Of a stretch of 64,000 nt of DNA, positions 1 through 64,000 are shown piece by piece. The position numbers and the translations under genes are program-made. Positions within the stretch are counted from its first letter, which is position 1. The number at the start of each line of letters is the position of its first letter. The stretch comes from a virus, in the IMG/VR virus record IMGVR_UViG_3300034101_005931, positions 22,259-86,258 of that record. One strand, 5' to 3'. The notes below the pieces were generated by a model. That model saw only the letters and a program-made list of their open reading frames with translations, was not told the origin of the DNA and did no database searches.

Positions 1-35
1 AACAGAGCATGGGGCGGTACCATGAGGAGGGACCA
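1..35 (+). tRNA. 3' end of a tRNA, truncated by the window edge
   Basis: Only the T-arm and acceptor 3' strand are present: T-stem CATGG/CCATG (8-12, 20-24) around a 7-nt loop GGCGGTA, then an acceptor strand and encoded ACCA (32-35). The loop lacks the TTC of normal T-loops and matches the odd loop of the tRNA-Gly at 397. The anticodon lies outside the window. Confidence 0.6.
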
Positions 36-40
36 TTTTA

Positions 41-131
41 GGGCAGATAGCTGAGTTGGTCTAAGGCGCCCGACTTGAAATCGGAAGTGGGGGAAACTTC
101 ACCATGGGTTCGAATCTTACTCTGCCCGCCA
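41..131 (+). tRNA. tRNA-Ser(UGA), copy 1
   Basis: Acceptor GGGCAGA pairs with TCTGCCC and the CCA is encoded. The anticodon loop CTTGAAA gives UGA, a long variable arm is present as expected for serine tRNAs, and the T-loop TTCGAAT is canonical. A second Ser(UGA) gene lies at 5937. Confidence 0.95.
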
Positions 132-139
132 TTTTAACC

Positions 140-211
140 GCCCTTGTAGTTCTAATAGCAAAACAGTTCCTTGGTAAGGATCGGTAGACGGAGCGTAACC
201 GTCCTGGGGCT
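140..211 (+). tRNA. tRNA-Thr(GGU) with non-canonical T-loop
   Basis: Acceptor GCCCTTG/CTGGGGC with a G-U and one mismatch. The anticodon loop TTGGTAA (anticodon GGU) sits in the CCTTGGTAAGG context typical of bacterial tRNA-Thr. T-stem GACGG/CCGTC closes the loop AGCGTAA, without TTC, and the D-loop TAATAGCA lacks GG. Either a divergent but working tRNA or a decayed one; the intact stems favour function. Confidence 0.7.
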
Positions 212-228
212 TTTAAATAATTTTAACT

Positions 229-299
229 GCGGGTTAGAACTCTGGTGAGTTCAGGTGTCTCATAAGCATCTATAGGAGGATTCGATTTCCTCACCCGCT
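229..299 (+). tRNA. tRNA-Met(CAU)
   Basis: Acceptor GCGGGTT against CACCCGC, anticodon loop CTCATAA (CAU), T-stem GAGGA/TCCTC with canonical loop TTCGATT. It has no C1-A72 mismatch and no three G-C pairs in the anticodon stem, so it is not a typical initiator. Reading as Met rather than Ile2 is inferred because the tRNA at 30331 looks much more like Ile2. Confidence 0.8.
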
Positions 300-308
300 A
301 TTCTTTAT

Positions 309-392
309 ATGTCCGCTCACAAGTGGGATTGTACAGAGTCTCCAAAACTCTCGTCGTTTGACTAAGGGGTTCGATTCCTCACGGACATGCCA
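309..392 (+). tRNA. tRNA-Trp(CCA) with an extended variable arm
   Basis: Acceptor ATGTCCG/CGGACAT, discriminator G, encoded CCA. Anticodon stem AGAGT/ACTCT closes CTCCAAA (anticodon CCA). The variable region is about 13 nt and can fold as GTC-GTTT-GAC, a small class II-like arm that is unusual for tRNA-Trp. T-loop TTCGATT is canonical. Confidence 0.8.
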
Positions 393-396
393 TTTA

Positions 397-467
397 GCCG
401 CAGTAACATAAAAGTAATGTGTTAGTCTTCCAAACTAAAGAACTCGGGGCAGTACCGTGCTGCGGCA
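397..467 (+). tRNA. tRNA-Gly(UCC) with non-canonical D- and T-loops
   Basis: Acceptor GCCGCAG/CTGCGGC and D-stem ACAT/ATGT pair perfectly; anticodon loop CTTCCAA gives UCC. The D-loop AAAAGTA has no GG and the T-loop GGCAGTA has no TTC. Staphylococcal cell-wall tRNA-Gly species are a known case where such losses weaken EF-Tu binding; whether that applies here is unknown. Confidence 0.75.
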
Positions 468-474
468 TATTTCG

Positions 475-546
475 GGAGTTGTAGCTCAGAGGAAGAGCAG
501 TTGGCTTTTAACCAATTGGCCGTGGGTTCGACCCCCACCGACTCCA
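475..546 (+). tRNA. tRNA-Lys(UUU)
   Basis: Acceptor GGAGTTG/CGACTCC, anticodon loop CTTTTAA (UUU), T-stem GTGGG/CCCAC with loop TTCGACC. All arms are canonical. Confidence 0.95.
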
Positions 547-551
547 CTTAT

Positions 552-625
552 GGTTCGTTAGTATAATAGCAGTACACTAGATTGTCACTCTAGTAGCAGG
601 GGAGCATAACCCCTACGAACCGCCA
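552..625 (+). tRNA. tRNA-Asp(GUC) with non-canonical T-loop
   Basis: Acceptor GGTTCGT/ACGAACC, encoded GCCA end, anticodon stem CTAGA/TCTAG around TTGTCAC (GUC). T-stem AGGGG/CCCCT closes AGCATAA, lacking TTC, and the D-loop TAATAGCA lacks GG. The D-loop is identical to that of the Thr gene at 140, which suggests a related lineage. Confidence 0.75.
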
Positions 626-629
626 TTTC

Positions 630-701
630 GGATCCTTGGTGAAATGGATATCACGTAACGCTACGGACGTTAAATTCTGAGTTCGACCCTTGGAGGATCC
701 A
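630..701 (+). tRNA. tRNA-Arg(ACG)
   Basis: Acceptor GGATCCT/AGGATCC, anticodon stem TAACG/CGTTA closing CTACGGA (ACG, read as ICG after A34 deamination), canonical T-loop TTCGACC. Confidence 0.92.
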
Positions 702-712
702 TAAGTATTTTT

Positions 713-1102
713 ATGAAGTGGTGGCCTACTATACTAGTAGCAGTGGGTTTGTTTTTTTATTTTGAATATTATTCAGTTCGTGTGCCACTTAAATATGAAA
801 TGCTGAATGACGGCTGTCTAATACAATCTTTATATTTTCAACAAGTTATACAAGCTCAGCAAATATTAGATGAATACATGTGGACAAGAGTTCTTGCAAT
901 TCAATTTTATGGAATAATAGAAGGACATGCTGTAACTGTTTTTGTCTATAAAAATATAACGTGGGTTTATGATCCTAATCGCGGATCTTTCCCTGTAGCG
1001 CACTTTTCACTTTATAACCCATTAATGATCGCGGAACTTGCTTTTCCAAAACTTTCAATAAAAAAAGCATACTATATTGAACCAACATTATTATTGCATT
1101 AA
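713..1102 (+). CDS. Membrane-anchored cysteine-peptidase-like protein
   Basis: 129 aa. One N-terminal transmembrane segment (residues about 5-20) anchors a small domain that would face the periplasm. It carries Cys35 in an NDGC context, His72 in EGHAVTV and Asp87 in VYDPNRG, the Cys-His-Asp order and spacing seen in papain-fold C39/transglutaminase-like families. The catalytic reading is inferred from these residues only; the family is not identified. It follows the tRNA-Arg at once and ends 26 bases before the exonuclease gene. Confidence 0.65.
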   Translation: MKWWPTILVAVGLFFYFEYYSVRVPLKYEMLNDGCLIQSLYFQQVIQAQQILDEYMWTRVLAIQFYGIIEGHAVTVFVYKNITWVYDPNRGSFPVAHFSLYNPLMIAELAFPKLSIKKAYYIEPTLLLH

Positions 1103-1128
1103 CTGAAGAAATCCTCTATTATATAGCA

Positions 1129-1998
1129 ATGAAACGTCTCATTATAGATGGCAACAATCTTGTTCATAGAACTTTTTGGGTTGCTAAAAACCAGCCAATT
1201 TATAACGAGCACTTCCACATTCATCTTTTTTTGACGAGTGTTAAAAAATACGTAGCTAAGTATCAGCCTAACGTAACCTACTGTGCATGGGACGAGAAAG
1301 CAGACTATCAAGTTAATAAGCGCAAAGCTTTGCTTGAAGGCTATAAAGGTAATCGTGATCAGGAACGCAATAAAGATGTTCATACAAAGAATTACATTAT
1401 TAAAGAGATGCTTGGTTATCTCGGTATTAATAGCGTGTGTCCCTATGCATATGAAGCAGATGATGTGATTGCTATCTTTTGTAATGAATACAAGGACGAT
1501 CAAAAAGTCATTATTACTGTCGACAGAGACCTTTGTCAACTTATTGATAAGAATACAGTAGTTTTTGATCCGATTCGTAAAGTAGAATTTAATTTAGCAA
1601 ACTTCGAAGAAGTATTAAAATGTAAAAAGGAGCACTTCGTAAAAATTAAAGCTCTGCAAGGTGACAAATCTGATAACGTTCCAGGCATTAAAGGCTTTGG
1701 AAAAGTTAAGATAGAAAAATATTTGGCCGGTGAAGTCGAAATGAGTGCAGAAGAGCTAGCTCAATATGCACATAATCTTTTATTATTAGATTTGAGAAAC
1801 ACTCTGCAAGATGAAACAGAATGTTCTTATGTAAAAGAACAGTTTAAACAACCAGTTGAATTCAAATTTAGTCAGTTTAAAAAGAGATGTGAGGAGTTAG
1901 GGTTTCATCAGATTTTAAAGAATATAAATCAATGGTATGATTTGTTCTTTTTAAGAAGTGATCAAATCCGTACACTTACGGATTTTCTAAAATTTTAG
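1129..1998 (+). CDS. 5'-3' exonuclease, FEN / T4 RNase H family
   Basis: 289 aa. FEN-family enzymes remove RNA primers and flaps during lagging-strand synthesis; T4 Rnh is the best-known phage member. Visible: the N-terminal metal site LIIDGNNLVHR, the helical-arch basic stretch RKALLEGYKGNR, acidic motifs YEADD and TVDRDLCQL, and the helix-three-turn-helix GDKSDNVPGIKGFG that binds the duplex. Length fits the family (about 300 aa). A TATTAT -10-like box sits 10 bases before the ATG. It probably works with the DnaQ-type exonuclease at 3554 in phage replication. Confidence 0.92.
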   Translation: MKRLIIDGNNLVHRTFWVAKNQPIYNEHFHIHLFLTSVKKYVAKYQPNVTYCAWDEKADYQVNKRKALLEGYKGNRDQERNKDVHTKNYIIKEMLGYLGINSVCPYAYEADDVIAIFCNEYKDDQKVIITVDRDLCQLIDKNTVVFDPIRKVEFNLANFEEVLKCKKEHFVKIKALQGDKSDNVPGIKGFGKVKIEKYLAGEVEMSAEELAQYAHNLLLLDLRNTLQDETECSYVKEQFKQPVEFKFSQFKKRCEELGFHQILKNINQWYDLFFLRSDQIRTLTDFLKF

Positions 1999-2021
1999 AT
2001 AAATATATAAAACACTTTAAA

Positions 2022-2096
2022 CGGGCAGTCGCCTAGTGGCCATGGCACCTGCTTTGGGAGCAGGAATGACCGGAGGTTCGAGTCCTCTCTGCCCGA
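2022..2096 (+). tRNA. tRNA-Pro(UGG)
   Basis: Acceptor CGGGCAG/CTGCCCG, anticodon stem CTGCT/AGCAG closing TTGGG context (anticodon UGG), canonical TTCGAGT T-loop. Confidence 0.93.
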
Positions 2097-2117
2097 TACT
2101 TTATCTCCCGATATTAC

Positions 2118-2192
2118 GCTGCTTAGCTGAGATAGATTAGCACGAGTCTGAAGAACTTGATAGGTTGGAGCGTTACCAACAGCAGCGGCCAC
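2118..2192 (+). tRNA. tRNA-Phe(GAA) with non-canonical T-loop
   Basis: Acceptor CGCTGCT/AGCAGCG, encoded GCCA end, anticodon stem CGAGT/ACTTG closing CTGAAGA (GAA). T-stem GTTGG/CCAAC closes AGCGTTA instead of a TTCRANN loop; the D-loop has no GG. Same deviant class as the Thr, Gly and Asp tRNAs. Confidence 0.75.
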
Positions 2193-2200
2193 TTTAAATG

Positions 2201-2275
2201 TTGCTCGTAGTGTAACGGTTAGCATTACAGGTTGTGATCCTGTCAGAGCGGGTTCGAACCCCGTCGAGCAACCCA
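2201..2275 (+). tRNA. tRNA-His(GUG)
   Basis: An encoded extra G(-1) faces C73, the histidine identity element; acceptor TTGCTCG/CGAGCAA, encoded CCA, anticodon GUG in loop TTGTGAT, canonical T-loop TTCGAAC. Confidence 0.95.
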
Positions 2276-2312
2276 ATATTGAATTTTATAAAAGATACAA
2301 TATACTTGTGAT

Positions 2313-3044
2313 ATGATTGACGTTGGTATTTTAGGTTACGGTGAAATAGGACAAGCGCTAAGCGAATTCTATAAAGATAAACCTTTTAACCTTAAGATAA
2401 AAGACAAAAATAGTGTAGAACAGCTCGGTGAGCTAGTAATACTTAACGTCTGTATACCCTACAATAATGATTTTTTAGATATTGTTTATGAACAAATTCA
2501 AACATCAAAGCCTATCATTACGATAATTCATTCAACGGTTCTTCCTGGTACAACAAAACGATTACAGATGTTAAGCCCGAACAAGTTTGTTATTCATAGC
2601 CCTGTAAGAGGCATTCATCCTTATCTTTATGACTCACTTAAACGGTTTGTTAAATATATTGGAAGTGATACGGAGGACGGTTATCAATTGGCTTATGCAC
2701 ATTTAAAATTTTTAGGTTTTAAATGTGAGCGTATGAAGAATTCTTTTGCTACTGAACTCTCAAAACTTCTTTGCACAACATATTACGGAGTATGTATAGC
2801 ATGGCATGATCTAGTTAAAAAGCTTTGTGATAGACATAGCTTAGAATACGTTAACGTATCAACAGATTGGAATGTTTCATACAATGAGGGTTATAAAGAA
2901 CTAGGTATGAGCCATTTTACACGGCCAGTGTTATATCCACCAGAAGGTAAAATAGGTGGTCACTGTGTTGTACCTAATGCTGAACTTTTAGAAAATTTAA
3001 TTGATAGTTCTTTGATAGAGGAAGTTTTAAAATTTAAAAAATAG
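2313..3044 (+). CDS. UDP-glucose/GDP-mannose dehydrogenase-like protein
   Basis: 243 aa. The N-terminus VGILGYGEIGQAL is a Rossmann NAD(P) motif, and STVLPGTT matches the conserved STVxPGTT block of UDP-glucose/GDP-mannose dehydrogenases. Near the C-terminus GKIGGHCVVP resembles the active-site GIGGHCIPVDP of that family, with the catalytic cysteine kept. Full-length enzymes have about 400 aa, so this is a compact or partial version without the usual C-terminal UDP-binding domain. Role inferred: making or modifying a sugar nucleotide, consistent with several glycosyltransferases in the window. Confidence 0.7.
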   Translation: MIDVGILGYGEIGQALSEFYKDKPFNLKIKDKNSVEQLGELVILNVCIPYNNDFLDIVYEQIQTSKPIITIIHSTVLPGTTKRLQMLSPNKFVIHSPVRGIHPYLYDSLKRFVKYIGSDTEDGYQLAYAHLKFLGFKCERMKNSFATELSKLLCTTYYGVCIAWHDLVKKLCDRHSLEYVNVSTDWNVSYNEGYKELGMSHFTRPVLYPPEGKIGGHCVVPNAELLENLIDSSLIEEVLKFKK

Positions 3045-3081
3045 TTGCAGTTTATAAGACATGTAGTAGAATAAAGATTCT

Positions 3082-3189
3082 ATGAAATACATCATCCTAT
3101 CATTATTCCTTATGCTCGGTGTTACTGCATGTGCATCTAAAAAACAATGCACTCCATGCAATAAAACTGTTGTTTGTAAGGTTAAATAA
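3082..3189 (+). CDS. Small lipoprotein
   Basis: 35 aa. Signal sequence MKYIILSLFLMLGVTAC ends in a lipobox (GVTAC), so the mature lipid-anchored peptide is only about 19 aa, with two more Cys in CTPC plus one in VVCKV. Function unknown. Confidence 0.65.
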   Translation: MKYIILSLFLMLGVTACASKKQCTPCNKTVVCKVK

Positions 3190-3283
3190 TACAACGGGTT
3201 AATCTTGTAAATGGTGCCGACATTTCCACATACGAGTGGTAGAGATTAGTCCTGAGACGTCGCGGGTAAACGTCTCACTTTTC

Positions 3284-3354
3284 GGGGAATTAGTTAAGTG
3301 GTATAACTCCTGATTTGCATTCAGGTGTCACCAGTTCGACTCTGGTATTCTCCA
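3284..3354 (+). tRNA. tRNA-Ala(UGC)
   Basis: Acceptor GGGGAAT/ATTCTCC contains the G3-U70 wobble that defines alanine identity. Anticodon stem CCTGA/TCAGG closes TTTGCAT (UGC). T-loop TTCGACT is canonical. Confidence 0.92.
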
Positions 3355-3362
3355 TATTTTTG

Positions 3363-3445
3363 GCCGAAGTGGCGAAATTGGCGATACGCGACAGACTTAG
3401 GATCTGTTGGGGTAACCCGTGTAGGTTCGAGTCCTATCTTCGGCA
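3363..3445 (+). tRNA. tRNA-Leu(UAG)
   Basis: Acceptor GCCGAAG/CTTCGGC, anticodon loop CTTAGGA (UAG), long class II variable arm, T-loop TTCGAGT. Confidence 0.94.
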
Positions 3446-3451
3446 TATTTA

Positions 3452-3542
3452 GGAACGGTGGCTGAGCGGCTTAAAGCAAGTCTTTGCTAAAGACTCGAGG
3501 GCTTAAAATCCTCCGCAGGTTCAAATCCTGCTCGTTCCGCCA
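3452..3542 (+). tRNA. tRNA-Ser(GCU)
   Basis: Acceptor GGAACGG/TCGTTCC, encoded GCCA end, anticodon loop TTGCTAA (GCU), long variable arm, T-loop TTCAAAT. Confidence 0.94.
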
Positions 3543-3553
3543 TAAGTATTAAT

Positions 3554-4339
3554 ATGCTAAAAGAAGGCTATAACCCATACACCTCAAATCCTTTAGAGGG
3601 TATTGATTTTGCAAAAGTTTGTTATTTTGATACGGAAACAACCGGTCTAAGACCATCAGATGCTCAAATTGTAGAAATAGCTGCTGTAAGAGGAAATGAT
3701 CAGTTTTATGAAAAAATAGAACTCACTAACGATACAAAGCAATTAATTGCTCAACAGGCTCAGAACTTCGAACGTAAAAACAAATATGATAAATCAATTG
3801 ACGAACTTCTTCAAATGACAAATTACTATGATACAAAAGCTAAAACCACAGCAACAGAAGAAGAGGCGTTAAGAAAATTTAAAGAATTTGCAGAACAATC
3901 ACAATATCTTCTGGCACATAATGCTTCATATGATATGAAAATGGTTAATTCTAGAATGAAACGGTATGGTATTCAAACTATTAAAAACATACCTGTTCTC
4001 GATTCATTAGCATTTTCTCGGAGATTTTTTGTTCCGCTATTACGCTCACAAGAAGAAGAAGGATCACAAGAAGCAAAACAGTTGCTTGATCAATTAACTT
4101 CTAGCTACAAAAAAGACGGTCAGAGAAAAACTGTTCAAAGTAATCTCGGTGCTCTCTCAAAAGCTCTTTTCAATCAAATTGATAATTGGCATCAAGCGCT
4201 TGACGATGTATTAACTACAAAAAAGCTGGTTGAACAAGGCCTTGCTCTATATATGAGCAAATACAAAGAAGCACCATCTACACCATCTTTTAAAAAGTAC
4301 TATGCAATGAATAAAAGAGCCGAAAACAGATATAAATAA
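3554..4339 (+). CDS. DnaQ-like 3'-5' exonuclease (DEDDh)
   Basis: 261 aa. DEDDh motifs are in order: Exo I YFDTETTGL, Exo II AHNASYDMKMV, Exo III HQALDDV with His and Asp. Family role: proofreading or DNA/RNA end trimming with two metal ions. It starts 12 bases after a tRNA and its stop codon overlaps the TATAAATA late-promoter box of the next gene. Polymerase association is not shown by the sequence. Confidence 0.88.
   Translation: MLKEGYNPYTSNPLEGIDFAKVCYFDTETTGLRPSDAQIVEIAAVRGNDQFYEKIELTNDTKQLIAQQAQNFERKNKYDKSIDELLQMTNYYDTKAKTTATEEEALRKFKEFAEQSQYLLAHNASYDMKMVNSRMKRYGIQTIKNIPVLDSLAFSRRFFVPLLRSQEEEGSQEAKQLLDQLTSSYKKDGQRKTVQSNLGALSKALFNQIDNWHQALDDVLTTKKLVEQGLALYMSKYKEAPSTPSFKKYYAMNKRAENRYK
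4331..4338 (+). promoter_or_regulatory. T4-type late promoter
   Basis: TATAAATA, the exact T4 late-promoter consensus, 7 bases before the ATG at 4346. It overlaps the end of the exonuclease gene. Confidence 0.6.
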
Positions 4340-4345
4340 TTATAT

Positions 4346-4576
4346 ATGTTTCCTGTTCAACCTCAGCATTATACGCATGCTTTCATAGATACTGATCATT
4401 ATACTTCTGATCAAAGTATGAAGAAAGCTATCGATAAGGTATTATCGGAACTAAAAACTGATCCACCCCAATTTTTAGCTATTCTACCAGACGGTACATC
4501 TAAAAGCTTTGACAAGTATGATGATGCTATAGCGTTTCTTTCTATTAATCCTCACTGTAAAGTGTTTGTTAAGTAA
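4346..4576 (+). CDS. Hypothetical protein, late class
   Basis: 76 aa, no family recognised. Mixed alpha/beta composition, no membrane segment. A TATAAATA box lies directly upstream and the capsid-cargo candidate at 4589 follows 12 bases later, so it is probably made late. Confidence 0.6.
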   Translation: MFPVQPQHYTHAFIDTDHYTSDQSMKKAIDKVLSELKTDPPQFLAILPDGTSKSFDKYDDAIAFLSINPHCKVFVK

Positions 4577-4588
4577 TTAAATATTATT

Positions 4589-5422
4589 ATGGTCTCTTTC
4601 AAAGAGTTTATAGTAGAAGTTCACGCCAAGCTTGGTGGTATTTATGAAAAAGATATTCAAGCCAAATTAAGCCGTGCAGGTTTAGCTCCTGCAAATTTAC
4701 AAACAGCTGGTGCAGGTCACGGTGCTGACGCTCAAATGTATACCAAAAGTGGTAAACCATATGGTGTAGAGGTAAAGTTGAGTCCTAATGTTTTTGCAGG
4801 TCAAAAAAATATTAGATATAACGTTAAAAACGGTTCATGGAGCTGGCCGAGTAAGCAGGACGATCTTACAGCATTTTACGATGAAATTGGTTTAATTGAT
4901 AATATTGTACTACCACAAGTCCAATCCGAGGTGGCTGCAAAGCTTAAAATGTTTAATGCTTGGTTTAAAAAAAGAAATATCAAATACACAGCTACTGAAT
5001 TTCCCTTAACACTTACCAATCTTCAGTATACTTTGTTTAGACAAGATAACCCTTCTTATAAACCTGAACTGGGAACTTTTGACTCGAGTGTGGATGCTAT
5101 TTTTGCGAACTATACAGCTAAAAAAGTATTTTATGTTCAAATAGGCACTCCTGCAGGTGGCTTTTATTATTTGGAAAAAGACCCATTGGGGTTGGCAAAG
5201 TATGGTGTGCCGCAGTTTAACCCAGATGTGGTGAGAGTAAGAACAAGATTAAAATGGGGTGGATCAACTCTCGATAGTACGGAGCTTCGCAGCCCAAAAG
5301 CAAAATTATCATCAACCGTTTCTTTTAATACAGGTTTAATTATTAGTGGTCTCGAACCTTCACCAGTTTCTATTGATAGAGATCTTACATTCCTTAAAAA
5401 AGGATTAGGTTACATAAAGTGA
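4589..5422 (+). CDS. PD-(D/E)XK-like nuclease with capsid-targeting N-terminus
   Basis: 277 aa. Residues 1-10 MVSFKEFIVE match the T4 capsid-targeting pattern (T4 internal proteins start MKTYQEFIAE), including the Ile-x-Glu cleavage site of the prohead protease. Downstream GADAQMYT...YGVEVKLS supplies Asp47, Glu61 and Lys63 in the D-(E)xK spacing of PD-(D/E)XK endonucleases. Inference: a nuclease packaged in the head and injected with the DNA. A TTAAATAT box precedes it. It overlaps the next gene by 4 bases. Confidence 0.6.
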   Translation: MVSFKEFIVEVHAKLGGIYEKDIQAKLSRAGLAPANLQTAGAGHGADAQMYTKSGKPYGVEVKLSPNVFAGQKNIRYNVKNGSWSWPSKQDDLTAFYDEIGLIDNIVLPQVQSEVAAKLKMFNAWFKKRNIKYTATEFPLTLTNLQYTLFRQDNPSYKPELGTFDSSVDAIFANYTAKKVFYVQIGTPAGGFYYLEKDPLGLAKYGVPQFNPDVVRVRTRLKWGGSTLDSTELRSPKAKLSSTVSFNTGLIISGLEPSPVSIDRDLTFLKKGLGYIK

Positions 5423-5925
5423 AAACATTTAAATCTTTTTATATAGAAGAAAAGAGTAAGCTTGATCAACTTCAAGCTGCTCTCGATGTTGCAGGATTTG
5501 AGCCTACCGTAGGTACAGGTGCAGATGCAGTTAACACAATAATTTCTGGCCTTAGAGCTGCAGCAGCAAAAAATACCGATCAAAGAAAGGAGCATATAAT
5601 TAATGCAGGCATTTCTGCAATATCTATGATTCCCTTTGCTGATGTAATTAAGCTTTTAAAACTACGTAAATTAGGAAGACCTGCCACAAAAATAGCTGCA
5701 GGAGGAGCTCGTGGATTAAAAACATTTGGAAAACAACAACAAGCATCAAATAGATTTGGAATACAAGAAAAATCAATTCATGATCCTGTTCGTCCTGGTA
5801 TTCTTAAGAGACAAGTTAAAGGTAAAATGACCTGTTCAAAGGCACGTACCTTAAAAGGTAAGCAAAAAAATAAAGGTAACAATACAGCTAAAGCAGCCCA
5901 GAGATTTTTGAACTATCATTGCTAA
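5419..5925 (+). CDS. Capsid-targeted basic protein, possible toxin-like cargo
   Basis: 168 aa, GTG start overlapping the TGA of the previous gene. Residues 1-9 MKTFKSFYIEE are close to the T4 internal-protein leader. The middle (residues about 45-85) is hydrophobic and Gly/Ala-rich around AGISAISMIPFADVIKLL, resembling pretoxin segments of polymorphic toxins. The C-terminus is strongly basic and ends FLNYHC, with a lone Cys at CSKA. Cargo status follows from the leader; a toxin role is only a suggestion. Confidence 0.55.
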   Translation: MKTFKSFYIEEKSKLDQLQAALDVAGFEPTVGTGADAVNTIISGLRAAAAKNTDQRKEHIINAGISAISMIPFADVIKLLKLRKLGRPATKIAAGGARGLKTFGKQQQASNRFGIQEKSIHDPVRPGILKRQVKGKMTCSKARTLKGKQKNKGNNTAKAAQRFLNYHC

Positions 5926-5936
5926 AATATTATAAC

Positions 5937-6024
5937 GGGTAGATGGCAGAGCGGCTTATTGCATCGGTCTTGAAAACCGAAGAACAGAAATGTTCCGTGG
6001 GTTCAAATCCTACTCTACCCGCCA
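5937..6024 (+). tRNA. tRNA-Ser(UGA), copy 2
   Basis: Acceptor GGGTAGA/TCTACCC, encoded GCCA end, anticodon loop CTTGAAA (UGA), long variable arm, T-loop TTCAAAT. It duplicates the specificity of the gene at 41 but differs in sequence. Its 3' end overlaps the opposite-strand gene at 6015 by 10 bases. Confidence 0.94.
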
Positions 6025-6536
6025 TTTTCATAAAAAATATTTGTACAACCTAAAACATACTCTATAGGATAACAACACTGTAATTCTATAGCTGTGTTTA
6101 AACTTGCGGTATTTTTAGCATTAATACCTACATAAAACGTTTTAATATTAGAGTTAAGTTTCATTAATTTATGAATAACAATTGTTGCTAGTCTCTTGTT
6201 ACTATTTTTTATAAATTTCTTTTCTTTTAAGGCGAGTTTAAGAAGATTGGGTAATATGAAAATACTAAAAACATTATTTGTATCTATATAAACTGTGCCA
6301 ACTGCAAATTCACCTAAACATATTCTATATATTTCTTTGTAATTGTTCTTTTTTAGGTATTGAATGTGCTGCTCGTATGTAGGTGGTGTAGGTGGTGTTT
6401 TGTAGGTAATATTAACAGTTTCATGGAACCTCCATCTATATAAAACAACATCATAAAGAAATTTTTGATCTGTTTCGTTTAAGACATCAATTGACTTAAG
6501 TTTAATATCCTGCTCTTTATAATAACCAGTGGCCAT
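6015..6536 (-). CDS. GNAT-family acetyltransferase-like protein
   Basis: 173 aa. The order of strands and the segment VGINAKNTASLNTAIEL near the C-terminus (Asn-x-x-Ser helix of GNAT motif B) fit an N-acyltransferase; the acetyl-CoA loop is degenerate. Substrate unknown. It overlaps the upstream glycosyltransferase gene by 20 bases, so the two are likely co-expressed and may act on the same glycan or protein. Confidence 0.6.
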   Translation of the reverse strand: MATGYYKEQDIKLKSIDVLNETDQKFLYDVVLYRWRFHETVNITYKTPPTPPTYEQHIQYLKKNNYKEIYRICLGEFAVGTVYIDTNNVFSIFILPNLLKLALKEKKFIKNSNKRLATIVIHKLMKLNSNIKTFYVGINAKNTASLNTAIELQCCYPIEYVLGCTNIFYENGG

Positions 6537-7350
6537 ATTCTTTCATTCTTTCAATTTTTGTATTATTCCGTCTCTCAATTCTTTCATTTGTCATTTTATA
6601 CATCCACGTATTTTCCGATGTATTATAATGAATACAATAACAAATATTTCTTATATTATCCTGCACTTCTTTAACTTTCCAGATATTATAATTTGTAAAT
6701 AGAAAAGAATTCAACCAACGCGATTTGATTTCTTTAAAGTGCTTTTGCATAACAGCTTGACCTACATCATTATCATCTATGCATAACGGATCTTTTCTAA
6801 GTTGATCTAAAAACTTTGGATACCAAGTAGGTGTTGCATAGAATATTATAAAACCAAACCCGCCTTTTTCACGTGGAATTCCAGATGTCAACTCCTCATA
6901 AGACAAATCCATATAAGCTCCTATATCATATTTTTCAGTTATTAATTTAGACAAACGATCAAAAGGTACCTTCAAAAATATCATATCAATATCCGAATGG
7001 ATTACGTTAATATTATTTTCGCACGCAATGTGACCAATACAATAGGCTTTACATATATGGTGCTTTTCTTTGTACGCTTTTCTGAGCAGAAACACTTCTT
7101 CATCTTCACTATTAACAAGTGTTTCTTGATCTACGTACATACATGTCATACCATGCTCTACGGCATACGTATATGCCGTAGCGTCTAGACAAACTACAAT
7201 TACATTATCATTAATACCTAGTTTTTGCAGATGTTTATACCAGTTTAATAGTAATGTGCAAAACTCACCCGTAATAAATGTTAAAATTATATTTTTAGTA
7301 TTTAAAGCTCTATCAACTTGATAAGAATTGACAATAAAATCTTTTAACAT
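6517..7350 (-). CDS. Nucleotide-diphospho-sugar transferase
   Basis: 277 aa. NVIVVCLDATAYTYAVEHG, then the DxD-type metal site HSDIDMIFLK, and the acceptor-side stretch GGFGFIIFYATP match nucleotide-diphospho-sugar transferases (PF03407-like). The sugar and acceptor cannot be read from the sequence. First gene of a two-gene minus-strand unit with the GNAT protein. Confidence 0.7.
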   Translation of the reverse strand: MLKDFIVNSYQVDRALNTKNIILTFITGEFCTLLLNWYKHLQKLGINDNVIVVCLDATAYTYAVEHGMTCMYVDQETLVNSEDEEVFLLRKAYKEKHHICKAYCIGHIACENNINVIHSDIDMIFLKVPFDRLSKLITEKYDIGAYMDLSYEELTSGIPREKGGFGFIIFYATPTWYPKFLDQLRKDPLCIDDNDVGQAVMQKHFKEIKSRWLNSFLFTNYNIWKVKEVQDNIRNICYCIHYNTSENTWMYKMTNERIERRNNTKIERMKEYGHWLL

Positions 7351-7401
7351 AAGGTCTATATTTTTAATTGTTTTTTGTTAATTATCAACTACTATATATA
7401 T

Positions 7402-7689
7402 ATGATTGAAATTATAAGAGAGGTATCGGGGCTCATCATGATGATCTGTTTCATGTTATGCTACATACCACAAATATATAAGATTTACAAAAATAAGTCG
7501 TCAAATGATGTATCATTAATGCTGGTTATTATGTCATTAGGTGGCTACATTTCTGGAATGGTATATTTGTTTACTTCGACCTTTGGATTATGGTGGTTTA
7601 TTAATTATTGTGTGGGAGTAGTTATGTGCTTGCTATTAATGCATGCATGGTTTAAATTTAAAAAAGATAAAGAGTATGACTCTTACTAA
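7402..7689 (+). CDS. PQ-loop / SemiSWEET-like membrane protein
   Basis: 95 aa from the ATG at 7402; an upstream TTG at 7375 would add nine residues but reads through AT-rich promoter-like sequence. Three hydrophobic segments, the first followed by YIPQIYKIYKNKSSNDVSL, the PQ-loop signature. Bacterial SemiSWEETs are three-helix sugar transporters that work as dimers. Sugar transport is a family inference. Confidence 0.75.
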   Translation: MIEIIREVSGLIMMICFMLCYIPQIYKIYKNKSSNDVSLMLVIMSLGGYISGMVYLFTSTFGLWWFINYCVGVVMCLLLMHAWFKFKKDKEYDSY

Positions 7690-7705
7690 ATAAAAAAAAT
7701 TATAT

Positions 7706-7779
7706 GGGGGGTTAGTTTATCGGTAAAACATACGGTTTACATCCGTAGGTGAATGGTTCAACTCCATTACCCCCTACCA
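7706..7779 (+). tRNA. tRNA-Val(UAC)
   Basis: Acceptor GGGGGGT/ACCCCCT, A73 and encoded CCA, anticodon loop TTTACAT (UAC), T-loop TTCAACT. Confidence 0.93.
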
Positions 7780-7785
7780 CTTTAA

Positions 7786-8160
7786 ATGAAAAAAGTAATA
7801 ACAGTAGATTTTGATGAAACTCTGGTTGTGCCTTACCCTACAGCTTACGGTGGTTCAAGCTTACATATTGTACCTAAAATAGAAGAAATTATTCGCTATG
7901 AGCACAGTATAGGTACAGATGTATACATTGTGTCTTTCCGGAAAGAAAAAGATAGAGCTGAAATGGAGAGAGTAATAATGGTTAACAAATTGCCTATTAA
8001 AGGTATTATTTGCACTAACATGGAGCCTAAATTACCTTTCTTGAAGAAGTTAAATTCAAGACTACATATAGATGATGACTTTTTTACATGTCAAGAGGCT
8101 AAAAAAGCTGGTATTGATGTTCGTCTGGTTGATAAGCCTGGTAATCTTATCAAGTTGTAA
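7786..8160 (+). CDS. HAD-superfamily phosphatase-like protein
   Basis: 124 aa. Motif I VDFDETLV (nucleophile Asp plus Asp+2 and Thr), motif II VSFRKEKDR with Ser/Arg, and motif IV HIDDDFF are all present in a compact cap-less protein. Such short HAD proteins in phages are often linked to nucleotide or end processing; the substrate is unknown. Its 3' end is overlapped in another frame by the lipoprotein gene at 8072. Confidence 0.75.
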   Translation: MKKVITVDFDETLVVPYPTAYGGSSLHIVPKIEEIIRYEHSIGTDVYIVSFRKEKDRAEMERVIMVNKLPIKGIICTNMEPKLPFLKKLNSRLHIDDDFFTCQEAKKAGIDVRLVDKPGNLIKL

Positions 8161-8356
8161 AAGTCTAGATATTGCTGGAAATTACTCTTACACTAAAGAG
8201 GAAATATCTGAAAAACATCGTAATGAAATCGTTATGACTTATAACGGTAATATTAATGGTATTCCTTATAAAGCAAAACAAAAAATAAACCACGACCCTT
8301 TGTATCCTGATAAACCGGCTTATTATGAAGCTTCATATGAGCTTTGGTTTTGGTAA
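8072..8356 (+). CDS. Lipoprotein overprinted on the HAD gene
   Basis: 94 aa in the +1 frame relative to the HAD gene, sharing 89 bases. The overlapped part encodes a plausible lipoprotein signal (KKLVLMFVWLISLVILSSC, lipobox LSSC); the unique part (63 aa) is polar and soluble with TYNGNINGIPYKA. The nested arrangement resembles Rz/Rz1 overlaps, though it is not next to the lysis genes. Start codon uncertain (8072 or a later codon). Confidence 0.5.
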   Translation: MMTFLHVKRLKKLVLMFVWLISLVILSSCKSLDIAGNYSYTKEEISEKHRNEIVMTYNGNINGIPYKAKQKINHDPLYPDKPAYYEASYELWFW

Positions 8357-8419
8357 TTAAGACTTAAAAGCATAAAAGAGCACAAACCATATTGCGAATG
8401 CTAAAAAGTAATATATCAC
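8357..8419 (-). CDS. Very small membrane peptide (candidate)
   Basis: 20 aa from a GTG, almost entirely hydrophobic (IYYFLAFAIWFVLFYAF). A TAAATAT late-like box lies just upstream. Candidate only. Confidence 0.3.
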   Translation of the reverse strand: MIYYFLAFAIWFVLFYAFKS

Positions 8420-8435
8420 ATAAGATATTTATTCG

Positions 8436-10748
8436 TTAAATAATCTCACATGCACCACCGGAGCATGCTTGAGCTGCGAGTGTATCGATATCTACATGCT
8501 CGGCTCGTTCTTCTATAGTGATTTCCCAATCGATTTCTTTATACTCTCTCTTGAGATCACACCAGACTTTCCAGAGATGGACGTGTTTTAAGCAGTATGT
8601 ACATGTACGTACATCGCCTTCAAAATACCTTACTGCAAATTGTTTAGCTCTACGAATCCAATCGTACTTGTTAAACCATGAATCGTATGCCTCCTTAGCA
8701 AGAAAATATTCTGCTAAAGCTTTATTAGATCTGTTATTTGGGTATTCAGGCTTAACCATGTCTTCTGGTTTAGCTAATTTTTCACCATAACCATTTAAAG
8801 CATCACATGCCTTCCAGAGATCTTGAAACGCTTTAAGCCCATCAACAATTACACCTGAAGCAAATACAGCTGCATCACCGTATTCTCTTACAATTTCATT
8901 TGGTGTGAGTACAGTAGAAAACGGAGCTTGGTTATAATCTAAATCACCAGAAGCCGGTAGTAATGAAATGCCTGCAAACCATTTTTGGTTATCAAAGATA
9001 AACTTCTCTACATCATCCCACTCTTCATCTTTGACTGTGATAGTATTAGAAATATTATGACGGATATAAGGCTGAGCACAAAGATCTACATTAGTACCGG
9101 CTTCTACCCAGTTTTGTTGAGCTACTAGAACATTTTTAAGTAAATCAACAGCCCCTAATTGATTCTTTGTAATAGCACCTTGTGGTACCTCACATAAGAA
9201 TGAAATGACTTTGTCAGTCTTATTTGTAGACCAAACAGACTCCTCTACAGCTACAGGATTCTGTCTTTCGAATTCTTGAAGACAGAACTCGGTTTTGTTA
9301 GCCTGTACTCTACGAATATATCTACGAGCGTGGTGAGGGTGAATGCCTGATGAAGTGCCGAGAATACAGGAAGTCGATCCTGCTGGTTTAGTACAAGTTG
9401 TACGCGCTGATTGATTAATACCCAAAAGCTGAGCTACCTTTTTATTAACCTTTTTTACTTCTTTAGCGCCTTTTTTCTGTATTTCAGGATTCAGAAGAAT
9501 TTCTGGGTTATCCATAATACCGGTAATAGATACGCCGAGAAGAGCTTCTCTTTGAACTATCTCCTTAGTAGCTTCAGTGAGATATTTAAAATCAGTATAG
9601 CCTGCCTGTAATGTACCAATAATGGAAGCTGCTCTACAACATTGTAGAAAATTCTCTTCTGTATCGCAGAAGCGTCCGTTGATTTCTGTCAAATTACAAA
9701 ACTCCCAACCAGACCTGCCATCCGCAGTTTTGGGATACAGAGCAATTTCTACACAAGGATTATAGCAGATATCAACATCGCTCAACCAAACAAAGCCCGG
9801 TTCACCAAATTGCTTTGTACTTTGCATTAGTTCGCGAAACTGCTCTTTGGTTACTTGTCCTTTAAGAAGAGCTGCACTATTATTGCTTCTACCTCTTTGA
9901 GGATTAGTAATAAACCAATCACCTGTCTTAGCTGTAGCCATCTCCTTATCCTCTAAGGAGAAAAGACAAAGTGTTGCTGAACGACGGACACCACCTGATA
10001 ACACAGCATCACCGATATGCATAATAATATCATAGCAATTGATAGGACGAAGCTTCCCTGCCCATTCATCAGTTTTGAATTCTGGACTATTAATACGTTT
10101 TTCAATTAACGCTTCAATTTTCTGCATTGAATTAAATAACCCCTCTGGACCAGGAGCTAAAAACTGATTAGCAACTAATGTGCCCTTCGGTCTTATTTCA
10201 CTATAATCAAATACAACTGTTTTACCTTTATACTCTTTCCATTCTTCATCATTCGAATCAAAATATGATGCCATTAAAACACCAACAGCATCAGACCACC
10301 CTTCAATTGAGTCACCTACTATATGTGTTTTAGAGGAGCTTGATCTTTTTTTGATGTTAGGAAGTTTTTGAATGTGAGGGTATTGAACAGAGAAACCAAC
10401 ACCGCAACCGCAAAGAAGGACATACAAAGCTTCTGCAAAGACACGCTGACGATCAATATGAGTGGCAGAGCAATTATATAGGCGTACATTATGTTTTAAG
10501 ATAGGTGCACCTCCAAACTGTAAAGTACGCTGAGCTGCTAGTACTCTTTTTTTCTTTTGCTGCTCTTCTGCAAAATCTATTTCTTCTGCCAACTGCGGTT
10601 CCTTTTGCAATTGATCCTTATAATAAAGTCTGTGCATATTATAGACTCGCTCAACTGCTTCGGACCACGTCTCTCTGCGTTTATGCTCCGGTAAATAATG
10701 TGAATATCTAGAATAAAACGTGTAATCGGAAAGTGACTTTAGACTCAT
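8436..10748 (-). CDS. nrdJ: Class II (adenosylcobalamin-dependent) ribonucleotide reductase
   Basis: 770 aa. Makes deoxyribonucleotides from ribonucleotides using a cobalamin-generated thiyl radical, so it needs neither oxygen nor an NrdB partner. Seen: LYNCSATH with the first substrate-site Cys, GCGVGFSVQ, the radical-site block FCNLTEING (Cys, Asn and Glu), SITGIMDN, the glycine-rich TTCTKPAGSTSCIL, and the C-terminal redox pair CSGGACEI. The arrangement fits monomeric Lactobacillus-type enzymes (about 740 aa), also found in cyanophages. It depends on host vitamin B12. It stands alone on the minus strand, facing the Hsp20 gene. Confidence 0.93.
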   Translation of the reverse strand: MSLKSLSDYTFYSRYSHYLPEHKRRETWSEAVERVYNMHRLYYKDQLQKEPQLAEEIDFAEEQQKKKRVLAAQRTLQFGGAPILKHNVRLYNCSATHIDRQRVFAEALYVLLCGCGVGFSVQYPHIQKLPNIKKRSSSSKTHIVGDSIEGWSDAVGVLMASYFDSNDEEWKEYKGKTVVFDYSEIRPKGTLVANQFLAPGPEGLFNSMQKIEALIEKRINSPEFKTDEWAGKLRPINCYDIIMHIGDAVLSGGVRRSATLCLFSLEDKEMATAKTGDWFITNPQRGRSNNSAALLKGQVTKEQFRELMQSTKQFGEPGFVWLSDVDICYNPCVEIALYPKTADGRSGWEFCNLTEINGRFCDTEENFLQCCRAASIIGTLQAGYTDFKYLTEATKEIVQREALLGVSITGIMDNPEILLNPEIQKKGAKEVKKVNKKVAQLLGINQSARTTCTKPAGSTSCILGTSSGIHPHHARRYIRRVQANKTEFCLQEFERQNPVAVEESVWSTNKTDKVISFLCEVPQGAITKNQLGAVDLLKNVLVAQQNWVEAGTNVDLCAQPYIRHNISNTITVKDEEWDDVEKFIFDNQKWFAGISLLPASGDLDYNQAPFSTVLTPNEIVREYGDAAVFASGVIVDGLKAFQDLWKACDALNGYGEKLAKPEDMVKPEYPNNRSNKALAEYFLAKEAYDSWFNKYDWIRRAKQFAVRYFEGDVRTCTYCLKHVHLWKVWCDLKREYKEIDWEITIEERAEHVDIDTLAAQACSGGACEII

Positions 10749-10860
10749 AATAGTGAAAGGTATTTTATGATAGTATTTACAAAATGAAACTGAAAATACG
10801 ATCTTTTAAAAATTAAAAGTTATAAAAAGTTTTAAATATTGATTTTTTAATAGTTCCAAT

Positions 10861-10868
10861 TATAAATA
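10861..10868 (+). promoter_or_regulatory. T4-type late promoter before the Hsp20 gene
   Basis: TATAAATA, followed within 10 bases by the inverted-repeat arm at 10875. The start codon is 71 bases downstream, so unlike most genes here this mRNA would carry a leader. Confidence 0.5.
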
Positions 10869-10874
10869 ATGTTG

Positions 10875-10886
10875 CTCTGGTGCTCA
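10875..10886. repeat. Left arm of a 12-bp inverted repeat flanking the Hsp20 gene
   Basis: CTCTGGTGCTCA; its exact reverse complement lies at 11475-11486, just after the stop codon. Confidence 0.7.
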
Positions 10887-10939
10887 TTCTAGAGGCTAGA
10901 ACTCATTAACCTTGTCTAAAAGAAAGGAAACAAAAACAT

Positions 10940-11455
10940 ATGAGTAATACAAACATGATAACAATACCGGAAGGATCCGGATACACAGTAGGTCGCGTGG
11001 AGTGGTCTCCATTGCAGGTAGCTCGTCAACTACCTGCGCTGTTTAGCGATCATTGGCTCGCTGATCTGTTCGATGGAATAGATATTCCAGCAAAAGCGTT
11101 TGATGTCCCAGGGACTCACTATCCTTATGATGTCAAAGTGCTCACCAATAACGAAGGTGAGGTCTACAGATATGAAATTGATGTAGCTCTTGCCGGAATC
11201 GGTAAAGAAGGTATCAAAGTCAAAGTAAAAGATGGTTATTTGACTATTGATATTAGTAAAGAAGAGGTCGAAGAAAAATCGCATATCAAATATGCGAGAA
11301 AAGGAATCAGCAAAAGAAAGGCTACAATGTCGTTTCACCTAGCTGAAAACGTAGATGTCAAAAGCATCTCGTCCGATTACAAGGATGGTTTACTCAAGGT
11401 TACCGTCCCTGTAAAGCAGCCTGAGGTCTACAACGTAGATATAAAGGTTGACTGA
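10940..11455 (+). CDS. Small heat-shock protein (Hsp20 / alpha-crystallin)
   Basis: 171 aa. The alpha-crystallin domain runs from about residue 58 to 160: YPYDVKVL, the beta strands around IDVALAGIGKEGIKVKVKDGYLTI, and GLLKVTVPV, the conserved GxLxxxxP block. Family role: ATP-independent holdase that keeps unfolding proteins soluble; T4-like cyanophages carry Hsp20 genes too. An AAAGGA ribosome site precedes the ATG. The gene is enclosed by a 12-bp inverted repeat. Confidence 0.93.
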   Translation: MSNTNMITIPEGSGYTVGRVEWSPLQVARQLPALFSDHWLADLFDGIDIPAKAFDVPGTHYPYDVKVLTNNEGEVYRYEIDVALAGIGKEGIKVKVKDGYLTIDISKEEVEEKSHIKYARKGISKRKATMSFHLAENVDVKSISSDYKDGLLKVTVPVKQPEVYNVDIKVD

Positions 11456-11474
11456 TTAGTTTTTAGTTTCTGCT

Positions 11475-11486
11475 TGAGCACCAGAG
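11475..11486. repeat. Right arm of the inverted repeat flanking the Hsp20 gene
   Basis: TGAGCACCAGAG, the exact reverse complement of 10875-10886. Confidence 0.7.
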
Positions 11487-11556
11487 GCATTTAATAAATA
11501 TTTGAGTCTAAGTTATCTCTGTCGCGGGAATAAGAGTTTTCGCGAAGGAGGTAAAT

Positions 11557-11664
11557 ATGACAACAATAATAACAGCTATTACAATCTACAACATAAGCGT
11601 ATTGTTTATTGGGTATTTTGTAATGCTCACAGAAGTGTTTGACAGACCCACTCGTAGTAAATGA
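11557..11664 (+). CDS. Small membrane protein
   Basis: 35 aa with one hydrophobic helix (ITIYNISVLFIGYFVML). The Shine-Dalgarno GAAGGAGG six bases before the ATG is one of the strongest in the window, and a strong terminator follows at 11686. Confidence 0.65.
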   Translation: MTTIITAITIYNISVLFIGYFVMLTEVFDRPTRSK

Positions 11665-11685
11665 GTTTGGCAGACATTTTTGGAT

Positions 11686-11714
11686 AAAGGCGGCATTGCC
11701 GCCTTTATTTTTTT
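11686..11714 (+). terminator. Rho-independent terminator
   Basis: Perfect 9-bp stem AAAGGCGGC/GCCGCCTTT with a 3-base loop followed by an A and T7. It ends the Hsp20 to small-membrane-protein unit. Confidence 0.92.
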
Positions 11715-11749
11715 CTTGATGAGATAGGAATTTCCTTTATTATATTTAC

Positions 11750-12016
11750 ATGACTTGTGCAAACTGTAGTTTGTTTATCGAACCTGAACGTATTAAAATG
11801 TTACCAAATACAAAAGTGTGTTCTACATGCGCTCAGCAATACATTAAACTAAAGCCTAAAAAAGGTATCATGATATACGGTCATAAAACTGCAGGTGAAA
11901 TGCAGGTGGTGTCCGTAGAAAATTTTAGAGACTATCGCAGATTAAATCCTTACGGAAGACATACAGGCCGCGGGTCAGGCATTCATCGAGTCTCAAAAGC
12001 AACAGAATACGTTTAA
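11750..12016 (+). CDS. Zinc-finger protein
   Basis: 88 aa. N-terminal CANC (residues 3-6) and CSTC (about 24-27) form a four-cysteine zinc knuckle; the C-terminal half is basic (GRHTGRGSGIHR). A promoter-like TTGATG-N16-TATTAT lies upstream, with the ATG 9 bases later. The stop overlaps the next start (TAATG). Nucleic-acid or regulatory role inferred. Confidence 0.65.
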   Translation: MTCANCSLFIEPERIKMLPNTKVCSTCAQQYIKLKPKKGIMIYGHKTAGEMQVVSVENFRDYRRLNPYGRHTGRGSGIHRVSKATEYV

Positions 12017-12405
12017 TGGTTAACTATATTATAGAGAGTGCAGGCTCCCCTGATAGTGAGAAAAATGATTGTACTGTTCGTGCATTGGCTATTGCGACTG
12101 AAACACCATATATAAAAGCATATGCTAAGTTAGCTACTGCAGGACGAAAACGTAATAGAGGTTTTCATATATGTAAAATATTAAAATCTGGCACAGTTCA
12201 CTTTAATCATGTTTTTAAAAAACTAAAATTTCGTAAAGCAATTACTTTACAAAAGTTTATTCAAAAGTATCCTACAGGCACTTTTTATGTACAAAAATAT
12301 GCACATGTTTTTGTAATTAGAGACAGTGTAGTATTAGATACATATAGGCCGGGACCCTATACTCGTATCACTAAAGCTTGGGAAGTTACAAGATTGCAAT
12401 CATAA
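12016..12405 (+). CDS. Cysteine-peptidase-like protein
   Basis: 129 aa. Cys19 in NDCTVRALA, His97 in YAHVFVI and Asp108 in VLDTYRPG have the order and context of a papain-like triad; the DCxVRAL block recurs in uncharacterised phage proteins. A second protein with such a triad is at 713. Activity inferred, substrate unknown. Confidence 0.55.
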   Translation: MVNYIIESAGSPDSEKNDCTVRALAIATETPYIKAYAKLATAGRKRNRGFHICKILKSGTVHFNHVFKKLKFRKAITLQKFIQKYPTGTFYVQKYAHVFVIRDSVVLDTYRPGPYTRITKAWEVTRLQS

Positions 12406-12428
12406 AAATCTATTATAAATTAAGTTAT

Positions 12429-12989
12429 ATGCCTAATCTTGACCCGGTACAGCTTAAACAAATTTTTACAACCACAAAGAGAAGCAAAGATTTTTTTACT
12501 AAGTCATTCAAGTCGTTTGTAGAAACAGGTACACATGTGGGGTCAACTATCATAGCTCTGCATCCTTATTTTGAAAAACTATATACAATCGAAATAGCAG
12601 AACAACTGTATAATACATGTAAAAATGAATTTGAGAGACGAAAGATAAACAACGTAGAGCTTGTCATGGGAGATTCTGCGAAAATAATTCCGGAGTTTAT
12701 TCGAAAAATTAATACTGATACTGTTTTTTGGCTTGATGGTCACTGGTCGGGAGGTGCAACAGGCAAGGGTGATAAAGATGTGCCCCTTTTAGAAGAAATA
12801 AAGTCAATAAATGATTTTCCTTATAAAGCTGGTATTATCATTGACGATGCAAGATTATTTGGAACTAGTATAAATGAAGACTGGTCAGAAATTACCGAAC
12901 ATAACATTATTAATGTACTGCATGATAGTAGAGTAGAAGATTATTATTATTGTAATGACAGATTTGTCATACTCTATAATCAAATATAA
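12429..12989 (+). CDS. SAM-dependent methyltransferase-like protein
   Basis: 186 aa from the ATG at 12429, which avoids a long overlap with the previous gene. FVETGTHVGSTI is the glycine-rich SAM loop, YTIEIAEQLY ends in the acidic residue that holds the ribose, and VFWLDGHWSGG lies at the active-site strand. Similar proteins occur with sugar-modifying gene sets. Acceptor unknown. Confidence 0.7.
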   Translation: MPNLDPVQLKQIFTTTKRSKDFFTKSFKSFVETGTHVGSTIIALHPYFEKLYTIEIAEQLYNTCKNEFERRKINNVELVMGDSAKIIPEFIRKINTDTVFWLDGHWSGGATGKGDKDVPLLEEIKSINDFPYKAGIIIDDARLFGTSINEDWSEITEHNIINVLHDSRVEDYYYCNDRFVILYNQI

Positions 12990-12991
12990 AC

Positions 12992-13351
12992 ATGTCCGCT
13001 TCTAACGATAATCTATATAAAATGTTTGGACCTACGTCCTGTTCACCTGATGAGATGTATCAACCAGTAGCAAAAAATTATTTTATTGTAGGTTATAATA
13101 TAAAAGACGACAGGCATCGATCCTTTGGTTTTTTCCAAACGCTTGTTGGGGCAAGAAAAACTATACTTTCACAGTGGAAAGATATGGAGGAGTGTTACTA
13201 TGATGCATTTTTTATAGAAGAGTTTAGCGAAGGTATTTTTAAAATCGGTAATATTGAGGAGTATTATGAAATTAATATGGAAACACGTTCTCTAGTTAAA
13301 AAAGATGTACCTCTTGTTTTAAGAACCCGGGTTAATTGGTCAATAGGATAA
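12992..13351 (+). CDS. Hypothetical protein
   Basis: 119 aa, no family recognised. Aromatic and acidic with a likely beta-rich core (YFIVGYNIKD). It lies between the methyltransferase and the dioxygenase with 2-base gaps, so it belongs to their operon. Confidence 0.6.
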   Translation: MSASNDNLYKMFGPTSCSPDEMYQPVAKNYFIVGYNIKDDRHRSFGFFQTLVGARKTILSQWKDMEECYYDAFFIEEFSEGIFKIGNIEEYYEINMETRSLVKKDVPLVLRTRVNWSIG

Positions 13352-13353
13352 TT

Positions 13354-14193
13354 ATGAATACACACGCATTATCATTTACAGTCAACAGTATCGAAAAAAA
13401 CTTCGATGTAGAAGCAGAGCATTTTAAGCGGGGGTTGAATGAAATTCAGTTGCAGGACCCTCTTTTTGATGAACCTTCTTTTTTGAAAAACGGCTATATG
13501 ATAGCCAAGGTACCAGAGATGTGGCATGAAACAATTATTAGCTCTATTAAGAGCTATATACTTAACGCTTTAAATGTAAATGGAGTCAATCCCGAGAATT
13601 TTCAACTAGATCAATATCACACCTATGTAAATGATAAAATACATCAAAAAGTAGTCGATAGTTTTCGTGGAGGAATGGATGGCTATAATGGTATTCCAAT
13701 CGAACAATTAAATATACCAATACCAGATATTGACTCTTTTATTAATAAAACAATTCAAAGCAATAGACCGGTTTCTATACATGTACAAAAGTTAGGATTA
13801 TCTATTAAAAAATTTTGGATAAGAATAATACGACCTAATACAAACGACAATAATCCACCGCATAAAGACAGCCATTTAGAGAGAAATAGAAATATGGTTA
13901 TATCTTTTTACCCGATTGTAGGTTGCAACGAAAAATCCTCATTACCTATTATACCTGGCTCACATCTAGAACCAGAAAGTGAATATATAGTATCTTCTTC
14001 ACCTTCTTTTGTAGACAAAAAAGAGTTTAATGTACCTGCAATTGTTCATAGAAATAAGGGATTAAATTTAATAACACCTAATCCTAAAGAAGGTGAAATA
14101 TTAATTTTTACACCCGAACTTATTCATGGCGGTGGGGTCAATTTAAATACCAATATTACACGTATTTCACTAGAAATGCGATACTTTAATTAA
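13354..14193 (+). CDS. Phytanoyl-CoA dioxygenase-like Fe(II)/2-oxoglutarate oxygenase
   Basis: 279 aa. The facial triad is visible as PHKDSH (HxD) and ELIHGGGVN (distal His), followed by TRISLEMR, whose Arg would bind 2-oxoglutarate. PhyH-type enzymes hydroxylate lipids, amino acids or sugars; the substrate is unknown. Same operon as the methyltransferase. Confidence 0.75.
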   Translation: MNTHALSFTVNSIEKNFDVEAEHFKRGLNEIQLQDPLFDEPSFLKNGYMIAKVPEMWHETIISSIKSYILNALNVNGVNPENFQLDQYHTYVNDKIHQKVVDSFRGGMDGYNGIPIEQLNIPIPDIDSFINKTIQSNRPVSIHVQKLGLSIKKFWIRIIRPNTNDNNPPHKDSHLERNRNMVISFYPIVGCNEKSSLPIIPGSHLEPESEYIVSSSPSFVDKKEFNVPAIVHRNKGLNLITPNPKEGEILIFTPELIHGGGVNLNTNITRISLEMRYFN

Positions 14194-14208
14194 TCTCACA
14201 TTTAGTGC

Positions 14209-14216
14209 CATAAATA
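14209..14216 (+). promoter_or_regulatory. Late promoter before virion protein gene
   Basis: CATAAATATATATG-like box a few bases upstream of the ATG at 14224, a one-base variant of TATAAATA. Confidence 0.5.
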
Positions 14217-14223
14217 TATATGT

Positions 14224-14910
14224 ATGGCTAATGTAAGAATTAAAGATTTACCACTTAATGTACCGACAAGACAGAGCTGGCTACCTTTTGAAGTAATAAC
14301 TTCAGGTGCATATACTACATCAAGAGCGACACTTTCTTCTATTATTGCTATTGGATCTAATGCATTATGGCAATCTGCTAGCACAACAGTTAGTGCATTG
14401 AGTTCAAATTGGCAAAATAATACTACTAGCTATACCAATGATAAGCCTGTATTATCAAGCGGTTATTTAACGACAAAAGCCTTTAGTGGATTTTGGTTAG
14501 ATGCCTATAATTTTGTTAATGCTGGTAAAAATACTTGGGATACAGGAGCTGTGCGTGCAGCACGTGCATATACTACTGTGCAAGATCTAAGTACATCATG
14601 GACAAGTGCAAGATCAACGGTATCAGCGCTTTCAGCTCGATGGGAGACCAGTTACACAACATTTTACGGAATTAGTGCAAATCTTCCTCGAAAATTTGCT
14701 ACTACGTTTGGAAACGGGATTAATAATCCTAATACTATAACACATAACTTAAACACAAGAGATGTGATAATAAGCGTAGCGTTAAATGCACCGCCATACA
14801 CCGTTACACTGCCTTCTGTGATTACATGCGATACGGTAAATACTGTCTCTATTACAATGCCATCTACACCAACAACTAATCAATATAGAGCTACAATTAT
14901 TTCTGCGTAA
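14224..14910 (+). CDS. Virion protein, tail-fibre type
   Basis: 228 aa. Ser/Thr/Asn-rich with spaced repeats of STTVSALSSNWQ and RSTVSALSARWE type, the low-complexity pattern of phage fibre shafts, then a beta-rich C-terminal domain (about 165-228). Late promoter upstream. The stop overlaps the next start (TAATG). Confidence 0.65.
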   Translation: MANVRIKDLPLNVPTRQSWLPFEVITSGAYTTSRATLSSIIAIGSNALWQSASTTVSALSSNWQNNTTSYTNDKPVLSSGYLTTKAFSGFWLDAYNFVNAGKNTWDTGAVRAARAYTTVQDLSTSWTSARSTVSALSARWETSYTTFYGISANLPRKFATTFGNGINNPNTITHNLNTRDVIISVALNAPPYTVTLPSVITCDTVNTVSITMPSTPTTNQYRATIISA

Positions 14911-15167
14911 TGATTACGTTTAACAGCTTTTATACCGAAAACAATAAACCTAATACCATTAAAAAAGGAGATAAGGTTATTGATACTAATGCTAAATGTA
15001 AGCACTATAAAAGTGAAGGTAAAGTAACAAAGGTAAAACAACTTAAGGACTCAAAAGGTAATACTGTAGGTAATACAATATGTTATAAATGTTCTAATTC
15101 TGGCAACTCATGGGATAAAGGCGAAGAACTAGAAAAAACTGAGATACAGCTTAAAAGAAATAATTAA
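14910..15167 (+). CDS. Capsid-targeted small protein with SH3-like fold
   Basis: 85 aa. Residues 1-9 MITFNSFYTE fit the capsid-targeting pattern. IKKGDKVIDT...SEGKVTKVKQL looks like a KOW/SH3 barrel, with single cysteines at KCKH and CYKC. Packaged cargo by inference. Confidence 0.5.
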   Translation: MITFNSFYTENNKPNTIKKGDKVIDTNAKCKHYKSEGKVTKVKQLKDSKGNTVGNTICYKCSNSGNSWDKGEELEKTEIQLKRNN

Positions 15168-15293
15168 AAAAACGACTTATTACAGCTTCTAGTATCGTTT
15201 TTTCTAATCATATAAGCAATTTCACTTATATCTTGTTTTAAGATGGTTGTGAAGTATAGGAAGAGTGTGTGTAAGAATATTCTCATTTAAAGA

Positions 15294-15458
15294 CTACTTG
15301 CCTTTGTTTTTTTTACCGGGCTTGCGGCCAACTTTTGCTTTTTTGACTGCTGTTTTAACTTGTTTTTCTTTTGTCGCTTTGACAGGACGGCTAAGAAACC
15401 CTTTAATATTGTTAAGTAGATCTGTAAAAAGACCGCTCACAACTGATAAGATTTTCAT
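15294..15458 (-). CDS. Small basic virion-class protein
   Basis: 54 aa from the ATG at 15458, chosen because an AATAAATATATAT late box abuts it. A short hydrophobic N-terminus precedes a very Lys-rich C-terminus (KKAKVGRKPGKKNKGK), suited to DNA binding inside the head. Unidentified. Confidence 0.5.
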   Translation of the reverse strand: MKILSVVSGLFTDLLNNIKGFLSRPVKATKEKQVKTAVKKAKVGRKPGKKNKGK

Positions 15459-15533
15459 ATATATATTTATTCTTTTCACCAGTGAAAACCATAAAAATAT
15501 GAGCTGTCTAATTTAAGGGCTGATACTACAATA

Positions 15534-16271
15534 CTAATATTGTAGATCAAATGTTTTTTCAAACGCTTTATTATCGGCTTTATATGACTCCAGGGATTCT
15601 AAATTAGCGTTTGCAGAATATTGCCAGTGCCAGCTTATTTCATCGGGAACTTTAAAACCAAAAAATTTATATACATCTTTTTGCATATCTACAACTTCTT
15701 TGCCTCTCCAGTTGTGACCCACTGTAACAATACCCGCTTTAATGTTACCTACAATATTACCTTCCTCAAGGCTAGTTTTTCTGTTTTCAATCCAGTTAAG
15801 ACGTTCTATTAATTTTTGATATATACCATTCATTTGACCCCAACGAATAGGACCAAAAAATATAACAGCTGATGAATTAAAAAGTGATTTCGAAATCTTC
15901 CACAACTCGTCCTTTTCATTACCAAAAGAAACCCAGCATCTATGATAACCTGAAGGGTTCTTTTCTTTATCTTTTAAAAGAGCGCCCTTTAATCCACAAG
16001 TATTACCTTCAGCAGATGATACATTACCTACACAAGGAAGTATGTTAAGTGCCGCAGCGTCAACAATTTCACATTTGTTCGAACCTATCCTACTTTGTAT
16101 AAATCGTGCTAGTTGGGTACTTTTTGGTATATCTTCTTTTTTATGATCAGGTCTTGTAGATGTAGTTATAAGCAAAACACGTTTTTCGCCTTCTAGATAA
16201 GCTATAGTTTTCGAAAGGTTAGAGTCAGTAACCTTAGCTTCAGCTATTAAGTAATCTGAAAATTTAAGCAT
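15534..16271 (-). CDS. Flavodoxin-fold NAD(P)H:FMN reductase-like protein with capsid-targeting leader
   Basis: 245 aa. Residues 1-11 MLKFSDYLIAE are nearly the T4 internal-protein leader, with the IAE cleavage site before Ala. The rest is flavodoxin-like: VLLITTSTRPDHKK (phosphate loop), VIFFGPIRWGQMNGIYQKLIERLNW (flavin-side loop, as in NAD(P)H-dependent FMN reductases) and AGIVTVGHNWRGKE. Inference: a redox enzyme carried in the head and delivered on infection. An AATAAATA late box precedes it. Confidence 0.65.
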   Translation of the reverse strand: MLKFSDYLIAEAKVTDSNLSKTIAYLEGEKRVLLITTSTRPDHKKEDIPKSTQLARFIQSRIGSNKCEIVDAAALNILPCVGNVSSAEGNTCGLKGALLKDKEKNPSGYHRCWVSFGNEKDELWKISKSLFNSSAVIFFGPIRWGQMNGIYQKLIERLNWIENRKTSLEEGNIVGNIKAGIVTVGHNWRGKEVVDMQKDVYKFFGFKVPDEISWHWQYSANANLESLESYKADNKAFEKTFDLQY

Positions 16272-16325
16272 ATACCACTAACTATTTATTTAATACTGTA
16301 TAATTATGCAAAGTATGTTTATAGC

Positions 16326-16435
16326 TTATAAACAAAAGCTGCTCCGTATAGTAACGTCAGTGACGTTATAGGACCATTAAATGAGAAGTTAACAGGTAAT
16401 TCAAATGCTGTTAACTGACCAACTGTTGAAGAGCT
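16326..16435. repeat. 110-bp direct repeat, copy 1
   Basis: Identical over all 110 bases to 17712-17821. This copy lies downstream of the lectin-fibre cassette and is read in another frame as the C-terminus of the small gene at 16401. Confidence 0.95.
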
Positions 16436-16625
16436 CGCCCATTCCTTCAAGATCGAGGAGCCATTGCTTCACTCGCAGAGTGATATAACCGTCCTCGTCA
16501 GCTTCCATTTCAGGGGGGAAAATGTGTTTACATCTGCCTGTTTTGATAAGCTCGTCTTCAAAAGCCGTATCGACGGCTTGTTGAAACTCTGGGTATATTT
16601 CTTGATGAATTTTATAAGATTTCAT
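16401..16625 (-). CDS. Small protein linked to the fibre gene, C-terminus altered by the repeat
   Basis: 74 aa; the ATG at 16625 overlaps the fibre-gene stop as ATGA. Acidic, no family recognised; its position after a fibre gene suggests a fibre assembly factor. The last residues (about LFNSWSVNSI) are translated from the 110-bp repeat in a different frame from the original gene, so the native C-terminus was probably replaced. Confidence 0.55.
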   Translation of the reverse strand: MKSYKIHQEIYPEFQQAVDTAFEDELIKTGRCKHIFPPEMEADEDGYITLRVKQWLLDLEGMGELFNSWSVNSI

Positions 16626-17701
16626 AGCGTTATTCCCCATTTAGCGGCAAGGTAATCAATAATTTGGTTAGCAGTTGTTTCATCATGTACAGCACGGTAA
16701 ATCAGAACTTCGGTGTAATTCAAAGCCACAGCTCCCTGTGTTCCGGTGCTATTCGACGCTCCCAACAAAATATCAGACCTATTTGCGGAGGAGGTTCCAA
16801 CACTACCAGACAGGGTTTGATGCGTTTTCTTACTACCAACAATAGCTTCTCCACTATTCCCAACATTGAAACGTGCTGACCAAATGTTATGGTTTGAACC
16901 TGAGCTTTTGGATAAAGTTGAAAGTCTAGATGTTCCGTTGTTAGCACCAATAACCCCCTCAGAAGACCCAATAAACATACCTCTAGGTGCTATTGTGGAG
17001 TTTCCTAGTCGAATAGCGGTTCCAGTTCCCATGTCTGTCCCCACTAAATAGTAAGAGTATTGCTGCGTGAAAGTGGAGAACCCAGAACTTGATAAAACAT
17101 CTCCATTGAAAAACACCGCTTTCCGTCCGTTGACATTAGACTTGAAAACAGGTTGGAGGCTTGCGGAGGATTGGGACAAATTAGGTTTACCGGAAACCAA
17201 GTTGTTCCATTGCGTAACTGTTTCGTCATTTTCCGCAGGGTCATCAACGGTTGTAGCTGTGCGGGTTACAGTTCCATCAGCCCACGTTGCTTGCCAAGGG
17301 TAATCGGTGTCCCCAGAGGCGTAAAAAAAGCTTATAAAAGGGTCGCCCTCATCAGGATTCTCTTGATTTCTTTGCACCCATTGAGAGCCATCCCAATATA
17401 TTTGACTGTTTCCGTTAAAACCTCCTGTCCACTGACGATAATACCTGTTTTTTTCATTTTCTGCCCCCGCTACATCATATACGCCGTTTGATGGAAAGAT
17501 TTGAAACGCAGCCACAACAATACTGGCAGTTTCATCGGTAAAGTTGTTACCAACAAAGTTAAGCACACCCTCGTTAGCATCCAACCAAAGCTCAAGCTCT
17601 GGTAGATCGGTGGGAGAAAAAGGAACTACAGGCGAACCTCCGCCCACAGAAGGTCTACCTATTAGACTCCCTAAACCTAATCCTAAACCTAGTCTTGGCA
17701 T
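16622..17701 (-). CDS. Lectin-like tail-fibre tip protein
   Basis: 359 aa. Gly-rich start (RLGLGLGLGSLIGRP), then LELWLDANEG...VTQWNNLVSG...LQPVFKSNVNGRKAVFFNGD, the signature of concanavalin/LamG-like domains of phage adhesins. Family role: binding cell-surface glycans. The gene is richer in G+C than its neighbours and sits inside a pair of 110-bp repeats, both signs of import. Confidence 0.75.
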   Translation of the reverse strand: MPRLGLGLGLGSLIGRPSVGGGSPVVPFSPTDLPELELWLDANEGVLNFVGNNFTDETASIVVAAFQIFPSNGVYDVAGAENEKNRYYRQWTGGFNGNSQIYWDGSQWVQRNQENPDEGDPFISFFYASGDTDYPWQATWADGTVTRTATTVDDPAENDETVTQWNNLVSGKPNLSQSSASLQPVFKSNVNGRKAVFFNGDVLSSSGFSTFTQQYSYYLVGTDMGTGTAIRLGNSTIAPRGMFIGSSEGVIGANNGTSRLSTLSKSSGSNHNIWSARFNVGNSGEAIVGSKKTHQTLSGSVGTSSANRSDILLGASNSTGTQGAVALNYTEVLIYRAVHDETTANQIIDYLAAKWGITL

Positions 17702-17704
17702 ATT

Positions 17705-18253
17705 TTAGAGTTTATAAACAAAAGCTGCTCCGTATAGTAACGTCAGTGACGTTATAGGACCATTAAATGAGAAGTTAACAGGTAATTCAAATGCTGTTAA
17801 CTGACCAACTGTTGAAGAGCTAGCAGATATAGCAGATATTTTAGCAGCTGAGACAATCTGAACTGTTGTAAAATTACCAGTGGTTGTTTGCCCACCGATA
17901 ATAAAATTAAAACCACCTTGACCTAGCTGCGCGTCGAGACGTGATGAAATAGTATTAAGAAGTGTGTTCGAACGAATTACTAAATTTTCAACATCAGATA
18001 AATTAACGTTAATGTCACTAGCGGACAACGAAACAGTAATATCACTTGCGTTGGTGAGATGTGTGAGAACTGCATACTTAGGATAAACATCTACAGCTGA
18101 ATAAGTCGGTGTACCTGTATTACCAGGAAAAGCAGAAGATCGATCATAATAACCAACCCTTGTTACAGATATAGCAGGGTAATTGGTATCATTTAATGGA
18201 AATTGCTTAAATTTACCGGATTCAGCGGTTTGGTACGCGGTTATAATGGCCAT
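17705..18253 (-). CDS. Virion protein, paralogue of the 568-aa protein
   Basis: 182 aa. Its first 90 residues (YPAISVTRVGYYD, TPTYSAVDVYPKYAVLTHLTN) match the N-terminus of the protein at 18788, pointing to a shared attachment domain with different distal parts. A TTTAATAAATAT late box precedes the ATG. The last 110 bases of the gene region are repeated at 16326. Confidence 0.7.
   Translation of the reverse strand: MAIITAYQTAESGKFKQFPLNDTNYPAISVTRVGYYDRSSAFPGNTGTPTYSAVDVYPKYAVLTHLTNASDITVSLSASDINVNLSDVENLVIRSNTLLNTISSRLDAQLGQGGFNFIIGGQTTTGNFTTVQIVSAAKISAISASSSTVGQLTAFELPVNFSFNGPITSLTLLYGAAFVYKL
17712..17821. repeat. 110-bp direct repeat, copy 2 (within the 182-aa gene)
   Basis: Perfect copy of 16326-16435. 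Here it encodes the native C-terminus of the virion protein. The repeats are 1,386 bp apart and enclose the fibre cassette. Confidence 0.95.
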
Positions 18254-18323
18254 ATGAATATTTATTAAACAGTTGCTATTTTTATAAATATCTCTATACT
18301 TACATTAAGTTCTTTAAAAATTT

Positions 18324-18776
18324 GGGGGTGTACTGGTTTCGACCTGAAACAGAAACTAAAAACGCATGTAGAGGTTGGTCAGCTGGCCTCTTAAAAAGCA
18401 GACCGAAAAATTAAGAGCAGATAATACTGACTCCATCTTGGCTGAAGCCGAGTACATATTCAACAACGCTTCCGAGTTTCTCGGAGAGGTTGAAGAAGAG
18501 TATCTCTTAGCAGCTTAAGGTCCTTTAACTCAGACCCTCTAAGAGTTAATTGATAACAGAGGAAGTTAGATTGTTGGTAGTTCTAATGTAACAACAAAAT
18601 ATCAACCGTATATAGATTGCGATAATGTCTATAGGCAGACTAAAAACTCGGTTAGTGTCACCAAGCAGCCTAAAGTCTTCGTTACCGTATGGTGGCTGAA
18701 ATGCTGAAGATACTAAAACATGTAGACCTTTTAGTCTATGGATTCAGGGACAGGGGTTCAACTCCCCTCATCTCCA
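18324..18776 (+). ncRNA. ssrA: tmRNA (transfer-messenger RNA)
   Basis: tmRNA rescues stalled ribosomes and tags the nascent peptide. The ends form an alanine-type tRNA domain: acceptor GGGGGTG/CATCTCC with the G3-U70 pair, and a T-arm with loop TTCAACT. The 5' part has the typical GGTTTCGACCTG. The tag frame reads in phase from GCA (18417) to TAA (18516-18518), ending YLLAA: 33 codons, long for a tag. Total length about 453 nt. Known in some phages (for example mycobacteriophage Bxz1). It lies alone on the plus strand between two paralogous virion genes. Confidence 0.93.
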
Positions 18777-18787
18777 CTTTTTAACTA

Positions 18788-20494
18788 TTATCTACTAATC
18801 TCTTCCCAATCCATGGATGCAAACATTCCAGTTGTACCACTAGAACTATTAACAGCCGCAACTAATGTGAGTTCGTAAGGAGTGCTAGTAAAATAATTTC
18901 TTTCCAATTGAAATTTAAAGAGAGCTTCTTTTAGAATATCAACAGAAGGAGAACTTTGATTGTTGGAACTCACATACCCACTAGCTAAAATTCTTCCTCC
19001 TGAAAAACTTGTACCTGTGGTATTATATTGCACTGCACTATCTGGTCCAGCACTCAACCACTGTCCTCCTGTTGTTGTTCCAGATGCTATAACTTGCCAA
19101 TTATAGTTTTTACCATCCCCATCTCCTAAAATAGATAATGCTGTCAATATAATAATAGCATCTAATCTATCTGTTCTTAATTTAATTGAAATGATCGGAT
19201 AATACGTATTTGCAGCCGCAAAGGTTATTGGTGCATTAATTGGAATAGATATAGCTTGTTGTAATCCACGAAGTTCATAACCACCTTCAGATATTACAGT
19301 AGAACATACTTGTTTTAACGTTTTGGGAACGTTTGTTGCTGCCTTATTAGTGATCTCATATCTCAGAGGCAAAGATGCTGTAGTAATATAAGTTGAATCA
19401 ATAAGATTAGCATGATGGAATGAATGACAAACAATAAATTTACCATTGATAACAAACCCTGTTCTTACTGTTCCTACACCAAGCCATTCAATATCAGCCC
19501 ACAAAATTTGTGCTTTAGTAATATCTAAAGTAAATCCTGAAGGTCCAGTTCCATCTAACTTATCACCATTCCATGCTGATACAGGAACAATATTTTCTGA
19601 AGAAGGAGAACCATTAACTAATGTTCTTTCAACAAAGCTCATTACACCATCATTTAATTGAAAATAGATACCATTATCTTGTCCAAAGTACCCAACTCTC
19701 TGTCTCAAATTTGTAGCAGAAGAAGCCATGACAAATGTATTCATTACGAGCAATGACTTACCTGGTTGATAGGAAAATACTTTTGTTGTTTCTCTAATAA
19801 CAGAAGCACCTGATAACCCAGTTACATTCAGTTCCATCAACCCTTGATTTTGATTAAAGGTATATGAAGCGCTTACAGCAGTTAAAGATGCCCAAAGGTT
19901 ATTGTCTCTATATCTATGACTTGAATCAAATAAAGTCATAGGAGAAGATATTCTTAATCTTCCAAATGCATCAAGCTGAGTAGGTTCAGGTGTTGTTACA
20001 GCGTTGATGGTATTGAGAATATTGACAGCTGTGACTGGGTTGAGAACGGTAACCGCACCAGACACAGCTATTTTATTGTTTAATAAAGTATAGTATACAT
20101 CATCAACGGCAGATGCGGTATCAAATGTATTTTTCTCTAAGTCATCAACATATGTAGAAATACCAGAGAGCTGAAAACTTTGCAATAATGTAAAAGCATT
20201 ATTTGTTGATATTAATGTTTCTATCTCGTCTAACTCTATATTAACCTGACCAGCACTTAATGATACGCTAATATCTTCTGGATTTGTTATATGTGATAAA
20301 ACTGCGTATTTCGGGTAAATGTCTACAGCAGAGTATGTAGGATTGCCTGTATTAGCGGGAAAAGCTGCAGAATCGTCATAATAACCTATCCTTGTTACAG
20401 ATATAGCAGGAAATCTGCTATCATCTTGAATTTCAATAAATTTACTATATTCTACTGTTTTAGAGTTACGGATAATGTTAGGACTATTTGACAT
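18788..20494 (-). CDS. Large virion protein, probably fibre or baseplate-linked
   Basis: 568 aa. Residues 1-95 are shared with the 182-aa protein at 17705. The remainder is beta-rich with RLRISSPMTLFDSSHRY and repeated GYFGQDNG/SFVERT-type segments, a layout common in structural proteins of large phages. A TAATAAAT late box overlaps the start. Exact virion location not known. Confidence 0.65.
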   Translation of the reverse strand: MSNSPNIIRNSKTVEYSKFIEIQDDSRFPAISVTRIGYYDDSAAFPANTGNPTYSAVDIYPKYAVLSHITNPEDISVSLSAGQVNIELDEIETLISTNNAFTLLQSFQLSGISTYVDDLEKNTFDTASAVDDVYYTLLNNKIAVSGAVTVLNPVTAVNILNTINAVTTPEPTQLDAFGRLRISSPMTLFDSSHRYRDNNLWASLTAVSASYTFNQNQGLMELNVTGLSGASVIRETTKVFSYQPGKSLLVMNTFVMASSATNLRQRVGYFGQDNGIYFQLNDGVMSFVERTLVNGSPSSENIVPVSAWNGDKLDGTGPSGFTLDITKAQILWADIEWLGVGTVRTGFVINGKFIVCHSFHHANLIDSTYITTASLPLRYEITNKAATNVPKTLKQVCSTVISEGGYELRGLQQAISIPINAPITFAAANTYYPIISIKLRTDRLDAIIILTALSILGDGDGKNYNWQVIASGTTTGGQWLSAGPDSAVQYNTTGTSFSGGRILASGYVSSNNQSSPSVDILKEALFKFQLERNYFTSTPYELTLVAAVNSSSGTTGMFASMDWEEISR

Positions 20495-20506
20495 TTATTA
20501 AAATAT

Positions 20507-20662
20507 TTATTTAACCCTCCTAGGTGAACCTCGTAAACTTCTACTAGTAAATACCTGAACATGCGGTTGGTTTTTTTCGTTTTTACGTTTTTGAAGCTGT
20601 TTGACAATAAACAACAAAAGAAAACTCGCAATTACAATTATAGAAGCTATAATAATTTCCAT
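20507..20662 (-). CDS. Small single-pass membrane protein
   Basis: 51 aa. One N-terminal helix (IIIASIIVIASFLLLFIV) and a basic cytoplasmic tail (KQLQKRKNEK, RSLRGSPRRVK). Function unknown. Confidence 0.6.
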   Translation of the reverse strand: MEIIIASIIVIASFLLLFIVKQLQKRKNEKNQPHVQVFTSRSLRGSPRRVK

Positions 20663-20699
20663 AGATAATTAATTACTCAGTAGTTTGTTTTAATCACGT

Positions 20700-21509
20700 A
20701 TGAAAGTTGCCTGTTGCTCTACTCTTAATGATTTATATTTTGAGGGATTTATTACATTTTATTATAGCTTAATTCATCACAACCCGGGGTTCAATTTACC
20801 GTATTATATTTTTACTTGGGGCGAGCTGTCTAATAAAAATATATCTAAATTAAAAGATATTTACGATAAGTTCATTATTAAAGATATACGTAATGAACAG
20901 TACGACGGTGTACAGTATAGTGAAAAATGGAGAACATGGAATATTAATTGCATTAATAGATTTGAAATTTTTACATTAGAAGAATATGATAGACTTATTT
21001 TCTTAGATGCTGATATGTTAGTTCTTGGTAATGTAAAAGAATTATTTGAAATTGATGTAGAGTTTGGTGCATGTACAATTGCACTAAATAGCGAAATAGA
21101 TCACCCGAGTAAGTATAATAAAGCTTTGAAATCTTTTGACGGAGGCCTGATGATAATTGGGAAAAAATATCTTTGTAAAAACACAGTAGAAGACCTGATT
21201 AAAATAGCTAAACAAAAGAAATGGACGAGTGATGAACCTATACTAAATGTTTTTTTTGATAATACTAAAACTACATTTTTACCTAAAAAATACAACACAC
21301 TCACAACAGAAATTACAAACGATAATTTAAAGGATAGTTTAATAATACAATACGTAGGAGTAAAAAAACCATGGCTAGGTAAAACACTAGAAGATAGACA
21401 TGATACTTTTAATTTACAAAGATTAAATAGCAGAACTCTAGCCATTAAAGTAGATATGTTATATCAATTATACTATAAAAAAGCTATAGCAGCATATGGA
21501 ATTGGATAA
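20700..21509 (+). CDS. GT8-like glycosyltransferase, copy 1
   Basis: 269 aa. VACCSTLNDLYFEGF at the nucleotide-sugar end, the DxD site LIFLDADMLVLGN, and SFDGGLMIIGKKY match GT-A enzymes of family 8 (glycogenin/galactosyltransferase type). Overlaps its duplicate at 21496 by 14 bases. Donor and acceptor unknown; virion or host surface glycans are possible. Confidence 0.8.
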   Translation: MKVACCSTLNDLYFEGFITFYYSLIHHNPGFNLPYYIFTWGELSNKNISKLKDIYDKFIIKDIRNEQYDGVQYSEKWRTWNINCINRFEIFTLEEYDRLIFLDADMLVLGNVKELFEIDVEFGACTIALNSEIDHPSKYNKALKSFDGGLMIIGKKYLCKNTVEDLIKIAKQKKWTSDEPILNVFFDNTKTTFLPKKYNTLTTEITNDNLKDSLIIQYVGVKKPWLGKTLEDRHDTFNLQRLNSRTLAIKVDMLYQLYYKKAIAAYGIG

Positions 21510-22347
21510 AAAAATAGCGTGTTGTTCTACACTTAATGATTTATACTTCGAGGGGTTTTTAACATTTTTCGAAAGTCTAAAGACACATAACCCAAAGTTT
21601 AATTTACCGTATTATATTTTTGCATGGGGTGATTTAAGTTCAAAAAATATTGAATATCTGCACAACCTATACACTAACTTTGAAATTAAAAATATTGATA
21701 ACACAAAATATGATGGTGTAAAATATAGTACAAGATTTCGTGATTGGAATATTAATTGTGTAAATCGATTTGAAATTTTGTCTCTTTCAGATTATGATAG
21801 AGTTATATTTTTTGATGTTGATATGCTTATTATTAAAAATCTCGACGAGCTTTTTCAATTTGATGGTGATTTCTGTGCTTGTGAAGAGCCTAAGGATATA
21901 TTAATTGATCATCCGGCTGTTTTTAATCAATCGTTGAAAACGTTTAATGGCGGTTTAATGCTTTTTTCGAAAAAGTATCTTAATAAAGAAACGCAAGACG
22001 GCTTAATAAGCATTGCCCTTCAAAAAAAATGGTCAAGCGATGAACCTATTCTCAATACGTTTTTTACAAATGATAAAGTTACATTTCTCCCTGACACATA
22101 TCTTGTTACTATGCATGGTATAACAGAGAAAACATTTTCTTCTGCCAAAATTTTACATTTCGTAGGCGAAAAAAAACCCTGGAATAAAGGAGGTTTACCC
22201 GACAAATATGACCGAAATTGTGTAAGAGGTTTGGTTGATAAAACCCTTTTATTTAAAGTTGATTTAAAATACCGACAATACTATAATAAGGCTATTAAAA
22301 AATTTAATGAATATAAAGAAAATTCTTGTAATTGTACCTCACGGTGA
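21496..22347 (+). CDS. GT8-like glycosyltransferase, copy 2
   Basis: 283 aa, clearly a tandem duplicate of the previous gene (same IACCSTLNDLYFEGF start, NINCVNRFEIL and FNGGLMLFSKKY). The metal motif is DVD (FFDVDMLI) instead of DAD. Overlaps the PIG-L gene by 41 bases, which suggests a coupled set. Confidence 0.8.
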   Translation: MELDKKIACCSTLNDLYFEGFLTFFESLKTHNPKFNLPYYIFAWGDLSSKNIEYLHNLYTNFEIKNIDNTKYDGVKYSTRFRDWNINCVNRFEILSLSDYDRVIFFDVDMLIIKNLDELFQFDGDFCACEEPKDILIDHPAVFNQSLKTFNGGLMLFSKKYLNKETQDGLISIALQKKWSSDEPILNTFFTNDKVTFLPDTYLVTMHGITEKTFSSAKILHFVGEKKPWNKGGLPDKYDRNCVRGLVDKTLLFKVDLKYRQYYNKAIKKFNEYKENSCNCTSR

Positions 22348-22960
22348 TGATGAAATATTACTATGTGGAGGAACGATTCATAAATTTGCGAAACAAGGAC
22401 ACGAGATACATATTGCCTTTGTTAGACAGCCACACGACGAAAGAACTGCAAAACAACTCGAAACAACGAAAAAAGTAAAAACGCATTTAAGAATAAAAGA
22501 AACGTACTACTTAAATTTAACTGAAGAGGAAACTGCAAATAATTTTCTTAAACTAAAATGCAAGGTAGAAGATGTTATAAGTACCATAAGACCTGAAATA
22601 ATCTTTACCACTTTCTACGGCGACAATCATCAGGATCATCAAAATTTATTTAAAGCTGTATCAGTAGCATGTCGTCATCATAATGCACCGTTTGTAAAGC
22701 AAATTTATGTAGGTGAGGTCTGCTCTTCTACAGAACAAAACATAGGTCCAGATAAGTTTAATCCAACTGTCTACATTCCTCTATCCATTGATGATATTAC
22801 TGCAAAAATATTAGCAATGGAAGCATATAAAACAGAGAGAAGAGATCATCCGCATGCAAGATCAGGAGAAAATATATCAGCTCTTGCAACGTTTAGAGGT
22901 GCACGTATTAATGAAAAATACGCGGAAGCGTTTATGTGTTTAAAGTTAGTTTGGGATTAG
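22307..22960 (+). CDS. PIG-L / LmbE-family N-acetylglucosaminyl deacetylase
   Basis: 217 aa. Zinc-site motifs are intact: PHGDDEILLCGGT and GDNHQDHQNL. The family removes acetyl from GlcNAc moieties of lipids, mycothiol or polymers. Coupled by overlap to two glycosyltransferases, so a sugar added by them is the likely substrate (inference). Confidence 0.85.
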   Translation: MNIKKILVIVPHGDDEILLCGGTIHKFAKQGHEIHIAFVRQPHDERTAKQLETTKKVKTHLRIKETYYLNLTEEETANNFLKLKCKVEDVISTIRPEIIFTTFYGDNHQDHQNLFKAVSVACRHHNAPFVKQIYVGEVCSSTEQNIGPDKFNPTVYIPLSIDDITAKILAMEAYKTERRDHPHARSGENISALATFRGARINEKYAEAFMCLKLVWD

Positions 22961-23430
22961 AGTAGTGCTGCTTGAAAGTGCATCCAATCATAGTTTTTCA
23001 GTCTACCTAGACTGACCCACCCTTCACTTTCTACGATTTTCCAAAAAGCTTCATATTCCTTTTTCGCGAAAACAGCTCTATCTCTTCCCCACTTTAAACG
23101 GTTTCTATCTGGATCTAGATCTACAGCAGCGCCCCAAGAATGTATTGACCAAGCTGAACCTCCGCGCATTTTACGAACGTTAACACAACCACCAAAGCTA
23201 TTAAGTTTAAGCTTTTGAATATCTTTTAAACCATATGTTTTAAGGGTTTGTTCGAAAATAGTATGTAATGATTCTGCACATTTTTTATTACATGATATTT
23301 TTTTAACTTTAGCTGATTGATCCCATGCTAGATACATTTCATAAGGAAGTTGTATCTGTGTCATGTTTTCTCCGACAGGACCATAAAAGGCTGTCATTGA
23401 TGTAAATCCTTGTTTTGGCCACTTATTCAT
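22957..23430 (-). CDS. Endolysin: M15-type D-Ala/L-Ala-D-Glu peptidase
   Basis: 157 aa, no signal peptide. Zinc motif IHSWGAAVDLD gives His97 and Asp104, and WMHF gives His152, the M15/VanY arrangement. It cuts peptide bridges of peptidoglycan. Overlaps the holin-like gene by 8 bases, forming a lysis cassette. Ends tail-to-tail with the PIG-L gene. Confidence 0.82.
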   Translation of the reverse strand: MNKWPKQGFTSMTAFYGPVGENMTQIQLPYEMYLAWDQSAKVKKISCNKKCAESLHTIFEQTLKTYGLKDIQKLKLNSFGGCVNVRKMRGGSAWSIHSWGAAVDLDPDRNRLKWGRDRAVFAKKEYEAFWKIVESEGWVSLGRLKNYDWMHFQAALL

Positions 23431-23893
23431 ATGGTTGTTCCTCTACCCACTCTATAGGTGCATAAGAGAGGTCATCTTTATACTTTTCAGCGTATATTTG
23501 TATAATTGTTTCTTGAACCTCTTCTTTTGCGTATTGTATTTCACCTTTTAATGCAGTGTTTGATTCTGTATTATATTTAAAATCAATGGCTGCTTGTAGA
23601 CCGAGATATGCAGATATAATGATTGCAAAAATTTTAATTGTTTCTACGAATATTGTCACAAATGGTGTGGTAATTGTTGGAAGCGGTGCTGTTAAAAATA
23701 AGATAAAAGTACTTACTCCAAAAAAAGCCAACAACATTAAGATGGAGCTAAAAACCACAAAAAACTTTTTACTTCTTAAGAAGTTAATAGACTTCATCTC
23801 TTCAATATATTGAAGAGGGGTGTTAGGTGGTACTTTATTGTGACTTAACATAGCCGCTAACGATTGTCCTATTAATGCTAGTCTATCCCACAT
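23423..23893 (-). CDS. Holin-like membrane protein
   Basis: 156 aa. Two strong transmembrane helices (about residues 44-67 and 77-100) with a polar C-terminal tail rich in Glu. Gene order holin then endolysin supports the assignment; no family motif was recognised. Confidence 0.6.
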   Translation of the reverse strand: MWDRLALIGQSLAAMLSHNKVPPNTPLQYIEEMKSINFLRSKKFFVVFSSILMLLAFFGVSTFILFLTAPLPTITTPFVTIFVETIKIFAIIISAYLGLQAAIDFKYNTESNTALKGEIQYAKEEVQETIIQIYAEKYKDDLSYAPIEWVEEQPYE

Positions 23894-23928
23894 ATATAAC
23901 TATTTAGTCAAATGAATAAGTAATATTA

Positions 23929-24729
23929 ATGTACGGAAAACAGTATAATAGTGATTTAGAAGCTATTTATAACTATATGGTTCAACCTCAAGTTTTGTTG
24001 GAAAAATACTATAGTGATAAATTGCACGAGAGATTTTGGCAAAATAATGTTTTTGATTCTAATATACGAGAAAAACTATTACAGATTGCGAAAGATTTCT
24101 ATAATTCCTTTGATATTAATGTACCGGTAATAGATATACAACTAACAGGATCAATGGCTAATTACAATTATACGAAGTATTCAGATCTCGATGTTCATAT
24201 TATAATTGACTTTAAACAAATTAACCCCAACACTGATTTAGTTAAAAAAGCTTTAGACGGTGTTAGATTTATATGGAATTTGAGACACAATATAACTATG
24301 GGTGGTCATGATGTAGAATTTTATTTTCAAGATGTTAATGAGCAGCATACGGCTAGCGGTCTTTATAGCTTATTAAATGGAGAATGGATAAGAGAACCAA
24401 AGTATAGCCCACCTGAAATAGATGAACGCGATGTAAAGGTAAAATATGACGCTTATGTATCAGAAATAGAAAAACTTGCTAATAGAGTAAAAGCAAAAAA
24501 TCTTTCTCCTGAAGAGTATAAATCAATAACAGATCGCGCCTCTAAGTTGAAAGCAAAAATACATCAAGGAAGAAAAGATTGTTTATTAACAGGTAATGAA
24601 TTTTGTGTTGAAAACTTAGTATTTAAAGAATTAAGAAACTCTGATCTATTCGGTAAATTAATACAAATTGGTATTGACGCCTATGATAAGGCATATTCAG
24701 AAGACGAGCTTAATCGCCATGAATATTAA
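23929..24729 (+). CDS. Nucleotidyltransferase-fold protein
   Basis: 266 aa. GSMANYNYTKYSDLDVHI is the GSx(n)SDxD nucleotidyltransferase signature; DVEFYFQD supplies the third acidic residue. The C-terminal half is helical and charged. Family members transfer NMPs to proteins, antibiotics or RNA; target unknown. Confidence 0.75.
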   Translation: MYGKQYNSDLEAIYNYMVQPQVLLEKYYSDKLHERFWQNNVFDSNIREKLLQIAKDFYNSFDINVPVIDIQLTGSMANYNYTKYSDLDVHIIIDFKQINPNTDLVKKALDGVRFIWNLRHNITMGGHDVEFYFQDVNEQHTASGLYSLLNGEWIREPKYSPPEIDERDVKVKYDAYVSEIEKLANRVKAKNLSPEEYKSITDRASKLKAKIHQGRKDCLLTGNEFCVENLVFKELRNSDLFGKLIQIGIDAYDKAYSEDELNRHEY

Positions 24730-24916
24730 AAGTGACAGTGGTCTTATGATATAGTTTACCTGTCGTAGGGTGTATTTGACATAATTCACCGCTATTTAAA
24801 AGTACAACATTGTAGCCGTTTTTGTCGTTTATTCTCTGATATAAGAGCTGACCAAATTCTTCCATTTCTAGAAAGAAAAAGTCACCTGGATAAATTTTGT
24901 CCCACGTTACTTTCAT
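24710..24916 (-). CDS. Hypothetical small protein
   Basis: 68 aa from the ATG at 24916 (an upstream in-frame ATG gives 82 aa). Beta-rich, YPGDFFFLEMEEFG, SH3-like spacing. Overlaps the nucleotidyltransferase gene tail-to-tail by 20 bases. Confidence 0.5.
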   Translation of the reverse strand: MKVTWDKIYPGDFFFLEMEEFGQLLYQRINDKNGYNVVLLNSGELCQIHPTTGKLYHKTTVTFNIHGD

Positions 24917-25009
24917 AACTTTTATTATAGTAAAAAAATTATAAATCTCAAGAAACAAACGAATTTATTAATCCTTCTGCTGCATTAGCTGTCAAAGTGT
25001 TTCAACAAA

Positions 25010-25516
25010 TTATAGGAAAAACCAAACAAGTGCAGCGAAGATAGCAGCTGCTCCTGCAGGTATACCGAGGTTATAAGGAGGAGGAGCTAAATTCATAAAC
25101 TGTAGACCCAATAAGACACCACCTGCTGCAGCAATAACAGCTGCAATAAGTTTGAGTCTATGATAACGTTTTACAGCATTATTGTATTTTTCCATGAACT
25201 TCTGAGCTTCTGCTTGCTGTATAACACCCCATTCTTTTAGAGCATCTGCGCTTTTCTGTACTTCAGCTGTTCTTGCTTCCGCTTGCTGTAATTTAACTGA
25301 TACATTAGATAGGTTTATTTTGAGTTTAGCATTTTCACTTTTTGCAGCTTTTAACTCAGCAGCTATACCTCTAACAAGCTCTCTTCCCTCGCTTATTGTT
25401 GGTTTAGGGATGGCTACCGGTGTAGGCTTTGGCTTTGGATCTTTTTTTCCAAAAGGCCATGCCATGGCACCTGATGTGATAGATAATAAAATTAAAATAG
25501 TTAAGTACTTTTTCAT
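25010..25516 (-). CDS. i-spanin-like coiled-coil membrane protein
   Basis: 168 aa. Signal sequence (SITSGAMA), a Pro-rich stretch, a long coiled coil (about 45-105) with KLKINLSNVSVKLQQAEA, then two C-terminal hydrophobic helices. Together with the lipoprotein just upstream it resembles an Rz/Rz1-type pair, but the membrane anchor is at the wrong end for a classic i-spanin. Confidence 0.45.
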   Translation of the reverse strand: MKKYLTILILLSITSGAMAWPFGKKDPKPKPTPVAIPKPTISEGRELVRGIAAELKAAKSENAKLKINLSNVSVKLQQAEARTAEVQKSADALKEWGVIQQAEAQKFMEKYNNAVKRYHRLKLIAAVIAAAGGVLLGLQFMNLAPPPYNLGIPAGAAAIFAALVWFFL

Positions 25517-25517
25517 A

Positions 25518-25790
25518 TTAGTTAGATTCGATTATGTTTTTATTTGCTGATACTGTAGCTCCTTTCTCAATTTGAGCTAACAGTACATCAAGTCTTTCAG
25601 CTAGTGTTAATGCTTTATCGATCTTATAAGCAACTGCAGTATTTTGTTCGCCTGCTTCTTTCAAATCAGTTTTAGCATCAGTAAGAGATTGAATAACCTG
25701 TGCTGTTGAGACTGATGGTGGTGGTGCGATTTGTTTAGTGGCACAACCTGTAACAAATAGCAGACTAGCTACAATAAAATAATGTTTCAT
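25518..25790 (-). CDS. Lipoprotein, o-spanin-like candidate
   Basis: 90 aa. Lipobox LLFVTGC, Pro-rich linker (APPPS), then a helical coiled-coil segment. Separated by one base from the next gene. An outer-membrane spanin half is a reasonable guess given the context. Confidence 0.55.
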   Translation of the reverse strand: MKHYFIVASLLFVTGCATKQIAPPPSVSTAQVIQSLTDAKTDLKEAGEQNTAVAYKIDKALTLAERLDVLLAQIEKGATVSANKNIIESN

Positions 25791-25799
25791 TATTTGTAT

Positions 25800-25958
25800 T
25801 TATGAAAGCCGTGGTTGATTTCCACCTGTAGCAGCAGGAAGCATAGCTGTATTTGGCATCGATGCAGAGTCCTTTCTTACAGGCGTGAGTGTGCCCAAAA
25901 TTTCTTGTTTGCGCTTTTTTCTCTTAAGTTTTTTTAAATACTCTTTGAAAGACTGCAT
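25800..25958 (-). CDS. Small basic protein with capsid-targeting-like start
   Basis: 52 aa. MQSFKEYLKKLKRKKRK begins like the capsid-targeting leaders elsewhere in the window but lacks the Ile/Leu-x-Glu cleavage site. Basic first half, Pro/Ala-rich second half. ATG overlaps the bS21 stop (TAATG). Confidence 0.55.
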   Translation of the reverse strand: MQSFKEYLKKLKRKKRKQEILGTLTPVRKDSASMPNTAMLPAATGGNQPRLS

Positions 25959-26137
25959 TATAGATACTTAGATTTTTTATGAAGAGATCTTAGCTTTCTT
26001 TTGCGTTTTAGTTGAGAATTTTCAAAAGTACGTCTTCTATAAACTTCTTCCATTGTTCCTTCAGTAAACAAGCGCGATTTGAGTCTCTTTAAAGTGTTGT
26101 CAATTGGTTCGTTATCTCGAACTCTTATTTCTATCAT
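25958..26137 (-). CDS. rpsU: Ribosomal protein bS21 homologue
   Basis: 59 aa. Aligns with bacterial S21 along its length: IRVRDNEPIDNTLKRLKSR, the turn FTEGTMEEVYRRRTFE, and the basic tail KRKRKLRSLHKK. Cellular bS21 sits on the 30S platform and helps mRNA start-site recognition. Phage bS21 is known from large environmental phages and is thought to bias host ribosomes. Here it could favour the many leaderless or SD-poor phage mRNAs (inference). Confidence 0.9.
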   Translation of the reverse strand: MIEIRVRDNEPIDNTLKRLKSRLFTEGTMEEVYRRRTFENSQLKRKRKLRSLHKKSKYL

Positions 26138-26157
26138 AGATTATATACTTATACTTT

Positions 26158-26259
26158 TTAAGAATTCTTTTTATCATCTGTAAAGACAATAGAGAAGATA
26201 AAGAGACTGATAAACGTCGCGAATAAAGCAGTTAGTAATGCTGTAATTACTTTTATCAT
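26158..26259 (-). CDS. Very small membrane protein
   Basis: 33 aa; one helix IKVITALLTALFATFISLFIF and a short acidic/basic tail. It lies directly downstream of the large ncRNA candidate on the same strand. Confidence 0.5.
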   Translation of the reverse strand: MIKVITALLTALFATFISLFIFSIVFTDDKKNS

Positions 26260-26264
26260 AGGAA

Positions 26265-26866
26265 AATTGGGTGTTTTATCGCAAATTGGACCATATCAGT
26301 TGCGTCTAACATGGCATCTAACTGACGGATATGCCCATTTAAGGGTTACATATAACGCATTTGTCAGTTATCAGAACACCTAACCTGTTGTAGTCTGAGT
26401 TTTTTAGTCACTATCGGACCATGGCTTTGTTCTTACTCAGCATAACCATTTCGCTCTATATTTTGGACCTCTGTTGAGGCTTATTCACAGTGGAACCATC
26501 TTAGATATCTCTAAGAAAGGAGGTAGAGTTGCATACCTTGTGTTAAGGTGATACGTTTTTATCGGGACGTCAAACACCATACCTTACCCGCATGTAGAAG
26601 CCAGGGCAAGTCACCCCTGCTTAGCCTAGATACCGACTCAACCCTCTCTAGGACTTCTTATATAGATCAGAGCTTATGACGCTGTTATTCTGATCTATGT
26701 CTTACAGATCCATCCTCATTTAATGCCGGTGCATGACTATGATGCGTTGGCCCGGATGGACTGCAGTTATTATTGAGCTAGGATTTGCCTTCCTTTGAGA
26801 GACTTATTTTAACGCATCGTCTTACTCAGTCTCAGCTCAAAAGGTTGTTAATTTTTCAAAGATCGT
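26265..26866 (-). ncRNA. Large structured non-coding RNA candidate (about 600 nt)
   Basis: No ORF of note on either strand for 640 bases. Minus-strand sequence forms many exact stems: a 10-bp hairpin ATAGATCAGA/TCTGATCTAT, TCTTAGA-GATA-TCTAAGA, TCCATCC/GGATGGA, AACTGAC/GTCAGTT, ACCTT/AAGGT. A TATAAATA late box on the minus strand (26874-26881) would start it near 26866. Size, structure and phage tRNA-rich context resemble GOLLD and ROOL RNAs; membership is not shown. Confidence 0.6.
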
Positions 26867-26873
26867 TTTTGAT

Positions 26874-26881
26874 TATTTATA
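26874..26881 (-). promoter_or_regulatory. T4-type late promoter of the large ncRNA
   Basis: TATAAATA on the minus strand, with no start codon close downstream but the structured region beginning at the expected distance. Confidence 0.5.
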
Positions 26882-26897
26882 AAGTATATATTCTTTC

Positions 26898-27074
26898 TTA
26901 AGGAACTGCAATATTATTTTCTAGGAACGTAACTTTATAGTTTTGCTCTTCTTTCGGATAACAGTTGCGATATTTTTTAATATATGCTATAACTTCTTCC
27001 CATGTATTAAAAGGCGATAACATGACATCATACCAATAACCAGTAGAGGCAATCATTCTTTCAATTTTATACAT
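26898..27074 (-). CDS. Hypothetical small protein
   Basis: 58 aa, MYKIERMIASTGYWYDVML start, no family recognised. Aromatic-rich and soluble. Starts 3 bases after the next upstream gene ends. Confidence 0.55.
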   Translation of the reverse strand: MYKIERMIASTGYWYDVMLSPFNTWEEVIAYIKKYRNCYPKEEQNYKVTFLENNIAVP

Positions 27075-27077
27075 GTT

Positions 27078-27359
27078 TTACAGTTCAATTGCGTTTTCGT
27101 TTTCAAACATGTCACGTTTAAAGTAGTAATCCTCTATTTGCTGCTCTGTGTAATCGATTTCACGCTCAATATCATCACGAGCATTATCAACAGCTTCACA
27201 AATAGGCTCTAAGGTATGACAAATAAACTTAAAATTAGTAAAATCACAAGCCCACGATACTTGTTCTTCAATTTTTGTACAGACCTCAAGCGCTTGTTTT
27301 AATTCTTTAATTTTTTTATTAGCCTGTATGAGATGGCAAGGATCATTATTCGAGGTCAT
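27078..27359 (-). CDS. Hypothetical acidic helical protein
   Basis: 93 aa from the ATG at 27359. Largely helical; five Cys (DPCH, VCTK, WACD, FICH, PICE) could bind metal. Overlaps the previous gene by 14 bases. Confidence 0.55.
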   Translation of the reverse strand: MTSNNDPCHLIQANKKIKELKQALEVCTKIEEQVSWACDFTNFKFICHTLEPICEAVDNARDDIEREIDYTEQQIEDYYFKRDMFENENAIEL

Positions 27360-27570
27360 CGTCTTCTTGGATACTGCCGGGTTCATATACGTAGGTAATA
27401 CCGGTACGCTTTAGACCTTCTATCCGATCATAAAGACCCATCGCGACATCCCGGTCTTCACGCATTAAATGTATTAAACATTCTTTAGCGCGCTCTGTAA
27501 TACCAGGACCAGAACTTTCAGTTGTTTCAATAATATACTGCTTTACGATTTCTACTGCTGTTTTATTCAT
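27346..27570 (-). CDS. Hypothetical protein
   Basis: 74 aa, helical and acidic with a C-terminal EDDDLE tail. Nothing recognised. Confidence 0.55.
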   Translation of the reverse strand: MNKTAVEIVKQYIIETTESSGPGITERAKECLIHLMREDRDVAMGLYDRIEGLKRTGITYVYEPGSIQEDDDLE

Positions 27571-27571
27571 A

Positions 27572-27685
27572 TTAATTTTTAATAAAGCTAATAATAAGGC
27601 TAGCTACACCAAACCAAAAAACAACTGTTATAAGTGAGATAACAAGCCATGCTGCAAACCGAATAACTCTATCTTTTGTTGACAT
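27572..27685 (-). CDS. Small membrane protein
   Basis: 37 aa with one long hydrophobic helix (AAWLVISLITVVFWFGVASL). The stop overlaps the next ATG region (TTAATATG). Confidence 0.55.
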   Translation of the reverse strand: MSTKDRVIRFAAWLVISLITVVFWFGVASLIISFIKN

Positions 27686-27699
27686 AAATCTATAATATA

Positions 27700-27849
27700 T
27701 TATTCTGCAAGAACGTCAAGCATTTCCTGCTCGAGCTCACGCTCTGTTTTCAGCCTGTATTGCCCAGGTCTTACTTCTTTTACAATTCCTTCAGCAATCA
27801 TGTATTGCAATGTCTGCTGAACCGCTTCCCTTTTTTCTTGTTGTGTCAT
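27700..27849 (-). CDS. Hypothetical small protein
   Basis: 49 aa; QQTLQYMIAEGIVKEV looks like a small winged-helix segment (helix, then a strand with GQYRL). No firm family. Confidence 0.5.
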   Translation of the reverse strand: MTQQEKREAVQQTLQYMIAEGIVKEVRPGQYRLKTERELEQEMLDVLAE

Positions 27850-27850
27850 A

Positions 27851-28033
27851 TTAAAGCTTATGTGCTACGTAGCGATCAATTTGCTTAAAACACAGCAATT
27901 GATCAACCCACGTGCATTCTGTAAACCATACAATATTGTACCCTAATAGGGTCGGTGTATGTTTTTGCCTAGGCAAAACATTCTCTAGCCAAATAATTAT
28001 TGATTCGATAACGAACAATAAGAAGTTTTTCAT
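27851..28033 (-). CDS. Small membrane protein
   Basis: 60 aa. N-terminal helix FLLFVIESIIIWLENVL, then a soluble part with two Cys. Unknown function. Confidence 0.5.
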   Translation of the reverse strand: MKNFLLFVIESIIIWLENVLPRQKHTPTLLGYNIVWFTECTWVDQLLCFKQIDRYVAHKL

Positions 28034-28073
28034 ATTACTCTTTTAGTATATAGTATTTGAAAGGAACGTCAAG

Positions 28074-29249
28074 TTAACAAAATCCCATTCGCTTTTCTTG
28101 GACTAATTCCTTCGACAAAATAACGTCGTCTGAATCAGTATTGAATATCTCGGCCAAAGTCATTGGCTCAGTTGCTTTGTATTTGATTTTATTAGCGTCG
28201 AGTATTTTCTGACAATGTTCAATAGGGAGTTTATCGAATTTATACTCACCTTTAATTCGACCTTTGCGTAGTAAGGCCTTATCAATATCTTGTCTCGGGC
28301 TATTATAAGTAGCGATAATAGAAATATTGAATACATTACCCATAATACCATCAGTTAAATTTAAAATTGACGAAACCAATGAAGATGATGACCCTCCATC
28401 ACGAGCTAATAACGCTTTTTCTGCATCTTCAATTACAAGAATGCTGTGTTTCTTTTTAAGAAGAATAGGTAAGAAAGAAGGATCACTTAATGCTTCAATT
28501 AATGCGACAGGTAGATAAATTAGATCTCTGTCTGTTTGCGAGGCGAGATATTTAATATATGTTGTTTTACCTGTACCAGGTTCACCGTGTAGAAGATAAA
28601 GCCCAGCTTCATTGAGTTTGAGACTTTCAATCATCCTATCATGAAAGTGTTTAAAGTTTTCAGGGTAATAATCATCTACTGAAAACCCTTCTGGCACCTC
28701 TGTCTCAAATGGCTCAAAACGAACACCACCGTGGTCATCCCTAAATATGGCGTAGATAGTATTTTCTAGTTGCTCTTCAAATAAGAAAGTCTCGAAATCA
28801 CTTAAAGGGGGTACTGTACCTGGCTTAAAGTAAATATCAATAGTATAAAGCTTTGGCTTTTTATCCTGTTTTTTGGAGCGTTTACGTGATGACTCGCAAT
28901 CGAATCTAATGATACTTTCCTTGTAGAGGAAGCCTCCCTTGTAGTCACTGTTATCTTCTTCAAAGAAGTCAATATCATATGGATCGTAGATTGTTGTACC
29001 GGATTTTTTATTAGGTATAGTTGTTACTTCGGAGATAACTTTTCCATTTTTGCGAAGAAAATTAATTAACTCCTCTGTAAATGTTTTTCTAACATGAATA
29101 ACACTCGGAATACATTTAAACAGATCGTTGAAAATGATCGCTGTTGGTACAAGATCAGGTGTATGCGAAGGCTCATAATACTCTCTGCCTGGGGTTGTAA
29201 TAAAAACATCACCTTGACCGAAATTTTGCGGTATAGGTAATTTACTCAT
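28074..29249 (-). CDS. AAA+ ATPase (BCS1-like)
   Basis: 391 aa from the ATG at 29249. Walker A LLHGEPGTGKTTYIKYLA, Walker B HSILVIEDAEKAL, sensor-1 region IIATYNSPRQDIDKALLRKGRI with arginine finger, as in Bcs1-type AAA proteins. The N-terminal 190 residues form an unidentified domain. Several large phages carry such a gene; possible roles are protein remodelling or DNA handling. Overlaps the upstream coiled-coil gene by 8 bases. Confidence 0.8.
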   Translation of the reverse strand: MSKLPIPQNFGQGDVFITTPGREYYEPSHTPDLVPTAIIFNDLFKCIPSVIHVRKTFTEELINFLRKNGKVISEVTTIPNKKSGTTIYDPYDIDFFEEDNSDYKGGFLYKESIIRFDCESSRKRSKKQDKKPKLYTIDIYFKPGTVPPLSDFETFLFEEQLENTIYAIFRDDHGGVRFEPFETEVPEGFSVDDYYPENFKHFHDRMIESLKLNEAGLYLLHGEPGTGKTTYIKYLASQTDRDLIYLPVALIEALSDPSFLPILLKKKHSILVIEDAEKALLARDGGSSSSLVSSILNLTDGIMGNVFNISIIATYNSPRQDIDKALLRKGRIKGEYKFDKLPIEHCQKILDANKIKYKATEPMTLAEIFNTDSDDVILSKELVQEKRMGFC

Positions 29250-29457
29250 ACTGGGATTCAATAATTTCTTTTTCTTTCCAGATTTTTCTTGTGATGACTT
29301 CATGTTCGTTTTCTAATTCTGCAAGTTTTTGATTATAAAATTCTACAGATAATTTATCGATAGCACTTAATAAAAGCTCTCCATATTTTATAGACTCGTT
29401 GTGAATTTTATCAAGTTGCTTATTTAACCATACTAACGTATCTATGTGTAGGTTCAT
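29242..29457 (-). CDS. Small coiled-coil protein upstream of the AAA+ ATPase
   Basis: 71 aa, almost entirely helical with heptads (LNKQLDKIHNESIKYGELL, KLAELENEHEVITRKIW). Its overlap with the ATPase gene suggests partnership. Confidence 0.6.
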   Translation of the reverse strand: MNLHIDTLVWLNKQLDKIHNESIKYGELLLSAIDKLSVEFYNQKLAELENEHEVITRKIWKEKEIIESQYE

Positions 29458-29493
29458 TGTCTGGATAGTAATGTGATATTTTTAAAATGCAAG

Positions 29494-29565
29494 CATCCTC
29501 GACGGGATTCGAACCCGTGATAGCTCCGTGAAAGGGAGCTGTGATAACCGCTTCACTACGAGGAC
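29494..29565 (-). tRNA. tRNA-Glu(UUC)
   Basis: Acceptor GTCCTCG/CGAGGAT, anticodon loop CTTTCAC (UUC), canonical T-loop TTCGAAT. Confidence 0.93.
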
Positions 29566-29572
29566 ATATAAA

Positions 29573-29740
29573 TTATTTAACTTCTGATACTTTTAAAATT
29601 CTAAATTTGACTTTAAGACCATGCTCTTGATATGATTTAACCTCTCTTCTTGCATCTTCAAGAGAGCTATAATCTGTAAAAGTGTGACGTATCCATCTTT
29701 TACAGCCTGGTTGGTAATATTCTATAATGTAATGTGTCAT
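29573..29740 (-). CDS. Hypothetical small protein
   Basis: 55 aa, MTHYIIEYYQPGCKRWIRH start, then a helix and a basic strand (LKVKFRILKV). It lies between the Glu and Arg tRNA genes. Unknown. Confidence 0.55.
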   Translation of the reverse strand: MTHYIIEYYQPGCKRWIRHTFTDYSSLEDARREVKSYQEHGLKVKFRILKVSEVK

Positions 29741-29751
29741 AATATCATTTA

Positions 29752-29826
29752 TGGTACCTCGAGTAGGAATCGAACCTACATTAAGGGTTTAGAAGACCCC
29801 TGTCCTATCCGTTGAACGATCGAGGC
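29752..29826 (-). tRNA. tRNA-Arg(UCU)
   Basis: Acceptor GCCTCGA/TCGAGGT, A73 and encoded CCA, anticodon loop CTTCTAA (UCU), T-loop TTCGATT. Confidence 0.94.
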
Positions 29827-29827
29827 A

Positions 29828-30241
29828 TTAATTTTTTTCCCAAAGACCGTTAGCTAAGTACTTAACCTTTTGTATATAGTTATAGTTTGAGGGTGCACCC
29901 GCTGACCAGTCTTCAGGTCCTAGTAAGCATAATATAAGTATATTCTTTTCTGTATTTTGTGCAAGCCAATAAACATTGTCGGGAACTAATTCAAAATTGT
30001 ATTCGGCTGAATAAATTTTTTGTGTAAGCTCAATTCTTTCTTTAATTTGTAGCGCTTGTTGTTGGATAACATCTGCAATTTGTTTTAAGTTATCAAATTC
30101 ATGCTGTGCTTGTTTTATGGCTAAATTATACTGTTGATCCTTTTTATCCTTTACCTCGATTAAATCGAACTTCGGTGCACCGCGATCTAATGCATAAAGA
30201 GCGCTAGCTTTTTTATAAGGATCGAATTCGGTTATTTGCAT
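29828..30241 (-). CDS. DUF2452-like protein
   Basis: 137 aa. LKQIADVIQQQALQI followed by NVYWLAQNTEKN and LLGPEDWSAGAP follows the pattern of DUF2452/C1orf50 proteins (…YxLY…LSPEEWG). That family also appears in marine T4-like phages. Biochemical role unknown. Confidence 0.6.
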   Translation of the reverse strand: MQITEFDPYKKASALYALDRGAPKFDLIEVKDKKDQQYNLAIKQAQHEFDNLKQIADVIQQQALQIKERIELTQKIYSAEYNFELVPDNVYWLAQNTEKNILILCLLGPEDWSAGAPSNYNYIQKVKYLANGLWEKN

Positions 30242-30245
30242 ATGA

Positions 30246-30320
30246 TGGCTCCTAGGGCTGGATTCGAACCAGCAACCGATCGGTTAACAGCCGATTGCTC
30301 TACCGTTGAGCTACCTAGGA
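30246..30320 (-). tRNA. tRNA-Asn(GUU)
   Basis: Acceptor TCCTAGG/CCTAGGA, encoded GCCA end, anticodon loop CTGTTAA (GUU), T-loop TTCGAAT. Confidence 0.94.
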
Positions 30321-30330
30321 TTTTAAAATG

Positions 30331-30403
30331 TGGCCCCGGTAGGATTCGAACCTACAACCAAGCGATTATGAGCCGCACGCTCTAACCATTGAGCTACAAG
30401 GCC
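30331..30403 (-). tRNA. tRNA with CAU anticodon, probably Ile2 (lysidine type)
   Basis: Acceptor GGCCTTG/CGGGGCC, loop CTCATAA. The stretch TCATAATCGCTTGGT and the D-arm TAGCTCAATGGTTAGAGC match E. coli tRNA-Ile2 almost base for base, so the C34 is probably made lysidine and reads AUA. Elongator Met is the alternative. Confidence 0.85.
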
Positions 30404-30441
30404 TTTATATGTAGATAAGTATATATGAATGTTTTTTATAT

Positions 30442-31893
30442 TCAAGAAAATATTTTAACACCATACATTTTTTCCCACTCACCTACATCGTTTAAATCAT
30501 TAATAATTGGTTGGCCCTTTATATTTAGACTGGTGTTCAGTAACATAGGACAACCTGTTTTGTTGTACCATTTTTCTAATAAATCTCTCAGCAAAGAACC
30601 GTCTTTTCCAACAGTCTGAACTCTACTTGAATAATCGTAATGTACAATAGCGGGATACAAATGCGGCTGCAAGCACTGATATGTAAATTGCATATAGGGT
30701 GAATTTCTTTCTTTAGGGATTGTAAAATAATTACTAGCATGCTCTTCTAATATAACAGGTGCAAAAGGTCTAAATTTTTCTCTATGCTTTATGTCGTTTA
30801 CTCGATCCTTTGTACTATTACCTCTTGGGTCTGCAATTAAGCTTCTATTACCTAATGAGCGAGGGCCGAATTCTGCTTTACCGCGCGCTATACCACATAC
30901 CCCATAATTTAAAAGATGATTAACTATTATATCATTTGATATTGTTTCTACTATATTATGACCTAAAAACGGCCCGGGCCAGTGAATATGTTCCTTATGG
31001 TGTGCAAGAAACGAACCAATCGCTGATCCGCTATCACCCGGTGCTGGTATAATCCAAACATTTTTAAAATAATTATAAGCCAGGTTATTAGCTACACAAT
31101 TGAGAGCACAGCCTCCTACTAATACTAAATTTTTACTATTTGTAAGCTCAGTACATTTTTTTAAAATACAATTAAAAAGCTTTTGATAAACATGTTGTGT
31201 TGCGGCCGCAATATCATATATATCTTGTTGTGTTGTTAAATCGGGCCTCCACTGCAAACACCCACGATGCAGATTTTTTTTAATAGATATATTTTTTAAA
31301 TCAATAAAGTCTGTTATAATATCTTTCGTTAAACGCTTAGGATTACCCAAAGCGCTCATTCCCATTAAAATATATTCTTCTTCATTTGGCTTGAGACCGC
31401 ACCGTTGTGTCATTGCTGAGTACCAAAGACCAATGCTATTTGGGTATCTTAAGCTATACACCTTTTTAAGATCTTTATGATGAGCTCTCCATATCGAAAG
31501 TGTTTCAAATTCACCAATTGCATCGATAACTAAAATACATGCGTCATCAAAATGTGAGGTAAAATAACCAGCTGATGCGTGACACAAGTGATGGTTTGAT
31601 GTTTTTATATTACATTTAATATCGTATTTGTTTAAGTACTGTTTTACTGAAAAATATTTTAAATATTGTCCAGAATATATTTGACGAATAAACTTTAACA
31701 AAGGATATTCATACCAATACGCTGTACTAGGCATGCCGTATGATAGTGCTTCATGCACTAAATGTATATTTAAATCAGGGTCATTTTTTATCTTACTATA
31801 TCTTTCAGACTCTGATGCAAAAACTAGCTCTTTGTTTTTAAAGACCGCTAGAGCTGCATTATGGCTACCAGCTGATATGCCCCATTCGATCAT
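30442..31893 (-). CDS. O-carbamoyltransferase (CmcH/NodU family)
   Basis: 483 aa. N-terminal ASKHA-type ATP domain: SAGSHNAALAVF, HHLCHASAGYF with the catalytic His pair, VIDAIGEFET; then VGGCALNCVAN and the YrdC-like tail KAEFGPRSLGNRSLIADPR...RPFAPVI. Length is a little under the usual 550-600. The family carbamoylates hydroxyls of sugars or antibiotics; T4-like cyanophages carry homologues. It joins the SGNH hydrolase in one operon. Confidence 0.88.
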   Translation of the reverse strand: MIEWGISAGSHNAALAVFKNKELVFASESERYSKIKNDPDLNIHLVHEALSYGMPSTAYWYEYPLLKFIRQIYSGQYLKYFSVKQYLNKYDIKCNIKTSNHHLCHASAGYFTSHFDDACILVIDAIGEFETLSIWRAHHKDLKKVYSLRYPNSIGLWYSAMTQRCGLKPNEEEYILMGMSALGNPKRLTKDIITDFIDLKNISIKKNLHRGCLQWRPDLTTQQDIYDIAAATQHVYQKLFNCILKKCTELTNSKNLVLVGGCALNCVANNLAYNYFKNVWIIPAPGDSGSAIGSFLAHHKEHIHWPGPFLGHNIVETISNDIIVNHLLNYGVCGIARGKAEFGPRSLGNRSLIADPRGNSTKDRVNDIKHREKFRPFAPVILEEHASNYFTIPKERNSPYMQFTYQCLQPHLYPAIVHYDYSSRVQTVGKDGSLLRDLLEKWYNKTGCPMLLNTSLNIKGQPIINDLNDVGEWEKMYGVKIFS

Positions 31894-31994
31894 TTGTATA
31901 TAAAAGGATCAAGCTTACGATAATGTTTCATTCTTCTCTTGTGTTCGAAGTAATTTACAATTTTATTCCAAAGAGTTGAGATTCTTGTCAGCAT
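31890..31994 (-). CDS. Small basic protein between SGNH and carbamoyltransferase genes
   Basis: 34 aa, MLTRISTLWNKIVNYFEHKR start. It overlaps the SGNH gene end by 32 bases and its TGA overlaps the carbamoyltransferase ATG, a translational-coupling arrangement. Unknown function. Confidence 0.45.
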   Translation of the reverse strand: MLTRISTLWNKIVNYFEHKRRMKHYRKLDPFIYK

Positions 31995-32721
31995 TTATAT
32001 ATTTAACAAGATTTTTTGCTAGTTCAATATGAGCCTCTTGTACAGGGTGACCATAATCATGTAGATCGAATTTAGCAGCAGTGTACCAGAGCTGAAAACA
32101 CCTTTTACCGTCAAAGTCATAAACCTTCATAGCAGGCATTTTTTTCTGTAATTCAAAAATATTTTTAGATTTGAGTAATGGTATATGAATTACGTTAAGA
32201 GAAAAATGTTTTACTATACACTCAACAGCCAGGGCTATATCAGCTGTGTTGTCATATTCATGTGCAAAGTGTTTTAAAAAAAGGTCACTGAGAAAGTTTT
32301 TTTCGCGTACACTTTTTCCTGACGTACAGCCGTGCCATGCGTTTGCTATGCTACCAACCTGCACAAAATCAGTATCGTCTTTAATTAACTCGTTTCCCTT
32401 TAGAGGATAAAAAAATTCTTTGCGAATATGTGAAGTATAACCAAAAAGTATTAAGGGGTCAGTAAACCTATCGATATTTTTAATTAACAGTCTCAAGCTT
32501 CTTTCATTACTACCACCGCTCATTGCGAAATTGTAGCAAGGTACTTTTAATTCGTCTGCAATTAAAGCAGGAAACGCTAGTGGCTTTGTGTAGCTGTCCA
32601 TTTCTGTGATGGATAGCTTACCGTCTTCAAGCAACTTCTTATATTCTTGCCACTTACCGTCAAGCTCTGTCCCTGACATGAAGCTGTCTCCAAAAGCAAC
32701 AATACAAGAATATTTTTTCAT
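31963..32721 (-). CDS. SGNH/GDSL-like hydrolase
   Basis: 252 aa. Block I AFGDSFMSG (nucleophile Ser), an SGGSNERSLR block with the Gly/Asn oxyanion region, and C-terminal DLHDYGHP with Asp and His of the triad. The family deacetylates glycans or cleaves esters. Paired with the carbamoyltransferase, so sugar O-modification is the likely pathway. Confidence 0.72.
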   Translation of the reverse strand: MKKYSCIVAFGDSFMSGTELDGKWQEYKKLLEDGKLSITEMDSYTKPLAFPALIADELKVPCYNFAMSGGSNERSLRLLIKNIDRFTDPLILFGYTSHIRKEFFYPLKGNELIKDDTDFVQVGSIANAWHGCTSGKSVREKNFLSDLFLKHFAHEYDNTADIALAVECIVKHFSLNVIHIPLLKSKNIFELQKKMPAMKVYDFDGKRCFQLWYTAAKFDLHDYGHPVQEAHIELAKNLVKYINADKNLNSLE

Positions 32722-32726
32722 TTAAA

Positions 32727-32821
32727 TGGTACTCCGGGTGGGACTCGAACCCACATTGCGCCCCCGTCGCGGGACTATCAGGTGTATAAGACCTGCGTGT
32801 TAACCATTACACTACCGGAGC
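32727..32821 (-). tRNA. tRNA with UAU anticodon (Ile) and long variable arm
   Basis: Acceptor GCTCCGG/CCGGAGT, A73 and encoded CCA, anticodon stem CAGGT/ACCTG closing CTTATAC (UAU), T-loop TTCGAGT. The variable region is over 20 nt with a GC-rich stem (CCC...GGG), a class II feature not expected for tRNA-Ile. Confidence 0.75.
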
Positions 32822-32991
32822 ATTAAATTATATTTATCAAAAATTAATGCAGGAAGATATTTTTGATCTACAATAATTCTAAGTTCATCAATTTGTGTTT
32901 GTAGAGTTTTAATCTCTCTAGATTGAAGTACAAATACAACAACGAGCATACACAACACAAAGGCATACATAATATCTAAATCAAATTTCAT
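32812..32991 (-). CDS. Small membrane protein with coiled-coil tail
   Basis: 59 aa from the ATG at 32991, directly after the preceding stop (TAATATG). Helix IMYAFVLCMLVVVFVL, then a heptad tail (IKTLQTQIDELRIIV). The last codons overlap the tRNA 5' end by 10 bases. Confidence 0.55.
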   Translation of the reverse strand: MKFDLDIMYAFVLCMLVVVFVLQSREIKTLQTQIDELRIIVDQKYLPALIFDKYNLMLR

Positions 32992-32992
32992 A

Positions 32993-33163
32993 TTAATATT
33001 TTTTAGCATCTCGCTTTCCTTTATCATAAGCTTTTCTCGCGGAAGTTCCAGCTTTATGTGGGCATTTAAAACGCTTATTAAAAGCATTATTGTATCCAGA
33101 GGTATAGCACATTATGTAAACCATTTCAGACATACCTAGTTTTTCCCAATGTTCTTTTCTCAT
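32993..33163 (-). CDS. Hypothetical small basic protein
   Basis: 56 aa; KCPHKAGTSARKAYDKGKRDAKKY tail is strongly basic. Start overlaps the previous stop (ATGA). Confidence 0.55.
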   Translation of the reverse strand: MRKEHWEKLGMSEMVYIMCYTSGYNNAFNKRFKCPHKAGTSARKAYDKGKRDAKKY

Positions 33164-33306
33164 TTAGATCTTTTTTTGCCAGCGTCTTTCCGGCGTGTTC
33201 TCGCTTTAGCGCCACCTGCTCTAAGTTGTGCAGCTATTGTATTCCTCGATCCTGTTTTGCCAAAACAGCCCCAATTGCTAACGATTGTGTTTTTCGTTCT
33301 AGCCAT
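33160..33306 (-). CDS. Small basic protein
   Basis: 48 aa; AAQLRAGGAKARTRRKDAGKKRSK is Arg/Lys-rich, suited to nucleic-acid binding. First of a chain of three overlapping tiny genes. Confidence 0.55.
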   Translation of the reverse strand: MARTKNTIVSNWGCFGKTGSRNTIAAQLRAGGAKARTRRKDAGKKRSK

Positions 33307-33347
33307 ACATACATAATATATGAATTATAAGAATGTGCAAGGAAAAA

Positions 33348-33418
33348 CTACCTCGCTACGACTCGAACGTAGAAAAGGAGATCCAAATTCTCCTGTGATA
33401 CCATTTCACCACGAGGTA
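33348..33418 (-). tRNA. tRNA-Gln(UUG)
   Basis: Acceptor TACCTCG/CGAGGTA, anticodon stem GGAGA/TCTCC closing ATTTGGA (UUG), T-loop TTCGAGT. Confidence 0.9.
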
Positions 33419-33421
33419 ATA

Positions 33422-33504
33422 TGGGTAGAGTAGGACTCGAACCTACGAACTCTAATAGAGAGGAGATTTACAGTCTCCGGCAATTGCCACTATGCGATCT
33501 ACCC
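33422..33504 (-). tRNA. tRNA-Tyr(GUA)
   Basis: Acceptor GGGTAGA/TCTACCC, anticodon loop CTGTAAA (GUA), long variable arm as in bacterial tRNA-Tyr, T-loop TTCGAGT. Confidence 0.94.
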
Positions 33505-33565
33505 GTTTATGTTCCAATATTTTAATTGAAGTTTAAGAAAAATTCAACTTCTTTTTTATTTATTA

Positions 33566-33913
33566 TTACGGAACAAGAATAACGTTACCAGAATAAGGAT
33601 CCTTTATTTCTGTATCTGATACATACCCTCTTACATCTATATAACCCTTATCAGAATAAGGGCTTTTTATAAAACCTTTCATATTTGGAACAGGTATTCC
33701 GTAAGAATATTTTACTTGTTCTAATGCTACTAAATTAGTCGGTATGTATCTTAGTATGATAATGCCAGCTAATAAGCCTAGAATGAAAACAGAGACTGAA
33801 CTGTTAATTATAAACGCAAAAAGCAAAGTGACTAATCTGCAGACAAGTGTTACAAAAAACCAGAATACTATAAGTGAACAACATCCTAATAGTATTGTGA
33901 TAAAAACAGTCAC
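33566..33913 (-). CDS. Two-helix membrane protein
   Basis: 115 aa. Hydrophobic segments at about 3-35 and 38-55, then a soluble tail with repeated SPYSDKG/DPYSGN motifs. Unknown; adjacent to the acidic/basic protein at 33915. Confidence 0.55.
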   Translation of the reverse strand: MTVFITILLGCCSLIVFWFFVTLVCRLVTLLFAFIINSSVSVFILGLLAGIIILRYIPTNLVALEQVKYSYGIPVPNMKGFIKSPYSDKGYIDVRGYVSDTEIKDPYSGNVILVP

Positions 33914-33914
33914 A

Positions 33915-34100
33915 TCATTTATGTTTTATTTTAACAGGAGCAGAGTCCTCGTCTTCATCACGTACTTTGTCTCGTAAAGATGGCGACCGTTTTGATTTCC
34001 GTTCCGGAAAAAAAACCGCTTTCTTTTCTTCTTTAGATAGGCAAGGAAAAATCTCAGAAGAGATGTAGTATTTATTTAATGTAGGAAAAATGCCGTGCAT
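33915..34100 (-). CDS. Hypothetical charged protein
   Basis: 61 aa with a mixed-charge C-terminus (RDKVRDEDEDSAPVKIKHK). Nothing recognised. Confidence 0.5.
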   Translation of the reverse strand: MHGIFPTLNKYYISSEIFPCLSKEEKKAVFFPERKSKRSPSLRDKVRDEDEDSAPVKIKHK

Positions 34101-34150
34101 ATAACATAATATTATCTTGCATGTTTTTAAAATGCAACTAGATTAACAAT

Positions 34151-34345
34151 ATGAAAAAAATTCATACACAAGTCGTTGTTAACAAAGGCGAAGTTCCTCT
34201 ATTTGATAAAAACATGAATCCTACTAAACTTCCTGTTCTCGAAATTCAGTTCCATAAGGACAGTGAAGTCGTCCGTGAAATAATATCAGAGTCTACAGGG
34301 TATCGGTTATATCGTGAGCTTAAAAATGCTTTAAATTTAAACTGA
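34151..34345 (+). CDS. Hypothetical protein
   Basis: 64 aa, beta then alpha (THTQVVV..., VVREIISESTGYRLYRELKNAL). It precedes the DUF932-like gene and may share its unit. Confidence 0.55.
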   Translation: MKKIHTQVVVNKGEVPLFDKNMNPTKLPVLEIQFHKDSEVVREIISESTGYRLYRELKNALNLN

Positions 34346-34360
34346 GTTCCTAAATTCAGC

Positions 34361-34388
34361 TTGCGTTCCTAATTCAATTCCGTATAAT
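34361..34388 (+). promoter_or_regulatory. GTTCCG-type promoter variant before the DUF932-like gene
   Basis: TTGCGT, 16-base spacer ending ATTCCG, TATAAT. Unlike the promoters of the 51-64 kb region, a Shine-Dalgarno GGGAGGTG follows before the ATG at 34401. Confidence 0.7.
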
Positions 34389-34400
34389 GGGAGGTGCAAT

Positions 34401-35471
34401 ATGAATGCAACACTAGTCCAAGAATATGACAAACGCGCAACTGGCTTGCGTGAAGTCATTAGTAACTACAATAAAGAACCGGTTCAGTTGTCCCGAATCG
34501 ATAAATCACAAAATCATTTTGAGTATAATGGGGTCGAGGTCGGCCACAATGCTCTTAAAGATCTTTTGAATATCTTTTCGGTCAAACAGAACTTGATTTC
34601 TGAAATCAAAAACGACAAAGAGCAGTGGCTGCCCCTGCATCACGCGCTCTCTAATATTAAGAACGACCGTATTATTACGGCTGTTGTAAACCGTAACAGC
34701 AAAAGTCCGTATATCTCTCGCTTCTTTGATGAGAAGCTTGACGAGGCACAACCTCTTAAGCTCGAACCTGGCATTGATTTGATGCGCGGTTTCCTCGAGA
34801 ACACAGAACGTGATCTCATGATCCGTAATCTGGAGTTCAATTCTGAAACTCTTCAGATTGATCTTCGTGTTCAAGATAAGACCACAAACATCGATGTGTT
34901 TGGTGATGGAGAAGATAAATGGAACCCCGGGTTTGGTATCGGCTATGGTGAGACTAAGACCTCGGTTGCTCCTTACTATCTCCGTTTGGTCTGTACTAAT
35001 GGTATGACGGCTGCACAAGAGATTGTTCAGCGTTATTTCAATACACGTGAGATGAAGCAGAGCTCTTTTAACAAGCTCATCAACGGTGTTATTGAGCGTG
35101 ACGTTGTTCAAGTATGTAAGACTAACGCTAAGCGCCTGCAAAACAATAATGTTAGCTTACGCGAGTTTTTCGCTGCTAAGAATATTGTTCGTCCTGATAA
35201 CAAGGATCTCCAGCTCGATTATTTCGACGACAAGGAGATTCAGGAAGCCTACAAACCGTATGCAATTCGCTACCGGAACAAGCGTTGGCTTTCCTCGGCG
35301 AACTCTAACGTTAATGCATACGAGTTCTTTAATAGGCTCACTCATGCAGCGACGCACCAGCCTCGTCTGCAGGGGTCTACTAGAATGGCTCTGAATGCTC
35401 TGGCATCGAGCTTGTTCTTCAAAGGACCGGATCTCGCTTTTCAAGCGCCGAATCCTTTCGGAAGAAACTAA
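34401..35471 (+). CDS. DUF932-like phage protein
   Basis: 356 aa. APYYLRLVCTNGMTAAQE and DRIITAVVNRN resemble the DUF932 / phage-plasmid-like family; FGDGEDKWNPGFGIGYGETK lies just before. The function of that family is unknown. It has a promoter, a strong ribosome site and a strong terminator of its own, so it is a single-gene unit likely made in quantity. Codon use is richer in G+C than the neighbours. Confidence 0.6.
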   Translation: MNATLVQEYDKRATGLREVISNYNKEPVQLSRIDKSQNHFEYNGVEVGHNALKDLLNIFSVKQNLISEIKNDKEQWLPLHHALSNIKNDRIITAVVNRNSKSPYISRFFDEKLDEAQPLKLEPGIDLMRGFLENTERDLMIRNLEFNSETLQIDLRVQDKTTNIDVFGDGEDKWNPGFGIGYGETKTSVAPYYLRLVCTNGMTAAQEIVQRYFNTREMKQSSFNKLINGVIERDVVQVCKTNAKRLQNNNVSLREFFAAKNIVRPDNKDLQLDYFDDKEIQEAYKPYAIRYRNKRWLSSANSNVNAYEFFNRLTHAATHQPRLQGSTRMALNALASSLFFKGPDLAFQAPNPFGRN

Positions 35472-35493
35472 TCTTCTGAGACGCACAACTAAA

Positions 35494-35523
35494 CCCGAGG
35501 GCGAAAGCCCTCGGGTTTTTTTA
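35494..35523 (+). terminator. Rho-independent terminator
   Basis: CCCGAGGGC-GAAA-GCCCTCGGG, a perfect 9-bp stem with a GNRA tetraloop followed by T7. Confidence 0.94.
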
Positions 35524-35576
35524 TAAAATTTATAAAATTTTCTTGATTAGATCTAAGTTTCATATATACTACATGT

Positions 35577-36167
35577 ATGAACGCAAAACACCAATTCAAA
35601 TATACCTATAACGAAGGCTGTGAAGATTTCTCTCCAGTCGAAGTAACCTTTGACATGCCTGGAGATGTCACCATTCGTCAAATGCTCTGGAACTTTGAGT
35701 GCTATCTTAAAGCTTGTGGCTTCTATTTTGATGGACACTTGGAAGTGGTCCCAGAAGGTGGCTATGATTTAGAAGACGAAGTTGAGGAAGAGCCTCCTTA
35801 TTGCTGTATGGGTGATAGTGATTGCTGTGAAGAGAGTGAAGAGTACAAAGCAGAAAAGCTTAAAGAGTGGAGTGAAGGCATTGCTAAACTTGATAACGAG
35901 CAAAAAAAGAAAGCTAATGAAGATGCTCGTAAAATGTCTGATCTCCATTACGAAGCTACAAAAGAAGTGGTTAAGAATAAATGGGTTCATGGTATCTGTA
36001 ATCCTCCTTCGCCAGATTGGAAGGCAAGTAATTCAGATAATTACTGGAACAGCGCAAAAACCATCGAAAGGGAGCGCGATTGGGCAATGGCGGAAATCGC
36101 CAAACTCCAAATGAAATTGGAGGGCATTAATGAAGCAAGTAATTCAGATAATTGCTGGAACAGCTAA
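35577..36167 (+). CDS. Hypothetical acidic protein with internal repeat
   Basis: 196 aa. Acidic middle with a Cys cluster (PPYCCMGDSDCCEES), then a coiled coil. The motif ASNSDNxWNS occurs twice near the C-terminus, encoded by a 30-bp repeat. A TATACT -10 lies 7 bases before the ATG. Confidence 0.6.
   Translation: MNAKHQFKYTYNEGCEDFSPVEVTFDMPGDVTIRQMLWNFECYLKACGFYFDGHLEVVPEGGYDLEDEVEEEPPYCCMGDSDCCEESEEYKAEKLKEWSEGIAKLDNEQKKKANEDARKMSDLHYEATKEVVKNKWVHGICNPPSPDWKASNSDNYWNSAKTIERERDWAMAEIAKLQMKLEGINEASNSDNCWNS
36024..36053 (+). repeat. 30-bp direct repeat, copy 1
   Basis: Starts GCAAGTAATTCAGATAATT; differs from the copy at 36135 by one base. Confidence 0.85.
36135..36164 (+). repeat. 30-bp direct repeat, copy 2
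   Basis: Second copy; the stop codon of the gene follows immediately, so the gene may have been extended or ended by this duplication. Confidence 0.85.
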
Positions 36168-36168
36168 T

Positions 36169-36498
36169 ATGAAAAAAGTTAAATCAGTAACTATTATTAA
36201 ACACTATACCTCTGATAGAACTACTATCACAGAAGATCATTATACTCAACATAATGAGCATCCGGAAGATAGGATCTTTAAAGATAGAGAATACATTAAA
36301 AGGCTTCAAGAACATATTGATTATGTCTTTGAACACCTGGACCATGATCTCAGACTGAATGATAAGGGCAGGGATTGGCTCTTTGATTATATCTTTAATG
36401 AAGATAGCAAAGATATTGAGTTTGAAGAGTACTTGGCAAAGTATAATGTCAAGTATGAGGATTGTGTTACTTCAAACAAATGGTATCATAATCAATGA
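36169..36498 (+). CDS. Hypothetical acidic protein
   Basis: 109 aa from the ATG directly after the previous stop. His/Asp/Glu-rich, largely helical. Overlaps the next start (ATGA). No family recognised. Confidence 0.55.
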   Translation: MKKVKSVTIIKHYTSDRTTITEDHYTQHNEHPEDRIFKDREYIKRLQEHIDYVFEHLDHDLRLNDKGRDWLFDYIFNEDSKDIEFEEYLAKYNVKYEDCVTSNKWYHNQ

Positions 36499-36662
36499 CT
36501 AACGAACAATTAGAACTATTACTCAAGTATATTGACATGAGAGATAGTCATTATAATCATGTAGCAAAAACACCTGAAGGATATAGTTTAGGTTACTCTG
36601 ATGAAGAAGCAGAAATTAGACAAGATCTAAGATGGACATTACAAGATGAAAAAGAAATCTAA
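36495..36662 (+). CDS. Hypothetical small acidic protein
   Basis: 55 aa, MTNEQLELLLKYIDMRDSH start, helical. Overlaps both neighbours. Confidence 0.5.
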   Translation: MTNEQLELLLKYIDMRDSHYNHVAKTPEGYSLGYSDEEAEIRQDLRWTLQDEKEI

Positions 36663-37014
36663 AAAAGAACTAGACTTAGACTTTGAAGGTTTTAAACCTT
36701 TAAGCTGTTCAAGCATCATTGCAGAAGCTAAAAATTTTAATTGGACTTCTGAAAAAAGAGTATTCACCTATAGTAGGTTCAATAACTTCTTTTTTGAAGA
36801 AGTCTTTAATAGAATAGAAAGACCAGAAATTGATCTTCAATGTTCTTTAGGTGCTATAGCAACATTGTTAGAAATTAATCCTTATTGGCAATGGGATGGA
36901 ACACCGGGACAGAGTAAGCTAACAATTGCTTCTTGTGTTGCTAATTGCTTTGTGGACTTTACTTTGGCAGGTATTACTATTATGTGGAATAAAAGGCTAA
37001 TAGTAACTGATTAA
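36646..37014 (+). CDS. Hypothetical protein
   Basis: 122 aa, Lys-rich start, then a mixed fold with LGAIATLLEINPYWQW. Stop directly abuts the metallopeptidase start. Confidence 0.55.
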   Translation: MKKKSKKELDLDFEGFKPLSCSSIIAEAKNFNWTSEKRVFTYSRFNNFFFEEVFNRIERPEIDLQCSLGAIATLLEINPYWQWDGTPGQSKLTIASCVANCFVDFTLAGITIMWNKRLIVTD

Positions 37015-37656
37015 ATGAAATATAGCATCAAAGAAGTAAAGCCTAATGTCTTTGCTGTTATAGTAAAAGACAAATATGATAGGGCTATGCTGTTCTGTAG
37101 AGCTCAGGAGTACTATGAATCTCCTAATGCTAAGTTCCGTAATAAGTCCTTTTCAATCTGGGACTACATGAAGTGGTATAATGAAAAGTATGGTAAGGGC
37201 TTTAGTTATGGTGCTGATTGGTCAGGGTTCAATATTCCTTTGAAGGTAATTACTCAATGCTATAACAGACTAGGTAAATTTGAATCTCCTTATGACAAAG
37301 TCATGTATGACATTGTGGTAAAGATTAATAAGAAATGCCTCTTTGATGATGGGTATGTTATTGCTTGTGGAGATACAAAAGGGGATACCTTTAAGCATGA
37401 AGTATGTCATGCCCTGTATTATACAGATAAAGACTACAAAAAGAGGATGGATAATCTGACTAAATCTCTTCCTCAAGAACACTATAACATCTTCAAAAAG
37501 AATCTATTAGAAATGGGCTATACAGTAAAAGTAATTGATGATGAGATTCAAGCCTACCTTCAATATGACTTTGATCACTATGACTTTGGAAAAGGTGTTG
37601 CTTTAAAAGTAAGAAAAGAGTATAACAAATTTTATCTTAATGAAAGAGATAAATAA
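37015..37656 (+). CDS. HExxH zinc metallopeptidase-like protein
   Basis: 213 aa. HEVCH at residues 128-132 (in TFKHEVCHALYY) is a zinc-binding HExxH; a candidate third ligand is the Glu in IDDEIQAYLQYD about 45 residues later, as in gluzincin-like folds. Substrate unknown; a host protein is possible. Confidence 0.65.
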   Translation: MKYSIKEVKPNVFAVIVKDKYDRAMLFCRAQEYYESPNAKFRNKSFSIWDYMKWYNEKYGKGFSYGADWSGFNIPLKVITQCYNRLGKFESPYDKVMYDIVVKINKKCLFDDGYVIACGDTKGDTFKHEVCHALYYTDKDYKKRMDNLTKSLPQEHYNIFKKNLLEMGYTVKVIDDEIQAYLQYDFDHYDFGKGVALKVRKEYNKFYLNERDK

Positions 37657-37703
37657 TTATGCTGATAAATTCAATTAGCAATTATTTAAAAATACTGCTA
37701 ATA

Positions 37704-37711
37704 GAAATAAA
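37704..37711 (+). promoter_or_regulatory. Late promoter
   Basis: AATAAATATAATATATG context directly before the ATG at 37720. Confidence 0.45.
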
Positions 37712-37719
37712 TATAATAT

Positions 37720-38307
37720 ATGCCCAATCCATCTTTCTGTTCGTATGAGTCAATTGTAGTAACTGGAGCTGCTGTAGTATCTTTATCGAGTCTTGACCCT
37801 GGACTTAATTTGTCAAATGTAACAACTCCTTATAATACTGTAAATGGAACCTATGTTGCCTTTGCAACTGCAGCTCCTGGTGGTGATATGTCTAAAAGAT
37901 ACACTCTTTTTACAAGAGATGGTCTAAATTCGTATCCAAGAATTGTAGCAGGTAGTGCATATAGTATATGGAATTTAAGTGTTAAAACTGAAAGTGTTCC
38001 AAGTGGCTTGGCATGTTATCAAACAACTCAAACATTACCAGTTTCTAGTAATCCGTGTCCTGTAGGTTTATGGAGTCCAATTCCAGCTAGTTTAGCTACT
38101 TGGTCGACAGATTTTGACACCGCTGTTGGTTCAGTAATTAACGGTTGCATTAGTTATGGAAGTCCAGAGCCAAATCAAGCAAATTCTAGAGATAACAAAT
38201 ACACTATAGCTCCGAAATTAATAATTACCGAAACAGACGTCGTAATAAGTCCTGGAGAGTTAGGTGAAGATAGGTTCAAGAGACTTTATACCCTAGGTTA
38301 TGTATAA
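37720..38307 (+). CDS. Probable virion protein
   Basis: 195 aa. Ser/Thr/Pro/Gly-rich, beta-type, with NLSNVTTPYNTVNGTYV and a C-terminal EDRFKRLYTLGYV. Late promoter upstream and composition like the fibre genes. No domain recognised. Confidence 0.5.
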   Translation: MPNPSFCSYESIVVTGAAVVSLSSLDPGLNLSNVTTPYNTVNGTYVAFATAAPGGDMSKRYTLFTRDGLNSYPRIVAGSAYSIWNLSVKTESVPSGLACYQTTQTLPVSSNPCPVGLWSPIPASLATWSTDFDTAVGSVINGCISYGSPEPNQANSRDNKYTIAPKLIITETDVVISPGELGEDRFKRLYTLGYV

Positions 38308-38333
38308 AAACATTCGAATGTTTTGAATAATAC

Positions 38334-38362
38334 TTGACATGTCCATAAAGTTCCTATATACT
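38334..38362 (+). promoter_or_regulatory. Consensus sigma70 promoter with palindromic operator
   Basis: TTGACA-N17-TATACT, a perfect -35. GTTCCTATATACTAGGAAC (38350-38368) is a 7-bp inverted repeat around the -10, so a dimeric regulator could cover the promoter. ATG 7 bases after the -10. Confidence 0.85.
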
Positions 38363-38369
38363 AGGAACA

Positions 38370-38780
38370 ATGAGCAGAGTACTAAAATTTAGAGCTTGGG
38401 ATAAACTTAACAAAACCTTTATCTATTCTGACAAAGGCTATCAGGGTCATTATGTTTTGACTCTTGATGGTAGGTTCCAGAATCTTCAGAATGGTTCTGG
38501 AGGAGATGAGTATATTGTCCAAGAGTACATTGGCCTAAAAGACAAGAATGGCAAAGACATCTACGAAGGTGACATTATTAGCTTCTCTGTTAACTATACA
38601 GTAGAGCTAGGTGATCCTGATGTCATTGTGTATAAAGATTGTGAGGTCTATTATGATAAAGAGCTCGCTGGATTCTATTTTGGTAAAGATGGACACCAGA
38701 TCTTAGATAAAGTTGAAGTAGACTCTATTGAGGTCACAGGGAACATATTCGAGAACAAATCAAATGGAAGACCAAACTAA
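38370..38780 (+). CDS. YopX-family phage protein
   Basis: 136 aa. LKFRAWDKLNKTF at the start, YIGLKDKNGKDIYEGDII in the middle and VTGNIFENK at the end are the three hallmark blocks of YopX (PF09643), found in many phages with unknown role. First gene of an early operon with an operator-like promoter. Confidence 0.85.
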   Translation: MSRVLKFRAWDKLNKTFIYSDKGYQGHYVLTLDGRFQNLQNGSGGDEYIVQEYIGLKDKNGKDIYEGDIISFSVNYTVELGDPDVIVYKDCEVYYDKELAGFYFGKDGHQILDKVEVDSIEVTGNIFENKSNGRPN

Positions 38781-38901
38781 ACCCCCTTACCCTCTTGGTG
38801 ACTTAACCCCGGAAGAGATAGAACAATTAAGACAATCTAAAAAAGAAATAGCACAAAGAGTTAAAGAGCTCTGGGAGAAAGATAATGAAAGTAAGAATTA
38901 A
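38764..38901 (+). CDS. Hypothetical small charged protein
   Basis: 45 aa, Pro-rich start then a charged helix (LTPEEIEQLRQSKKEIAQRV). Overlaps both neighbours by 17 bases. Confidence 0.55.
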   Translation: MEDQTKPPYPLGDLTPEEIEQLRQSKKEIAQRVKELWEKDNESKN

Positions 38902-39283
38902 TAACATAGGAGCTGAACCTATAGCATATATTGGCAAAAGGTTTGAAGAGCCGAGATATGAATTGTCTATTGTAAAGTATCATCCTAACAAGTATTATGG
39001 AATGCTTGAACAGTACTTGAAGGATGGCTGGAAAGATAATGGTGATTACATCTCACATAAAAATGCTAATATAGGTAAGAGCTGCTTTTTAGGTAAAGAG
39101 ACAAACTATGTCGTAGCATTCCTCAGATATGATAATCATGATTGCACAACAAAGCTTGAATCAGTCTGCGATAGATTGCTTTACATAGAAGAGGATGAGA
39201 AAAAAGACTTCTTTGAAGTTTACAAAATAGCAGATAGAATGATATTAGAGAAAGTAGAAAAAGATGAAAAGCAAAATACCTGA
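38885..39283 (+). CDS. Hypothetical protein
   Basis: 132 aa, alpha/beta, charged C-terminal helix. Overlaps the next gene by 20 bases. Not recognised. Confidence 0.55.
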   Translation: MKVRINNIGAEPIAYIGKRFEEPRYELSIVKYHPNKYYGMLEQYLKDGWKDNGDYISHKNANIGKSCFLGKETNYVVAFLRYDNHDCTTKLESVCDRLLYIEEDEKKDFFEVYKIADRMILEKVEKDEKQNT

Positions 39284-39749
39284 CTCCTTTGTAGAAGCTA
39301 TGAAGGATATTGCAAAGGGTAAAACAGTTCCCTTGGATAAAGCTCTCAATGAAAAGCCTTCTATCGATTGGAAAGAAGCGCATGATATGCAGCAAAAGCT
39401 TGTTATTCATTATGTCTTAGAAAACGAAAAGCTTAAAGATAAAATTAAAGAGCTGGAAGCTCCTTCTGAGAAAGTTGATAATATCTGTAATCAGATTGAA
39501 GAGATATATAAAGAGAGAGACTATTATAAGATGCATAGTCATATCTTAGAAACAGCTAATGATGAGTTAGATCGGGCTAACAAACTAATGAAGGACACAC
39601 TTATTAACATCTGGGAATGTTTCGAGATTAGATCTGAAATATACCATAATGATTGGGTAGGCCTACAAGCTCTTGCTAACAAAGCTCGGATCTGTTTAGA
39701 AGATATTGGTTACGAATGGCGAAATGATAAAAAAGATAATAAATCCTGA
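39264..39749 (+). CDS. Hypothetical coiled-coil protein
   Basis: 161 aa. Heptad stretches (ENEKLKDKIKELEAPSEKV, and about 75-120) predict a coiled coil; acidic C-terminus. Unknown. Confidence 0.55.
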   Translation: MKSKIPDSFVEAMKDIAKGKTVPLDKALNEKPSIDWKEAHDMQQKLVIHYVLENEKLKDKIKELEAPSEKVDNICNQIEEIYKERDYYKMHSHILETANDELDRANKLMKDTLINIWECFEIRSEIYHNDWVGLQALANKARICLEDIGYEWRNDKKDNKS

Positions 39750-39757
39750 GTTAAGCA

Positions 39758-39928
39758 ATGAAAAAGGTAATTATTTCTGCGTTAACAATTCTAGTAACTG
39801 GGTGCACAACCTTAACCGATAAGATAGTTAAACCCCCTATCAACGATGACAATTACTGGAACATTCCCTGCTTTGTGGATGGTATTAAATTAAAGAAGCC
39901 TTGGTTAAAAAAGAAAAATTATGAATAG
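39758..39928 (+). CDS. Small lipoprotein
   Basis: 56 aa; signal MKKVIISALTILVTGC with lipobox LVTGC, then a short basic C-terminus. Overlaps the next ATG. Confidence 0.65.
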   Translation: MKKVIISALTILVTGCTTLTDKIVKPPINDDNYWNIPCFVDGIKLKKPWLKKKNYE

Positions 39929-40187
39929 TAGAATGATAGGCTTAGGTATGATCGATGAACAATATAAGAGTTCATTTGTAAAGCAAATGGAAGAAGAGAT
40001 TAAAAGATTACAAGAAGACCTTTCTTTGTACAAAAAGGTTAACCTCGATTTGAGAAAAGAGATTACAATGCTGGAAAAGCTTATAGAACTCAACATGAAA
40101 GACCTCCATGATATAGCCGATCAAAGGGATTGGTACTATGAAGAGTATCAGAAGCTAAAAGTAAATACTTCATATGACGCTCACTGA
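39921..40187 (+). CDS. Small coiled-coil protein
   Basis: 88 aa, helical throughout (EEEIKRLQEDLSLYKKVNLDL). Overlaps the desaturase gene by 14 bases. Confidence 0.55.
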   Translation: MNSRMIGLGMIDEQYKSSFVKQMEEEIKRLQEDLSLYKKVNLDLRKEITMLEKLIELNMKDLHDIADQRDWYYEEYQKLKVNTSYDAH

Positions 40188-41226
40188 AAACGACGCCTAC
40201 AAGCATCCATTTTTTGCTGAAAATAGTGAGATGAAATCCTCTGTATTTAAAGCGAAGGTAAGAGAATTAAGTAAGTCGAATATATATGCGAGTTTAGGTC
40301 AAATTTTAATAGAATATGTTTCTATAGCTATTATCATAGGTTTGAACATAATGTTTCCAAACCCATGGTTTTATATACCATCAATAATGATTATAGGAAG
40401 CAGAATGCATGGTCTATTAATTTTAATGCATGATGCTGCACACTACAAGTTTTGTAATAATAAAAAACTTAATGATCTTATTTGCAATATAGCCATTACA
40501 TTTCCTTTATTTGTTAATCTGTATCACTGGAGGTCCGTGCATTTCGCTCATCATAGAGACACAGGAGGTGAAGAGGACCCCGATTGGATGGGCTATGTAA
40601 ATCACCCGGACTATAACTTACCAATGAAGACGAGAAAACTTTTATTAATTCTCGGACAACATATGTTCGGTATCAAATATCTAGTAGTATTCTTATCTAC
40701 AAGACATTCTTTGACATATAAAATAAAATATATGATTTCGTCATTTTTTGATCCAGGTAGGGTGGGTTCAGCTCGTATCGATGGTCAAAACCCGTCTTAT
40801 TTTTCTTTAACTCAAAAAATATTTTTAGCTTGTAGCTATATTGTATGTATCTCTCTTATAATTTATTTCGGTTTATTAAAGGTGTTTTTATTATTCTGGA
40901 TTGCTCCTCTCTTTTTATGGACACATTTTATAACAAAATTAAGATCATACACCGAACATTGCGGGTTAGAGCACACCGGGTGTTATGAAAATACTAGGAC
41001 GATGTACGTAAATTGGTTCGATATAATATTTTTAGGTTATTCCTGGAATGTCGGTCTTCACATAGATCATCACTTGTTTCCGAGTATACCTTCATATAGA
41101 TTGCATAAATTTCACAAAATAATTAAGAATATGTATCCCTATAACAAATATGCACATATAACCTATAATGGTATTATGGGTGTGATACAGGAATGTACCA
41201 AAGAAAAATTCGTTTATCGAAGTTAA
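40174..41226 (+). CDS. Membrane fatty-acid desaturase
   Basis: 350 aa. The three histidine boxes of membrane di-iron desaturases are present: MHDAAHY, VHFAHHRDTGGE and GLHIDHHLFPSIP, with four or so hydrophobic helices between them. The enzyme would insert a double bond in membrane lipids using host electrons, which could alter membrane fluidity during infection (inference). A desaturase or beta-carotene hydroxylase of the same superfamily is the alternative. Confidence 0.85.
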   Translation: MTLTENDAYKHPFFAENSEMKSSVFKAKVRELSKSNIYASLGQILIEYVSIAIIIGLNIMFPNPWFYIPSIMIIGSRMHGLLILMHDAAHYKFCNNKKLNDLICNIAITFPLFVNLYHWRSVHFAHHRDTGGEEDPDWMGYVNHPDYNLPMKTRKLLLILGQHMFGIKYLVVFLSTRHSLTYKIKYMISSFFDPGRVGSARIDGQNPSYFSLTQKIFLACSYIVCISLIIYFGLLKVFLLFWIAPLFLWTHFITKLRSYTEHCGLEHTGCYENTRTMYVNWFDIIFLGYSWNVGLHIDHHLFPSIPSYRLHKFHKIIKNMYPYNKYAHITYNGIMGVIQECTKEKFVYRS

Positions 41227-41233
41227 AGAAAAG

Positions 41234-41262
41234 CTTTCCTAAAATTAAGGTTCCTCTATAAT
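41234..41262 (+). promoter_or_regulatory. GTTCC-type promoter
   Basis: Weak -35 (CTTTCC), spacer ending GGTTCCTC, -10 TATAAT; ATG at 41269, 6 bases after. Confidence 0.55.
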
Positions 41263-41268
41263 ACAATA

Positions 41269-41568
41269 ATGCACACCTTAGATAGATTTGCACGTAGCGT
41301 TTGTCGTCCTCAAAAAATCAAAAAGCCTAATATAAGGCGAATTTATGGAGCCGTTACTGGGGCTCATATCTTTATTGTTCTCATATTCTTCCTTACCGGA
41401 TGTCAGACCGTTTGGGCTCCTTTGTCCTTTCTTGAGCCGGAAAAAACTATTCTCACAAAGATGGACGCTAATACTATTGCCCTACACAATTCAGCTCCGG
41501 AATTGTTTGAGTTTAGAACAAAGAAATCAAACATCGATCTAACGCTTAAACCTGATATCATTCCGTGA
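41269..41568 (+). CDS. Membrane-anchored small protein or lipoprotein
   Basis: 99 aa. Basic N-terminus (RPQKIKKPNIRR), then AVTGAHIFIVLIFFLTGC, which reads as a lipoprotein signal despite a long N-region. Similar build to the protein at 50387. Confidence 0.55.
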   Translation: MHTLDRFARSVCRPQKIKKPNIRRIYGAVTGAHIFIVLIFFLTGCQTVWAPLSFLEPEKTILTKMDANTIALHNSAPELFEFRTKKSNIDLTLKPDIIP

Positions 41569-41783
41569 ACATTATCTATCAGATAGAGTATTACAACGAG
41601 GTGTGGAAGGATTGGTTGAGGTTTAGTCCCTGGGCCTTCTCTAATAAAGAAGAAGCTGAAAAAGCTCTCGAACAATATAAAACTTCTTACCCTGATAATG
41701 AATACAAAATAGCTAAGTATGAAGAGCCAAAACAAGCTCGTGTAAAAAATCTAGGACGAAAAATTACCACAGAAAAAACGTAA
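41565..41783 (+). CDS. Hypothetical small protein, source of a duplicated segment
   Basis: 72 aa, GTG start overlapping the previous TGA. Residues about 28-72 (KALEQYKTSYPDNEYKIA, KNLGRKITTEKT) recur almost unchanged in the chimeric gene at 43329. Confidence 0.55.
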   Translation: MNIIYQIEYYNEVWKDWLRFSPWAFSNKEEAEKALEQYKTSYPDNEYKIAKYEEPKQARVKNLGRKITTEKT

Positions 41784-41837
41784 ACCGATTAAAGAGCTCT
41801 TTTAATTAAAGTAATCTGCAATATAACTATCTTGGCT

Positions 41838-42383
41838 CTATTCCAGGAATAGGACCGGGGTCTGGGGGGGTGTTACTGTCCCTCCCGGCCGCTCAGGGCG
41901 AGGAGGGTCGATGAACTGTTTCCATTCGTTATTATAAAATCTTTCATTAAATCTATCATATGTTGCTATTGGAAAATTATAGACAGGTATTCTGACATAA
42001 ATGTATTGTGATGTTGTTGCAAATTGTAAAGTTAAAAGTTCTGTATATGTAGGTGATTCAGCGGTTGGACTAAACGTGAATGTAACCAAATTACCCGATG
42101 GGGGATATATACCAGTTATTTCTGCAGATATTAAAGGGGAGGAACTTGCAAAAAGGTCAGGGTTTGAAGAACTAAGAGAAATTAAAAATCTTTCTTCTGT
42201 AGGTTCTGTGATATTAAGTATTCTTAATGGGGGTGGTGTAGGTTCTTGTATCGTGATAGCTGTAGAACTGTTAATTGATAATGTTCTCCAGGCAAATGTA
42301 CCGAACCTGGGTCCATGTTGTTCCGATATCGGTTGATTGCGGAGAGCTCTTTCTAATACTTCTCTGGGAACGGATTGTGCCAT
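41838..42383 (-). CDS. Adhesin, type A head domain
   Basis: 181 aa. N-terminal module SVPREVLERALRN...GPRFGTFAWRTLSINSS is shared with the proteins at 43089 and 47694 and probably anchors to the virion. The remainder is beta-rich; Pro-rich C-terminus (PPRPERPGGTVTPP). Last gene of the adhesin array. Confidence 0.65.
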   Translation of the reverse strand: MAQSVPREVLERALRNQPISEQHGPRFGTFAWRTLSINSSTAITIQEPTPPPLRILNITEPTEERFLISLSSSNPDLFASSSPLISAEITGIYPPSGNLVTFTFSPTAESPTYTELLTLQFATTSQYIYVRIPVYNFPIATYDRFNERFYNNEWKQFIDPPRPERPGGTVTPPQTPVLFLE

Positions 42384-42403
42384 AGGCTATTAAAGACAGG
42401 TAC

Positions 42404-43087
42404 CTAGGTTCTTGATATATTGATGGAAGCAGATTTAGATCTGAAAGAATCGAAAATACTTTGAGCAATCGCAGTACCGGTCACCGGATTACTTAAACCT
42501 ACATACAACCCACCAAGGGAGTTATGGTTTCTATAATTACCGGAAAGTACCGTGAAAAAGGTATCAATGGTTGAATTAGTAAGGTTGTTATTAAAGAGGT
42601 AACATGCACTTAGTCCCTGTAATGATGTAGAGTTTACAGAAATAGAAGATAGGTTAGAATTGGAATGGCAGGTAAATATAGCCCCTACACCAGCGGTGAG
42701 TGACAGGAGACTAACAGATCTAAGAGTAGGGGAGACAAATATACCAAAAAATTCATAATTACCCCCGCTTAATGTCAGGGCGGAGAGACCGATGTTGCTT
42801 GCGCTTATAAATCTGAGATTAGTACTAGAACTAAAATTCGTAATATTAGGTGCCCCAATTTCAATAGCAGTTAAGGCGCCAAATTTATTACCATAGAAAG
42901 AAGAAATATTAGGGCTAAAAGATTGTACCTTTGTGGTATTAGTAAGAAGGGAAGAGGATAGAGGAAAAAAGAGATTCTTACCATCAATTACATAATCTAT
43001 ACCCTCTCTCCCGGTAAGGGGAGTAGAGCCGGTGCTAGAAAGGGGACTAAAAAAGCTAGAAAGTAAAAGGTTAAGGTTGTTAGGCAT
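42404..43087 (-). CDS. Adhesin part, LRR-like beta protein
   Basis: 227 aa. Ser/Asn/Leu repeats such as NLSSISVNSTSLQGLSACYLFNN look like a degenerate leucine-rich/beta-solenoid. It has no type A or B head; it follows the 60-aa head-only gene at 43089 with a 1-base gap, suggesting the two were once one gene or work together. Confidence 0.6.
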   Translation of the reverse strand: MPNNLNLLLSSFFSPLSSTGSTPLTGREGIDYVIDGKNLFFPLSSSLLTNTTKVQSFSPNISSFYGNKFGALTAIEIGAPNITNFSSSTNLRFISASNIGLSALTLSGGNYEFFGIFVSPTLRSVSLLSLTAGVGAIFTCHSNSNLSSISVNSTSLQGLSACYLFNNNLTNSTIDTFFTVLSGNYRNHNSLGGLYVGLSNPVTGTAIAQSIFDSFRSKSASINISRT

Positions 43088-43088
43088 A

Positions 43089-43271
43089 TTATTGTAATTG
43101 TGCTATTAGAGCAAGATTGAGTGGGGGTTCTTCAATTGTTGTAATATTACTGGAAGTGTTAATGGATTGTGCTTTCCAGGCAAAAGTACCAAACTTAGGT
43201 CCTTTTTGATCGGGTTGAGGTAGATTGCGAAGTGCTCTTTCTAACACTTCTCTTGGTACTGATGAGGCCAT
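43089..43271 (-). CDS. Adhesin type A head domain only
   Basis: 60 aa: only the SVPREVLERALRN...FGTFAWKAQSIN module plus a few residues. A TATAAATA late box is upstream (about 43279-43287). Either a truncated adhesin or a genuine stand-alone adaptor. Confidence 0.6.
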   Translation of the reverse strand: MASSVPREVLERALRNLPQPDQKGPKFGTFAWKAQSINTSSNITTIEEPPLNLALIAQLQ

Positions 43272-43328
43272 ATAAAATATATTTATATTATTCTAGCCCT
43301 ATTCCCCAGGTTCCCCTATTATTCTATT

Positions 43329-43478
43329 ATGGATAATGTGATAGAGATGGAGGAAAAGGCTCTCGAACAATATAAAGCCTCTTACCCTGATAATGAATAC
43401 AAAATAGCTGAATATGAAAAACCTAAACGAGTACGTGCAAAAAATCTGGGACGAAAAATCTCTACAGAAAAAGCGTGA
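43329..43478 (+). CDS. Chimeric small gene
   Basis: 49 aa. The start MDNVIEM matches the gene at 50204, while the rest (KALEQYKASYPDNEYKIA...RKISTEKA) matches the gene at 41565. The junction is near residue 8. A TATTAT -10 with TTCCCC upstream precedes the ATG. Confidence 0.55.
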   Translation: MDNVIEMEEKALEQYKASYPDNEYKIAEYEKPKRVRAKNLGRKISTEKA

Positions 43479-43629
43479 ACTGATAAAGGAGATGATTAAT
43501 TTCTCATCCGCCAAGGATATGACTAAGAGGAAGTATCTCATGGAAGTAGAAAAAATGCCGGACTGGAAGCTAGACTTTTTCTGTTCTGATTATTCAATGT
43601 CAGGGAGTGGACTAAAGGTTATCAAATGA
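43414..43629 (+). CDS. Hypothetical protein overlapping the chimeric gene
   Basis: 71 aa in another frame, sharing 65 bases with 43329. Helical, basic (KSLQKKRELIKEMINF), ends ATGA into the next gene. It may be the original gene into which the chimera intruded. Confidence 0.5.
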   Translation: MKNLNEYVQKIWDEKSLQKKRELIKEMINFSSAKDMTKRKYLMEVEKMPDWKLDFFCSDYSMSGSGLKVIK

Positions 43630-44012
43630 GTAAAGAATACTACGGTTATTACGGAGATGTCTGGTATCTCTATTTTGCTCTTCTTTTTCGAACTGATATA
43701 GATCCGAAGAAGGTAATGAAGATCGGAACCACCAATGCAAGAGATCCCATGCTGAGGCTGACGTATCAAAAGAGTGATGAACCCTGGCCTATTATCAAAT
43801 ACTTCCCGGATATTCAGCTTCAAAAGTATAAAACGTTTGATACAAAAGTAGAGGCTGAAAGAGCAGAGAGAAGAATAATGGGTATGGTGAAACGGCAATT
43901 TAATTCACCAAGATTTCATAACTGGAGGGAACCCGATCATATTTCCGGTATTACAGAGATGCGGATTTATAATAGAGAAGAGTTTCTCTTTATTGAGAAG
44001 AACATGTTTTAA
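43626..44012 (+). CDS. GIY-YIG / T5orf172-like nuclease-fold protein
   Basis: 128 aa. WYLYFALLF...KKVMKIGTTNARDPMLRL has the strand-loop-strand and Gly/Arg of the GIY-YIG core (KIGTT, then Arg), followed by AERAERRIMGMVKRQF, a conserved helix in the T5orf172/MUG113 branch. Nuclease activity inferred. Confidence 0.55.
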   Translation: MSKEYYGYYGDVWYLYFALLFRTDIDPKKVMKIGTTNARDPMLRLTYQKSDEPWPIIKYFPDIQLQKYKTFDTKVEAERAERRIMGMVKRQFNSPRFHNWREPDHISGITEMRIYNREEFLFIEKNMF

Positions 44013-44065
44013 TGCTATGGTGCTAGCTGACCAACTAATACAAGAGGTGAGGAGGTAGGTGTTGG

Positions 44066-45274
44066 TTATGGCTCGAGGCCTCCATCTGTAAATGTCCATC
44101 CTTTAGCGGTTAATGTATCTCGAGCTGTTTGACCGGCTGTATTATATTTTGAATTACCTCCGCCAAAAGGCACGTTGTTAGGTCTTAAATTAGCATTTGA
44201 TGCTAAATCAACAAGAAGATTTGAATATGATTCAGTAGGAAGAGTTACACCACCAAAACAATTTACAAAAGATGAAACAAGTAAATTGGTTGTAAAGAGA
44301 TTACTTGGTACAGAAGTTAAAGCTGTACAGTTTAAAAATGTATTACCAAAAGCGGTAACAGCCGTTGTGTAAGTAAAGAGTGTAGAAGGAATAGATTTAA
44401 TAGGAACGGCTTGAAAGACATTTCTAGCAATTCGCAATTCGGTATTATTTTTAAAAAGATTATCGGGTATTAACTGTAAATTAAAACATTGTTCAAAACA
44501 AGATGTAATATCATGAAGTCTACGATTATTATCAAACAAACCCGCAGGTATAGCAGAAACAGGATTTAATTTAAAGCATTCTCTTGCAATGGTAAGATTA
44601 AACAGATTATCAAATGATCCTAAAGGAAGAGTTGATTGTACCTCACAAAAATCAAAACAGCTGTTTAAATTTGTTATATTTAAATTGTAATTGAAAAGAT
44701 TACTAGGTATAGAGGATAAAAATGAATGGGTCGAAAAGCAATTAGCTAAACTCACTAAACCAGGTATGGGAGGAATGGTAGAAACAGAAACTACATAACT
44801 GTTATCTAAACCATTAAAAGGTAAACTAATAGAGCCATCACTACCAAAGCTACCAGATAATTTTATAGTATAATTGCCTGCTATTGCATAGGATCTTGTT
44901 TTTTTTCCTATAGTTGTATATGTCTGACTAGTACCATTACCCCAATTAACCCATATATTAGGATTACTACCACCTATATTAATACTAAGGCTATCGCCTG
45001 GAGTTGGTATTATTATTTCTATGTCCCAAGATAAAGGTGGAGGGGTCAATACAGTAAAATTGTTTTTAGCTAAAACTATATAACCAGAGTTAGGAGAGAA
45101 TTGAGTAAACTGTGGAATAATATCTGAGGGTCTATATGTAAGAAGACTTGAACCAGAATTAGAAGCTCTTTGCACCGCACATAAACCAGAATTATAGGTA
45201 CTGATAGCTGTTGGTGCATTATGGGTATATTCATCAATGTTGAATAATCCGTTATCGTTTCCAAAAATTTTCAT
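44066..45274 (-). CDS. Adhesin, type B head plus BspA-like leucine-rich repeats
   Basis: 402 aa. Head (1-70): GLFNIDEYTHNAPTAISTYN, CAVQRASNSGSSLLTYRPSD, QFTQFSPNSGYIVLAKNNF. Then a PKD-like beta domain (WGNGTSQTYT) and BspA-type repeats (SIPSNLFNYN, IPDNLFKNNTEL, SVPSNLFTTN). LRR adhesins vary to change receptor specificity. Late box AATAAATATAT just upstream. Confidence 0.72.
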   Translation of the reverse strand: MKIFGNDNGLFNIDEYTHNAPTAISTYNSGLCAVQRASNSGSSLLTYRPSDIIPQFTQFSPNSGYIVLAKNNFTVLTPPPLSWDIEIIIPTPGDSLSINIGGSNPNIWVNWGNGTSQTYTTIGKKTRSYAIAGNYTIKLSGSFGSDGSISLPFNGLDNSYVVSVSTIPPIPGLVSLANCFSTHSFLSSIPSNLFNYNLNITNLNSCFDFCEVQSTLPLGSFDNLFNLTIARECFKLNPVSAIPAGLFDNNRRLHDITSCFEQCFNLQLIPDNLFKNNTELRIARNVFQAVPIKSIPSTLFTYTTAVTAFGNTFLNCTALTSVPSNLFTTNLLVSSFVNCFGGVTLPTESYSNLLVDLASNANLRPNNVPFGGGNSKYNTAGQTARDTLTAKGWTFTDGGLEP

Positions 45275-45289
45275 ATTGTATGTATATAT

Positions 45290-47686
45290 TTATTCTGTAA
45301 AATTTGTGGCAGTTAAAGTATAGGTAAGCGGGTTACCGTAAAATGTATTGCATAATGATGTTGCAGCATTAAAGAGAGAATTATATACTGATGACATTTC
45401 TACTTCTGAAGCAAAATTACTATATTTAATTAACCCGAAAAGAGATAACTGATTGTTTCTTTGTCTCATCCACATGCCTGATGAACTCTCACCTATAACT
45501 AAACTAGAGCTACTATACCATCTTGACTTTGGTAGAGATGAAAATTTAAAATAAGTTGAGGGTGCTGAATTTATTGCTGGGAGGCCGGAGGCGTTTAAAC
45601 GTATCCCTTGTGACACCTCACCGGTAGCAGTGGGTCCGAGTAACACCCTCGCATAATCTGATTTTGCACTTATTGATTTGTTAAAATTTGTAAAATTTCC
45701 TATTGAATAGCATGCAGCAGAGACTGGGTTATTCAAAATACCAATACGTACATCTGTCAGACCAATATCTATAGAGCTTAAAACTGATCTTGTTGATACA
45801 CTACCATCCTTGTGCACAAATTTCCATAGAGAGCCTTCACTCATTACACCAGGAAAATGTGCAGTGTTAACAAAGTGAACAGGGCTAACTAGTATCATTT
45901 TCCCATTCCACTCAGGATCTGATGCAGCGGCATTGTAACCTATGCCCGAAAAGTCTAAATCTTTCCAAAATGAATCATTATTAAATCCCTGATAAGGATC
46001 GTATCCATATCTTCCGTTTATTACTCTAGTAGCTGAATAAACTAATGTTTGAGTTGAATACACACAGGTGTCTACTGACCAAGGTTGACTCGTTAATCTT
46101 CTATATGCAGGTCCACCCCACCCTCGTTTAGGTATATTGCCATAATCACCTATAGTTTCCTGAGTACTGAGCCACACGGTTGAGCTAGTGGAGAGGGGAC
46201 CAACAACTGTCCAGCGCTGTTGTGGTTCATCAAACAATACAAAGTAATTATCATTGTTTCGAAATACATCGCGGTTGTCCTTTATGTCACCTGTCTTAGT
46301 ATAGATTCCTGATAGTGCATTAAAACGTACAAGTGTGCCTCCTTGAGCGCTGACCGGGGCTTGTAACACAAGAGTATTACCTAAAGTGTGGGGGTAGTAA
46401 GTGCCTGTAGGAAGATATTGAATAGGAAAATAACTATCAAGCTCAAAAGGTATACCGAAGTAATTGGTGGCAATTAACTTTAAAAATGTATCATCAGATG
46501 ATGAAGAACGACCCATAGCAGCCCCGCTATTAGTATTGGAATAAGAAGGCAGGTTAGCAAGCGGGTATCCAAGAGTCCAGGCCGATAGTTGTTCGGAGGA
46601 TATAGCCGAATAGACACTAGTAATTAGATTGTCATAAAAGTTTGAAGATTCAGATAGAGGCGGATTGAGTTGACTAACGTTTACATTGGAAACCCAAGCT
46701 TGTTGCAATCTAGGGTATATGTGATTGGGTTTATATCTAAAGGATGTAAGCTTAGGAAATGTAGCTGAACTAAAAAATTCTAATTTATCATTAATGGGTA
46801 ATGAGAAATCAGTAAGATTGGTCATAGATATAAAATTGTTAATGTATGCAAGATTAGAAAAATTTGTTAAATCCATCTTCACCTTAGTCTCCCTAGTACC
46901 ATCAAACTGTATAAGGTCAAGAGCTGTTATGGCATTAAAGCTTGAATTGTTATTTTTATAAAGTTCAAGTATGTTACCATCAAAAGTATAATCACTCGAT
47001 GTTAAACTAAGATAGGCATTCGGGTTAATTCTATTAAACAAGTAAGGAACTATAGATAATTTAAAACATGATATATTATTAACAATAGTATCAGTGGGAG
47101 GACACTCTACGGCCTTAAACCACCCGGAGCTAGGAATATTGGTAGGAGAGGCGTTTGCTGCAGAGTTATATAACAGGGGTGTTGTTAGGTCATAATTTAC
47201 AAACCATCCCGACAAAGGACATTCCGGTCTATTAATATAGCCTACATACAACCCATTACTATAATCAGGGTACAGGTAATCGGGTACATATGAACCACCA
47301 GCTATAGGAAAAGGTCCGTATATGCTTGAATTTATTGTGGGGTAGAAGTACTTTGAACCGGTGCCTGCAAGGTTAAAACTATTGCTCCAATTGTTAAAGG
47401 ATATAAGGCTTAAAATATTAGGATCAGGAGTAACGTTTATAGCGCCAAAAATATCTCGTGGTAGGGTAAAGTCGTTTTTGGCTAGAATGACATAACCTGA
47501 ATTAGGAGTGAATTGAGTAAATTGTGGTATGACATCACTGGGTCTATAAGTTAATAGGCTTCCTCTAGAGTTAGAAGTTCTTCTTACAGCACAAAGACTA
47601 TCATTGTATGTGCTAATAGGTGAAGAGAGACCATCAACATACTTAACTATGTTAAATAAACCGTTAACACTTCCTGTAATATCCAT
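45290..47686 (-). CDS. Adhesin, type B head, 798 aa
   Basis: Same head module (GLFNIVKYVDGL, CAVRRTSNSRGSLLTYRPSD, QFTQFTPNSGYVILAKNDF) followed by about 720 residues of unrelated aromatic-rich beta structure (GWGGPAYRRLTSQPW, ASDPEWNGKMILVSPVHF). Largest protein of the array and probably a receptor-binding protein. Confidence 0.68.
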   Translation of the reverse strand: MDITGSVNGLFNIVKYVDGLSSPISTYNDSLCAVRRTSNSRGSLLTYRPSDVIPQFTQFTPNSGYVILAKNDFTLPRDIFGAINVTPDPNILSLISFNNWSNSFNLAGTGSKYFYPTINSSIYGPFPIAGGSYVPDYLYPDYSNGLYVGYINRPECPLSGWFVNYDLTTPLLYNSAANASPTNIPSSGWFKAVECPPTDTIVNNISCFKLSIVPYLFNRINPNAYLSLTSSDYTFDGNILELYKNNNSSFNAITALDLIQFDGTRETKVKMDLTNFSNLAYINNFISMTNLTDFSLPINDKLEFFSSATFPKLTSFRYKPNHIYPRLQQAWVSNVNVSQLNPPLSESSNFYDNLITSVYSAISSEQLSAWTLGYPLANLPSYSNTNSGAAMGRSSSSDDTFLKLIATNYFGIPFELDSYFPIQYLPTGTYYPHTLGNTLVLQAPVSAQGGTLVRFNALSGIYTKTGDIKDNRDVFRNNDNYFVLFDEPQQRWTVVGPLSTSSTVWLSTQETIGDYGNIPKRGWGGPAYRRLTSQPWSVDTCVYSTQTLVYSATRVINGRYGYDPYQGFNNDSFWKDLDFSGIGYNAAASDPEWNGKMILVSPVHFVNTAHFPGVMSEGSLWKFVHKDGSVSTRSVLSSIDIGLTDVRIGILNNPVSAACYSIGNFTNFNKSISAKSDYARVLLGPTATGEVSQGIRLNASGLPAINSAPSTYFKFSSLPKSRWYSSSSLVIGESSSGMWMRQRNNQLSLFGLIKYSNFASEVEMSSVYNSLFNAATSLCNTFYGNPLTYTLTATNFTE

Positions 47687-47693
47687 GGGTATA

Positions 47694-48470
47694 TTACGGT
47701 ATAATTAAATTGACGCTACCGCCGTTTAATGTTCCTGTTGCTTGTGGTGATATCCCTGTAATACTGTAGCCAAATTGCTGACCTAGGCGATCTTCCGTAT
47801 GACCAATAGCAGCGCGAGGTATACCGTTTACTGAAACCTGTGTATTAGTAAAGTTTAAATCTAAGCCATTCCAGTTGTTATAAAAATAACATTTATCGTT
47901 TTGATTAACGGCAGTCATGTTTACTTTTTGAACTGCATCTTCAGAGAAGAAAAATCCTGTCTCAGGATCTAAAGTTCCGGGTCCGATTGTTACAACAACA
48001 GTAGGTGTCGGTGTAGGAGTTGGAGTCGGTGTAGGAGTAGGCGTTGGGGTAGGCGTTGGCGTTGGGGTAGGAGTAGGTGTAGGCGTTGGTGTCGGTGTAG
48101 GAGTAGGCGTTGGGGTAGGCGTTGGCGTTGGAGTCGGTGTAGGCGTTGGTGTCGGTGTAGGAGTAGGCGTTGGGGTAGGCGTTGGGGTAGGCGTTGGCGT
48201 TGGAGTCGGTGTAGGCGTTGGCGTTGGGGTAGGAGTAGGTGTAGGCGTTGGAGTCGGTGTAGGCGTTGGTGTCGGTGTAGGCGTTGGTGTCGGGGTCGGA
48301 GTAGGAGTTGGTGTCGGTGTAGGCGTGGATTCGGTAACGGTTATAGAAGAGGAGCCAGCTACATTTTGTGCTCTCCAAGCCACAGTACCAAACCTGGGAG
48401 GTTGTTGTTGATCGGGGGGAGCATTACGTCTTGCTCTTACTAAGACTTCTCTAGGTACCAATTGTGCCAT
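47694..48470 (-). CDS. Adhesin, type A head with long Pro-Thr tract
   Basis: 258 aa. Type A head ([32 protein letters not shown]), a strict Thr-Pro dipeptide tract from about residue 48 to 157, then a 95-residue globular end ([20 protein letters not shown] region). The tract should be a stiff extended stalk, possibly glycosylated. TATAAATA box upstream. Confidence 0.7.
47998..48328 (-). repeat. Hexamer-based tandem repeat coding (Thr-Pro)n
   Basis: Imperfect 6-bp units (plus strand GTNGGN-type, such as GTAGGCGTTGGT) with synonymous variation, over 50 Thr-Pro dipeptides. Copy number is likely to vary by slippage. Confidence 0.9.
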
Positions 48471-48520
48471 AATATTATTTATTGATATTTATAATTATAT
48501 GTGGTTTCTTTTTACGAAAC

Positions 48521-50146
48521 TCATAAAATGAGCCCACCATCATTAAATACCCAGCCTTTAGCAGTAAGCGTATCTCTCGCTGTTTGTGCCTGTATTTTAT
48601 AACCAATGAGGGCAGTACCAAAAGGTACATTATTTTGGCGTAGAAAAGCATTTGAAGCTAAATTAATTAGTAAATTGCTATACGACTCGGGTGTAATCTG
48701 ATTACAAGCAGCAAAACACTCTTCAAAAGTTGTTACTGCTGTATTGGTAAAAAATAGAGTATCAGGTATTGCCGATAAGTTAAAACATATACCAAAGGTA
48801 GAGTCAAAAGAGGTTACAGCTCTATTGTTGGTAAAAAGATTTGCAGGAATATTTCTAAGATTTATGCAATTAAAAAATGCAGATTCAAAAGTTTCCATTT
48901 TAAAATTATTACTAAATAGGGTTTCTGGCAAAGCTGATAGACCGTGAGCTTGCGAAAATGCATTACGTATTGTTTTTAAATTAGGTAAATTGCTGAAAAG
49001 ATTACTTTGAATAGCTGATAATGACCTTGAATTAATAAATAAGCCTTCAAGTGATTCTACGCCTTGTGTATTTGTGCCAAAAATATCACCGACTGTCGTG
49101 AGATTGTTGCATTCGCTAAACATACTATTAGCTCTTTTTAGGCGCGGTTTATTATGTAATAAACCTGTAGGAGCTTCTCTTAACCCTGCATTACTAAAAA
49201 TTATACTCGCATCTACTACACTTAATTGATTAGCAAAAAGGGTGCTCGGTACTTGTGCAAGATTCTTTGTTAGAAAAAATGCAGCACTAAAAGAGGTAAT
49301 TTGAGGGTTATTAGTAAAAAGGTTTTCATGTATGTTGTTTAATTGTTGATTAAAACCCAGTACTATACTTGCGTCGGTAAAATTGGGAAAAAACGGCATA
49401 GCACTGACACTCTTTAAGCAATTCCCACTACCACCAAATGTTTGTATATTTCCTCCTACATTACCAAAACTACCGTAAAGTTTCATTGTATAAGGTCCTG
49501 GGGTTGCATATGTAGCTGTATATGTACCTTCCGCTGTTAATGATCTAACTTGTCCATTACCCCATTCTACGACAAAAGTAGGTCTTTCCCCCAAGATAGT
49601 AAAACCAAATCCCTCATTTGTACCTGTAGTAACAAGTGAAAGGTTCCAAGTACTAGAAGGATTTACAACAGAAAAATTATGTCTTGCTAATACCAAATAA
49701 CCAGAATTAGATGCAAATTGGGTGAACTGCGGTATTGTATCTGTCGGTCTAACGGTCAATAAACTACCACCAGTAGCTGATGCTCTTCTTACGGCACATA
49801 AACTAGAACTGTATGTGTTTACATTCTGTGATAAGCTAAAAGGGTATTGAATTATAGAAAATATACCCGTTGAAGATCCGGGAAATGTTCTTACACCTGC
49901 AGGAGGTAACTGATCTTCTGGTACAACGAAATTGTTTTTAGCTAAAATTATGTAACCAGAATTAGGTATAAATTGTGTAAATTGGGGAATAGCATCACCT
50001 GGTCTATATGTTAAGAGTGTTCCACCAGAGTTTGATATCCTTCTAACAGCACAGAGACTGGCATTATATGTATTAATATTAACAGAGCTACTATTAAAAA
50101 ACTCTACAACATTAAACAACCCGCTTGAATTGCCCCTGATATCCAT
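48521..50146 (-). CDS. Adhesin with duplicated type B head and leucine-rich repeats
   Basis: 541 aa. Two type B heads in tandem (about 1-72 and 86-160; both contain CAVRR and QFTQF...NSGY), then a WGNGQVRSL beta domain and BspA-like repeats (HENLFTNNPQITSF, IPANLFTNNRAVTSF). Internal duplication of the head is unique to this member. Confidence 0.72.
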   Translation of the reverse strand: MDIRGNSSGLFNVVEFFNSSSVNINTYNASLCAVRRISNSGGTLLTYRPGDAIPQFTQFIPNSGYIILAKNNFVVPEDQLPPAGVRTFPGSSTGIFSIIQYPFSLSQNVNTYSSSLCAVRRASATGGSLLTVRPTDTIPQFTQFASNSGYLVLARHNFSVVNPSSTWNLSLVTTGTNEGFGFTILGERPTFVVEWGNGQVRSLTAEGTYTATYATPGPYTMKLYGSFGNVGGNIQTFGGSGNCLKSVSAMPFFPNFTDASIVLGFNQQLNNIHENLFTNNPQITSFSAAFFLTKNLAQVPSTLFANQLSVVDASIIFSNAGLREAPTGLLHNKPRLKRANSMFSECNNLTTVGDIFGTNTQGVESLEGLFINSRSLSAIQSNLFSNLPNLKTIRNAFSQAHGLSALPETLFSNNFKMETFESAFFNCINLRNIPANLFTNNRAVTSFDSTFGICFNLSAIPDTLFFTNTAVTTFEECFAACNQITPESYSNLLINLASNAFLRQNNVPFGTALIGYKIQAQTARDTLTAKGWVFNDGGLIL

Positions 50147-50203
50147 TTATAGATTATTTAGTATTTGCCGATAGATTATCTTTCCTATACTATAATAAAC
50201 AGT

Positions 50204-50356
50204 ATGGATAACGTGATAGAGATGAAGAAAAAGATAGAGGAATATAGGGAAAATACCCGAAAATTGAATAAAAATGAACTTATTTTAAAGCTCCGCCAGG
50301 CACAAATGCTCATTAATACGGCTCTGGATATCTTAGAAGATCCGGAAGATAAATGA
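50204..50356 (+). CDS. Hypothetical small helical protein
   Basis: 50 aa, MDNVIEMKKKIEEYRENTRK start, helical. Its first codons are found again in the chimeric gene at 43329. A TTGCCG and TATACT pair lies upstream with ATTCC-like spacer. Confidence 0.6.
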   Translation: MDNVIEMKKKIEEYRENTRKLNKNELILKLRQAQMLINTALDILEDPEDK

Positions 50357-50386
50357 TTGATAGGGAATAATTAATCCCGAAATAGT

Positions 50387-50848
50387 ATGGGCGTTATAAA
50401 GACATATACTCGGATCCGGAATACTAATATACTAGGAAATACCCCGACATTTGGTTTAATTTTTATTCTCGCTCTTCTCTTACCAGGTTGCAATTCAGAG
50501 ACTCTTTCTCAGAACGCTAAGCATTATCAGACTCGTGCAGTCCAAGTTATGCATGTTACAAGAGATCAGAGTTTCGGAGATGAGAATAACAATTATTATA
50601 AGCTTTATCATTACTGGAGAGAAGAGAATGCTGAGGAACGGCAACAGGCCTATTACCAGAAGTGCCTCAGAGGCCTGGAGAATCATAAACCCAAACAACG
50701 ATTATCCCCGGGCAGAGCTAATAGCCCCGTAGGAGGATCTCCACCCCCTTCTCCGAGAACCTCGCCGCAGCGCTTAATCGGTGACGTTAATATCCAGGAG
50801 TGGGGTGTTCCTACATCACAATCAGCTCTACCTATAGGTTCTTTGTAA
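50387..50848 (+). CDS. Lipoprotein with Pro-rich tail
   Basis: 153 aa. Signal ending LLLPGC (about residue 34), then a helical charged region and a Pro/Ser-rich C-terminus (GGSPPPSPRTSPQRLIGD). Marks the start of the G+C-richer block. Function unknown. Confidence 0.6.
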   Translation: MGVIKTYTRIRNTNILGNTPTFGLIFILALLLPGCNSETLSQNAKHYQTRAVQVMHVTRDQSFGDENNNYYKLYHYWREENAEERQQAYYQKCLRGLENHKPKQRLSPGRANSPVGGSPPPSPRTSPQRLIGDVNIQEWGVPTSQSALPIGSL

Positions 50849-50998
50849 TCTCTGATACTATAGTAATATAGGAACCTACTACCTCTATCTACTATAATGT
50901 AATATAACTTTACCCGTCGGGTGTTCATGGACTACGGGGTTTGGTTGGCGACCAAGGAACTGGCCTATCCACTCTGGTTCCTCTATACTATAGATCTT

Positions 50999-51172
50999 AT
51001 GGCAGATATTCAATATAGTCCTATTGTAGCGGAAGTCGAGGCTCTGGTAGCCGGGCTTACGGAACTTCGGAACGAGAACACGTTGCTTAAAGCTCGTGTG
51101 CTCGAGCTGGAACGGAAAATCTTTAATCTTCCGGAAGACGTCTCTATGGGCCGAGCTCGCTGCTGCGGTTAG
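50999..51172 (+). CDS. Small leucine-zipper-like protein
   Basis: 57 aa from the ATG at 50999, chosen because a GGTTCCTC-TATACT promoter lies just upstream. VEALVAGLTELRNENTLLKARVLELERK is a regular heptad coiled coil; C-terminus CCG. Confidence 0.6.
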   Translation: MADIQYSPIVAEVEALVAGLTELRNENTLLKARVLELERKIFNLPEDVSMGRARCCG

Positions 51173-51174
51173 GT

Positions 51175-51370
51175 TCCTAATTTCTACTCCGGTACACATT
51201 TAAGGTTCCGGAACACACGGAGAGTATAGTCTAGAGTTCCTAGACTGTAGTCTTCTTTTGTTTTTGTTCCGGAACTAATACTCTAGTCTAGGCTTGCTAG
51301 ATAGAGGTTCCTATTTTTAAGGGTAGATGCTTTCAAGAGGAACGGCAAGAAGGAACCTGAACTCAGAACC
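51175..51370. other. Intergenic block with GTTCCGGAAC palindromes
   Basis: No ORF. Contains GTTCCGGAAC at 51205-51214 and 51266-51275 plus single GTTCC and GGAAC sites. They look like dimer sites built from the GTTCC half-site that also occurs in every promoter of the region. Confidence 0.55.
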
Positions 51371-51374
51371 AATA

Positions 51375-51491
51375 CTAAGACTCCGGTCTTCTAGTAGAGT
51401 AGGGTGTGCTAACTAACCTTCGGATTGGTGTCTCCTGTTCGCCCTGCTTGTCTCTTTTAGGATCGTTCGAGGCTCTCCGATCTCTTATTCT
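51375..51491 (-). ncRNA. Conserved small RNA, copy A
   Basis: Minus-strand transcript predicted from a -10 TATAAT (51498-51503) and -35 TTGAGC (51521-51526) with a 17-base spacer ending GGGTTCCCG. Contains the shared blocks GAGCCTCG, CAGGGCGAACAG and CGAAGGTTAGTTAGC, and ends near a hairpin AAGAC-CGGA-GTCTT. No ORF apart from a 4-codon MIAE. Confidence 0.65.
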
Positions 51492-51497
51492 GCTATC

Positions 51498-51526
51498 ATT
51501 ATACGGGAACCCTATAGGTAGCTCAA
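51498..51526 (-). promoter_or_regulatory. GTTCC-type promoter of small RNA A
   Basis: TTGAGC-N17-TATAAT on the minus strand, spacer ending GTTCCCG. Confidence 0.75.
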
Positions 51527-51540
51527 GCCTTGTTTTGTCG

Positions 51541-51569
51541 TTGCGTTCCGACTCCGATTCCTCTACTAT
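51541..51569 (+). promoter_or_regulatory. GTTCCG-type promoter
   Basis: TTGCGT-N17-TACTAT, spacer ending ATTCCTC; ATG 8 bases later. Confidence 0.65.
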
Positions 51570-51577
51570 TATGGGTG

Positions 51578-51757
51578 ATGAATAAGACATTCAAAGAGTT
51601 CAAACAAATGGATGCACAAGAGATGGAGGAGTTCTTCCGTCTGGCTGCATATTACTTCCAAGATAATGCAGAGGATCTGCCGAACTTACCGGCTCTGGAA
51701 ATTGCTGGCAAACTGATTGATTGCTATAGCTATATGAAAGAACGTCTGGGTAATTGA
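51578..51757 (+). CDS. Hypothetical early protein
   Basis: 59 aa, MNKTFKEFKQMDAQEMEEFF start, helical and acidic. First gene with the GGTGATGAATAAG start cassette. Unknown. Confidence 0.65.
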   Translation: MNKTFKEFKQMDAQEMEEFFRLAAYYFQDNAEDLPNLPALEIAGKLIDCYSYMKERLGN

Positions 51758-51758
51758 G

Positions 51759-51787
51759 TTGCCGTTCCTTTAAAGTTCCGATATTCT
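51759..51787 (+). promoter_or_regulatory. GTTCCG-type promoter
   Basis: TTGCCG-N17-TATTCT, spacer ending AAGTTCCGA; ATG 5 bases later. Confidence 0.75.
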
Positions 51788-51792
51788 TATAG

Positions 51793-52125
51793 ATGATGAA
51801 GATTAAACCTACTGATAAAGTCGAAGTTAAAGTTAAGGGAGAGGGATATGATCGCTACGAAAGCGGAGGCCTCTTCAATAAGACCTACAAAGGTACCTGG
51901 GAAAAGGTTCTGACTAAAATCTCTGAAAACCATTCCTACGGAACCCCTGTAGGAACTGATGAAGATGGAGAGACTGCTACCTGTGAAGATGTTCTTCAAT
52001 ATATACAGGAATGCAATGGTGATGGTTGTGATTACATTTTCCACTTCGAAGTAAAGAAGGATGGAAAGAGCTGGTGGGTCATCGATGATGAACCGATGGA
52101 TGAAGAAGATGTTGACTGCGATTAA
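51793..52125 (+). CDS. Hypothetical acidic early protein
   Basis: 110 aa. Beta-rich first half (KVEVKVKGEGYDRYES), acidic C-terminus (DDEPMDEEDVDCD). No family recognised. No Shine-Dalgarno. Confidence 0.62.
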   Translation: MMKIKPTDKVEVKVKGEGYDRYESGGLFNKTYKGTWEKVLTKISENHSYGTPVGTDEDGETATCEDVLQYIQECNGDGCDYIFHFEVKKDGKSWWVIDDEPMDEEDVDCD

Positions 52126-52140
52126 GAGTTCCGATATTAT
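52112..52140 (+). promoter_or_regulatory. GTTCCG-type promoter
   Basis: TTGACT-N17-TATTAT, spacer ending GAGTTCCGA; it begins inside the previous gene. ATG 7 bases after the -10. Confidence 0.8.
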
Positions 52141-52147
52141 TAGAACA

Positions 52148-52348
52148 ATGAAGATTGACGGAAAAATTACAGGTGCTGTTTTTCGTAACAGCGAAGTGGA
52201 AGCTGGTATCTCTTACACCGGCAATGAGGGTGTGGTGGAGATTAAGCTCAAGTCCGATTTGGACTCTAACTCTTCCTATACCTACGTCTTGTCGCATTCC
52301 TGCGCTAAGCGGTTGGTTGAGCAGATTCGTCTAGCTCTAGACTTTTAA
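52148..52348 (+). CDS. Hypothetical early protein
   Basis: 66 aa. Beta strands with regular spacing (KITGAVFRNSEVEAGISY, GVVEIKLKSD), C-terminal helix. Unknown. Confidence 0.62.
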   Translation: MKIDGKITGAVFRNSEVEAGISYTGNEGVVEIKLKSDLDSNSSYTYVLSHSCAKRLVEQIRLALDF

Positions 52349-52353
52349 TCATT

Positions 52354-52590
52354 ATGACATATACACATCAAGAGGCCCTAGACCTCTTTAAACGTCAGGG
52401 TGAAAGGGAGCGTGACATCATTCGAAGGATTGCTTCCCGGAGACTGGTCTGGCAGGGATACAATGAGATCGCCTCGGCTGATGTTGATCGTGAAATTTGC
52501 AATATCTGCAACGAGTATGAGGGTGCGTTTTCTGAGATCATGTATGAGTATCTCGAAGACTTCCTTCGGGGTTACAAATCGCTTTCCTAA
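52354..52590 (+). CDS. Hypothetical helical early protein
   Basis: 78 aa, charged and helical (ALDLFKRQGERERDIIRRIA), CNIC pair in the middle. Co-transcribed with 52148. Confidence 0.6.
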   Translation: MTYTHQEALDLFKRQGERERDIIRRIASRRLVWQGYNEIASADVDREICNICNEYEGAFSEIMYEYLEDFLRGYKSLS

Positions 52591-52592
52591 TC

Positions 52593-52826
52593 ATGGGCAC
52601 TACAATTACTGATCCCTCCCAGATCTTCGCATACGACGAGGATGGCAATACAATCATTCCCGGTGATATGGTCGTGTATCGCCGTAAGCTATACAAGGTT
52701 GAGTCGATGGAGCATGAGATCTCCAACGATGGGTACTACACCGAGAGGGTAGTCTTGCTTCTGGAACACTTTAAGACTGGCAAGCAAATAGTGGTCGAGG
52801 ATTTTAAGGTTGAGGTTCTAGGTTAG
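52593..52826 (+). CDS. Hypothetical SH3-like early protein
   Basis: 77 aa. IIPGDMVVYRRKLYKVESM has the layout of a small beta barrel. Third gene of the 52148 unit. Confidence 0.58.
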   Translation: MGTTITDPSQIFAYDEDGNTIIPGDMVVYRRKLYKVESMEHEISNDGYYTERVVLLLEHFKTGKQIVVEDFKVEVLG

Positions 52827-52838
52827 TTCCGGTACAAT
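52810..52838 (+). promoter_or_regulatory. GTTCCG-type promoter
   Basis: TTGAGG-N17-TACAAT, spacer ending TAGTTCCGG; ATG 8 bases later. Confidence 0.72.
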
Positions 52839-52846
52839 AATTGGTG

Positions 52847-53146
52847 ATGAATATGAAAATCGCAAACGTCAAGACGCACCGCATTGAAGGTCGTCGTCAA
52901 ACTGGTCACGCTTACTTCTTTATTAAGAATGAGTCAATCGTAGAGAATCTGCAGAATCGACGGAACCGTCCTACGAAAGAGTTCCGGAAGCTTTTGAATG
53001 AAGCTCTCTTCGGTCAGCTGGAATGTACTCCTCATCAGATCGGACGTATTACTTGGTCCCAGCGCTGTGGGTGTTCCTGTGGCTGTAGCCCTGGGTTCCG
53101 TATCGAAGGTTTTTACGGCAGAGATATTTTCATTGACGTTGAATAA
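52847..53146 (+). CDS. Hypothetical early protein with Cys cluster
   Basis: 99 aa. Basic middle (NLQNRRNRPTKEFRKLL) and a cluster QRCGCSCGCSPG that could hold a metal. Unknown. Confidence 0.6.
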   Translation: MNMKIANVKTHRIEGRRQTGHAYFFIKNESIVENLQNRRNRPTKEFRKLLNEALFGQLECTPHQIGRITWSQRCGCSCGCSPGFRIEGFYGRDIFIDVE

Positions 53147-53161
53147 ACGTTCCGGTATTAT
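53133..53161 (+). promoter_or_regulatory. GTTCCG-type promoter
   Basis: TTGACG-N17-TATTAT, spacer ending ACGTTCCGG; ATG 8 bases later. Confidence 0.8.
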
Positions 53162-53169
53162 TATCTGTG

Positions 53170-53331
53170 ATGAATAAGAAAGAAACAATCTACGAAAACT
53201 ATCCCTTCTGGGATGCGTACAAAGCAGTCAAGAACGGAGAGTGGACCGAAGAGGAATTCCATCTCTGGGCTACAACGGTTTGGAATGATGGAGCGGACTC
53301 TTTCGTAGAAATGGGCTTGAACGAAGAATAA
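53170..53331 (+). CDS. Hypothetical acidic early protein
   Basis: 53 aa, MNKKETIYENYPFWDAYK start, acidic and aromatic. MNKK start cassette. Confidence 0.6.
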   Translation: MNKKETIYENYPFWDAYKAVKNGEWTEEEFHLWATTVWNDGADSFVEMGLNEE

Positions 53332-53345
53332 AGTTCCGGTACTAT
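53317..53345 (+). promoter_or_regulatory. GTTCCG-type promoter
   Basis: TTGAAC-N17-TACTAT, spacer ending AAGTTCCGG; ATG 7 bases later. Confidence 0.75.
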
Positions 53346-53352
53346 TAATATA

Positions 53353-53835
53353 ATGAACATCAAGAAAGAGCTTCAGCTCCTCAAAGACACAGGCAAACTC
53401 TCCACCCACCCGCATATCTTCTGTGTGAAGTGTGAGGGGAAAACTACCGCGTTTGGATCTAATCTTCAAGGTAAGATTGAACGTGCAGGAGGATTAGAAC
53501 CTCTTCTCTCTACCTTCGAGTGTCGTGAATGCCGCACCGCTGGTAAGCCCAAGAAGGCTCCTAAAGCTCCCAAGCGTAATAAAAAGGCCACGCGCGAATA
53601 CCGCAAGGTTGAATTGCTGAAGAACCTTCCGAAGATGAACTTTGTTCGTCCTGAGCCGGTGGTCTTAATTAACAACCCCGAGTATGCTGCGATTGTAACC
53701 GCACATGCTTGTCAGCGCCCGGACGTCTTCCTGGACTCAAACCGCTCGTGCGACTTCTGCTCACTCTACGAAGTGTGTAAGGCTCCGAATCGGAAGCTGA
53801 GCTCACAGGGCTGGCAGATAAAGGTTGCCGCCTAA
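53353..53835 (+). CDS. Zinc-ribbon early protein
   Basis: 160 aa. Two cysteine pairs in the first half (CVKC, CREC) form a zinc ribbon, followed by a very basic linker (KPKKAPKAPKRNKKATR) and a second group (CDFCSLYEVC). Likely nucleic-acid binding; possibly a host-transcription effector. Inference only. Confidence 0.65.
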   Translation: MNIKKELQLLKDTGKLSTHPHIFCVKCEGKTTAFGSNLQGKIERAGGLEPLLSTFECRECRTAGKPKKAPKAPKRNKKATREYRKVELLKNLPKMNFVRPEPVVLINNPEYAAIVTAHACQRPDVFLDSNRSCDFCSLYEVCKAPNRKLSSQGWQIKVAA

Positions 53836-53853
53836 TAAGAGTTCCGATATACT
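53825..53853 (+). promoter_or_regulatory. GTTCCG-type promoter
   Basis: TTGCCG-N17-TATACT, spacer ending GAGTTCCGA; ATG 8 bases later. Confidence 0.82.
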
Positions 53854-53861
53854 GATAGGTG

Positions 53862-54074
53862 ATGAATAAGAAAAACAACGTCAAAAAGCAACTCGAAGTG
53901 ATCAACGTCCGCCTGGAGGTCCTGATCAACAAGTGGAACAAGCAGTACGACCAGAACATTCAGGAGCTGTTGCAGCTCTCGACTCTGCTGCAGAACCTGG
54001 AAACAGGCTCACTCGAAACGAATAAAGCGCTCTTGAAGCCTTCGAAGACTAACAAATTTCCGGGACTGTTTTAA
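53862..54074 (+). CDS. Coiled-coil early protein
   Basis: 70 aa; heptads across residues 8-50 (VKKQLEVINVRLEVLINK). MNKK cassette. Unknown. Confidence 0.6.
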   Translation: MNKKNNVKKQLEVINVRLEVLINKWNKQYDQNIQELLQLSTLLQNLETGSLETNKALLKPSKTNKFPGLF

Positions 54075-54075
54075 G

Positions 54076-54104
54076 TTGCCGATCAATAACAGTTCCGATA
54101 TACT
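54076..54104 (+). promoter_or_regulatory. GTTCCG-type promoter
   Basis: TTGCCG-N17-TATACT, spacer ending CAGTTCCGA; ATG 6 bases later. Confidence 0.82.
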
Positions 54105-54110
54105 GTATAT

Positions 54111-54398
54111 ATGATTAAGACACCGAAAGCTAAAGAGTACGGCAAACGCATGCAGGTCATCTCCCACATGTACCTCAACAAGAACGCTAAGCTGTTCCGG
54201 AACACGCAGTGGGAGGAGCAGGATGTCAAGATGATTTTTGACGACGCACGCAATCTCTATCTCGTCGGATTGTATATGATCGAAGGAGATTTCGATGCTG
54301 CGATGGGGCTTGCCTCTGAGCTGGATACGCTCGTCCGGGATGAGATTCCGAACTCGGTCTGGAACTACCTCGAGAAGTTTACCATTGACCAGGAATAA
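54111..54398 (+). CDS. Hypothetical helical early protein
   Basis: 95 aa, all-helical (KEYGKRMQVISHMYLNKNAK), acidic second half. Unknown. Confidence 0.6.
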   Translation: MIKTPKAKEYGKRMQVISHMYLNKNAKLFRNTQWEEQDVKMIFDDARNLYLVGLYMIEGDFDAAMGLASELDTLVRDEIPNSVWNYLEKFTIDQE

Positions 54399-54413
54399 GG
54401 GTTCCGGTATAAT
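54385..54413 (+). promoter_or_regulatory. GTTCCG-type promoter
   Basis: TTGACC-N17-TATAAT, spacer ending GGGTTCCGG; ATG 7 bases later. Confidence 0.85.
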
Positions 54414-54420
54414 GACTTTG

Positions 54421-54624
54421 ATGAATAAGAAACACACTGTTAACGAGCTGGCTGACCTTCTGGTTAAGCTGGGCACGAAGAGAAATGGCACCGAGCATGG
54501 TCTGAACTACTGCTGGGCTTATGGTACCCTGACCGCTCTGTTCGATCAGGCACGTTTTAGAGACGCTCAAGAGATCGTCGATCGTAAGTTCGCTGAGGTT
54601 GAGAAGGAGCTTGCTGCTGCTTAA
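54421..54624 (+). CDS. Hypothetical early protein, paralogue of 60696
   Basis: 67 aa. Shares NGTEHGLNYCWAYGTLTALF and DAQEIVDRKFAEVEKELAA with the protein at 60696 (HGTHAGNNYSWALGVMTALF). Unknown family; the duplicate pair shows that this small fold is kept under selection. Confidence 0.68.
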   Translation: MNKKHTVNELADLLVKLGTKRNGTEHGLNYCWAYGTLTALFDQARFRDAQEIVDRKFAEVEKELAAA

Positions 54625-54639
54625 TAGTTCCTGTAATAT
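54611..54639 (+). promoter_or_regulatory. GTTCC-type promoter
   Basis: TTGCTG-N17-TAATAT, spacer ending TAGTTCCTG; ATG 8 bases later. Confidence 0.7.
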
Positions 54640-54647
54640 TATCTTTG

Positions 54648-54848
54648 ATGAATAAGAACAACAACAAAAAATTCCTGATGGACCTTCTGGCCTTTGTCAG
54701 GTTCATTCACAACAACCCGAACATGGACCTTCAGCGGAAGTACTCTGCGATCGTCTCCACGATCGGGCACGACATCAACGGCATCCTGGCTGAAGACCAG
54801 TTCTTCTCTCCGAGGGTGACTGGTTACTCCAACTCTGATCTGATCTAA
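54648..54848 (+). CDS. Hypothetical early protein
   Basis: 66 aa, helical, KKFLMDLLAFVRFIHNNP. MNKN cassette. Unknown. Confidence 0.58.
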   Translation: MNKNNNKKFLMDLLAFVRFIHNNPNMDLQRKYSAIVSTIGHDINGILAEDQFFSPRVTGYSNSDLI

Positions 54849-54849
54849 T

Positions 54850-55032
54850 ATGAGACAGCAAACACCGACCCTCGTCGATCTAGCCAAGCGCCGCTCACTC
54901 GTCCCGGAAGCACCGCACCCTTATGTAGCAGGCTTTCTGGGTGCCTTTCTAGGACATCTCGAACGGACTGTACCAGGAGTTGAGGATGCAATTCGTAAAG
55001 AGATTGCTCGTCTCGAGAAGGAGAAGATCTAA
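54850..55032 (+). CDS. Hypothetical early protein
   Basis: 60 aa. HPYVAGFLGAFLGHLERTVPG resembles part of the protein at 61617 (HTDSLVMGYLKGMLGVMEH). Stop overlaps the next start (TAATG). Confidence 0.58.
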   Translation: MRQQTPTLVDLAKRRSLVPEAPHPYVAGFLGAFLGHLERTVPGVEDAIRKEIARLEKEKI

Positions 55033-55199
55033 TGAAGACTACTAACGATGTCGTCCTTGAGCTCCTGGACAGGGATGCAGAGGCTGAGGAGCTTGAAGCT
55101 CTTGTAGCAGATATCAAAGCCATCCTCTACTCACCCTTTCAGCCAATCGACATGAAGATCACTAACTGCAAGCTGGCGATCGGAGAAGCTGGATACTAA
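55032..55199 (+). CDS. Hypothetical acidic early protein
   Basis: 55 aa, MKTTNDVVLELLDRDAEAEE start, acidic helix then NCKLAIGEAGY. Ends 12 bases before a tRNA-Leu. Confidence 0.55.
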   Translation: MKTTNDVVLELLDRDAEAEELEALVADIKAILYSPFQPIDMKITNCKLAIGEAGY

Positions 55200-55210
55200 G
55201 TAGCTTTCAT

Positions 55211-55294
55211 ACCCAGGTGGTGAAATGGCAAACACTGCGGACTTAAAATCCGCTGCCGATAGGCTTGTGGGTTCGAGTCCCACCCTGGGTACCA
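55211..55294 (+). tRNA. tRNA-Leu(UAA)
   Basis: Acceptor ACCCAGG/CCTGGGT, A73 and encoded CCA, anticodon loop CTTAAAA (UAA), long variable arm, T-loop TTCGAGT. It is the only tRNA in the small-gene block. Confidence 0.95.
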
Positions 55295-55300
55295 AATAAC

Positions 55301-55329
55301 TTGACGATCAAATAAAGTTCCGCTATACT
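55301..55329 (+). promoter_or_regulatory. GTTCCG-type promoter
   Basis: TTGACG-N17-TATACT, spacer ending AAGTTCCGC; ATG 8 bases later. Confidence 0.85.
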
Positions 55330-55337
55330 GATAAGTG

Positions 55338-55679
55338 ATGAATAAGAAAATCAAAATCAACGATCGGACCTCGAACTTCAACATGTCTTCTCTTCAAGGG
55401 TATGTCAAAACGACATATGCCCATCTCGTCGAGAAGCTGGGGGAGCCTGAGACCGACTTCGATAAATCGACCGCTCATTGGACTCTCGAAGCTCCAGATG
55501 GAACTGTTGCGACGATCTACGACTACAAAGAGTACACCACCCCTCTCGGTGAATACTATTGGCATGTCGGAGGTCATAACCGAACCAAAGCCCTGCTCTT
55601 GGTTGAGATCGCCACTGATGTTATTCCTATCACGGAACAAGCTCGTCAATGGAACCCTTATGGAGGAGGGCGCGACTAA
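55338..55679 (+). CDS. Hypothetical early protein
   Basis: 113 aa. Beta-rich middle (TAHWTLEAPDGTVATIYDYK, GEYYWHVGGHN) like small inhibitor folds; MNKK cassette. No family named. Confidence 0.62.
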   Translation: MNKKIKINDRTSNFNMSSLQGYVKTTYAHLVEKLGEPETDFDKSTAHWTLEAPDGTVATIYDYKEYTTPLGEYYWHVGGHNRTKALLLVEIATDVIPITEQARQWNPYGGGRD

Positions 55680-55743
55680 TAGCAACGACCAACGATTAGC
55701 CCCGTATAGAGATACCAACACTTTTTTAGAATAAACTAACGCA

Positions 55744-55926
55744 ATGAACATGACATACTGTCAATTCGAAAACACCCTGCAGGATCTACGTCAGTGTAGG
55801 AATACGCTCCGGGAGGCCGGCTCATGGGAAGAACTAATCGAAGACAAGTCGGAGTATGAGATCCAAGCCTTGAAGGATATGCCCGGGGTGTTGGCTGAGA
55901 TGCTTCGCTATTATGACAACCTGTAA
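55744..55926 (+). CDS. Hypothetical early protein
   Basis: 60 aa, helical (MTYCQFENTLQDLRQCRN). Followed after 1 base by the next ATG. No clear GTTCCG promoter; possibly part of the 55338 unit. Confidence 0.55.
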   Translation: MNMTYCQFENTLQDLRQCRNTLREAGSWEELIEDKSEYEIQALKDMPGVLAEMLRYYDNL

Positions 55927-55927
55927 T

Positions 55928-56155
55928 ATGAAAACCAACGTAACCATCTCGCGCGCGCTCCATGACCACCTGCTCGCGAGCGATCAAGCTTCGCTCCAGC
56001 TCCTTTTCAAGATCCACAAAACCAAATGGCATCTTAGTGGGGTTACTTTCTACAACGTTGGTGCGTGGTATCTGGAATGGATAGATGCAGAGCACAGACA
56101 TTTTCTTTCGCAGCAAGAGTGTAGGCGGCACCTTGTTGTGAGTCAAGTAGAGTAA
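55928..56155 (+). CDS. Hypothetical early protein
   Basis: 75 aa; RALHDHLLASDQASLQLLFKI helix, then an aromatic beta part. Followed by the terminator at 56181. Confidence 0.55.
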   Translation: MKTNVTISRALHDHLLASDQASLQLLFKIHKTKWHLSGVTFYNVGAWYLEWIDAEHRHFLSQQECRRHLVVSQVE

Positions 56156-56180
56156 ACCGCCCTTATTCATCATCAAAAGA

Positions 56181-56220
56181 CCCGAGACTGGCTTCTTGCT
56201 AGTCTCGGGTTCTTCTTTTA
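56181..56220. terminator. Bidirectional terminator
   Basis: CCCGAGACT/AGTCTCGGG, 9-bp stem. T-rich on the plus side (TTCTTCTTTT) and TCTTTT on the minus side, so it can end both the plus-strand genes and the minus-strand small RNA B. Confidence 0.85.
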
Positions 56221-56344
56221 CTCGAGAGGATAGACTTAAGAATGAGACTTCATTCTTCTACCTGAGTACCCCCAGCTAACAAACCTTCGCTTCGTCAGCT
56301 GTTCGCCCTGATTTCTGGTCGAGGCTCACCCTTTCCTTTATTCT
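56221..56344 (-). ncRNA. Conserved small RNA, copy B
   Basis: Minus-strand transcript from the promoter at 56351-56379. Shared blocks GAGCCTCG, CAGGGCGAACAG, CGAAGGTTTGTTAGCTG and GGGGGTACTC; then a hairpin AAGAATGA-AGTC-TCATTCTT. It would run into the bidirectional terminator. No ORF apart from 4-codon MISE. Confidence 0.65.
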
Positions 56345-56350
56345 GATATC

Positions 56351-56379
56351 ATTATATCGGAACATGTTTAAGGCATCAA
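56351..56379 (-). promoter_or_regulatory. GTTCCG-type promoter of small RNA B
   Basis: TTGATG-N17-TATAAT on the minus strand, spacer ending ATGTTCCGA. Confidence 0.8.
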
Positions 56380-56538
56380 CCTATTTCGCGGATAGGTGGA
56401 TGTTTTGCGTATTTTTAAACCTGTGAAGACCGAGACTTAAGTCTACCCCGAGCAGTATGAAAAGGGGAATAGTTCAAATCTCCCTTGAACTATTCACGAA
56501 AAACTACGGCTCCAGGAGAGCTAAGACCGCTTTCTTAC
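56380..56538. other. Intergenic stretch with a strong hairpin
   Basis: No ORF. GAATAGTTCAA/TTGAACTATTC at 56467-56495 is a perfect 11-bp stem with a 7-base loop, followed by ACGAAAAA and no T-run, so it is not a typical terminator. Role unknown. Confidence 0.45.
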
Positions 56539-56566
56539 TTGCTTATCTTTAAAGTTCCGCTATTAT
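56539..56566 (+). promoter_or_regulatory. GTTCCG-type promoter
   Basis: TTGCTT-N16-TATTAT, spacer ending AAGTTCCGC; ATG 8 bases later. Confidence 0.75.
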
Positions 56567-56574
56567 TATAGGTG

Positions 56575-56850
56575 ATGAATAAATCGAAAGACATTAAGCC
56601 GTTGCTCAAAATCAAAAAGCAATCTGATATCAAAAGCTTTAGCTGCTATAAAGAATTTGATGATGATCATCAGCGCTGCGCCTACTGCAAAATCAACGAC
56701 ATCAAAATCGAATTTTGGTGGTATGACGATTTGGCTTGCCTCTATTATTGGAAGGATTCGAAAAAGGCTTTTAAGGATCTCTTAAGCTGCATTGAGAATG
56801 AGGTCTATATGGCGAAAAATTACGAATTGGACTTCCCCGAAGACGTCTAA
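56575..56850 (+). CDS. Hypothetical early protein
   Basis: 91 aa. Cys pair CAYC, aromatic run EFWWYDDLACLYYW, acidic C-terminus. MNKS cassette. Unknown. Confidence 0.6.
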   Translation: MNKSKDIKPLLKIKKQSDIKSFSCYKEFDDDHQRCAYCKINDIKIEFWWYDDLACLYYWKDSKKAFKDLLSCIENEVYMAKNYELDFPEDV

Positions 56851-56855
56851 TTCAT

Positions 56856-56884
56856 TTGCCGAATCATTAAAGTTCCGCTAATAT
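56856..56884 (+). promoter_or_regulatory. GTTCCG-type promoter
   Basis: TTGCCG-N17-TAATAT, spacer ending AAGTTCCGC; ATG 8 bases later. Confidence 0.8.
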
Positions 56885-56892
56885 TAAAAGTG

Positions 56893-57132
56893 ATGAATAA
56901 GAAAATCAAATACGGATTGAAAGTTAAAGGTGAAATTTTTGAAGTGAAGGATATGATGGATGAGTGTCCTTTTGAAGGAAGTGAGTTTGCTTATTTGGCA
57001 GACATTTCCCCTTCTGAAGATGTTGAAGGTGAGTTTGATATTTCCATTATTTCCGATAATGAGGGCTATACTCATTCAACTGCTGATTTTGAGGAGTATG
57101 GAATTACGGATGTGGAAGTAGTTGAGCTCTAA
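56893..57132 (+). CDS. Hypothetical very acidic early protein
   Basis: 79 aa with an acidic second half (SPSEDVEGEFDISIISDNEG). Such acidic small phage proteins sometimes mimic DNA; that is only a suggestion here. Confidence 0.58.
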   Translation: MNKKIKYGLKVKGEIFEVKDMMDECPFEGSEFAYLADISPSEDVEGEFDISIISDNEGYTHSTADFEEYGITDVEVVEL

Positions 57133-57150
57133 TTAAAGTTCCGATATCAT
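57122..57150 (+). promoter_or_regulatory. GTTCCG-type promoter
   Basis: TTGAGC-N17-TATCAT, spacer ending AAGTTCCGA; ATG 8 bases later. Confidence 0.75.
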
Positions 57151-57158
57151 TATAGGTG

Positions 57159-57368
57159 ATGAATAAAGCATATATCATAATTGCAAATAGTGAATGGGGC
57201 GAAGAGCGAATTATGTCCGTCTATAACGATCGCAAAATCGCTGAAAAGACGTGCGCTGAATTGCAAGAAAAAGGTTACGGAGATTGGGATGAGTTTCGGA
57301 TTGAAGATTGGCCCTTTAATGAAGAACTTTTTAGGGCTAATTTGGATGAAGTAGTTGACGAAGAATAA
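57159..57368 (+). CDS. Hypothetical acidic early protein
   Basis: 69 aa. KAYIIIANSEWGEERIMSVY then a helix; ferredoxin-like order of strand-helix-strand. Acidic tail (VVDEE). Confidence 0.58.
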   Translation: MNKAYIIIANSEWGEERIMSVYNDRKIAEKTCAELQEKGYGDWDEFRIEDWPFNEELFRANLDEVVDEE

Positions 57369-57383
57369 TTGTTCCGCTAATAT
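57355..57383 (+). promoter_or_regulatory. GTTCCG-type promoter
   Basis: TTGACG-N17-TAATAT, spacer ending TTGTTCCGC; ATG 7 bases later. Confidence 0.8.
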
Positions 57384-57390
57384 TATAGGT

Positions 57391-57654
57391 ATGATGAATA
57401 AAGAATTCAAATTGAAGATGGCGAAATATTTTGAGTCCGATTATGAGAATATGAAAGGAGAGGATGGAAGGATAGAAATTTTTAATAGTTATGGAGGTGT
57501 GGAGGAAGTGTTGAGTAAGAAGAAATATTTTTCTGAATTGAAGAAGGTGAATAGTTTTGAAGATTTGGAAGGATTTTGGGACTTTATTAGCGGAGGAAAT
57601 GCAATAAGTTTCGGATGTTTGATTGATGATATTTTGAAACAAAAGATTGCTTAA
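57391..57654 (+). CDS. Hypothetical early protein
   Basis: 87 aa starting MMNKEFKLKMAKYFESD; helical, acidic. ATGATG leaves two possible starts three bases apart. Confidence 0.58.
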   Translation: MMNKEFKLKMAKYFESDYENMKGEDGRIEIFNSYGGVEEVLSKKKYFSELKKVNSFEDLEGFWDFISGGNAISFGCLIDDILKQKIA

Positions 57655-57675
57655 GCTTTTTAGTTCCGCTATACT
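57647..57675 (+). promoter_or_regulatory. GTTCCG-type promoter
   Basis: TTGCTT-N17-TATACT, spacer ending TAGTTCCGC; ATG 8 bases later. Confidence 0.8.
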
Positions 57676-57683
57676 GTTATCTG

Positions 57684-57839
57684 ATGAATAAGAAAATTAC
57701 AATCACGCTCGAGTTGGACGCAATTGCAGTTGGTAAGATTGAGGCGGCTGCTGAAGGAGATATCGCTTCTCTTCTCGAGAGCGAGATAAACGAGAATCCA
57801 GACGCGTTTATTGAAATGATGGGGTACGATAATTGGTAG
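57684..57839 (+). CDS. Hypothetical acidic early protein
   Basis: 51 aa; MNKKITITLELDAIAVGKIE start, acidic second half. Unknown. Confidence 0.58.
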   Translation: MNKKITITLELDAIAVGKIEAAAEGDIASLLESEINENPDAFIEMMGYDNW

Positions 57840-57868
57840 TTGACCTACCATTACAGTTCCGATATACT
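57840..57868 (+). promoter_or_regulatory. GTTCCG-type promoter
   Basis: TTGACC-N17-TATACT, spacer ending CAGTTCCGA; ATG 9 bases later. Confidence 0.85.
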
Positions 57869-57877
57869 TAACGAGTA

Positions 57878-58072
57878 ATGAGAATCAAAATTACTAAAGG
57901 TTGTGAGGTTGAGTCTTGGTCAGGTCGTTATGACGGACCTCTTGTCAGGATCAAAAAAGGGGATGTGTTTGAGGTTGAGGATGAGGATGTTGATGATGAC
58001 AACTACTCTCATATTGGGGATGATGGGTATCCCAATTTGTGGATCCCAAAAGAGAATTGTGTTGTCCTTTAA
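57878..58072 (+). CDS. Hypothetical SH3-like acidic early protein
   Basis: 64 aa. VRIKKGDVFEVEDEDVDDDN and LWIPKENCVVL suggest a small beta barrel with an acidic loop. Confidence 0.58.
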   Translation: MRIKITKGCEVESWSGRYDGPLVRIKKGDVFEVEDEDVDDDNYSHIGDDGYPNLWIPKENCVVL

Positions 58073-58090
58073 TTAAAGTTCCGCTATTAT
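58062..58090 (+). promoter_or_regulatory. GTTCCG-type promoter
   Basis: TTGTCC-N17-TATTAT, spacer ending AAGTTCCGC; ATG 7 bases later. Confidence 0.75.
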
Positions 58091-58097
58091 TAGAACA

Positions 58098-58223
58098 ATG
58101 AAAGCACAACTGACCCAGTACGAATGTTTGAAGCTGATCCGTAAGCCGACTCTCGGCCGCGGTCCGGTCTTTAAAGACAAAACCAAATACAACCGCAAAC
58201 AAAAGCACAAAAGGAGCTGGTAA
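58098..58223 (+). CDS. Small basic early protein
   Basis: 41 aa, very basic (KDKTKYNRKQKHKRSW). Stop overlaps the next start (TAATG). Confidence 0.55.
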   Translation: MKAQLTQYECLKLIRKPTLGRGPVFKDKTKYNRKQKHKRSW

Positions 58224-58369
58224 TGAAAGAGATTGTTTACCTCAAGTCCGATAAGGACGTTGTAGATTTCATCGAGAAGAATAGAGCTCAGGCCCAGGCT
58301 GAGGCCGTAATGGGTGTCATGCTCTGGCTGTCTGCTGAGAGCATCATGGTAGAGGTTTGGAAGAATTAA
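58223..58369 (+). CDS. Hypothetical small early protein
   Basis: 48 aa, MKEIVYLKSDKDVVDFIEKN start; Ala/Met-rich helix (AEAVMGVMLWLSAESIM) is amphipathic. Translationally coupled to 58098. Confidence 0.55.
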   Translation: MKEIVYLKSDKDVVDFIEKNRAQAQAEAVMGVMLWLSAESIMVEVWKN

Positions 58370-58377
58370 ACTTTTCC

Positions 58378-58406
58378 TTGCCGTTCCTGAGAGGTTCAAC
58401 CATAAT
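58378..58406 (+). promoter_or_regulatory. GTTCC-type promoter variant
   Basis: TTGCCG-N17-CATAAT, spacer ending GGTTCAAC; ATG 12 bases later, the longest gap of the set. Confidence 0.6.
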
Positions 58407-58418
58407 CATTTTTGCAAT

Positions 58419-58757
58419 ATGAGTACCGCAACTGAAACAATGCCGAAGACGCGCAGCGTCAAGGCCAGCACGCCTGAGAAGGCGAAGAAGGAGACGACTC
58501 CCAAGCTCGTCTGTAACGTGACGGGTGTTGCCCGTTACACCAACGCAACCTACTTGGCTAACAAAGCCAAAGCTCGCAATACTAGCGTGCCAGCTCTTCT
58601 GGCCACGTACGTGAGCCGCCCTGTCGCGAAGCTGCTTCGTGAGGGTAAAGCTGTTGCTGAGATCCAAGGCATCTTGGGTGTCACCTACAACAGCCCGCTC
58701 GCCGATACCAGCGCTGAGGATATCCTCCGCTTGAACGGTAAGCAAAAGCGTAGCTAA
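58419..58757 (+). CDS. DNA-binding-like protein, paralogue of 58794
   Basis: 112 aa. Basic N-terminus (PKTRSVKASTPEKAKKE), then KLVCNVTGVARYTNATYLANKAKARNTS-type domain shared with the next protein. It is followed by a GC-rich terminator, and the high-Lys/Arg content suggests nucleic-acid binding. Confidence 0.62.
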   Translation: MSTATETMPKTRSVKASTPEKAKKETTPKLVCNVTGVARYTNATYLANKAKARNTSVPALLATYVSRPVAKLLREGKAVAEIQGILGVTYNSPLADTSAEDILRLNGKQKRS

Positions 58758-58761
58758 ACTA

Positions 58762-58790
58762 TCCCCGGGGGCTTGTCCCCCGGGCCTCTT
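58762..58790 (+). terminator. GC-rich hairpin, probable terminator or attenuator
   Basis: CCCGGGGG/CCCCCGGG stem with a 5-base loop, then a weak T-run (CCTCTTTCC). It separates the two paralogous genes and ends 3 bases before the next ATG, so it could also control it. Confidence 0.6.
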
Positions 58791-58793
58791 TCC

Positions 58794-59096
58794 ATGGATA
58801 CAATTACTGAAACACCTAAACGTCGAGGACGTCCTCCCGGTACCGGCAACCCTAAGCTTAAGCTTCGATGCCTCATTACCAATAAGACACGTCCTTCCAA
58901 CATCAACTACTTGACTCGAAAGGCAGAGCGTTGTGGTGTTGATCTTGACACTGTCATCAACAACTACATCTCTAAAGAAGCTTTGCATCAGATCGTGGGT
59001 AGCCCGCAGTTCGATGATACAACCAAAGCGCTCTTACTCAAGCTGAACGGTGGTACCCGGACACGTACGAAGAAAGACCCGAGTCTTCAGTCTTAA
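58794..59096 (+). CDS. AT-hook DNA-binding-like protein
   Basis: 100 aa. KRRGRPPGTG is an AT-hook core (RGRP), followed by the same domain as the preceding protein (KLRCLITNKTRPSNINYLTRKAERCGVD). Likely minor-groove DNA binder; a phage or host gene regulator is possible. Confidence 0.68.
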   Translation: MDTITETPKRRGRPPGTGNPKLKLRCLITNKTRPSNINYLTRKAERCGVDLDTVINNYISKEALHQIVGSPQFDDTTKALLLKLNGGTRTRTKKDPSLQS

Positions 59097-59105
59097 AAAA
59101 TCCTG

Positions 59106-59134
59106 TTGCAGGCCTATTAGTGTTCCAATATACT
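59106..59134 (+). promoter_or_regulatory. GTTCC-type promoter
   Basis: TTGCAG-N17-TATACT, spacer ending GTGTTCCAA; ATG 8 bases later. Confidence 0.8.
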
Positions 59135-59142
59135 GATAGGTG

Positions 59143-59301
59143 ATGAATAAGAAATACATCCTCATTGACCTCTATACTGGCAAATCTGAACAGATCCCTA
59201 CTGAAGAGCTTAAAGAAGCTACTTGGGGAATGAAGGCCAAAAAAGGTGCTTTGAAGGTTTGGAAGGGTGAAGAGTATTTGGTAGTTGAGGTTCCTGAATA
59301 G
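59143..59301 (+). CDS. Hypothetical early protein
   Basis: 52 aa, MNKKYILIDLYTGKSEQIPT start, alternating strands and helix, Lys-rich loop (MKAKKGALKVWKG). Unknown. Confidence 0.6.
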   Translation: MNKKYILIDLYTGKSEQIPTEELKEATWGMKAKKGALKVWKGEEYLVVEVPE

Positions 59302-59362
59302 AACCTCTACAATTTAAAAAGAATTGGGCCTCGGCGAGACCGATCCGATTCACAGAGGAGCC

Positions 59363-59402
59363 ATCCGGTCCCTTTAAGAAGCGCTCGAGAGCTTCACCGG
59401 AT
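59363..59402 (+). terminator. Hairpin after the 59143 gene
   Basis: ATCCGGT/ACCGGAT outer stem enclosing AAGC/GCTT, followed by AGATTTTC. Possible terminator of the upstream gene. Confidence 0.5.
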
Positions 59403-59411
59403 AGATTTTCG

Positions 59412-59440
59412 TTGCAGTTCTTTTACAGTTCCGTTAGAAT
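59412..59440 (+). promoter_or_regulatory. GTTCCG-type promoter of the large early ncRNA
   Basis: TTGCAG-N17-TAGAAT, spacer ending CAGTTCCGT. No start codon follows; the structured region begins at once. Confidence 0.72.
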
Positions 59441-59446
59441 AAGTAC

Positions 59447-60165
59447 AGATTTGAGAGAAGGTTCGCTACCAAGAAGGGTTGATCGCCGGAAAAGAGGTAG
59501 TGACGAAAGCGTCGGACCGTAATGGCAAGGCCTCATTCTCATCTTAAAATATCTCCGAGGTAATAGCCAGAAGGAGGGTCTGGCGCCCAAGCGGGGAGAA
59601 TAAAACCTCCAAGATTTCTTTGACAATTTGAGTGCGTGGCGAAAGCCGCGTTAGGGATAGTGCTAAAAAATAACTCGCCCATACAACTACACACCGACAG
59701 GATCAGGCGAAGGTCGGGGAAGCAAGGATCCGCGTTAGCACACGCACTTATTTTCTCTGCGGTCATTGAGGGGTCTGTAGCCCAGGATGGAGGTGATAGT
59801 CCACCGAAGACAGACAGCGACCTGAGCCGTAGACATTTTTTGACAGCGGTGTGGAAAGCCGTGGACACACAGAACCGAGATGTTCTTTGTCGACCAGAAC
59901 ATCCGTGCTTCCTGGGGCTGTTGGACTCTCCGGAGACCCGCCCAGAGCCAGAGTAACGCCTGGTCTGTCAAGACTCTCGAATTGGTTTCCGGTGATCCAG
60001 ACAGCTCTATATGCGAATAGGTGGCGCGGTGAGCTGATCAAAAAACCGGGTTGCTCGTTGCGAGAACAAGCGAGACGCTGTTTTGTTTGCGAAGTAGTGT
60101 CTCGATGTAGCTCTCAAACAAAATAGGAGAGAGAAGGGGTGAAGGGGGTCTTAGATTGCTGTCTT
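59447..60165 (+). ncRNA. Large structured early non-coding RNA candidate (about 700 nt)
   Basis: No credible ORF on either strand. Stems seen on the plus strand: CGTGGC-GAAA-GCCGCG with a GNRA tetraloop, GATGTTCT/AGAACATC around 9 bases, GACG-AAAG-CGTC, CCAG...CTGG near 59950, and a long-range TTTTGTTTG/CAAACAAAA at about 60080-60121. Driven by the same promoter as the small genes and followed by the promoter of small RNA C. Size recalls GOLLD/ROOL-type phage RNAs; family not established. Confidence 0.6.
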
Positions 60166-60168
60166 AGC

Positions 60169-60197
60169 TTGACTGTGCATTAAGGTTCCGATAGACT
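60169..60197 (+). promoter_or_regulatory. GTTCCG-type promoter of small RNA C
   Basis: TTGACT-N17-TAGACT, spacer ending AGGTTCCGA, with no start codon nearby. Confidence 0.8.
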
Positions 60198-60203
60198 GAT
60201 TGT

Positions 60204-60325
60204 ACATTCGAAACAACGCCGAGCCTCGGGCGCACATCAGGGCTAACAGCGGACGACGCGAAGGTTTGTTAGCTGGGGGTACTCGTATAGAATACTTCAG
60301 TCTTGGGTCTGAGAAAGATTTTCAT
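60204..60325 (+). ncRNA. Conserved small RNA, copy C
   Basis: Plus-strand copy of the family: GAGCCTCG, CAGGGCTAACAG, CGAAGGTTTGTTAGCTG, GGGGGTACTCG. GCTAACA and TGTTAGC pair perfectly and enclose the conserved CGAAGG. 3' end uncertain. It lies between the large ncRNA and the 60360 gene. Confidence 0.65.
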
Positions 60326-60353
60326 TGCCGTTAGCGAAGTGTTCCGCAATAAT
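60325..60353 (+). promoter_or_regulatory. GTTCCG-type promoter
   Basis: TTGCCG-N17-AATAAT, spacer ending GTGTTCCGC; ATG 6 bases later. Confidence 0.72.
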
Positions 60354-60359
60354 ATACGT

Positions 60360-60671
60360 ATGATGAATAAAGCTGACACACTCAAAGCGCTGCAATCGAA
60401 ACTCTCTAGCGACACTCGCTGGGCTCAGCGCGCTCTCCTCGCGATCTTCCGCAATCAGACTGCCGACGAGCAGATCAACGCTGATGTAAAGCATCACAAT
60501 CAGATGGGCTTCCGCTGCATGGACTCCATCATCCTCACCAGCTTCGCCAACCAACTTCAGACTCGAGGCTCCCTTTCACCGAAACAGATGAGCATCGTCT
60601 TCCGTCTGATGCCCAAATACGCTCGTCAGCTGATGAAATTTTACGGCGACAAAATTCAGCTGGCGCTCTAA
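60360..60671 (+). CDS. Hypothetical helical early protein
   Basis: 103 aa (MMNK start; the second ATG is equally possible). All-helical, DTRWAQRALLAIFRNQTADE, RQLMKFYGDKIQ. Unknown. Confidence 0.62.
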   Translation: MMNKADTLKALQSKLSSDTRWAQRALLAIFRNQTADEQINADVKHHNQMGFRCMDSIILTSFANQLQTRGSLSPKQMSIVFRLMPKYARQLMKFYGDKIQLAL

Positions 60672-60689
60672 TAACAGTTCCGCTAATAT
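60672..60689 (+). promoter_or_regulatory. GTTCCG-type promoter, weak -35
   Basis: CAGTTCCGC before TAATAT (60684-60689); the -35 position reads TGGCGC. ATG 6 bases later. Confidence 0.6.
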
Positions 60690-60695
60690 ATTTGT

Positions 60696-60908
60696 ATGAT
60701 TGATAAGAACGAAATCCGAACTGCCAACTACTTGTGCGACCTGGCGTTGCAGGTTGGTGCTAAGAAGCATGGAACGCACGCTGGTAACAACTACAGCTGG
60801 GCGCTGGGGGTCATGACTGCTCTCTTCGACCAGGTCCGTCATGGTGCAGACGCCCAGGCAGTGATCGACCGCAAGTGCGCTGAGCTCGAGAAAAATCTTG
60901 CTGCTTAA
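60696..60908 (+). CDS. Hypothetical early protein, paralogue of 54421
   Basis: 70 aa. Homologous to 54421 over its length (GAKKHGTHAGNNYSWALG, DRKCAELEKNLAA). Starts MIDKNE in place of MNKK. Confidence 0.68.
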   Translation: MIDKNEIRTANYLCDLALQVGAKKHGTHAGNNYSWALGVMTALFDQVRHGADAQAVIDRKCAELEKNLAA

Positions 60909-60926
60909 TAACTGTTCCGCTAACAT
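60898..60926 (+). promoter_or_regulatory. GTTCCG-type promoter
   Basis: TTGCTG-N17-TAACAT, spacer ending CTGTTCCGC; ATG 6 bases later. Confidence 0.72.
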
Positions 60927-60932
60927 TTACGT

Positions 60933-61157
60933 ATGAATAAGAACACCTTCAAATTCGAAATCAGCTTCAATCTCAACACCGCGAAAGGCGAGAAGCTCGA
61001 TTGGCGCTCCATCCAAGACTTCCGCGATAGCCTCGAAGGCTTCGTCCGCTCCTGGAACGGTCATGATGGCTACTTCTACGCTTACGGGCCCGGGCACGAT
61101 ACGGATATCGACCCGACCGCAATTAAGGTCAAGCGGGTCAAGAAGCTTGCCCGCTAA
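60933..61157 (+). CDS. Hypothetical early protein
   Basis: 74 aa; beta-helix-beta order (FKFEISFNL, IQDFRDSLEGFVRSW, IKVKRVKKL) like a ferredoxin-like half. Unknown. Confidence 0.6.
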   Translation: MNKNTFKFEISFNLNTAKGEKLDWRSIQDFRDSLEGFVRSWNGHDGYFYAYGPGHDTDIDPTAIKVKRVKKLAR

Positions 61158-61175
61158 TAAGAGTTCCGCTAATAT
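61147..61175 (+). promoter_or_regulatory. GTTCCG-type promoter
   Basis: TTGCCC-N17-TAATAT, spacer ending GAGTTCCGC; ATG 5 bases later. Confidence 0.78.
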
Positions 61176-61180
61176 TGTAT

Positions 61181-61441
61181 ATGATGAATAAGTTCAATAA
61201 AGAAGACTTCCGCAAGGAAGGTAAGTACCTGCTCTGGGGCCCGGAGCGTAAGTTCGTAGCACGCTTCAAGTATAGCGGCCCCTTCACGATGGCTAAGTTC
61301 CGCAAGGAGCTCATCGCTAACCACACCCCCGAGTCTTACTTCGAGGCTTACGACGCAGGCAAAGCGCCCCTCGAGATCCTCAAGGATAAGAACCCCGTCT
61401 GGTATCGCGACACGCTCGAGGCCTTCAAGAACCGCTTCTAA
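61181..61441 (+). CDS. Hypothetical early protein
   Basis: 86 aa, MMNKFNKEDFRKEGKYLLWG start, basic, mixed fold. Unknown. Confidence 0.6.
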   Translation: MMNKFNKEDFRKEGKYLLWGPERKFVARFKYSGPFTMAKFRKELIANHTPESYFEAYDAGKAPLEILKDKNPVWYRDTLEAFKNRF

Positions 61442-61445
61442 GATT

Positions 61446-61592
61446 ATGAGCATCAAAGTCACCGTTGAATCCAATTGGGTGGGCCCTAGAGAGCACTTCT
61501 TCGATGATTGGGGCAATGCTGAAGAGTTCGCCTTTGCTATGAGAGAGTGCCAATACAAGACGAAGGTCGAGGAAGTACTTGCCGGCGAATAA
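61446..61592 (+). CDS. Hypothetical small early protein
   Basis: 48 aa, MSIKVTVESNWVGPREHFFD start; acidic. Second gene of the 61181 unit. Confidence 0.55.
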   Translation: MSIKVTVESNWVGPREHFFDDWGNAEEFAFAMRECQYKTKVEEVLAGE

Positions 61593-61607
61593 AGGTTCCG
61601 ATATACT
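61579..61607 (+). promoter_or_regulatory. GTTCCG-type promoter
   Basis: TTGCCG-N17-TATACT, spacer ending AGGTTCCGA; ATG 9 bases later. Confidence 0.83.
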
Positions 61608-61616
61608 TTAGACAAT

Positions 61617-61826
61617 ATGACAAAGACAGACCAACTCGTTAATGCTCTTCGTGAGCGCTTTGCCACCGACGCTTATCCCGTCACCCACCCTCATACCGAC
61701 TCTCTCGTGATGGGTTACTTGAAAGGTATGCTCGGGGTGATGGAGCACTCGAACGATAAGCTTCTGGACTGCATCGACTACCACCTGCAGGACACCCTCA
61801 AGTACAACGCTACGTACAAGATCTAG
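61617..61826 (+). CDS. Hypothetical early protein
   Basis: 69 aa, helical; DSLVMGYLKGMLGVMEH resembles a stretch of the 54850 protein. Unknown. Confidence 0.6.
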   Translation: MTKTDQLVNALRERFATDAYPVTHPHTDSLVMGYLKGMLGVMEHSNDKLLDCIDYHLQDTLKYNATYKI

Positions 61827-61827
61827 C

Positions 61828-61856
61828 TTGACCGGTCATTAGGGTTCCGGTACAAT
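61828..61856 (+). promoter_or_regulatory. GTTCCG-type promoter
   Basis: TTGACC-N17-TACAAT, spacer ending GGGTTCCGG; ATG 6 bases later. Confidence 0.83.
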
Positions 61857-61862
61857 ATTGGT

Positions 61863-62117
61863 ATGATGAGAAACGAAAAAGCGATACTGAAACTGAAAGC
61901 TCACCTCCATATGGTCTTTGGCCTGGCCAACGATCTGAACGGAGAGTACGGCCCGGCAGCCTCCCTCATGAAGATGTATGGTGAGGCCTTCAACCACATC
62001 ACCTGCGACCTGATGCCCCAGATGGGCATGACCGAGGATGAGATCGTCGATCTAGTCTCCTCGATGGACGAGCTCACTGACCCGAGCATCGTGCGTGCAG
62101 CCCTTCAAAGCGCCTAA
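61863..62117 (+). CDS. Hypothetical helical early protein
   Basis: 84 aa, Met-rich helices (LMPQMGMTEDEIVDLVSSMD). Precedes the 62119 gene by one base. Confidence 0.58.
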   Translation: MMRNEKAILKLKAHLHMVFGLANDLNGEYGPAASLMKMYGEAFNHITCDLMPQMGMTEDEIVDLVSSMDELTDPSIVRAALQSA

Positions 62118-62118
62118 T

Positions 62119-62442
62119 ATGCAAACAGTACGCATCTTCTCACAAGACCTAGACGCTATCGATCGCTCGAAGGGTCAATGGGCCTTCACCTCGGACTGGA
62201 ATCTGCCTCGTAAGTACGCCTTCACCTACTTCACAAACAAGGATGGAGAGAAGGCGGCTGAAGAGTGCTATCGGATCACCAACGCTCCTTTCGAAGCTCT
62301 CAATGAGTTTGAGAAGCATATCGCCGAACTGTTCAGAGCTACCAAGACCATGAGCCTGTCCGTGGGTGATGTGGTGCGGGTGGGCGATGAGGTTGAGTAT
62401 CTCTGCGCCTCAGAAGGATGGCTCTCCCGGAGGTATGCATGA
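62119..62442 (+). CDS. YodL-like early protein
   Basis: 107 aa. AAEECYRITNAPFEALNEFE followed by SLSVGDVVRVGDEVEYLC is the layout of a domain common in mobile-element proteins of the YodL type. Function unknown. Confidence 0.55.
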   Translation: MQTVRIFSQDLDAIDRSKGQWAFTSDWNLPRKYAFTYFTNKDGEKAAEECYRITNAPFEALNEFEKHIAELFRATKTMSLSVGDVVRVGDEVEYLCASEGWLSRRYA

Positions 62443-62570
62443 GCCACGCCGACACCGTCTACATCAAGGATCTGGAAGAGCGGGTTGAGGAGCTTGAGGT
62501 GGCTATCGAGAAGGCTCTCGAGGCTGAGGACTTCGATGAAGCTCGCGAGATCCTAGAAGAAGTTAATTGA
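62439..62570 (+). CDS. Small acidic coiled-coil protein
   Basis: 43 aa, IKDLEERVEELEVAIEKALE heptads. Overlaps the previous stop (ATGA). Confidence 0.55.
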   Translation: MSHADTVYIKDLEERVEELEVAIEKALEAEDFDEAREILEEVN

Positions 62571-62595
62571 CCATCTTTAAGAGTTCCGATATACT
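62567..62595 (+). promoter_or_regulatory. GTTCCG-type promoter
   Basis: TTGACC-N17-TATACT, spacer ending GAGTTCCGA; the -35 overlaps the stop of the previous gene. ATG 9 bases later. Confidence 0.85.
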
Positions 62596-62604
62596 AATAG
62601 CATA

Positions 62605-62808
62605 ATGAATAACGGCAGACCCTTAACGCTCCAAGAGGAGGAGGACTTGTTTAAGCTCCAGCAATCGGCCGAGAAGATGTACTACGCTCTCAAGACGTTG
62701 CTTGAGTCTCGGAAGCTTAAATGTCTGCTCGAGGTTAATGACAAGATGGCTTTCGATCAAGCTAGCAAGGCCATCAAGCTGTACGAAGACAATCTCTTTC
62801 ATCTCTAA
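62605..62808 (+). CDS. Hypothetical helical early protein
   Basis: 67 aa, EEEDLFKLQQSAEKMYYALK; helical, charged. Unknown. Confidence 0.58.
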   Translation: MNNGRPLTLQEEEDLFKLQQSAEKMYYALKTLLESRKLKCLLEVNDKMAFDQASKAIKLYEDNLFHL

Positions 62809-62809
62809 T

Positions 62810-62944
62810 ATGAACAACGAACACATTCAGGCTGCCCTTACTTGGGCTCTCACCTTCACAGGGCTGTTGCTGGTGGCTGCTCTGATCGGACTGGCCGGGG
62901 CGCTCTTCAAGACAGTATGCCATCTCTTCGACATCAATCTATGA
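62810..62944 (+). CDS. Small membrane protein
   Basis: 44 aa with one helix (ALTWALTFTGLLLVAALIGL). Overlaps the next start (ATGA). Confidence 0.58.
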   Translation: MNNEHIQAALTWALTFTGLLLVAALIGLAGALFKTVCHLFDINL

Positions 62945-63147
62945 TCATCAAACGCACATCAGAGTTCTCGGGCATCACGCGCGAGGTTAACCTCCCGGTC
63001 ACCGTCGAGCAGATGGGACGGTTTGAGTCCGGTCTTGAGACGCTCCAGGACATCTTCCCTCACCTCAATGTCGATGATCGTGAGTTCATCAAGACGGGCA
63101 TAACGGCAGAAGAATGGGATCAGATGTTCGCTGAGACCACTATCTAG
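62941..63147 (+). CDS. Hypothetical early protein
   Basis: 68 aa, beta start (MIIKRTSEFSGITREVNLP) then helix with acidic C-terminus. Unknown. Confidence 0.55.
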   Translation: MIIKRTSEFSGITREVNLPVTVEQMGRFESGLETLQDIFPHLNVDDREFIKTGITAEEWDQMFAETTI

Positions 63148-63176
63148 TTGACTGTCCTAATAAGTTCCTTTAATCT
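63148..63176 (+). promoter_or_regulatory. GTTCC-type promoter
   Basis: TTGACT-N17-TAATCT, spacer ending AAGTTCCTT; ATG 9 bases later. Confidence 0.78.
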
Positions 63177-63185
63177 ATACACAAT

Positions 63186-63359
63186 ATGAAAATCGCTCTC
63201 TTAATCCTTCTGGTCATTGCCATCTTAATCGCTGGCCCGCTCCTCACCATCTGGGCCCTCAACACGGTCTTCCCGGTCTTGAACATCCCCTTCAGCTTCT
63301 GGACGTGGCTGGCAGTGATTGTGCTCCAGCTCCAGCTGGTGTATCGCCCGTCCAAATAA
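63186..63359 (+). CDS. Two-helix small membrane protein
   Basis: 57 aa, two hydrophobic segments (IALLILLVIAILIAG and FWTWLAVIVLQLQLV). Unknown. Confidence 0.6.
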   Translation: MKIALLILLVIAILIAGPLLTIWALNTVFPVLNIPFSFWTWLAVIVLQLQLVYRPSK

Positions 63360-63361
63360 GC

Positions 63362-63390
63362 TTGAGGTTCATTTACTGTTCCCTTAATAT
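63362..63390 (+). promoter_or_regulatory. GTTCC-type promoter
   Basis: TTGAGG-N17-TAATAT, spacer ending CTGTTCCCT; ATG 6 bases later. Confidence 0.72.
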
Positions 63391-63396
63391 ATAGGT

Positions 63397-63504
63397 ATGA
63401 TGAATAAAGACGATTGGATGTTTGAAGTGATAGTGTATATGACAATTGGCCTCTTCATTTTTGTAGCCTTCATTAAGCCAGTTGTGGATGGCATCTATCA
63501 ATAA
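63397..63504 (+). CDS. Small membrane protein
   Basis: 35 aa (MMNK start), one helix VIVYMTIGLFIFVAFI. First of three tiny genes in this unit. Confidence 0.55.
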   Translation: MMNKDDWMFEVIVYMTIGLFIFVAFIKPVVDGIYQ

Positions 63505-63511
63505 GACTCTT

Positions 63512-63601
63512 ATGCGATTCTTATCACCTGCCATTAAAGCTCTCATCCTTATCACCCTCATCATCTTCATGGCTATTAGCCTCATCGCATTGCGCGATTG
63601 A
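63512..63601 (+). CDS. Very small membrane protein
   Basis: 29 aa, one helix KALILITLIIFMAISLIAL. A third consecutive membrane peptide. Confidence 0.5.
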   Translation: MRFLSPAIKALILITLIIFMAISLIALRD

Positions 63602-63606
63602 TTCTT

Positions 63607-63777
63607 ATGCAACAGAAACAAAAACAAAAACTGGTCAACAACCAAATCAACTCCATCCGTAAGGGCATCAAAGCTCTCCAACAGATGAAGAAGAGCGGGA
63701 TGTATATCGACAACCGTCAGAAGAGGGCTCTGTCCTTCATCACGGCTGAAGAGCTCGCCCCTCTTTGTTGGGACTAG
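63607..63777 (+). CDS. Small basic protein
   Basis: 56 aa, Gln/Lys-rich start (MQQKQKQKLVNNQINSIRKG) and a helix; likely nucleic-acid binding. Unknown. Confidence 0.52.
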   Translation: MQQKQKQKLVNNQINSIRKGIKALQQMKKSGMYIDNRQKRALSFITAEELAPLCWD

Positions 63778-63792
63778 TTAATGATTGGTTAA

Positions 63793-63838
63793 GTAGTACA
63801 AGTCCTTACTAGTTGTTATGGGTAAGGTTGTACTACGA
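63793..63838. other. Large imperfect hairpin
   Basis: GTAGTACAAGTCCTTAC and GTAAGGTTGTACTAC pair over nearly their full length with a two-base bulge. No ORF in 63778-64000. It could be the 5' structure of a further RNA. Confidence 0.5.
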
Positions 63839-63872
63839 GTGGATGGCTAGACATCTACATTGAAACATAACA

Positions 63873-63903
63873 GGGGGTGGTTCTAGCGCCACCCCTTCTT
63901 TCT
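63873..63903 (+). terminator. Rho-independent terminator
   Basis: GGGGTGG/CCACCCC stem with an 8-base loop and a T-rich tail (TTCTTTCT). Confidence 0.8.
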
Positions 63904-64000
63904 AGAGCCGGTACGTGCTCTCTAGCACCCCCGGGGATATAGACCCAAGTACGGGAATTTATAGATATAGACAAAGGGGGGTGGATTTTCTATAGGTGCA

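Follow-up and report, generated by a model that had tools for sequence, protein, structure and literature searches.

A probable stand-alone gene for a large structured RNA in the early gene cluster of a phage and its homologue in a second phage contig

What does a phage encode in a part of its early gene cluster that begins with a promoter and continues without an evident protein? Positions 59412-60165 of the window, by which we mean the whole stretch of 64,000 nucleotides analyzed here, raise this question. The window is part of an 86-kb phage genome fragment that carries 21 tRNA genes and a tmRNA (Rfam). To our knowledge, very large phage RNAs fall into few described classes, and for no class has the function been settled. 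GOLLD is a closed 14-mer RNA nanocage, and ROOL is an RNA-only homo-oligomeric nanocage. Both were shown in 2025 to form cages of RNA only, and the function of each is unsettled (PMC12286853).

An initial annotation of the locus proposed a large structured non-coding RNA. Our analysis supports that proposal: a homologue shares no reading frame with the RNA, and one helix shows compensatory changes. We conclude that window positions 59447-60124 (+) are very probably a stand-alone RNA gene of the phage, about 680 nt long, whose product is the RNA itself.

Extent and domain map of the RNA gene

The gene is headed by a GTTCCG-type promoter with no ATG after it, as the initial annotation had described. 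We inferred the start of the RNA from the ATG spacing in sister early genes. The three modules conserved in the homologue (M1, M2, and M3) and the parts between them are as follows.

59412-59440, + strand: promoter of the large RNA, TTGCAG-N17-TAGAAT with GTTCCG in the spacer, sigma70-type
59447-60124, + strand: large RNA, with a predicted start at 59447-59449; 60124 is the end of the conserved core
59449-59540, + strand: variable 5' domain, with stems GCUACC/GGUAGU and GACG-AAAG-CGUC
59541-59615, + strand: module M1, 75 nt, with hairpin GCCAGA(AGGAGGG)UCUGGC inside UCUCCG/CGGRGA in the consensus fold
59616-59755, + strand: U-rich linker and long-stem domain, AGUGCGU/ACGCACU, with a GAAA tetraloop
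59757-59832, + strand: module M2, two 17-nt arms pairing CUGCGG/CCGUAG around a hairpin
59833-59963, + strand: variable region between M2 and M3, containing an 8-bp perfect hairpin (59879-59903) and alignable only in short motifs
59964-60124, + strand: module M3, the conserved 3' domain, 161 columns
60000-60007/60031-60039, + strand: M3 helix with three compensatory pairs, one G-C/G-U change, and zero broken pairs
60071-60124, + strand: M3 terminal stem (60071-60077/60098-60104) and proposed pseudoknot, pairs intact in both sequences
60080-60084/60120-60124, + strand: proposed M3 pseudoknot, GUUUU/AAAAU; AAAAC in the relative changes G-U to G-C

The individual stems reported earlier could all be located: the AAAG-loop stem is the GACG/CGUC hairpin at 59502-59513, the GAAA-loop stem is a 7-bp hairpin at 59634-59651, the 8-bp perfect hairpin is the one listed above, and the 9-bp long-range pairing near the 3' end joins GUUUUGUUUG and CAAACAAAAU (60080-60089 with 60115-60124) by nine Watson-Crick pairs and one G-U pair. 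Only the last of these is kept in the relative, as 5 bp (GUUUU/AAAAY); the GAAA hairpin falls in a segment missing there, and the 8-bp and AAAG hairpins lie in non-conserved parts. The 9-nt loop of the hairpin at 59879-59903 contains GUCGAC, which resembles a DIS-like kissing loop, although such palindromes are frequent by chance and the region is not conserved.

Coding potential

The locus had been described as lacking a credible open reading frame (ORF). Taken literally this does not hold, as ORFs of 106 and 109 amino acids open within 59412-60165; in substance it stands, since a family search with both found no match and neither has a counterpart of similar extent in the relative, where the longest plus-strand ORF within the RNA is 35 amino acids. 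Within M3, the 32 substitutions are spread evenly across the three phases (9, 11, and 12), and there are two 1-nt indels. Protein coding was rejected on account of the ORFs without family matches, the absence of a conserved frame, the M3 indels, and the phase-neutral substitutions. A conserved RNA without a conserved reading frame, the general mark of a large structured phage non-coding RNA, is what the two phages present.

A homologue in a second phage contig

Searching viral contigs by a combined promoter and start motif yielded a sole homologue, on the minus strand of IMGVR_UViG_3300007216_000219 at about 11542-10926. The large RNA matches this contig with E values of 2.2e-35 for M3 and 1.1e-32 for M1. 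The relative's RNA sits behind a TTGACA-N16-TATAAT promoter (11574-11547), and a downstream gene is common to both phages (window 61175-61441, in a match of 61158-61454 to 10894-10597 of the relative).

Conservation is concentrated in the modules, whose order, M1-M2-M3, is the same in both phages. M1 is identical at 73 of its 75 positions (97%), more than the 67-89% seen in the longer stretches of DNA that match between these phages. Of the two substitutions in M1, one converts a U-G pair into U-A. Both 17-nt arms of M2 are identical. The sequence that they enclose has been replaced, yet it is a hairpin in each phage, with the stem GUCUGU/ACAGAC here and CAUCC/GGGUG in the relative. M3 is 81% identical over 156 nt. 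Elsewhere the two RNAs part company: about 135 nt after M1 are missing at that place in the relative, where only a few bases separate M1 and M2; its 5' domain has two other long stems, AGCAUUAGG/CCUAAUGCU and GGAUGGG/CCCAUCC; and different helices likewise occupy the M2-M3 interval. Both RNAs contain the U-rich linker UUUCUUUGACA-UUUGAG, placed after M1 here and at another site in the relative. By this comparison, the design of the large RNA is one of a fixed core and an exchangeable periphery.

In a third related phage contig, L078, a promoter and start region resembling the relative's is not preceded by the RNA (425-470, - strand). All that is left there is AAACAAAATG-TGGAAGAATAAAAT, which comprises the final bases of the RNA together with the 3' flank. 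This apparent remnant suggests that the whole RNA gene has been gained or lost among relatives.

Further kin were sought in several ways. No DNA match to the large RNA was returned from cultured phages or plasmids, and none to the homologue's RNA from phages; searches with the flanking and large phage proteins found mostly no close kin. A search with the ribonucleotide reductase led to related contigs, none of which carries the large RNA, and the near-identical contig G002 stops short of the region. Viral contigs were scanned for exact patterns from M1, M3, and the small RNAs, and bacterial genomes for those from M1; apart from the one homologue, only chance matches came up, although diverged copies can escape short exact patterns.

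Structure and covariation

Both sequences form every one of the 38 pairs proposed for M3, those of the pseudoknot GUUUU/AAAAY among them (100% of cells paired), whereas slid controls, with partners shifted by 1 to 3 columns, left 33-44% paired with zero compensatory changes. Besides the helix with three compensatory changes, two other helices have one G-U/Watson-Crick change each. With two sequences, the M3 covariation values were equalled in 54 of 500 trials in which the 3' letters were shuffled, and the three compensatory pairs were equalled in 28 of 100 column shuffles; covariation from two sequences is thus support for the M3 structure and not proof of it. A protein-coding gene in homologous phages, or absent covariation, had been named as the observations that would speak against an RNA; the sole homologue has no such gene, and the two-sequence comparison shows compensatory changes in one helix.

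Against column shuffles, consensus folding energies gave z values of -4.5 for M3, -3.5 for M2, and -2.0 for M1. Folded singly, the RNA had a z of -2.3 to -2.4 on the plus strand; the minus strand gave about -0.8 to -0.9, and the relative's RNA -2.0. Neighboring, mostly coding stretches ranged from -4.3 to +1.4, and because one of them reaches -4.3, folding energy is unfit as an argument for an RNA. Chance is instead countered by the conservation of M1 and M3 in a second phage, folding energy alone proving little.

Among those neighbors, the plus strand of 58101-58814 is strongly folded (z of -4.26) across small ORFs, and a strong, G+C-rich, terminator-like hairpin lies at about 58762-58786.

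Comparison with known RNA families

The Rfam check proposed with the initial annotation, for GOLLD, ROOL, OLE, and HEARO, matched none of the four; that annotation had pointed to a likeness to GOLLD and ROOL in length and setting and had made no claim that the RNA belongs to either. A cmscan of both copies against Rfam gave no family match. An intron, a ribozyme, a riboswitch, and a tmRNA-like RNA were rejected on the same grounds. The GOLLD model (RF02032) had no match at an E value of 10 in either phage record. A direct search with the ROOL model (RF03087) also gave no match at an E value of 10, and no control genome matched either, so that its sensitivity is not demonstrated.

Resemblances remain at the level of design. 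GOLLD, like the large RNA, is phage encoded, exceeds 600 nt, and has an elaborate fold, and its stated layout is a conserved 3' part and a variable 5' part (PMC12286853); the large RNA likewise has a conserved M3 and a variable 5' domain, yet its most conserved module, M1, lies in the 5' half. GOLLD is often, though not invariably, near tRNA islands. The large RNA is instead in the early gene cluster, outside any tRNA island, the nearest tRNA gene being a single one about 4 kb away at 55211. ROOL is also phage encoded and of similar size (model of 574 positions), with an elaborate fold that includes a variable linker, a further likeness (PMC12286853), but its genomic setting differs. OLE and HEARO are likewise large structured RNAs, of bacteria; neither kind's associated protein gene was seen beside the large RNA. 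Judged by sequence, the large RNA is neither GOLLD nor ROOL as modelled, and it resembles both in size, phage setting, and the combination of conserved core and variable periphery. It may perhaps work like them without belonging to either family.

Promoters and the early gene cluster

We scanned for TTGACA-N17-TATAAT sites whose spacer contains GTTCCG and counted 30 promoters of this kind at 51.5-63.4 kb, leaving out two weak matches, 57955 (-) and 51748, the latter overlapping a better site. At 26 of the 30, an ATG lies 6-10 nt past the -10 box. The four exceptions are the promoter of the large RNA (59412) and those at 60169, 56379 (-), and 51526 (-), each of which heads one copy of a separate small RNA. 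As the ATG is missing only at promoters of RNA genes, absence of a start codon marks such genes in this phage. Because the ATG stands at or beside the expected transcription start, the early mRNAs look leaderless, and the cluster is apparently a leaderless early regulon that comprises 26 genes or more. The position and promoter of the large RNA imply that it, too, would be transcribed early.

The arrangement of one promoter per early gene, TTGACN-N17(GTTCCG)-TATANT with an ATG 6-10 nt downstream of the -10 box, runs through 51759-63391 (+) and recurs in relatives L076 and L078. The start context of the early genes is often TGATGAATAA.

The small RNAs form a family of about 110-130 nt with three copies in the phage, at 60204-60335 (+), 56213-56344 (-), and 51340-51491 (-), and one in the relative (L077:861-1000, +). 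Each copy is behind an ATG-less promoter of the GTTCCG type (GTTCCC in two copies), and the common core is GAGCCTCG...CAGGGCGAACAG...CGAAGGTT-GTTAGC...TACTC. Those in the window had no Rfam match at gathering score.

Proposed role and alternatives

The explanation that we favor overall, with a probability of roughly 0.55, is an early stand-alone RNA gene whose product is a conserved-core scaffold acting in trans. Within the early gene cluster, host sigma70 RNA polymerase would transcribe the RNA from the promoter dedicated to it. The core of M1, M2, and M3, with its helices and probable pseudoknots, would fold into a compact scaffold, from which peripheral helical domains on U-rich linkers could be gained, lost, or replaced freely. 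The RNA would then work in trans as a structural particle, alone or with host factors, during takeover of the cell, as proposed for GOLLD and ROOL. The scaffold mechanism itself, drawn by analogy, is possible but doubtful; action in trans and the position of the 3' end are what we infer from the arrangement of the locus, and the particle and its target are speculative.

The nearly invariant M1, with its AGGAGGG loop, and the early promoter would also suit an RNA that acts in trans by base pairing or as a decoy, its exposed loops binding a host RNA or an RNA-binding protein, such as a component of defense or translation, and forming no particle. Mimicry of defense RNA by phage RNA has a precedent: phage PhiTE is reported to escape ToxIN in this way (PMC3475682). 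We consider this reading rather unlikely, given that no antitoxin-type repeat array is present and that the only target tested, the 16S anti-Shine-Dalgarno tail, has no excess complementarity to either RNA. The AAGGAGGG loop and the leaderless early genes had prompted the idea that the RNA titrates that tail, but this is not supported, the best site being equalled in 20% and 47% of dinucleotide shuffles.

An element acting in cis, whether a long 5' untranslated region, an antiterminator, or a processing element, could control the downstream early genes by read-through, and a scan from the large RNA to the next promoter (60169) found no intrinsic terminator, so that transcripts may indeed run on; the other early genes are also packed from promoter to stop codon. 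Such a role is disfavored by the next unit, which in each phage is served by a separate promoter (at 60169 here; at 10906 in the relative, 20 nt past the conserved core) and which differs between them, being a small RNA here and a protein gene in the relative. A leader would not usually run to 600-680 nt and keep, well away from its end, an internal module that is 97% conserved, and we regard this account as improbable.

Still less probable is a transcript that strings smaller RNAs together or serves as their precursor, each module being released by cleavage after transcription as its own functional unit. The modular build with U-rich linkers and the shifting position of UUUCUUUGACA-UUUGAG would fit, but the order of the modules is constant and no processing signals were identified. 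That the locus is a decayed gene or chance-conserved intergenic DNA is highly improbable: the variable parts do turn over fast and homologues are few, but M1 has two substitutions in 75 nt between phages whose longer matches are 67-89% identical, and the promoters are intact in both.

Beyond the trans-acting scaffold, the two RNAs may quite possibly be the first two members of a new class of large phage RNA that has no sequence relationship to GOLLD, ROOL, or OLE. Such an RNA would be expressed immediately on infection and would contribute to host takeover as a machine or particle made of RNA, in a phage whose early messages are leaderless. If so, this further, unrelated class would be an independent case of the GOLLD/ROOL type of design, with an early promoter, a compact core, and removable domains, and it would offer a route to asking what large phage RNAs do early in infection. 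The large RNA would then join the small-RNA family and the apparently leaderless early regulon in a single phage.

Other features of the phage genome

The phage-borne tmRNA at 18324-18779 (+) is matched by Rfam at 121 bits and is not reported by ARAGORN, so it probably has an unusual tag or structure. A relative of class II ribonucleotide reductases is encoded at 8436-10748 (-), with 48-49% identity to those of Pseudaeromonas phage KLEP7 and Rhizobium phage RHph_I1_18. The window also encodes a carbamoyltransferase (30442-31893, -) and a fatty acid desaturase (40174-41226, +).
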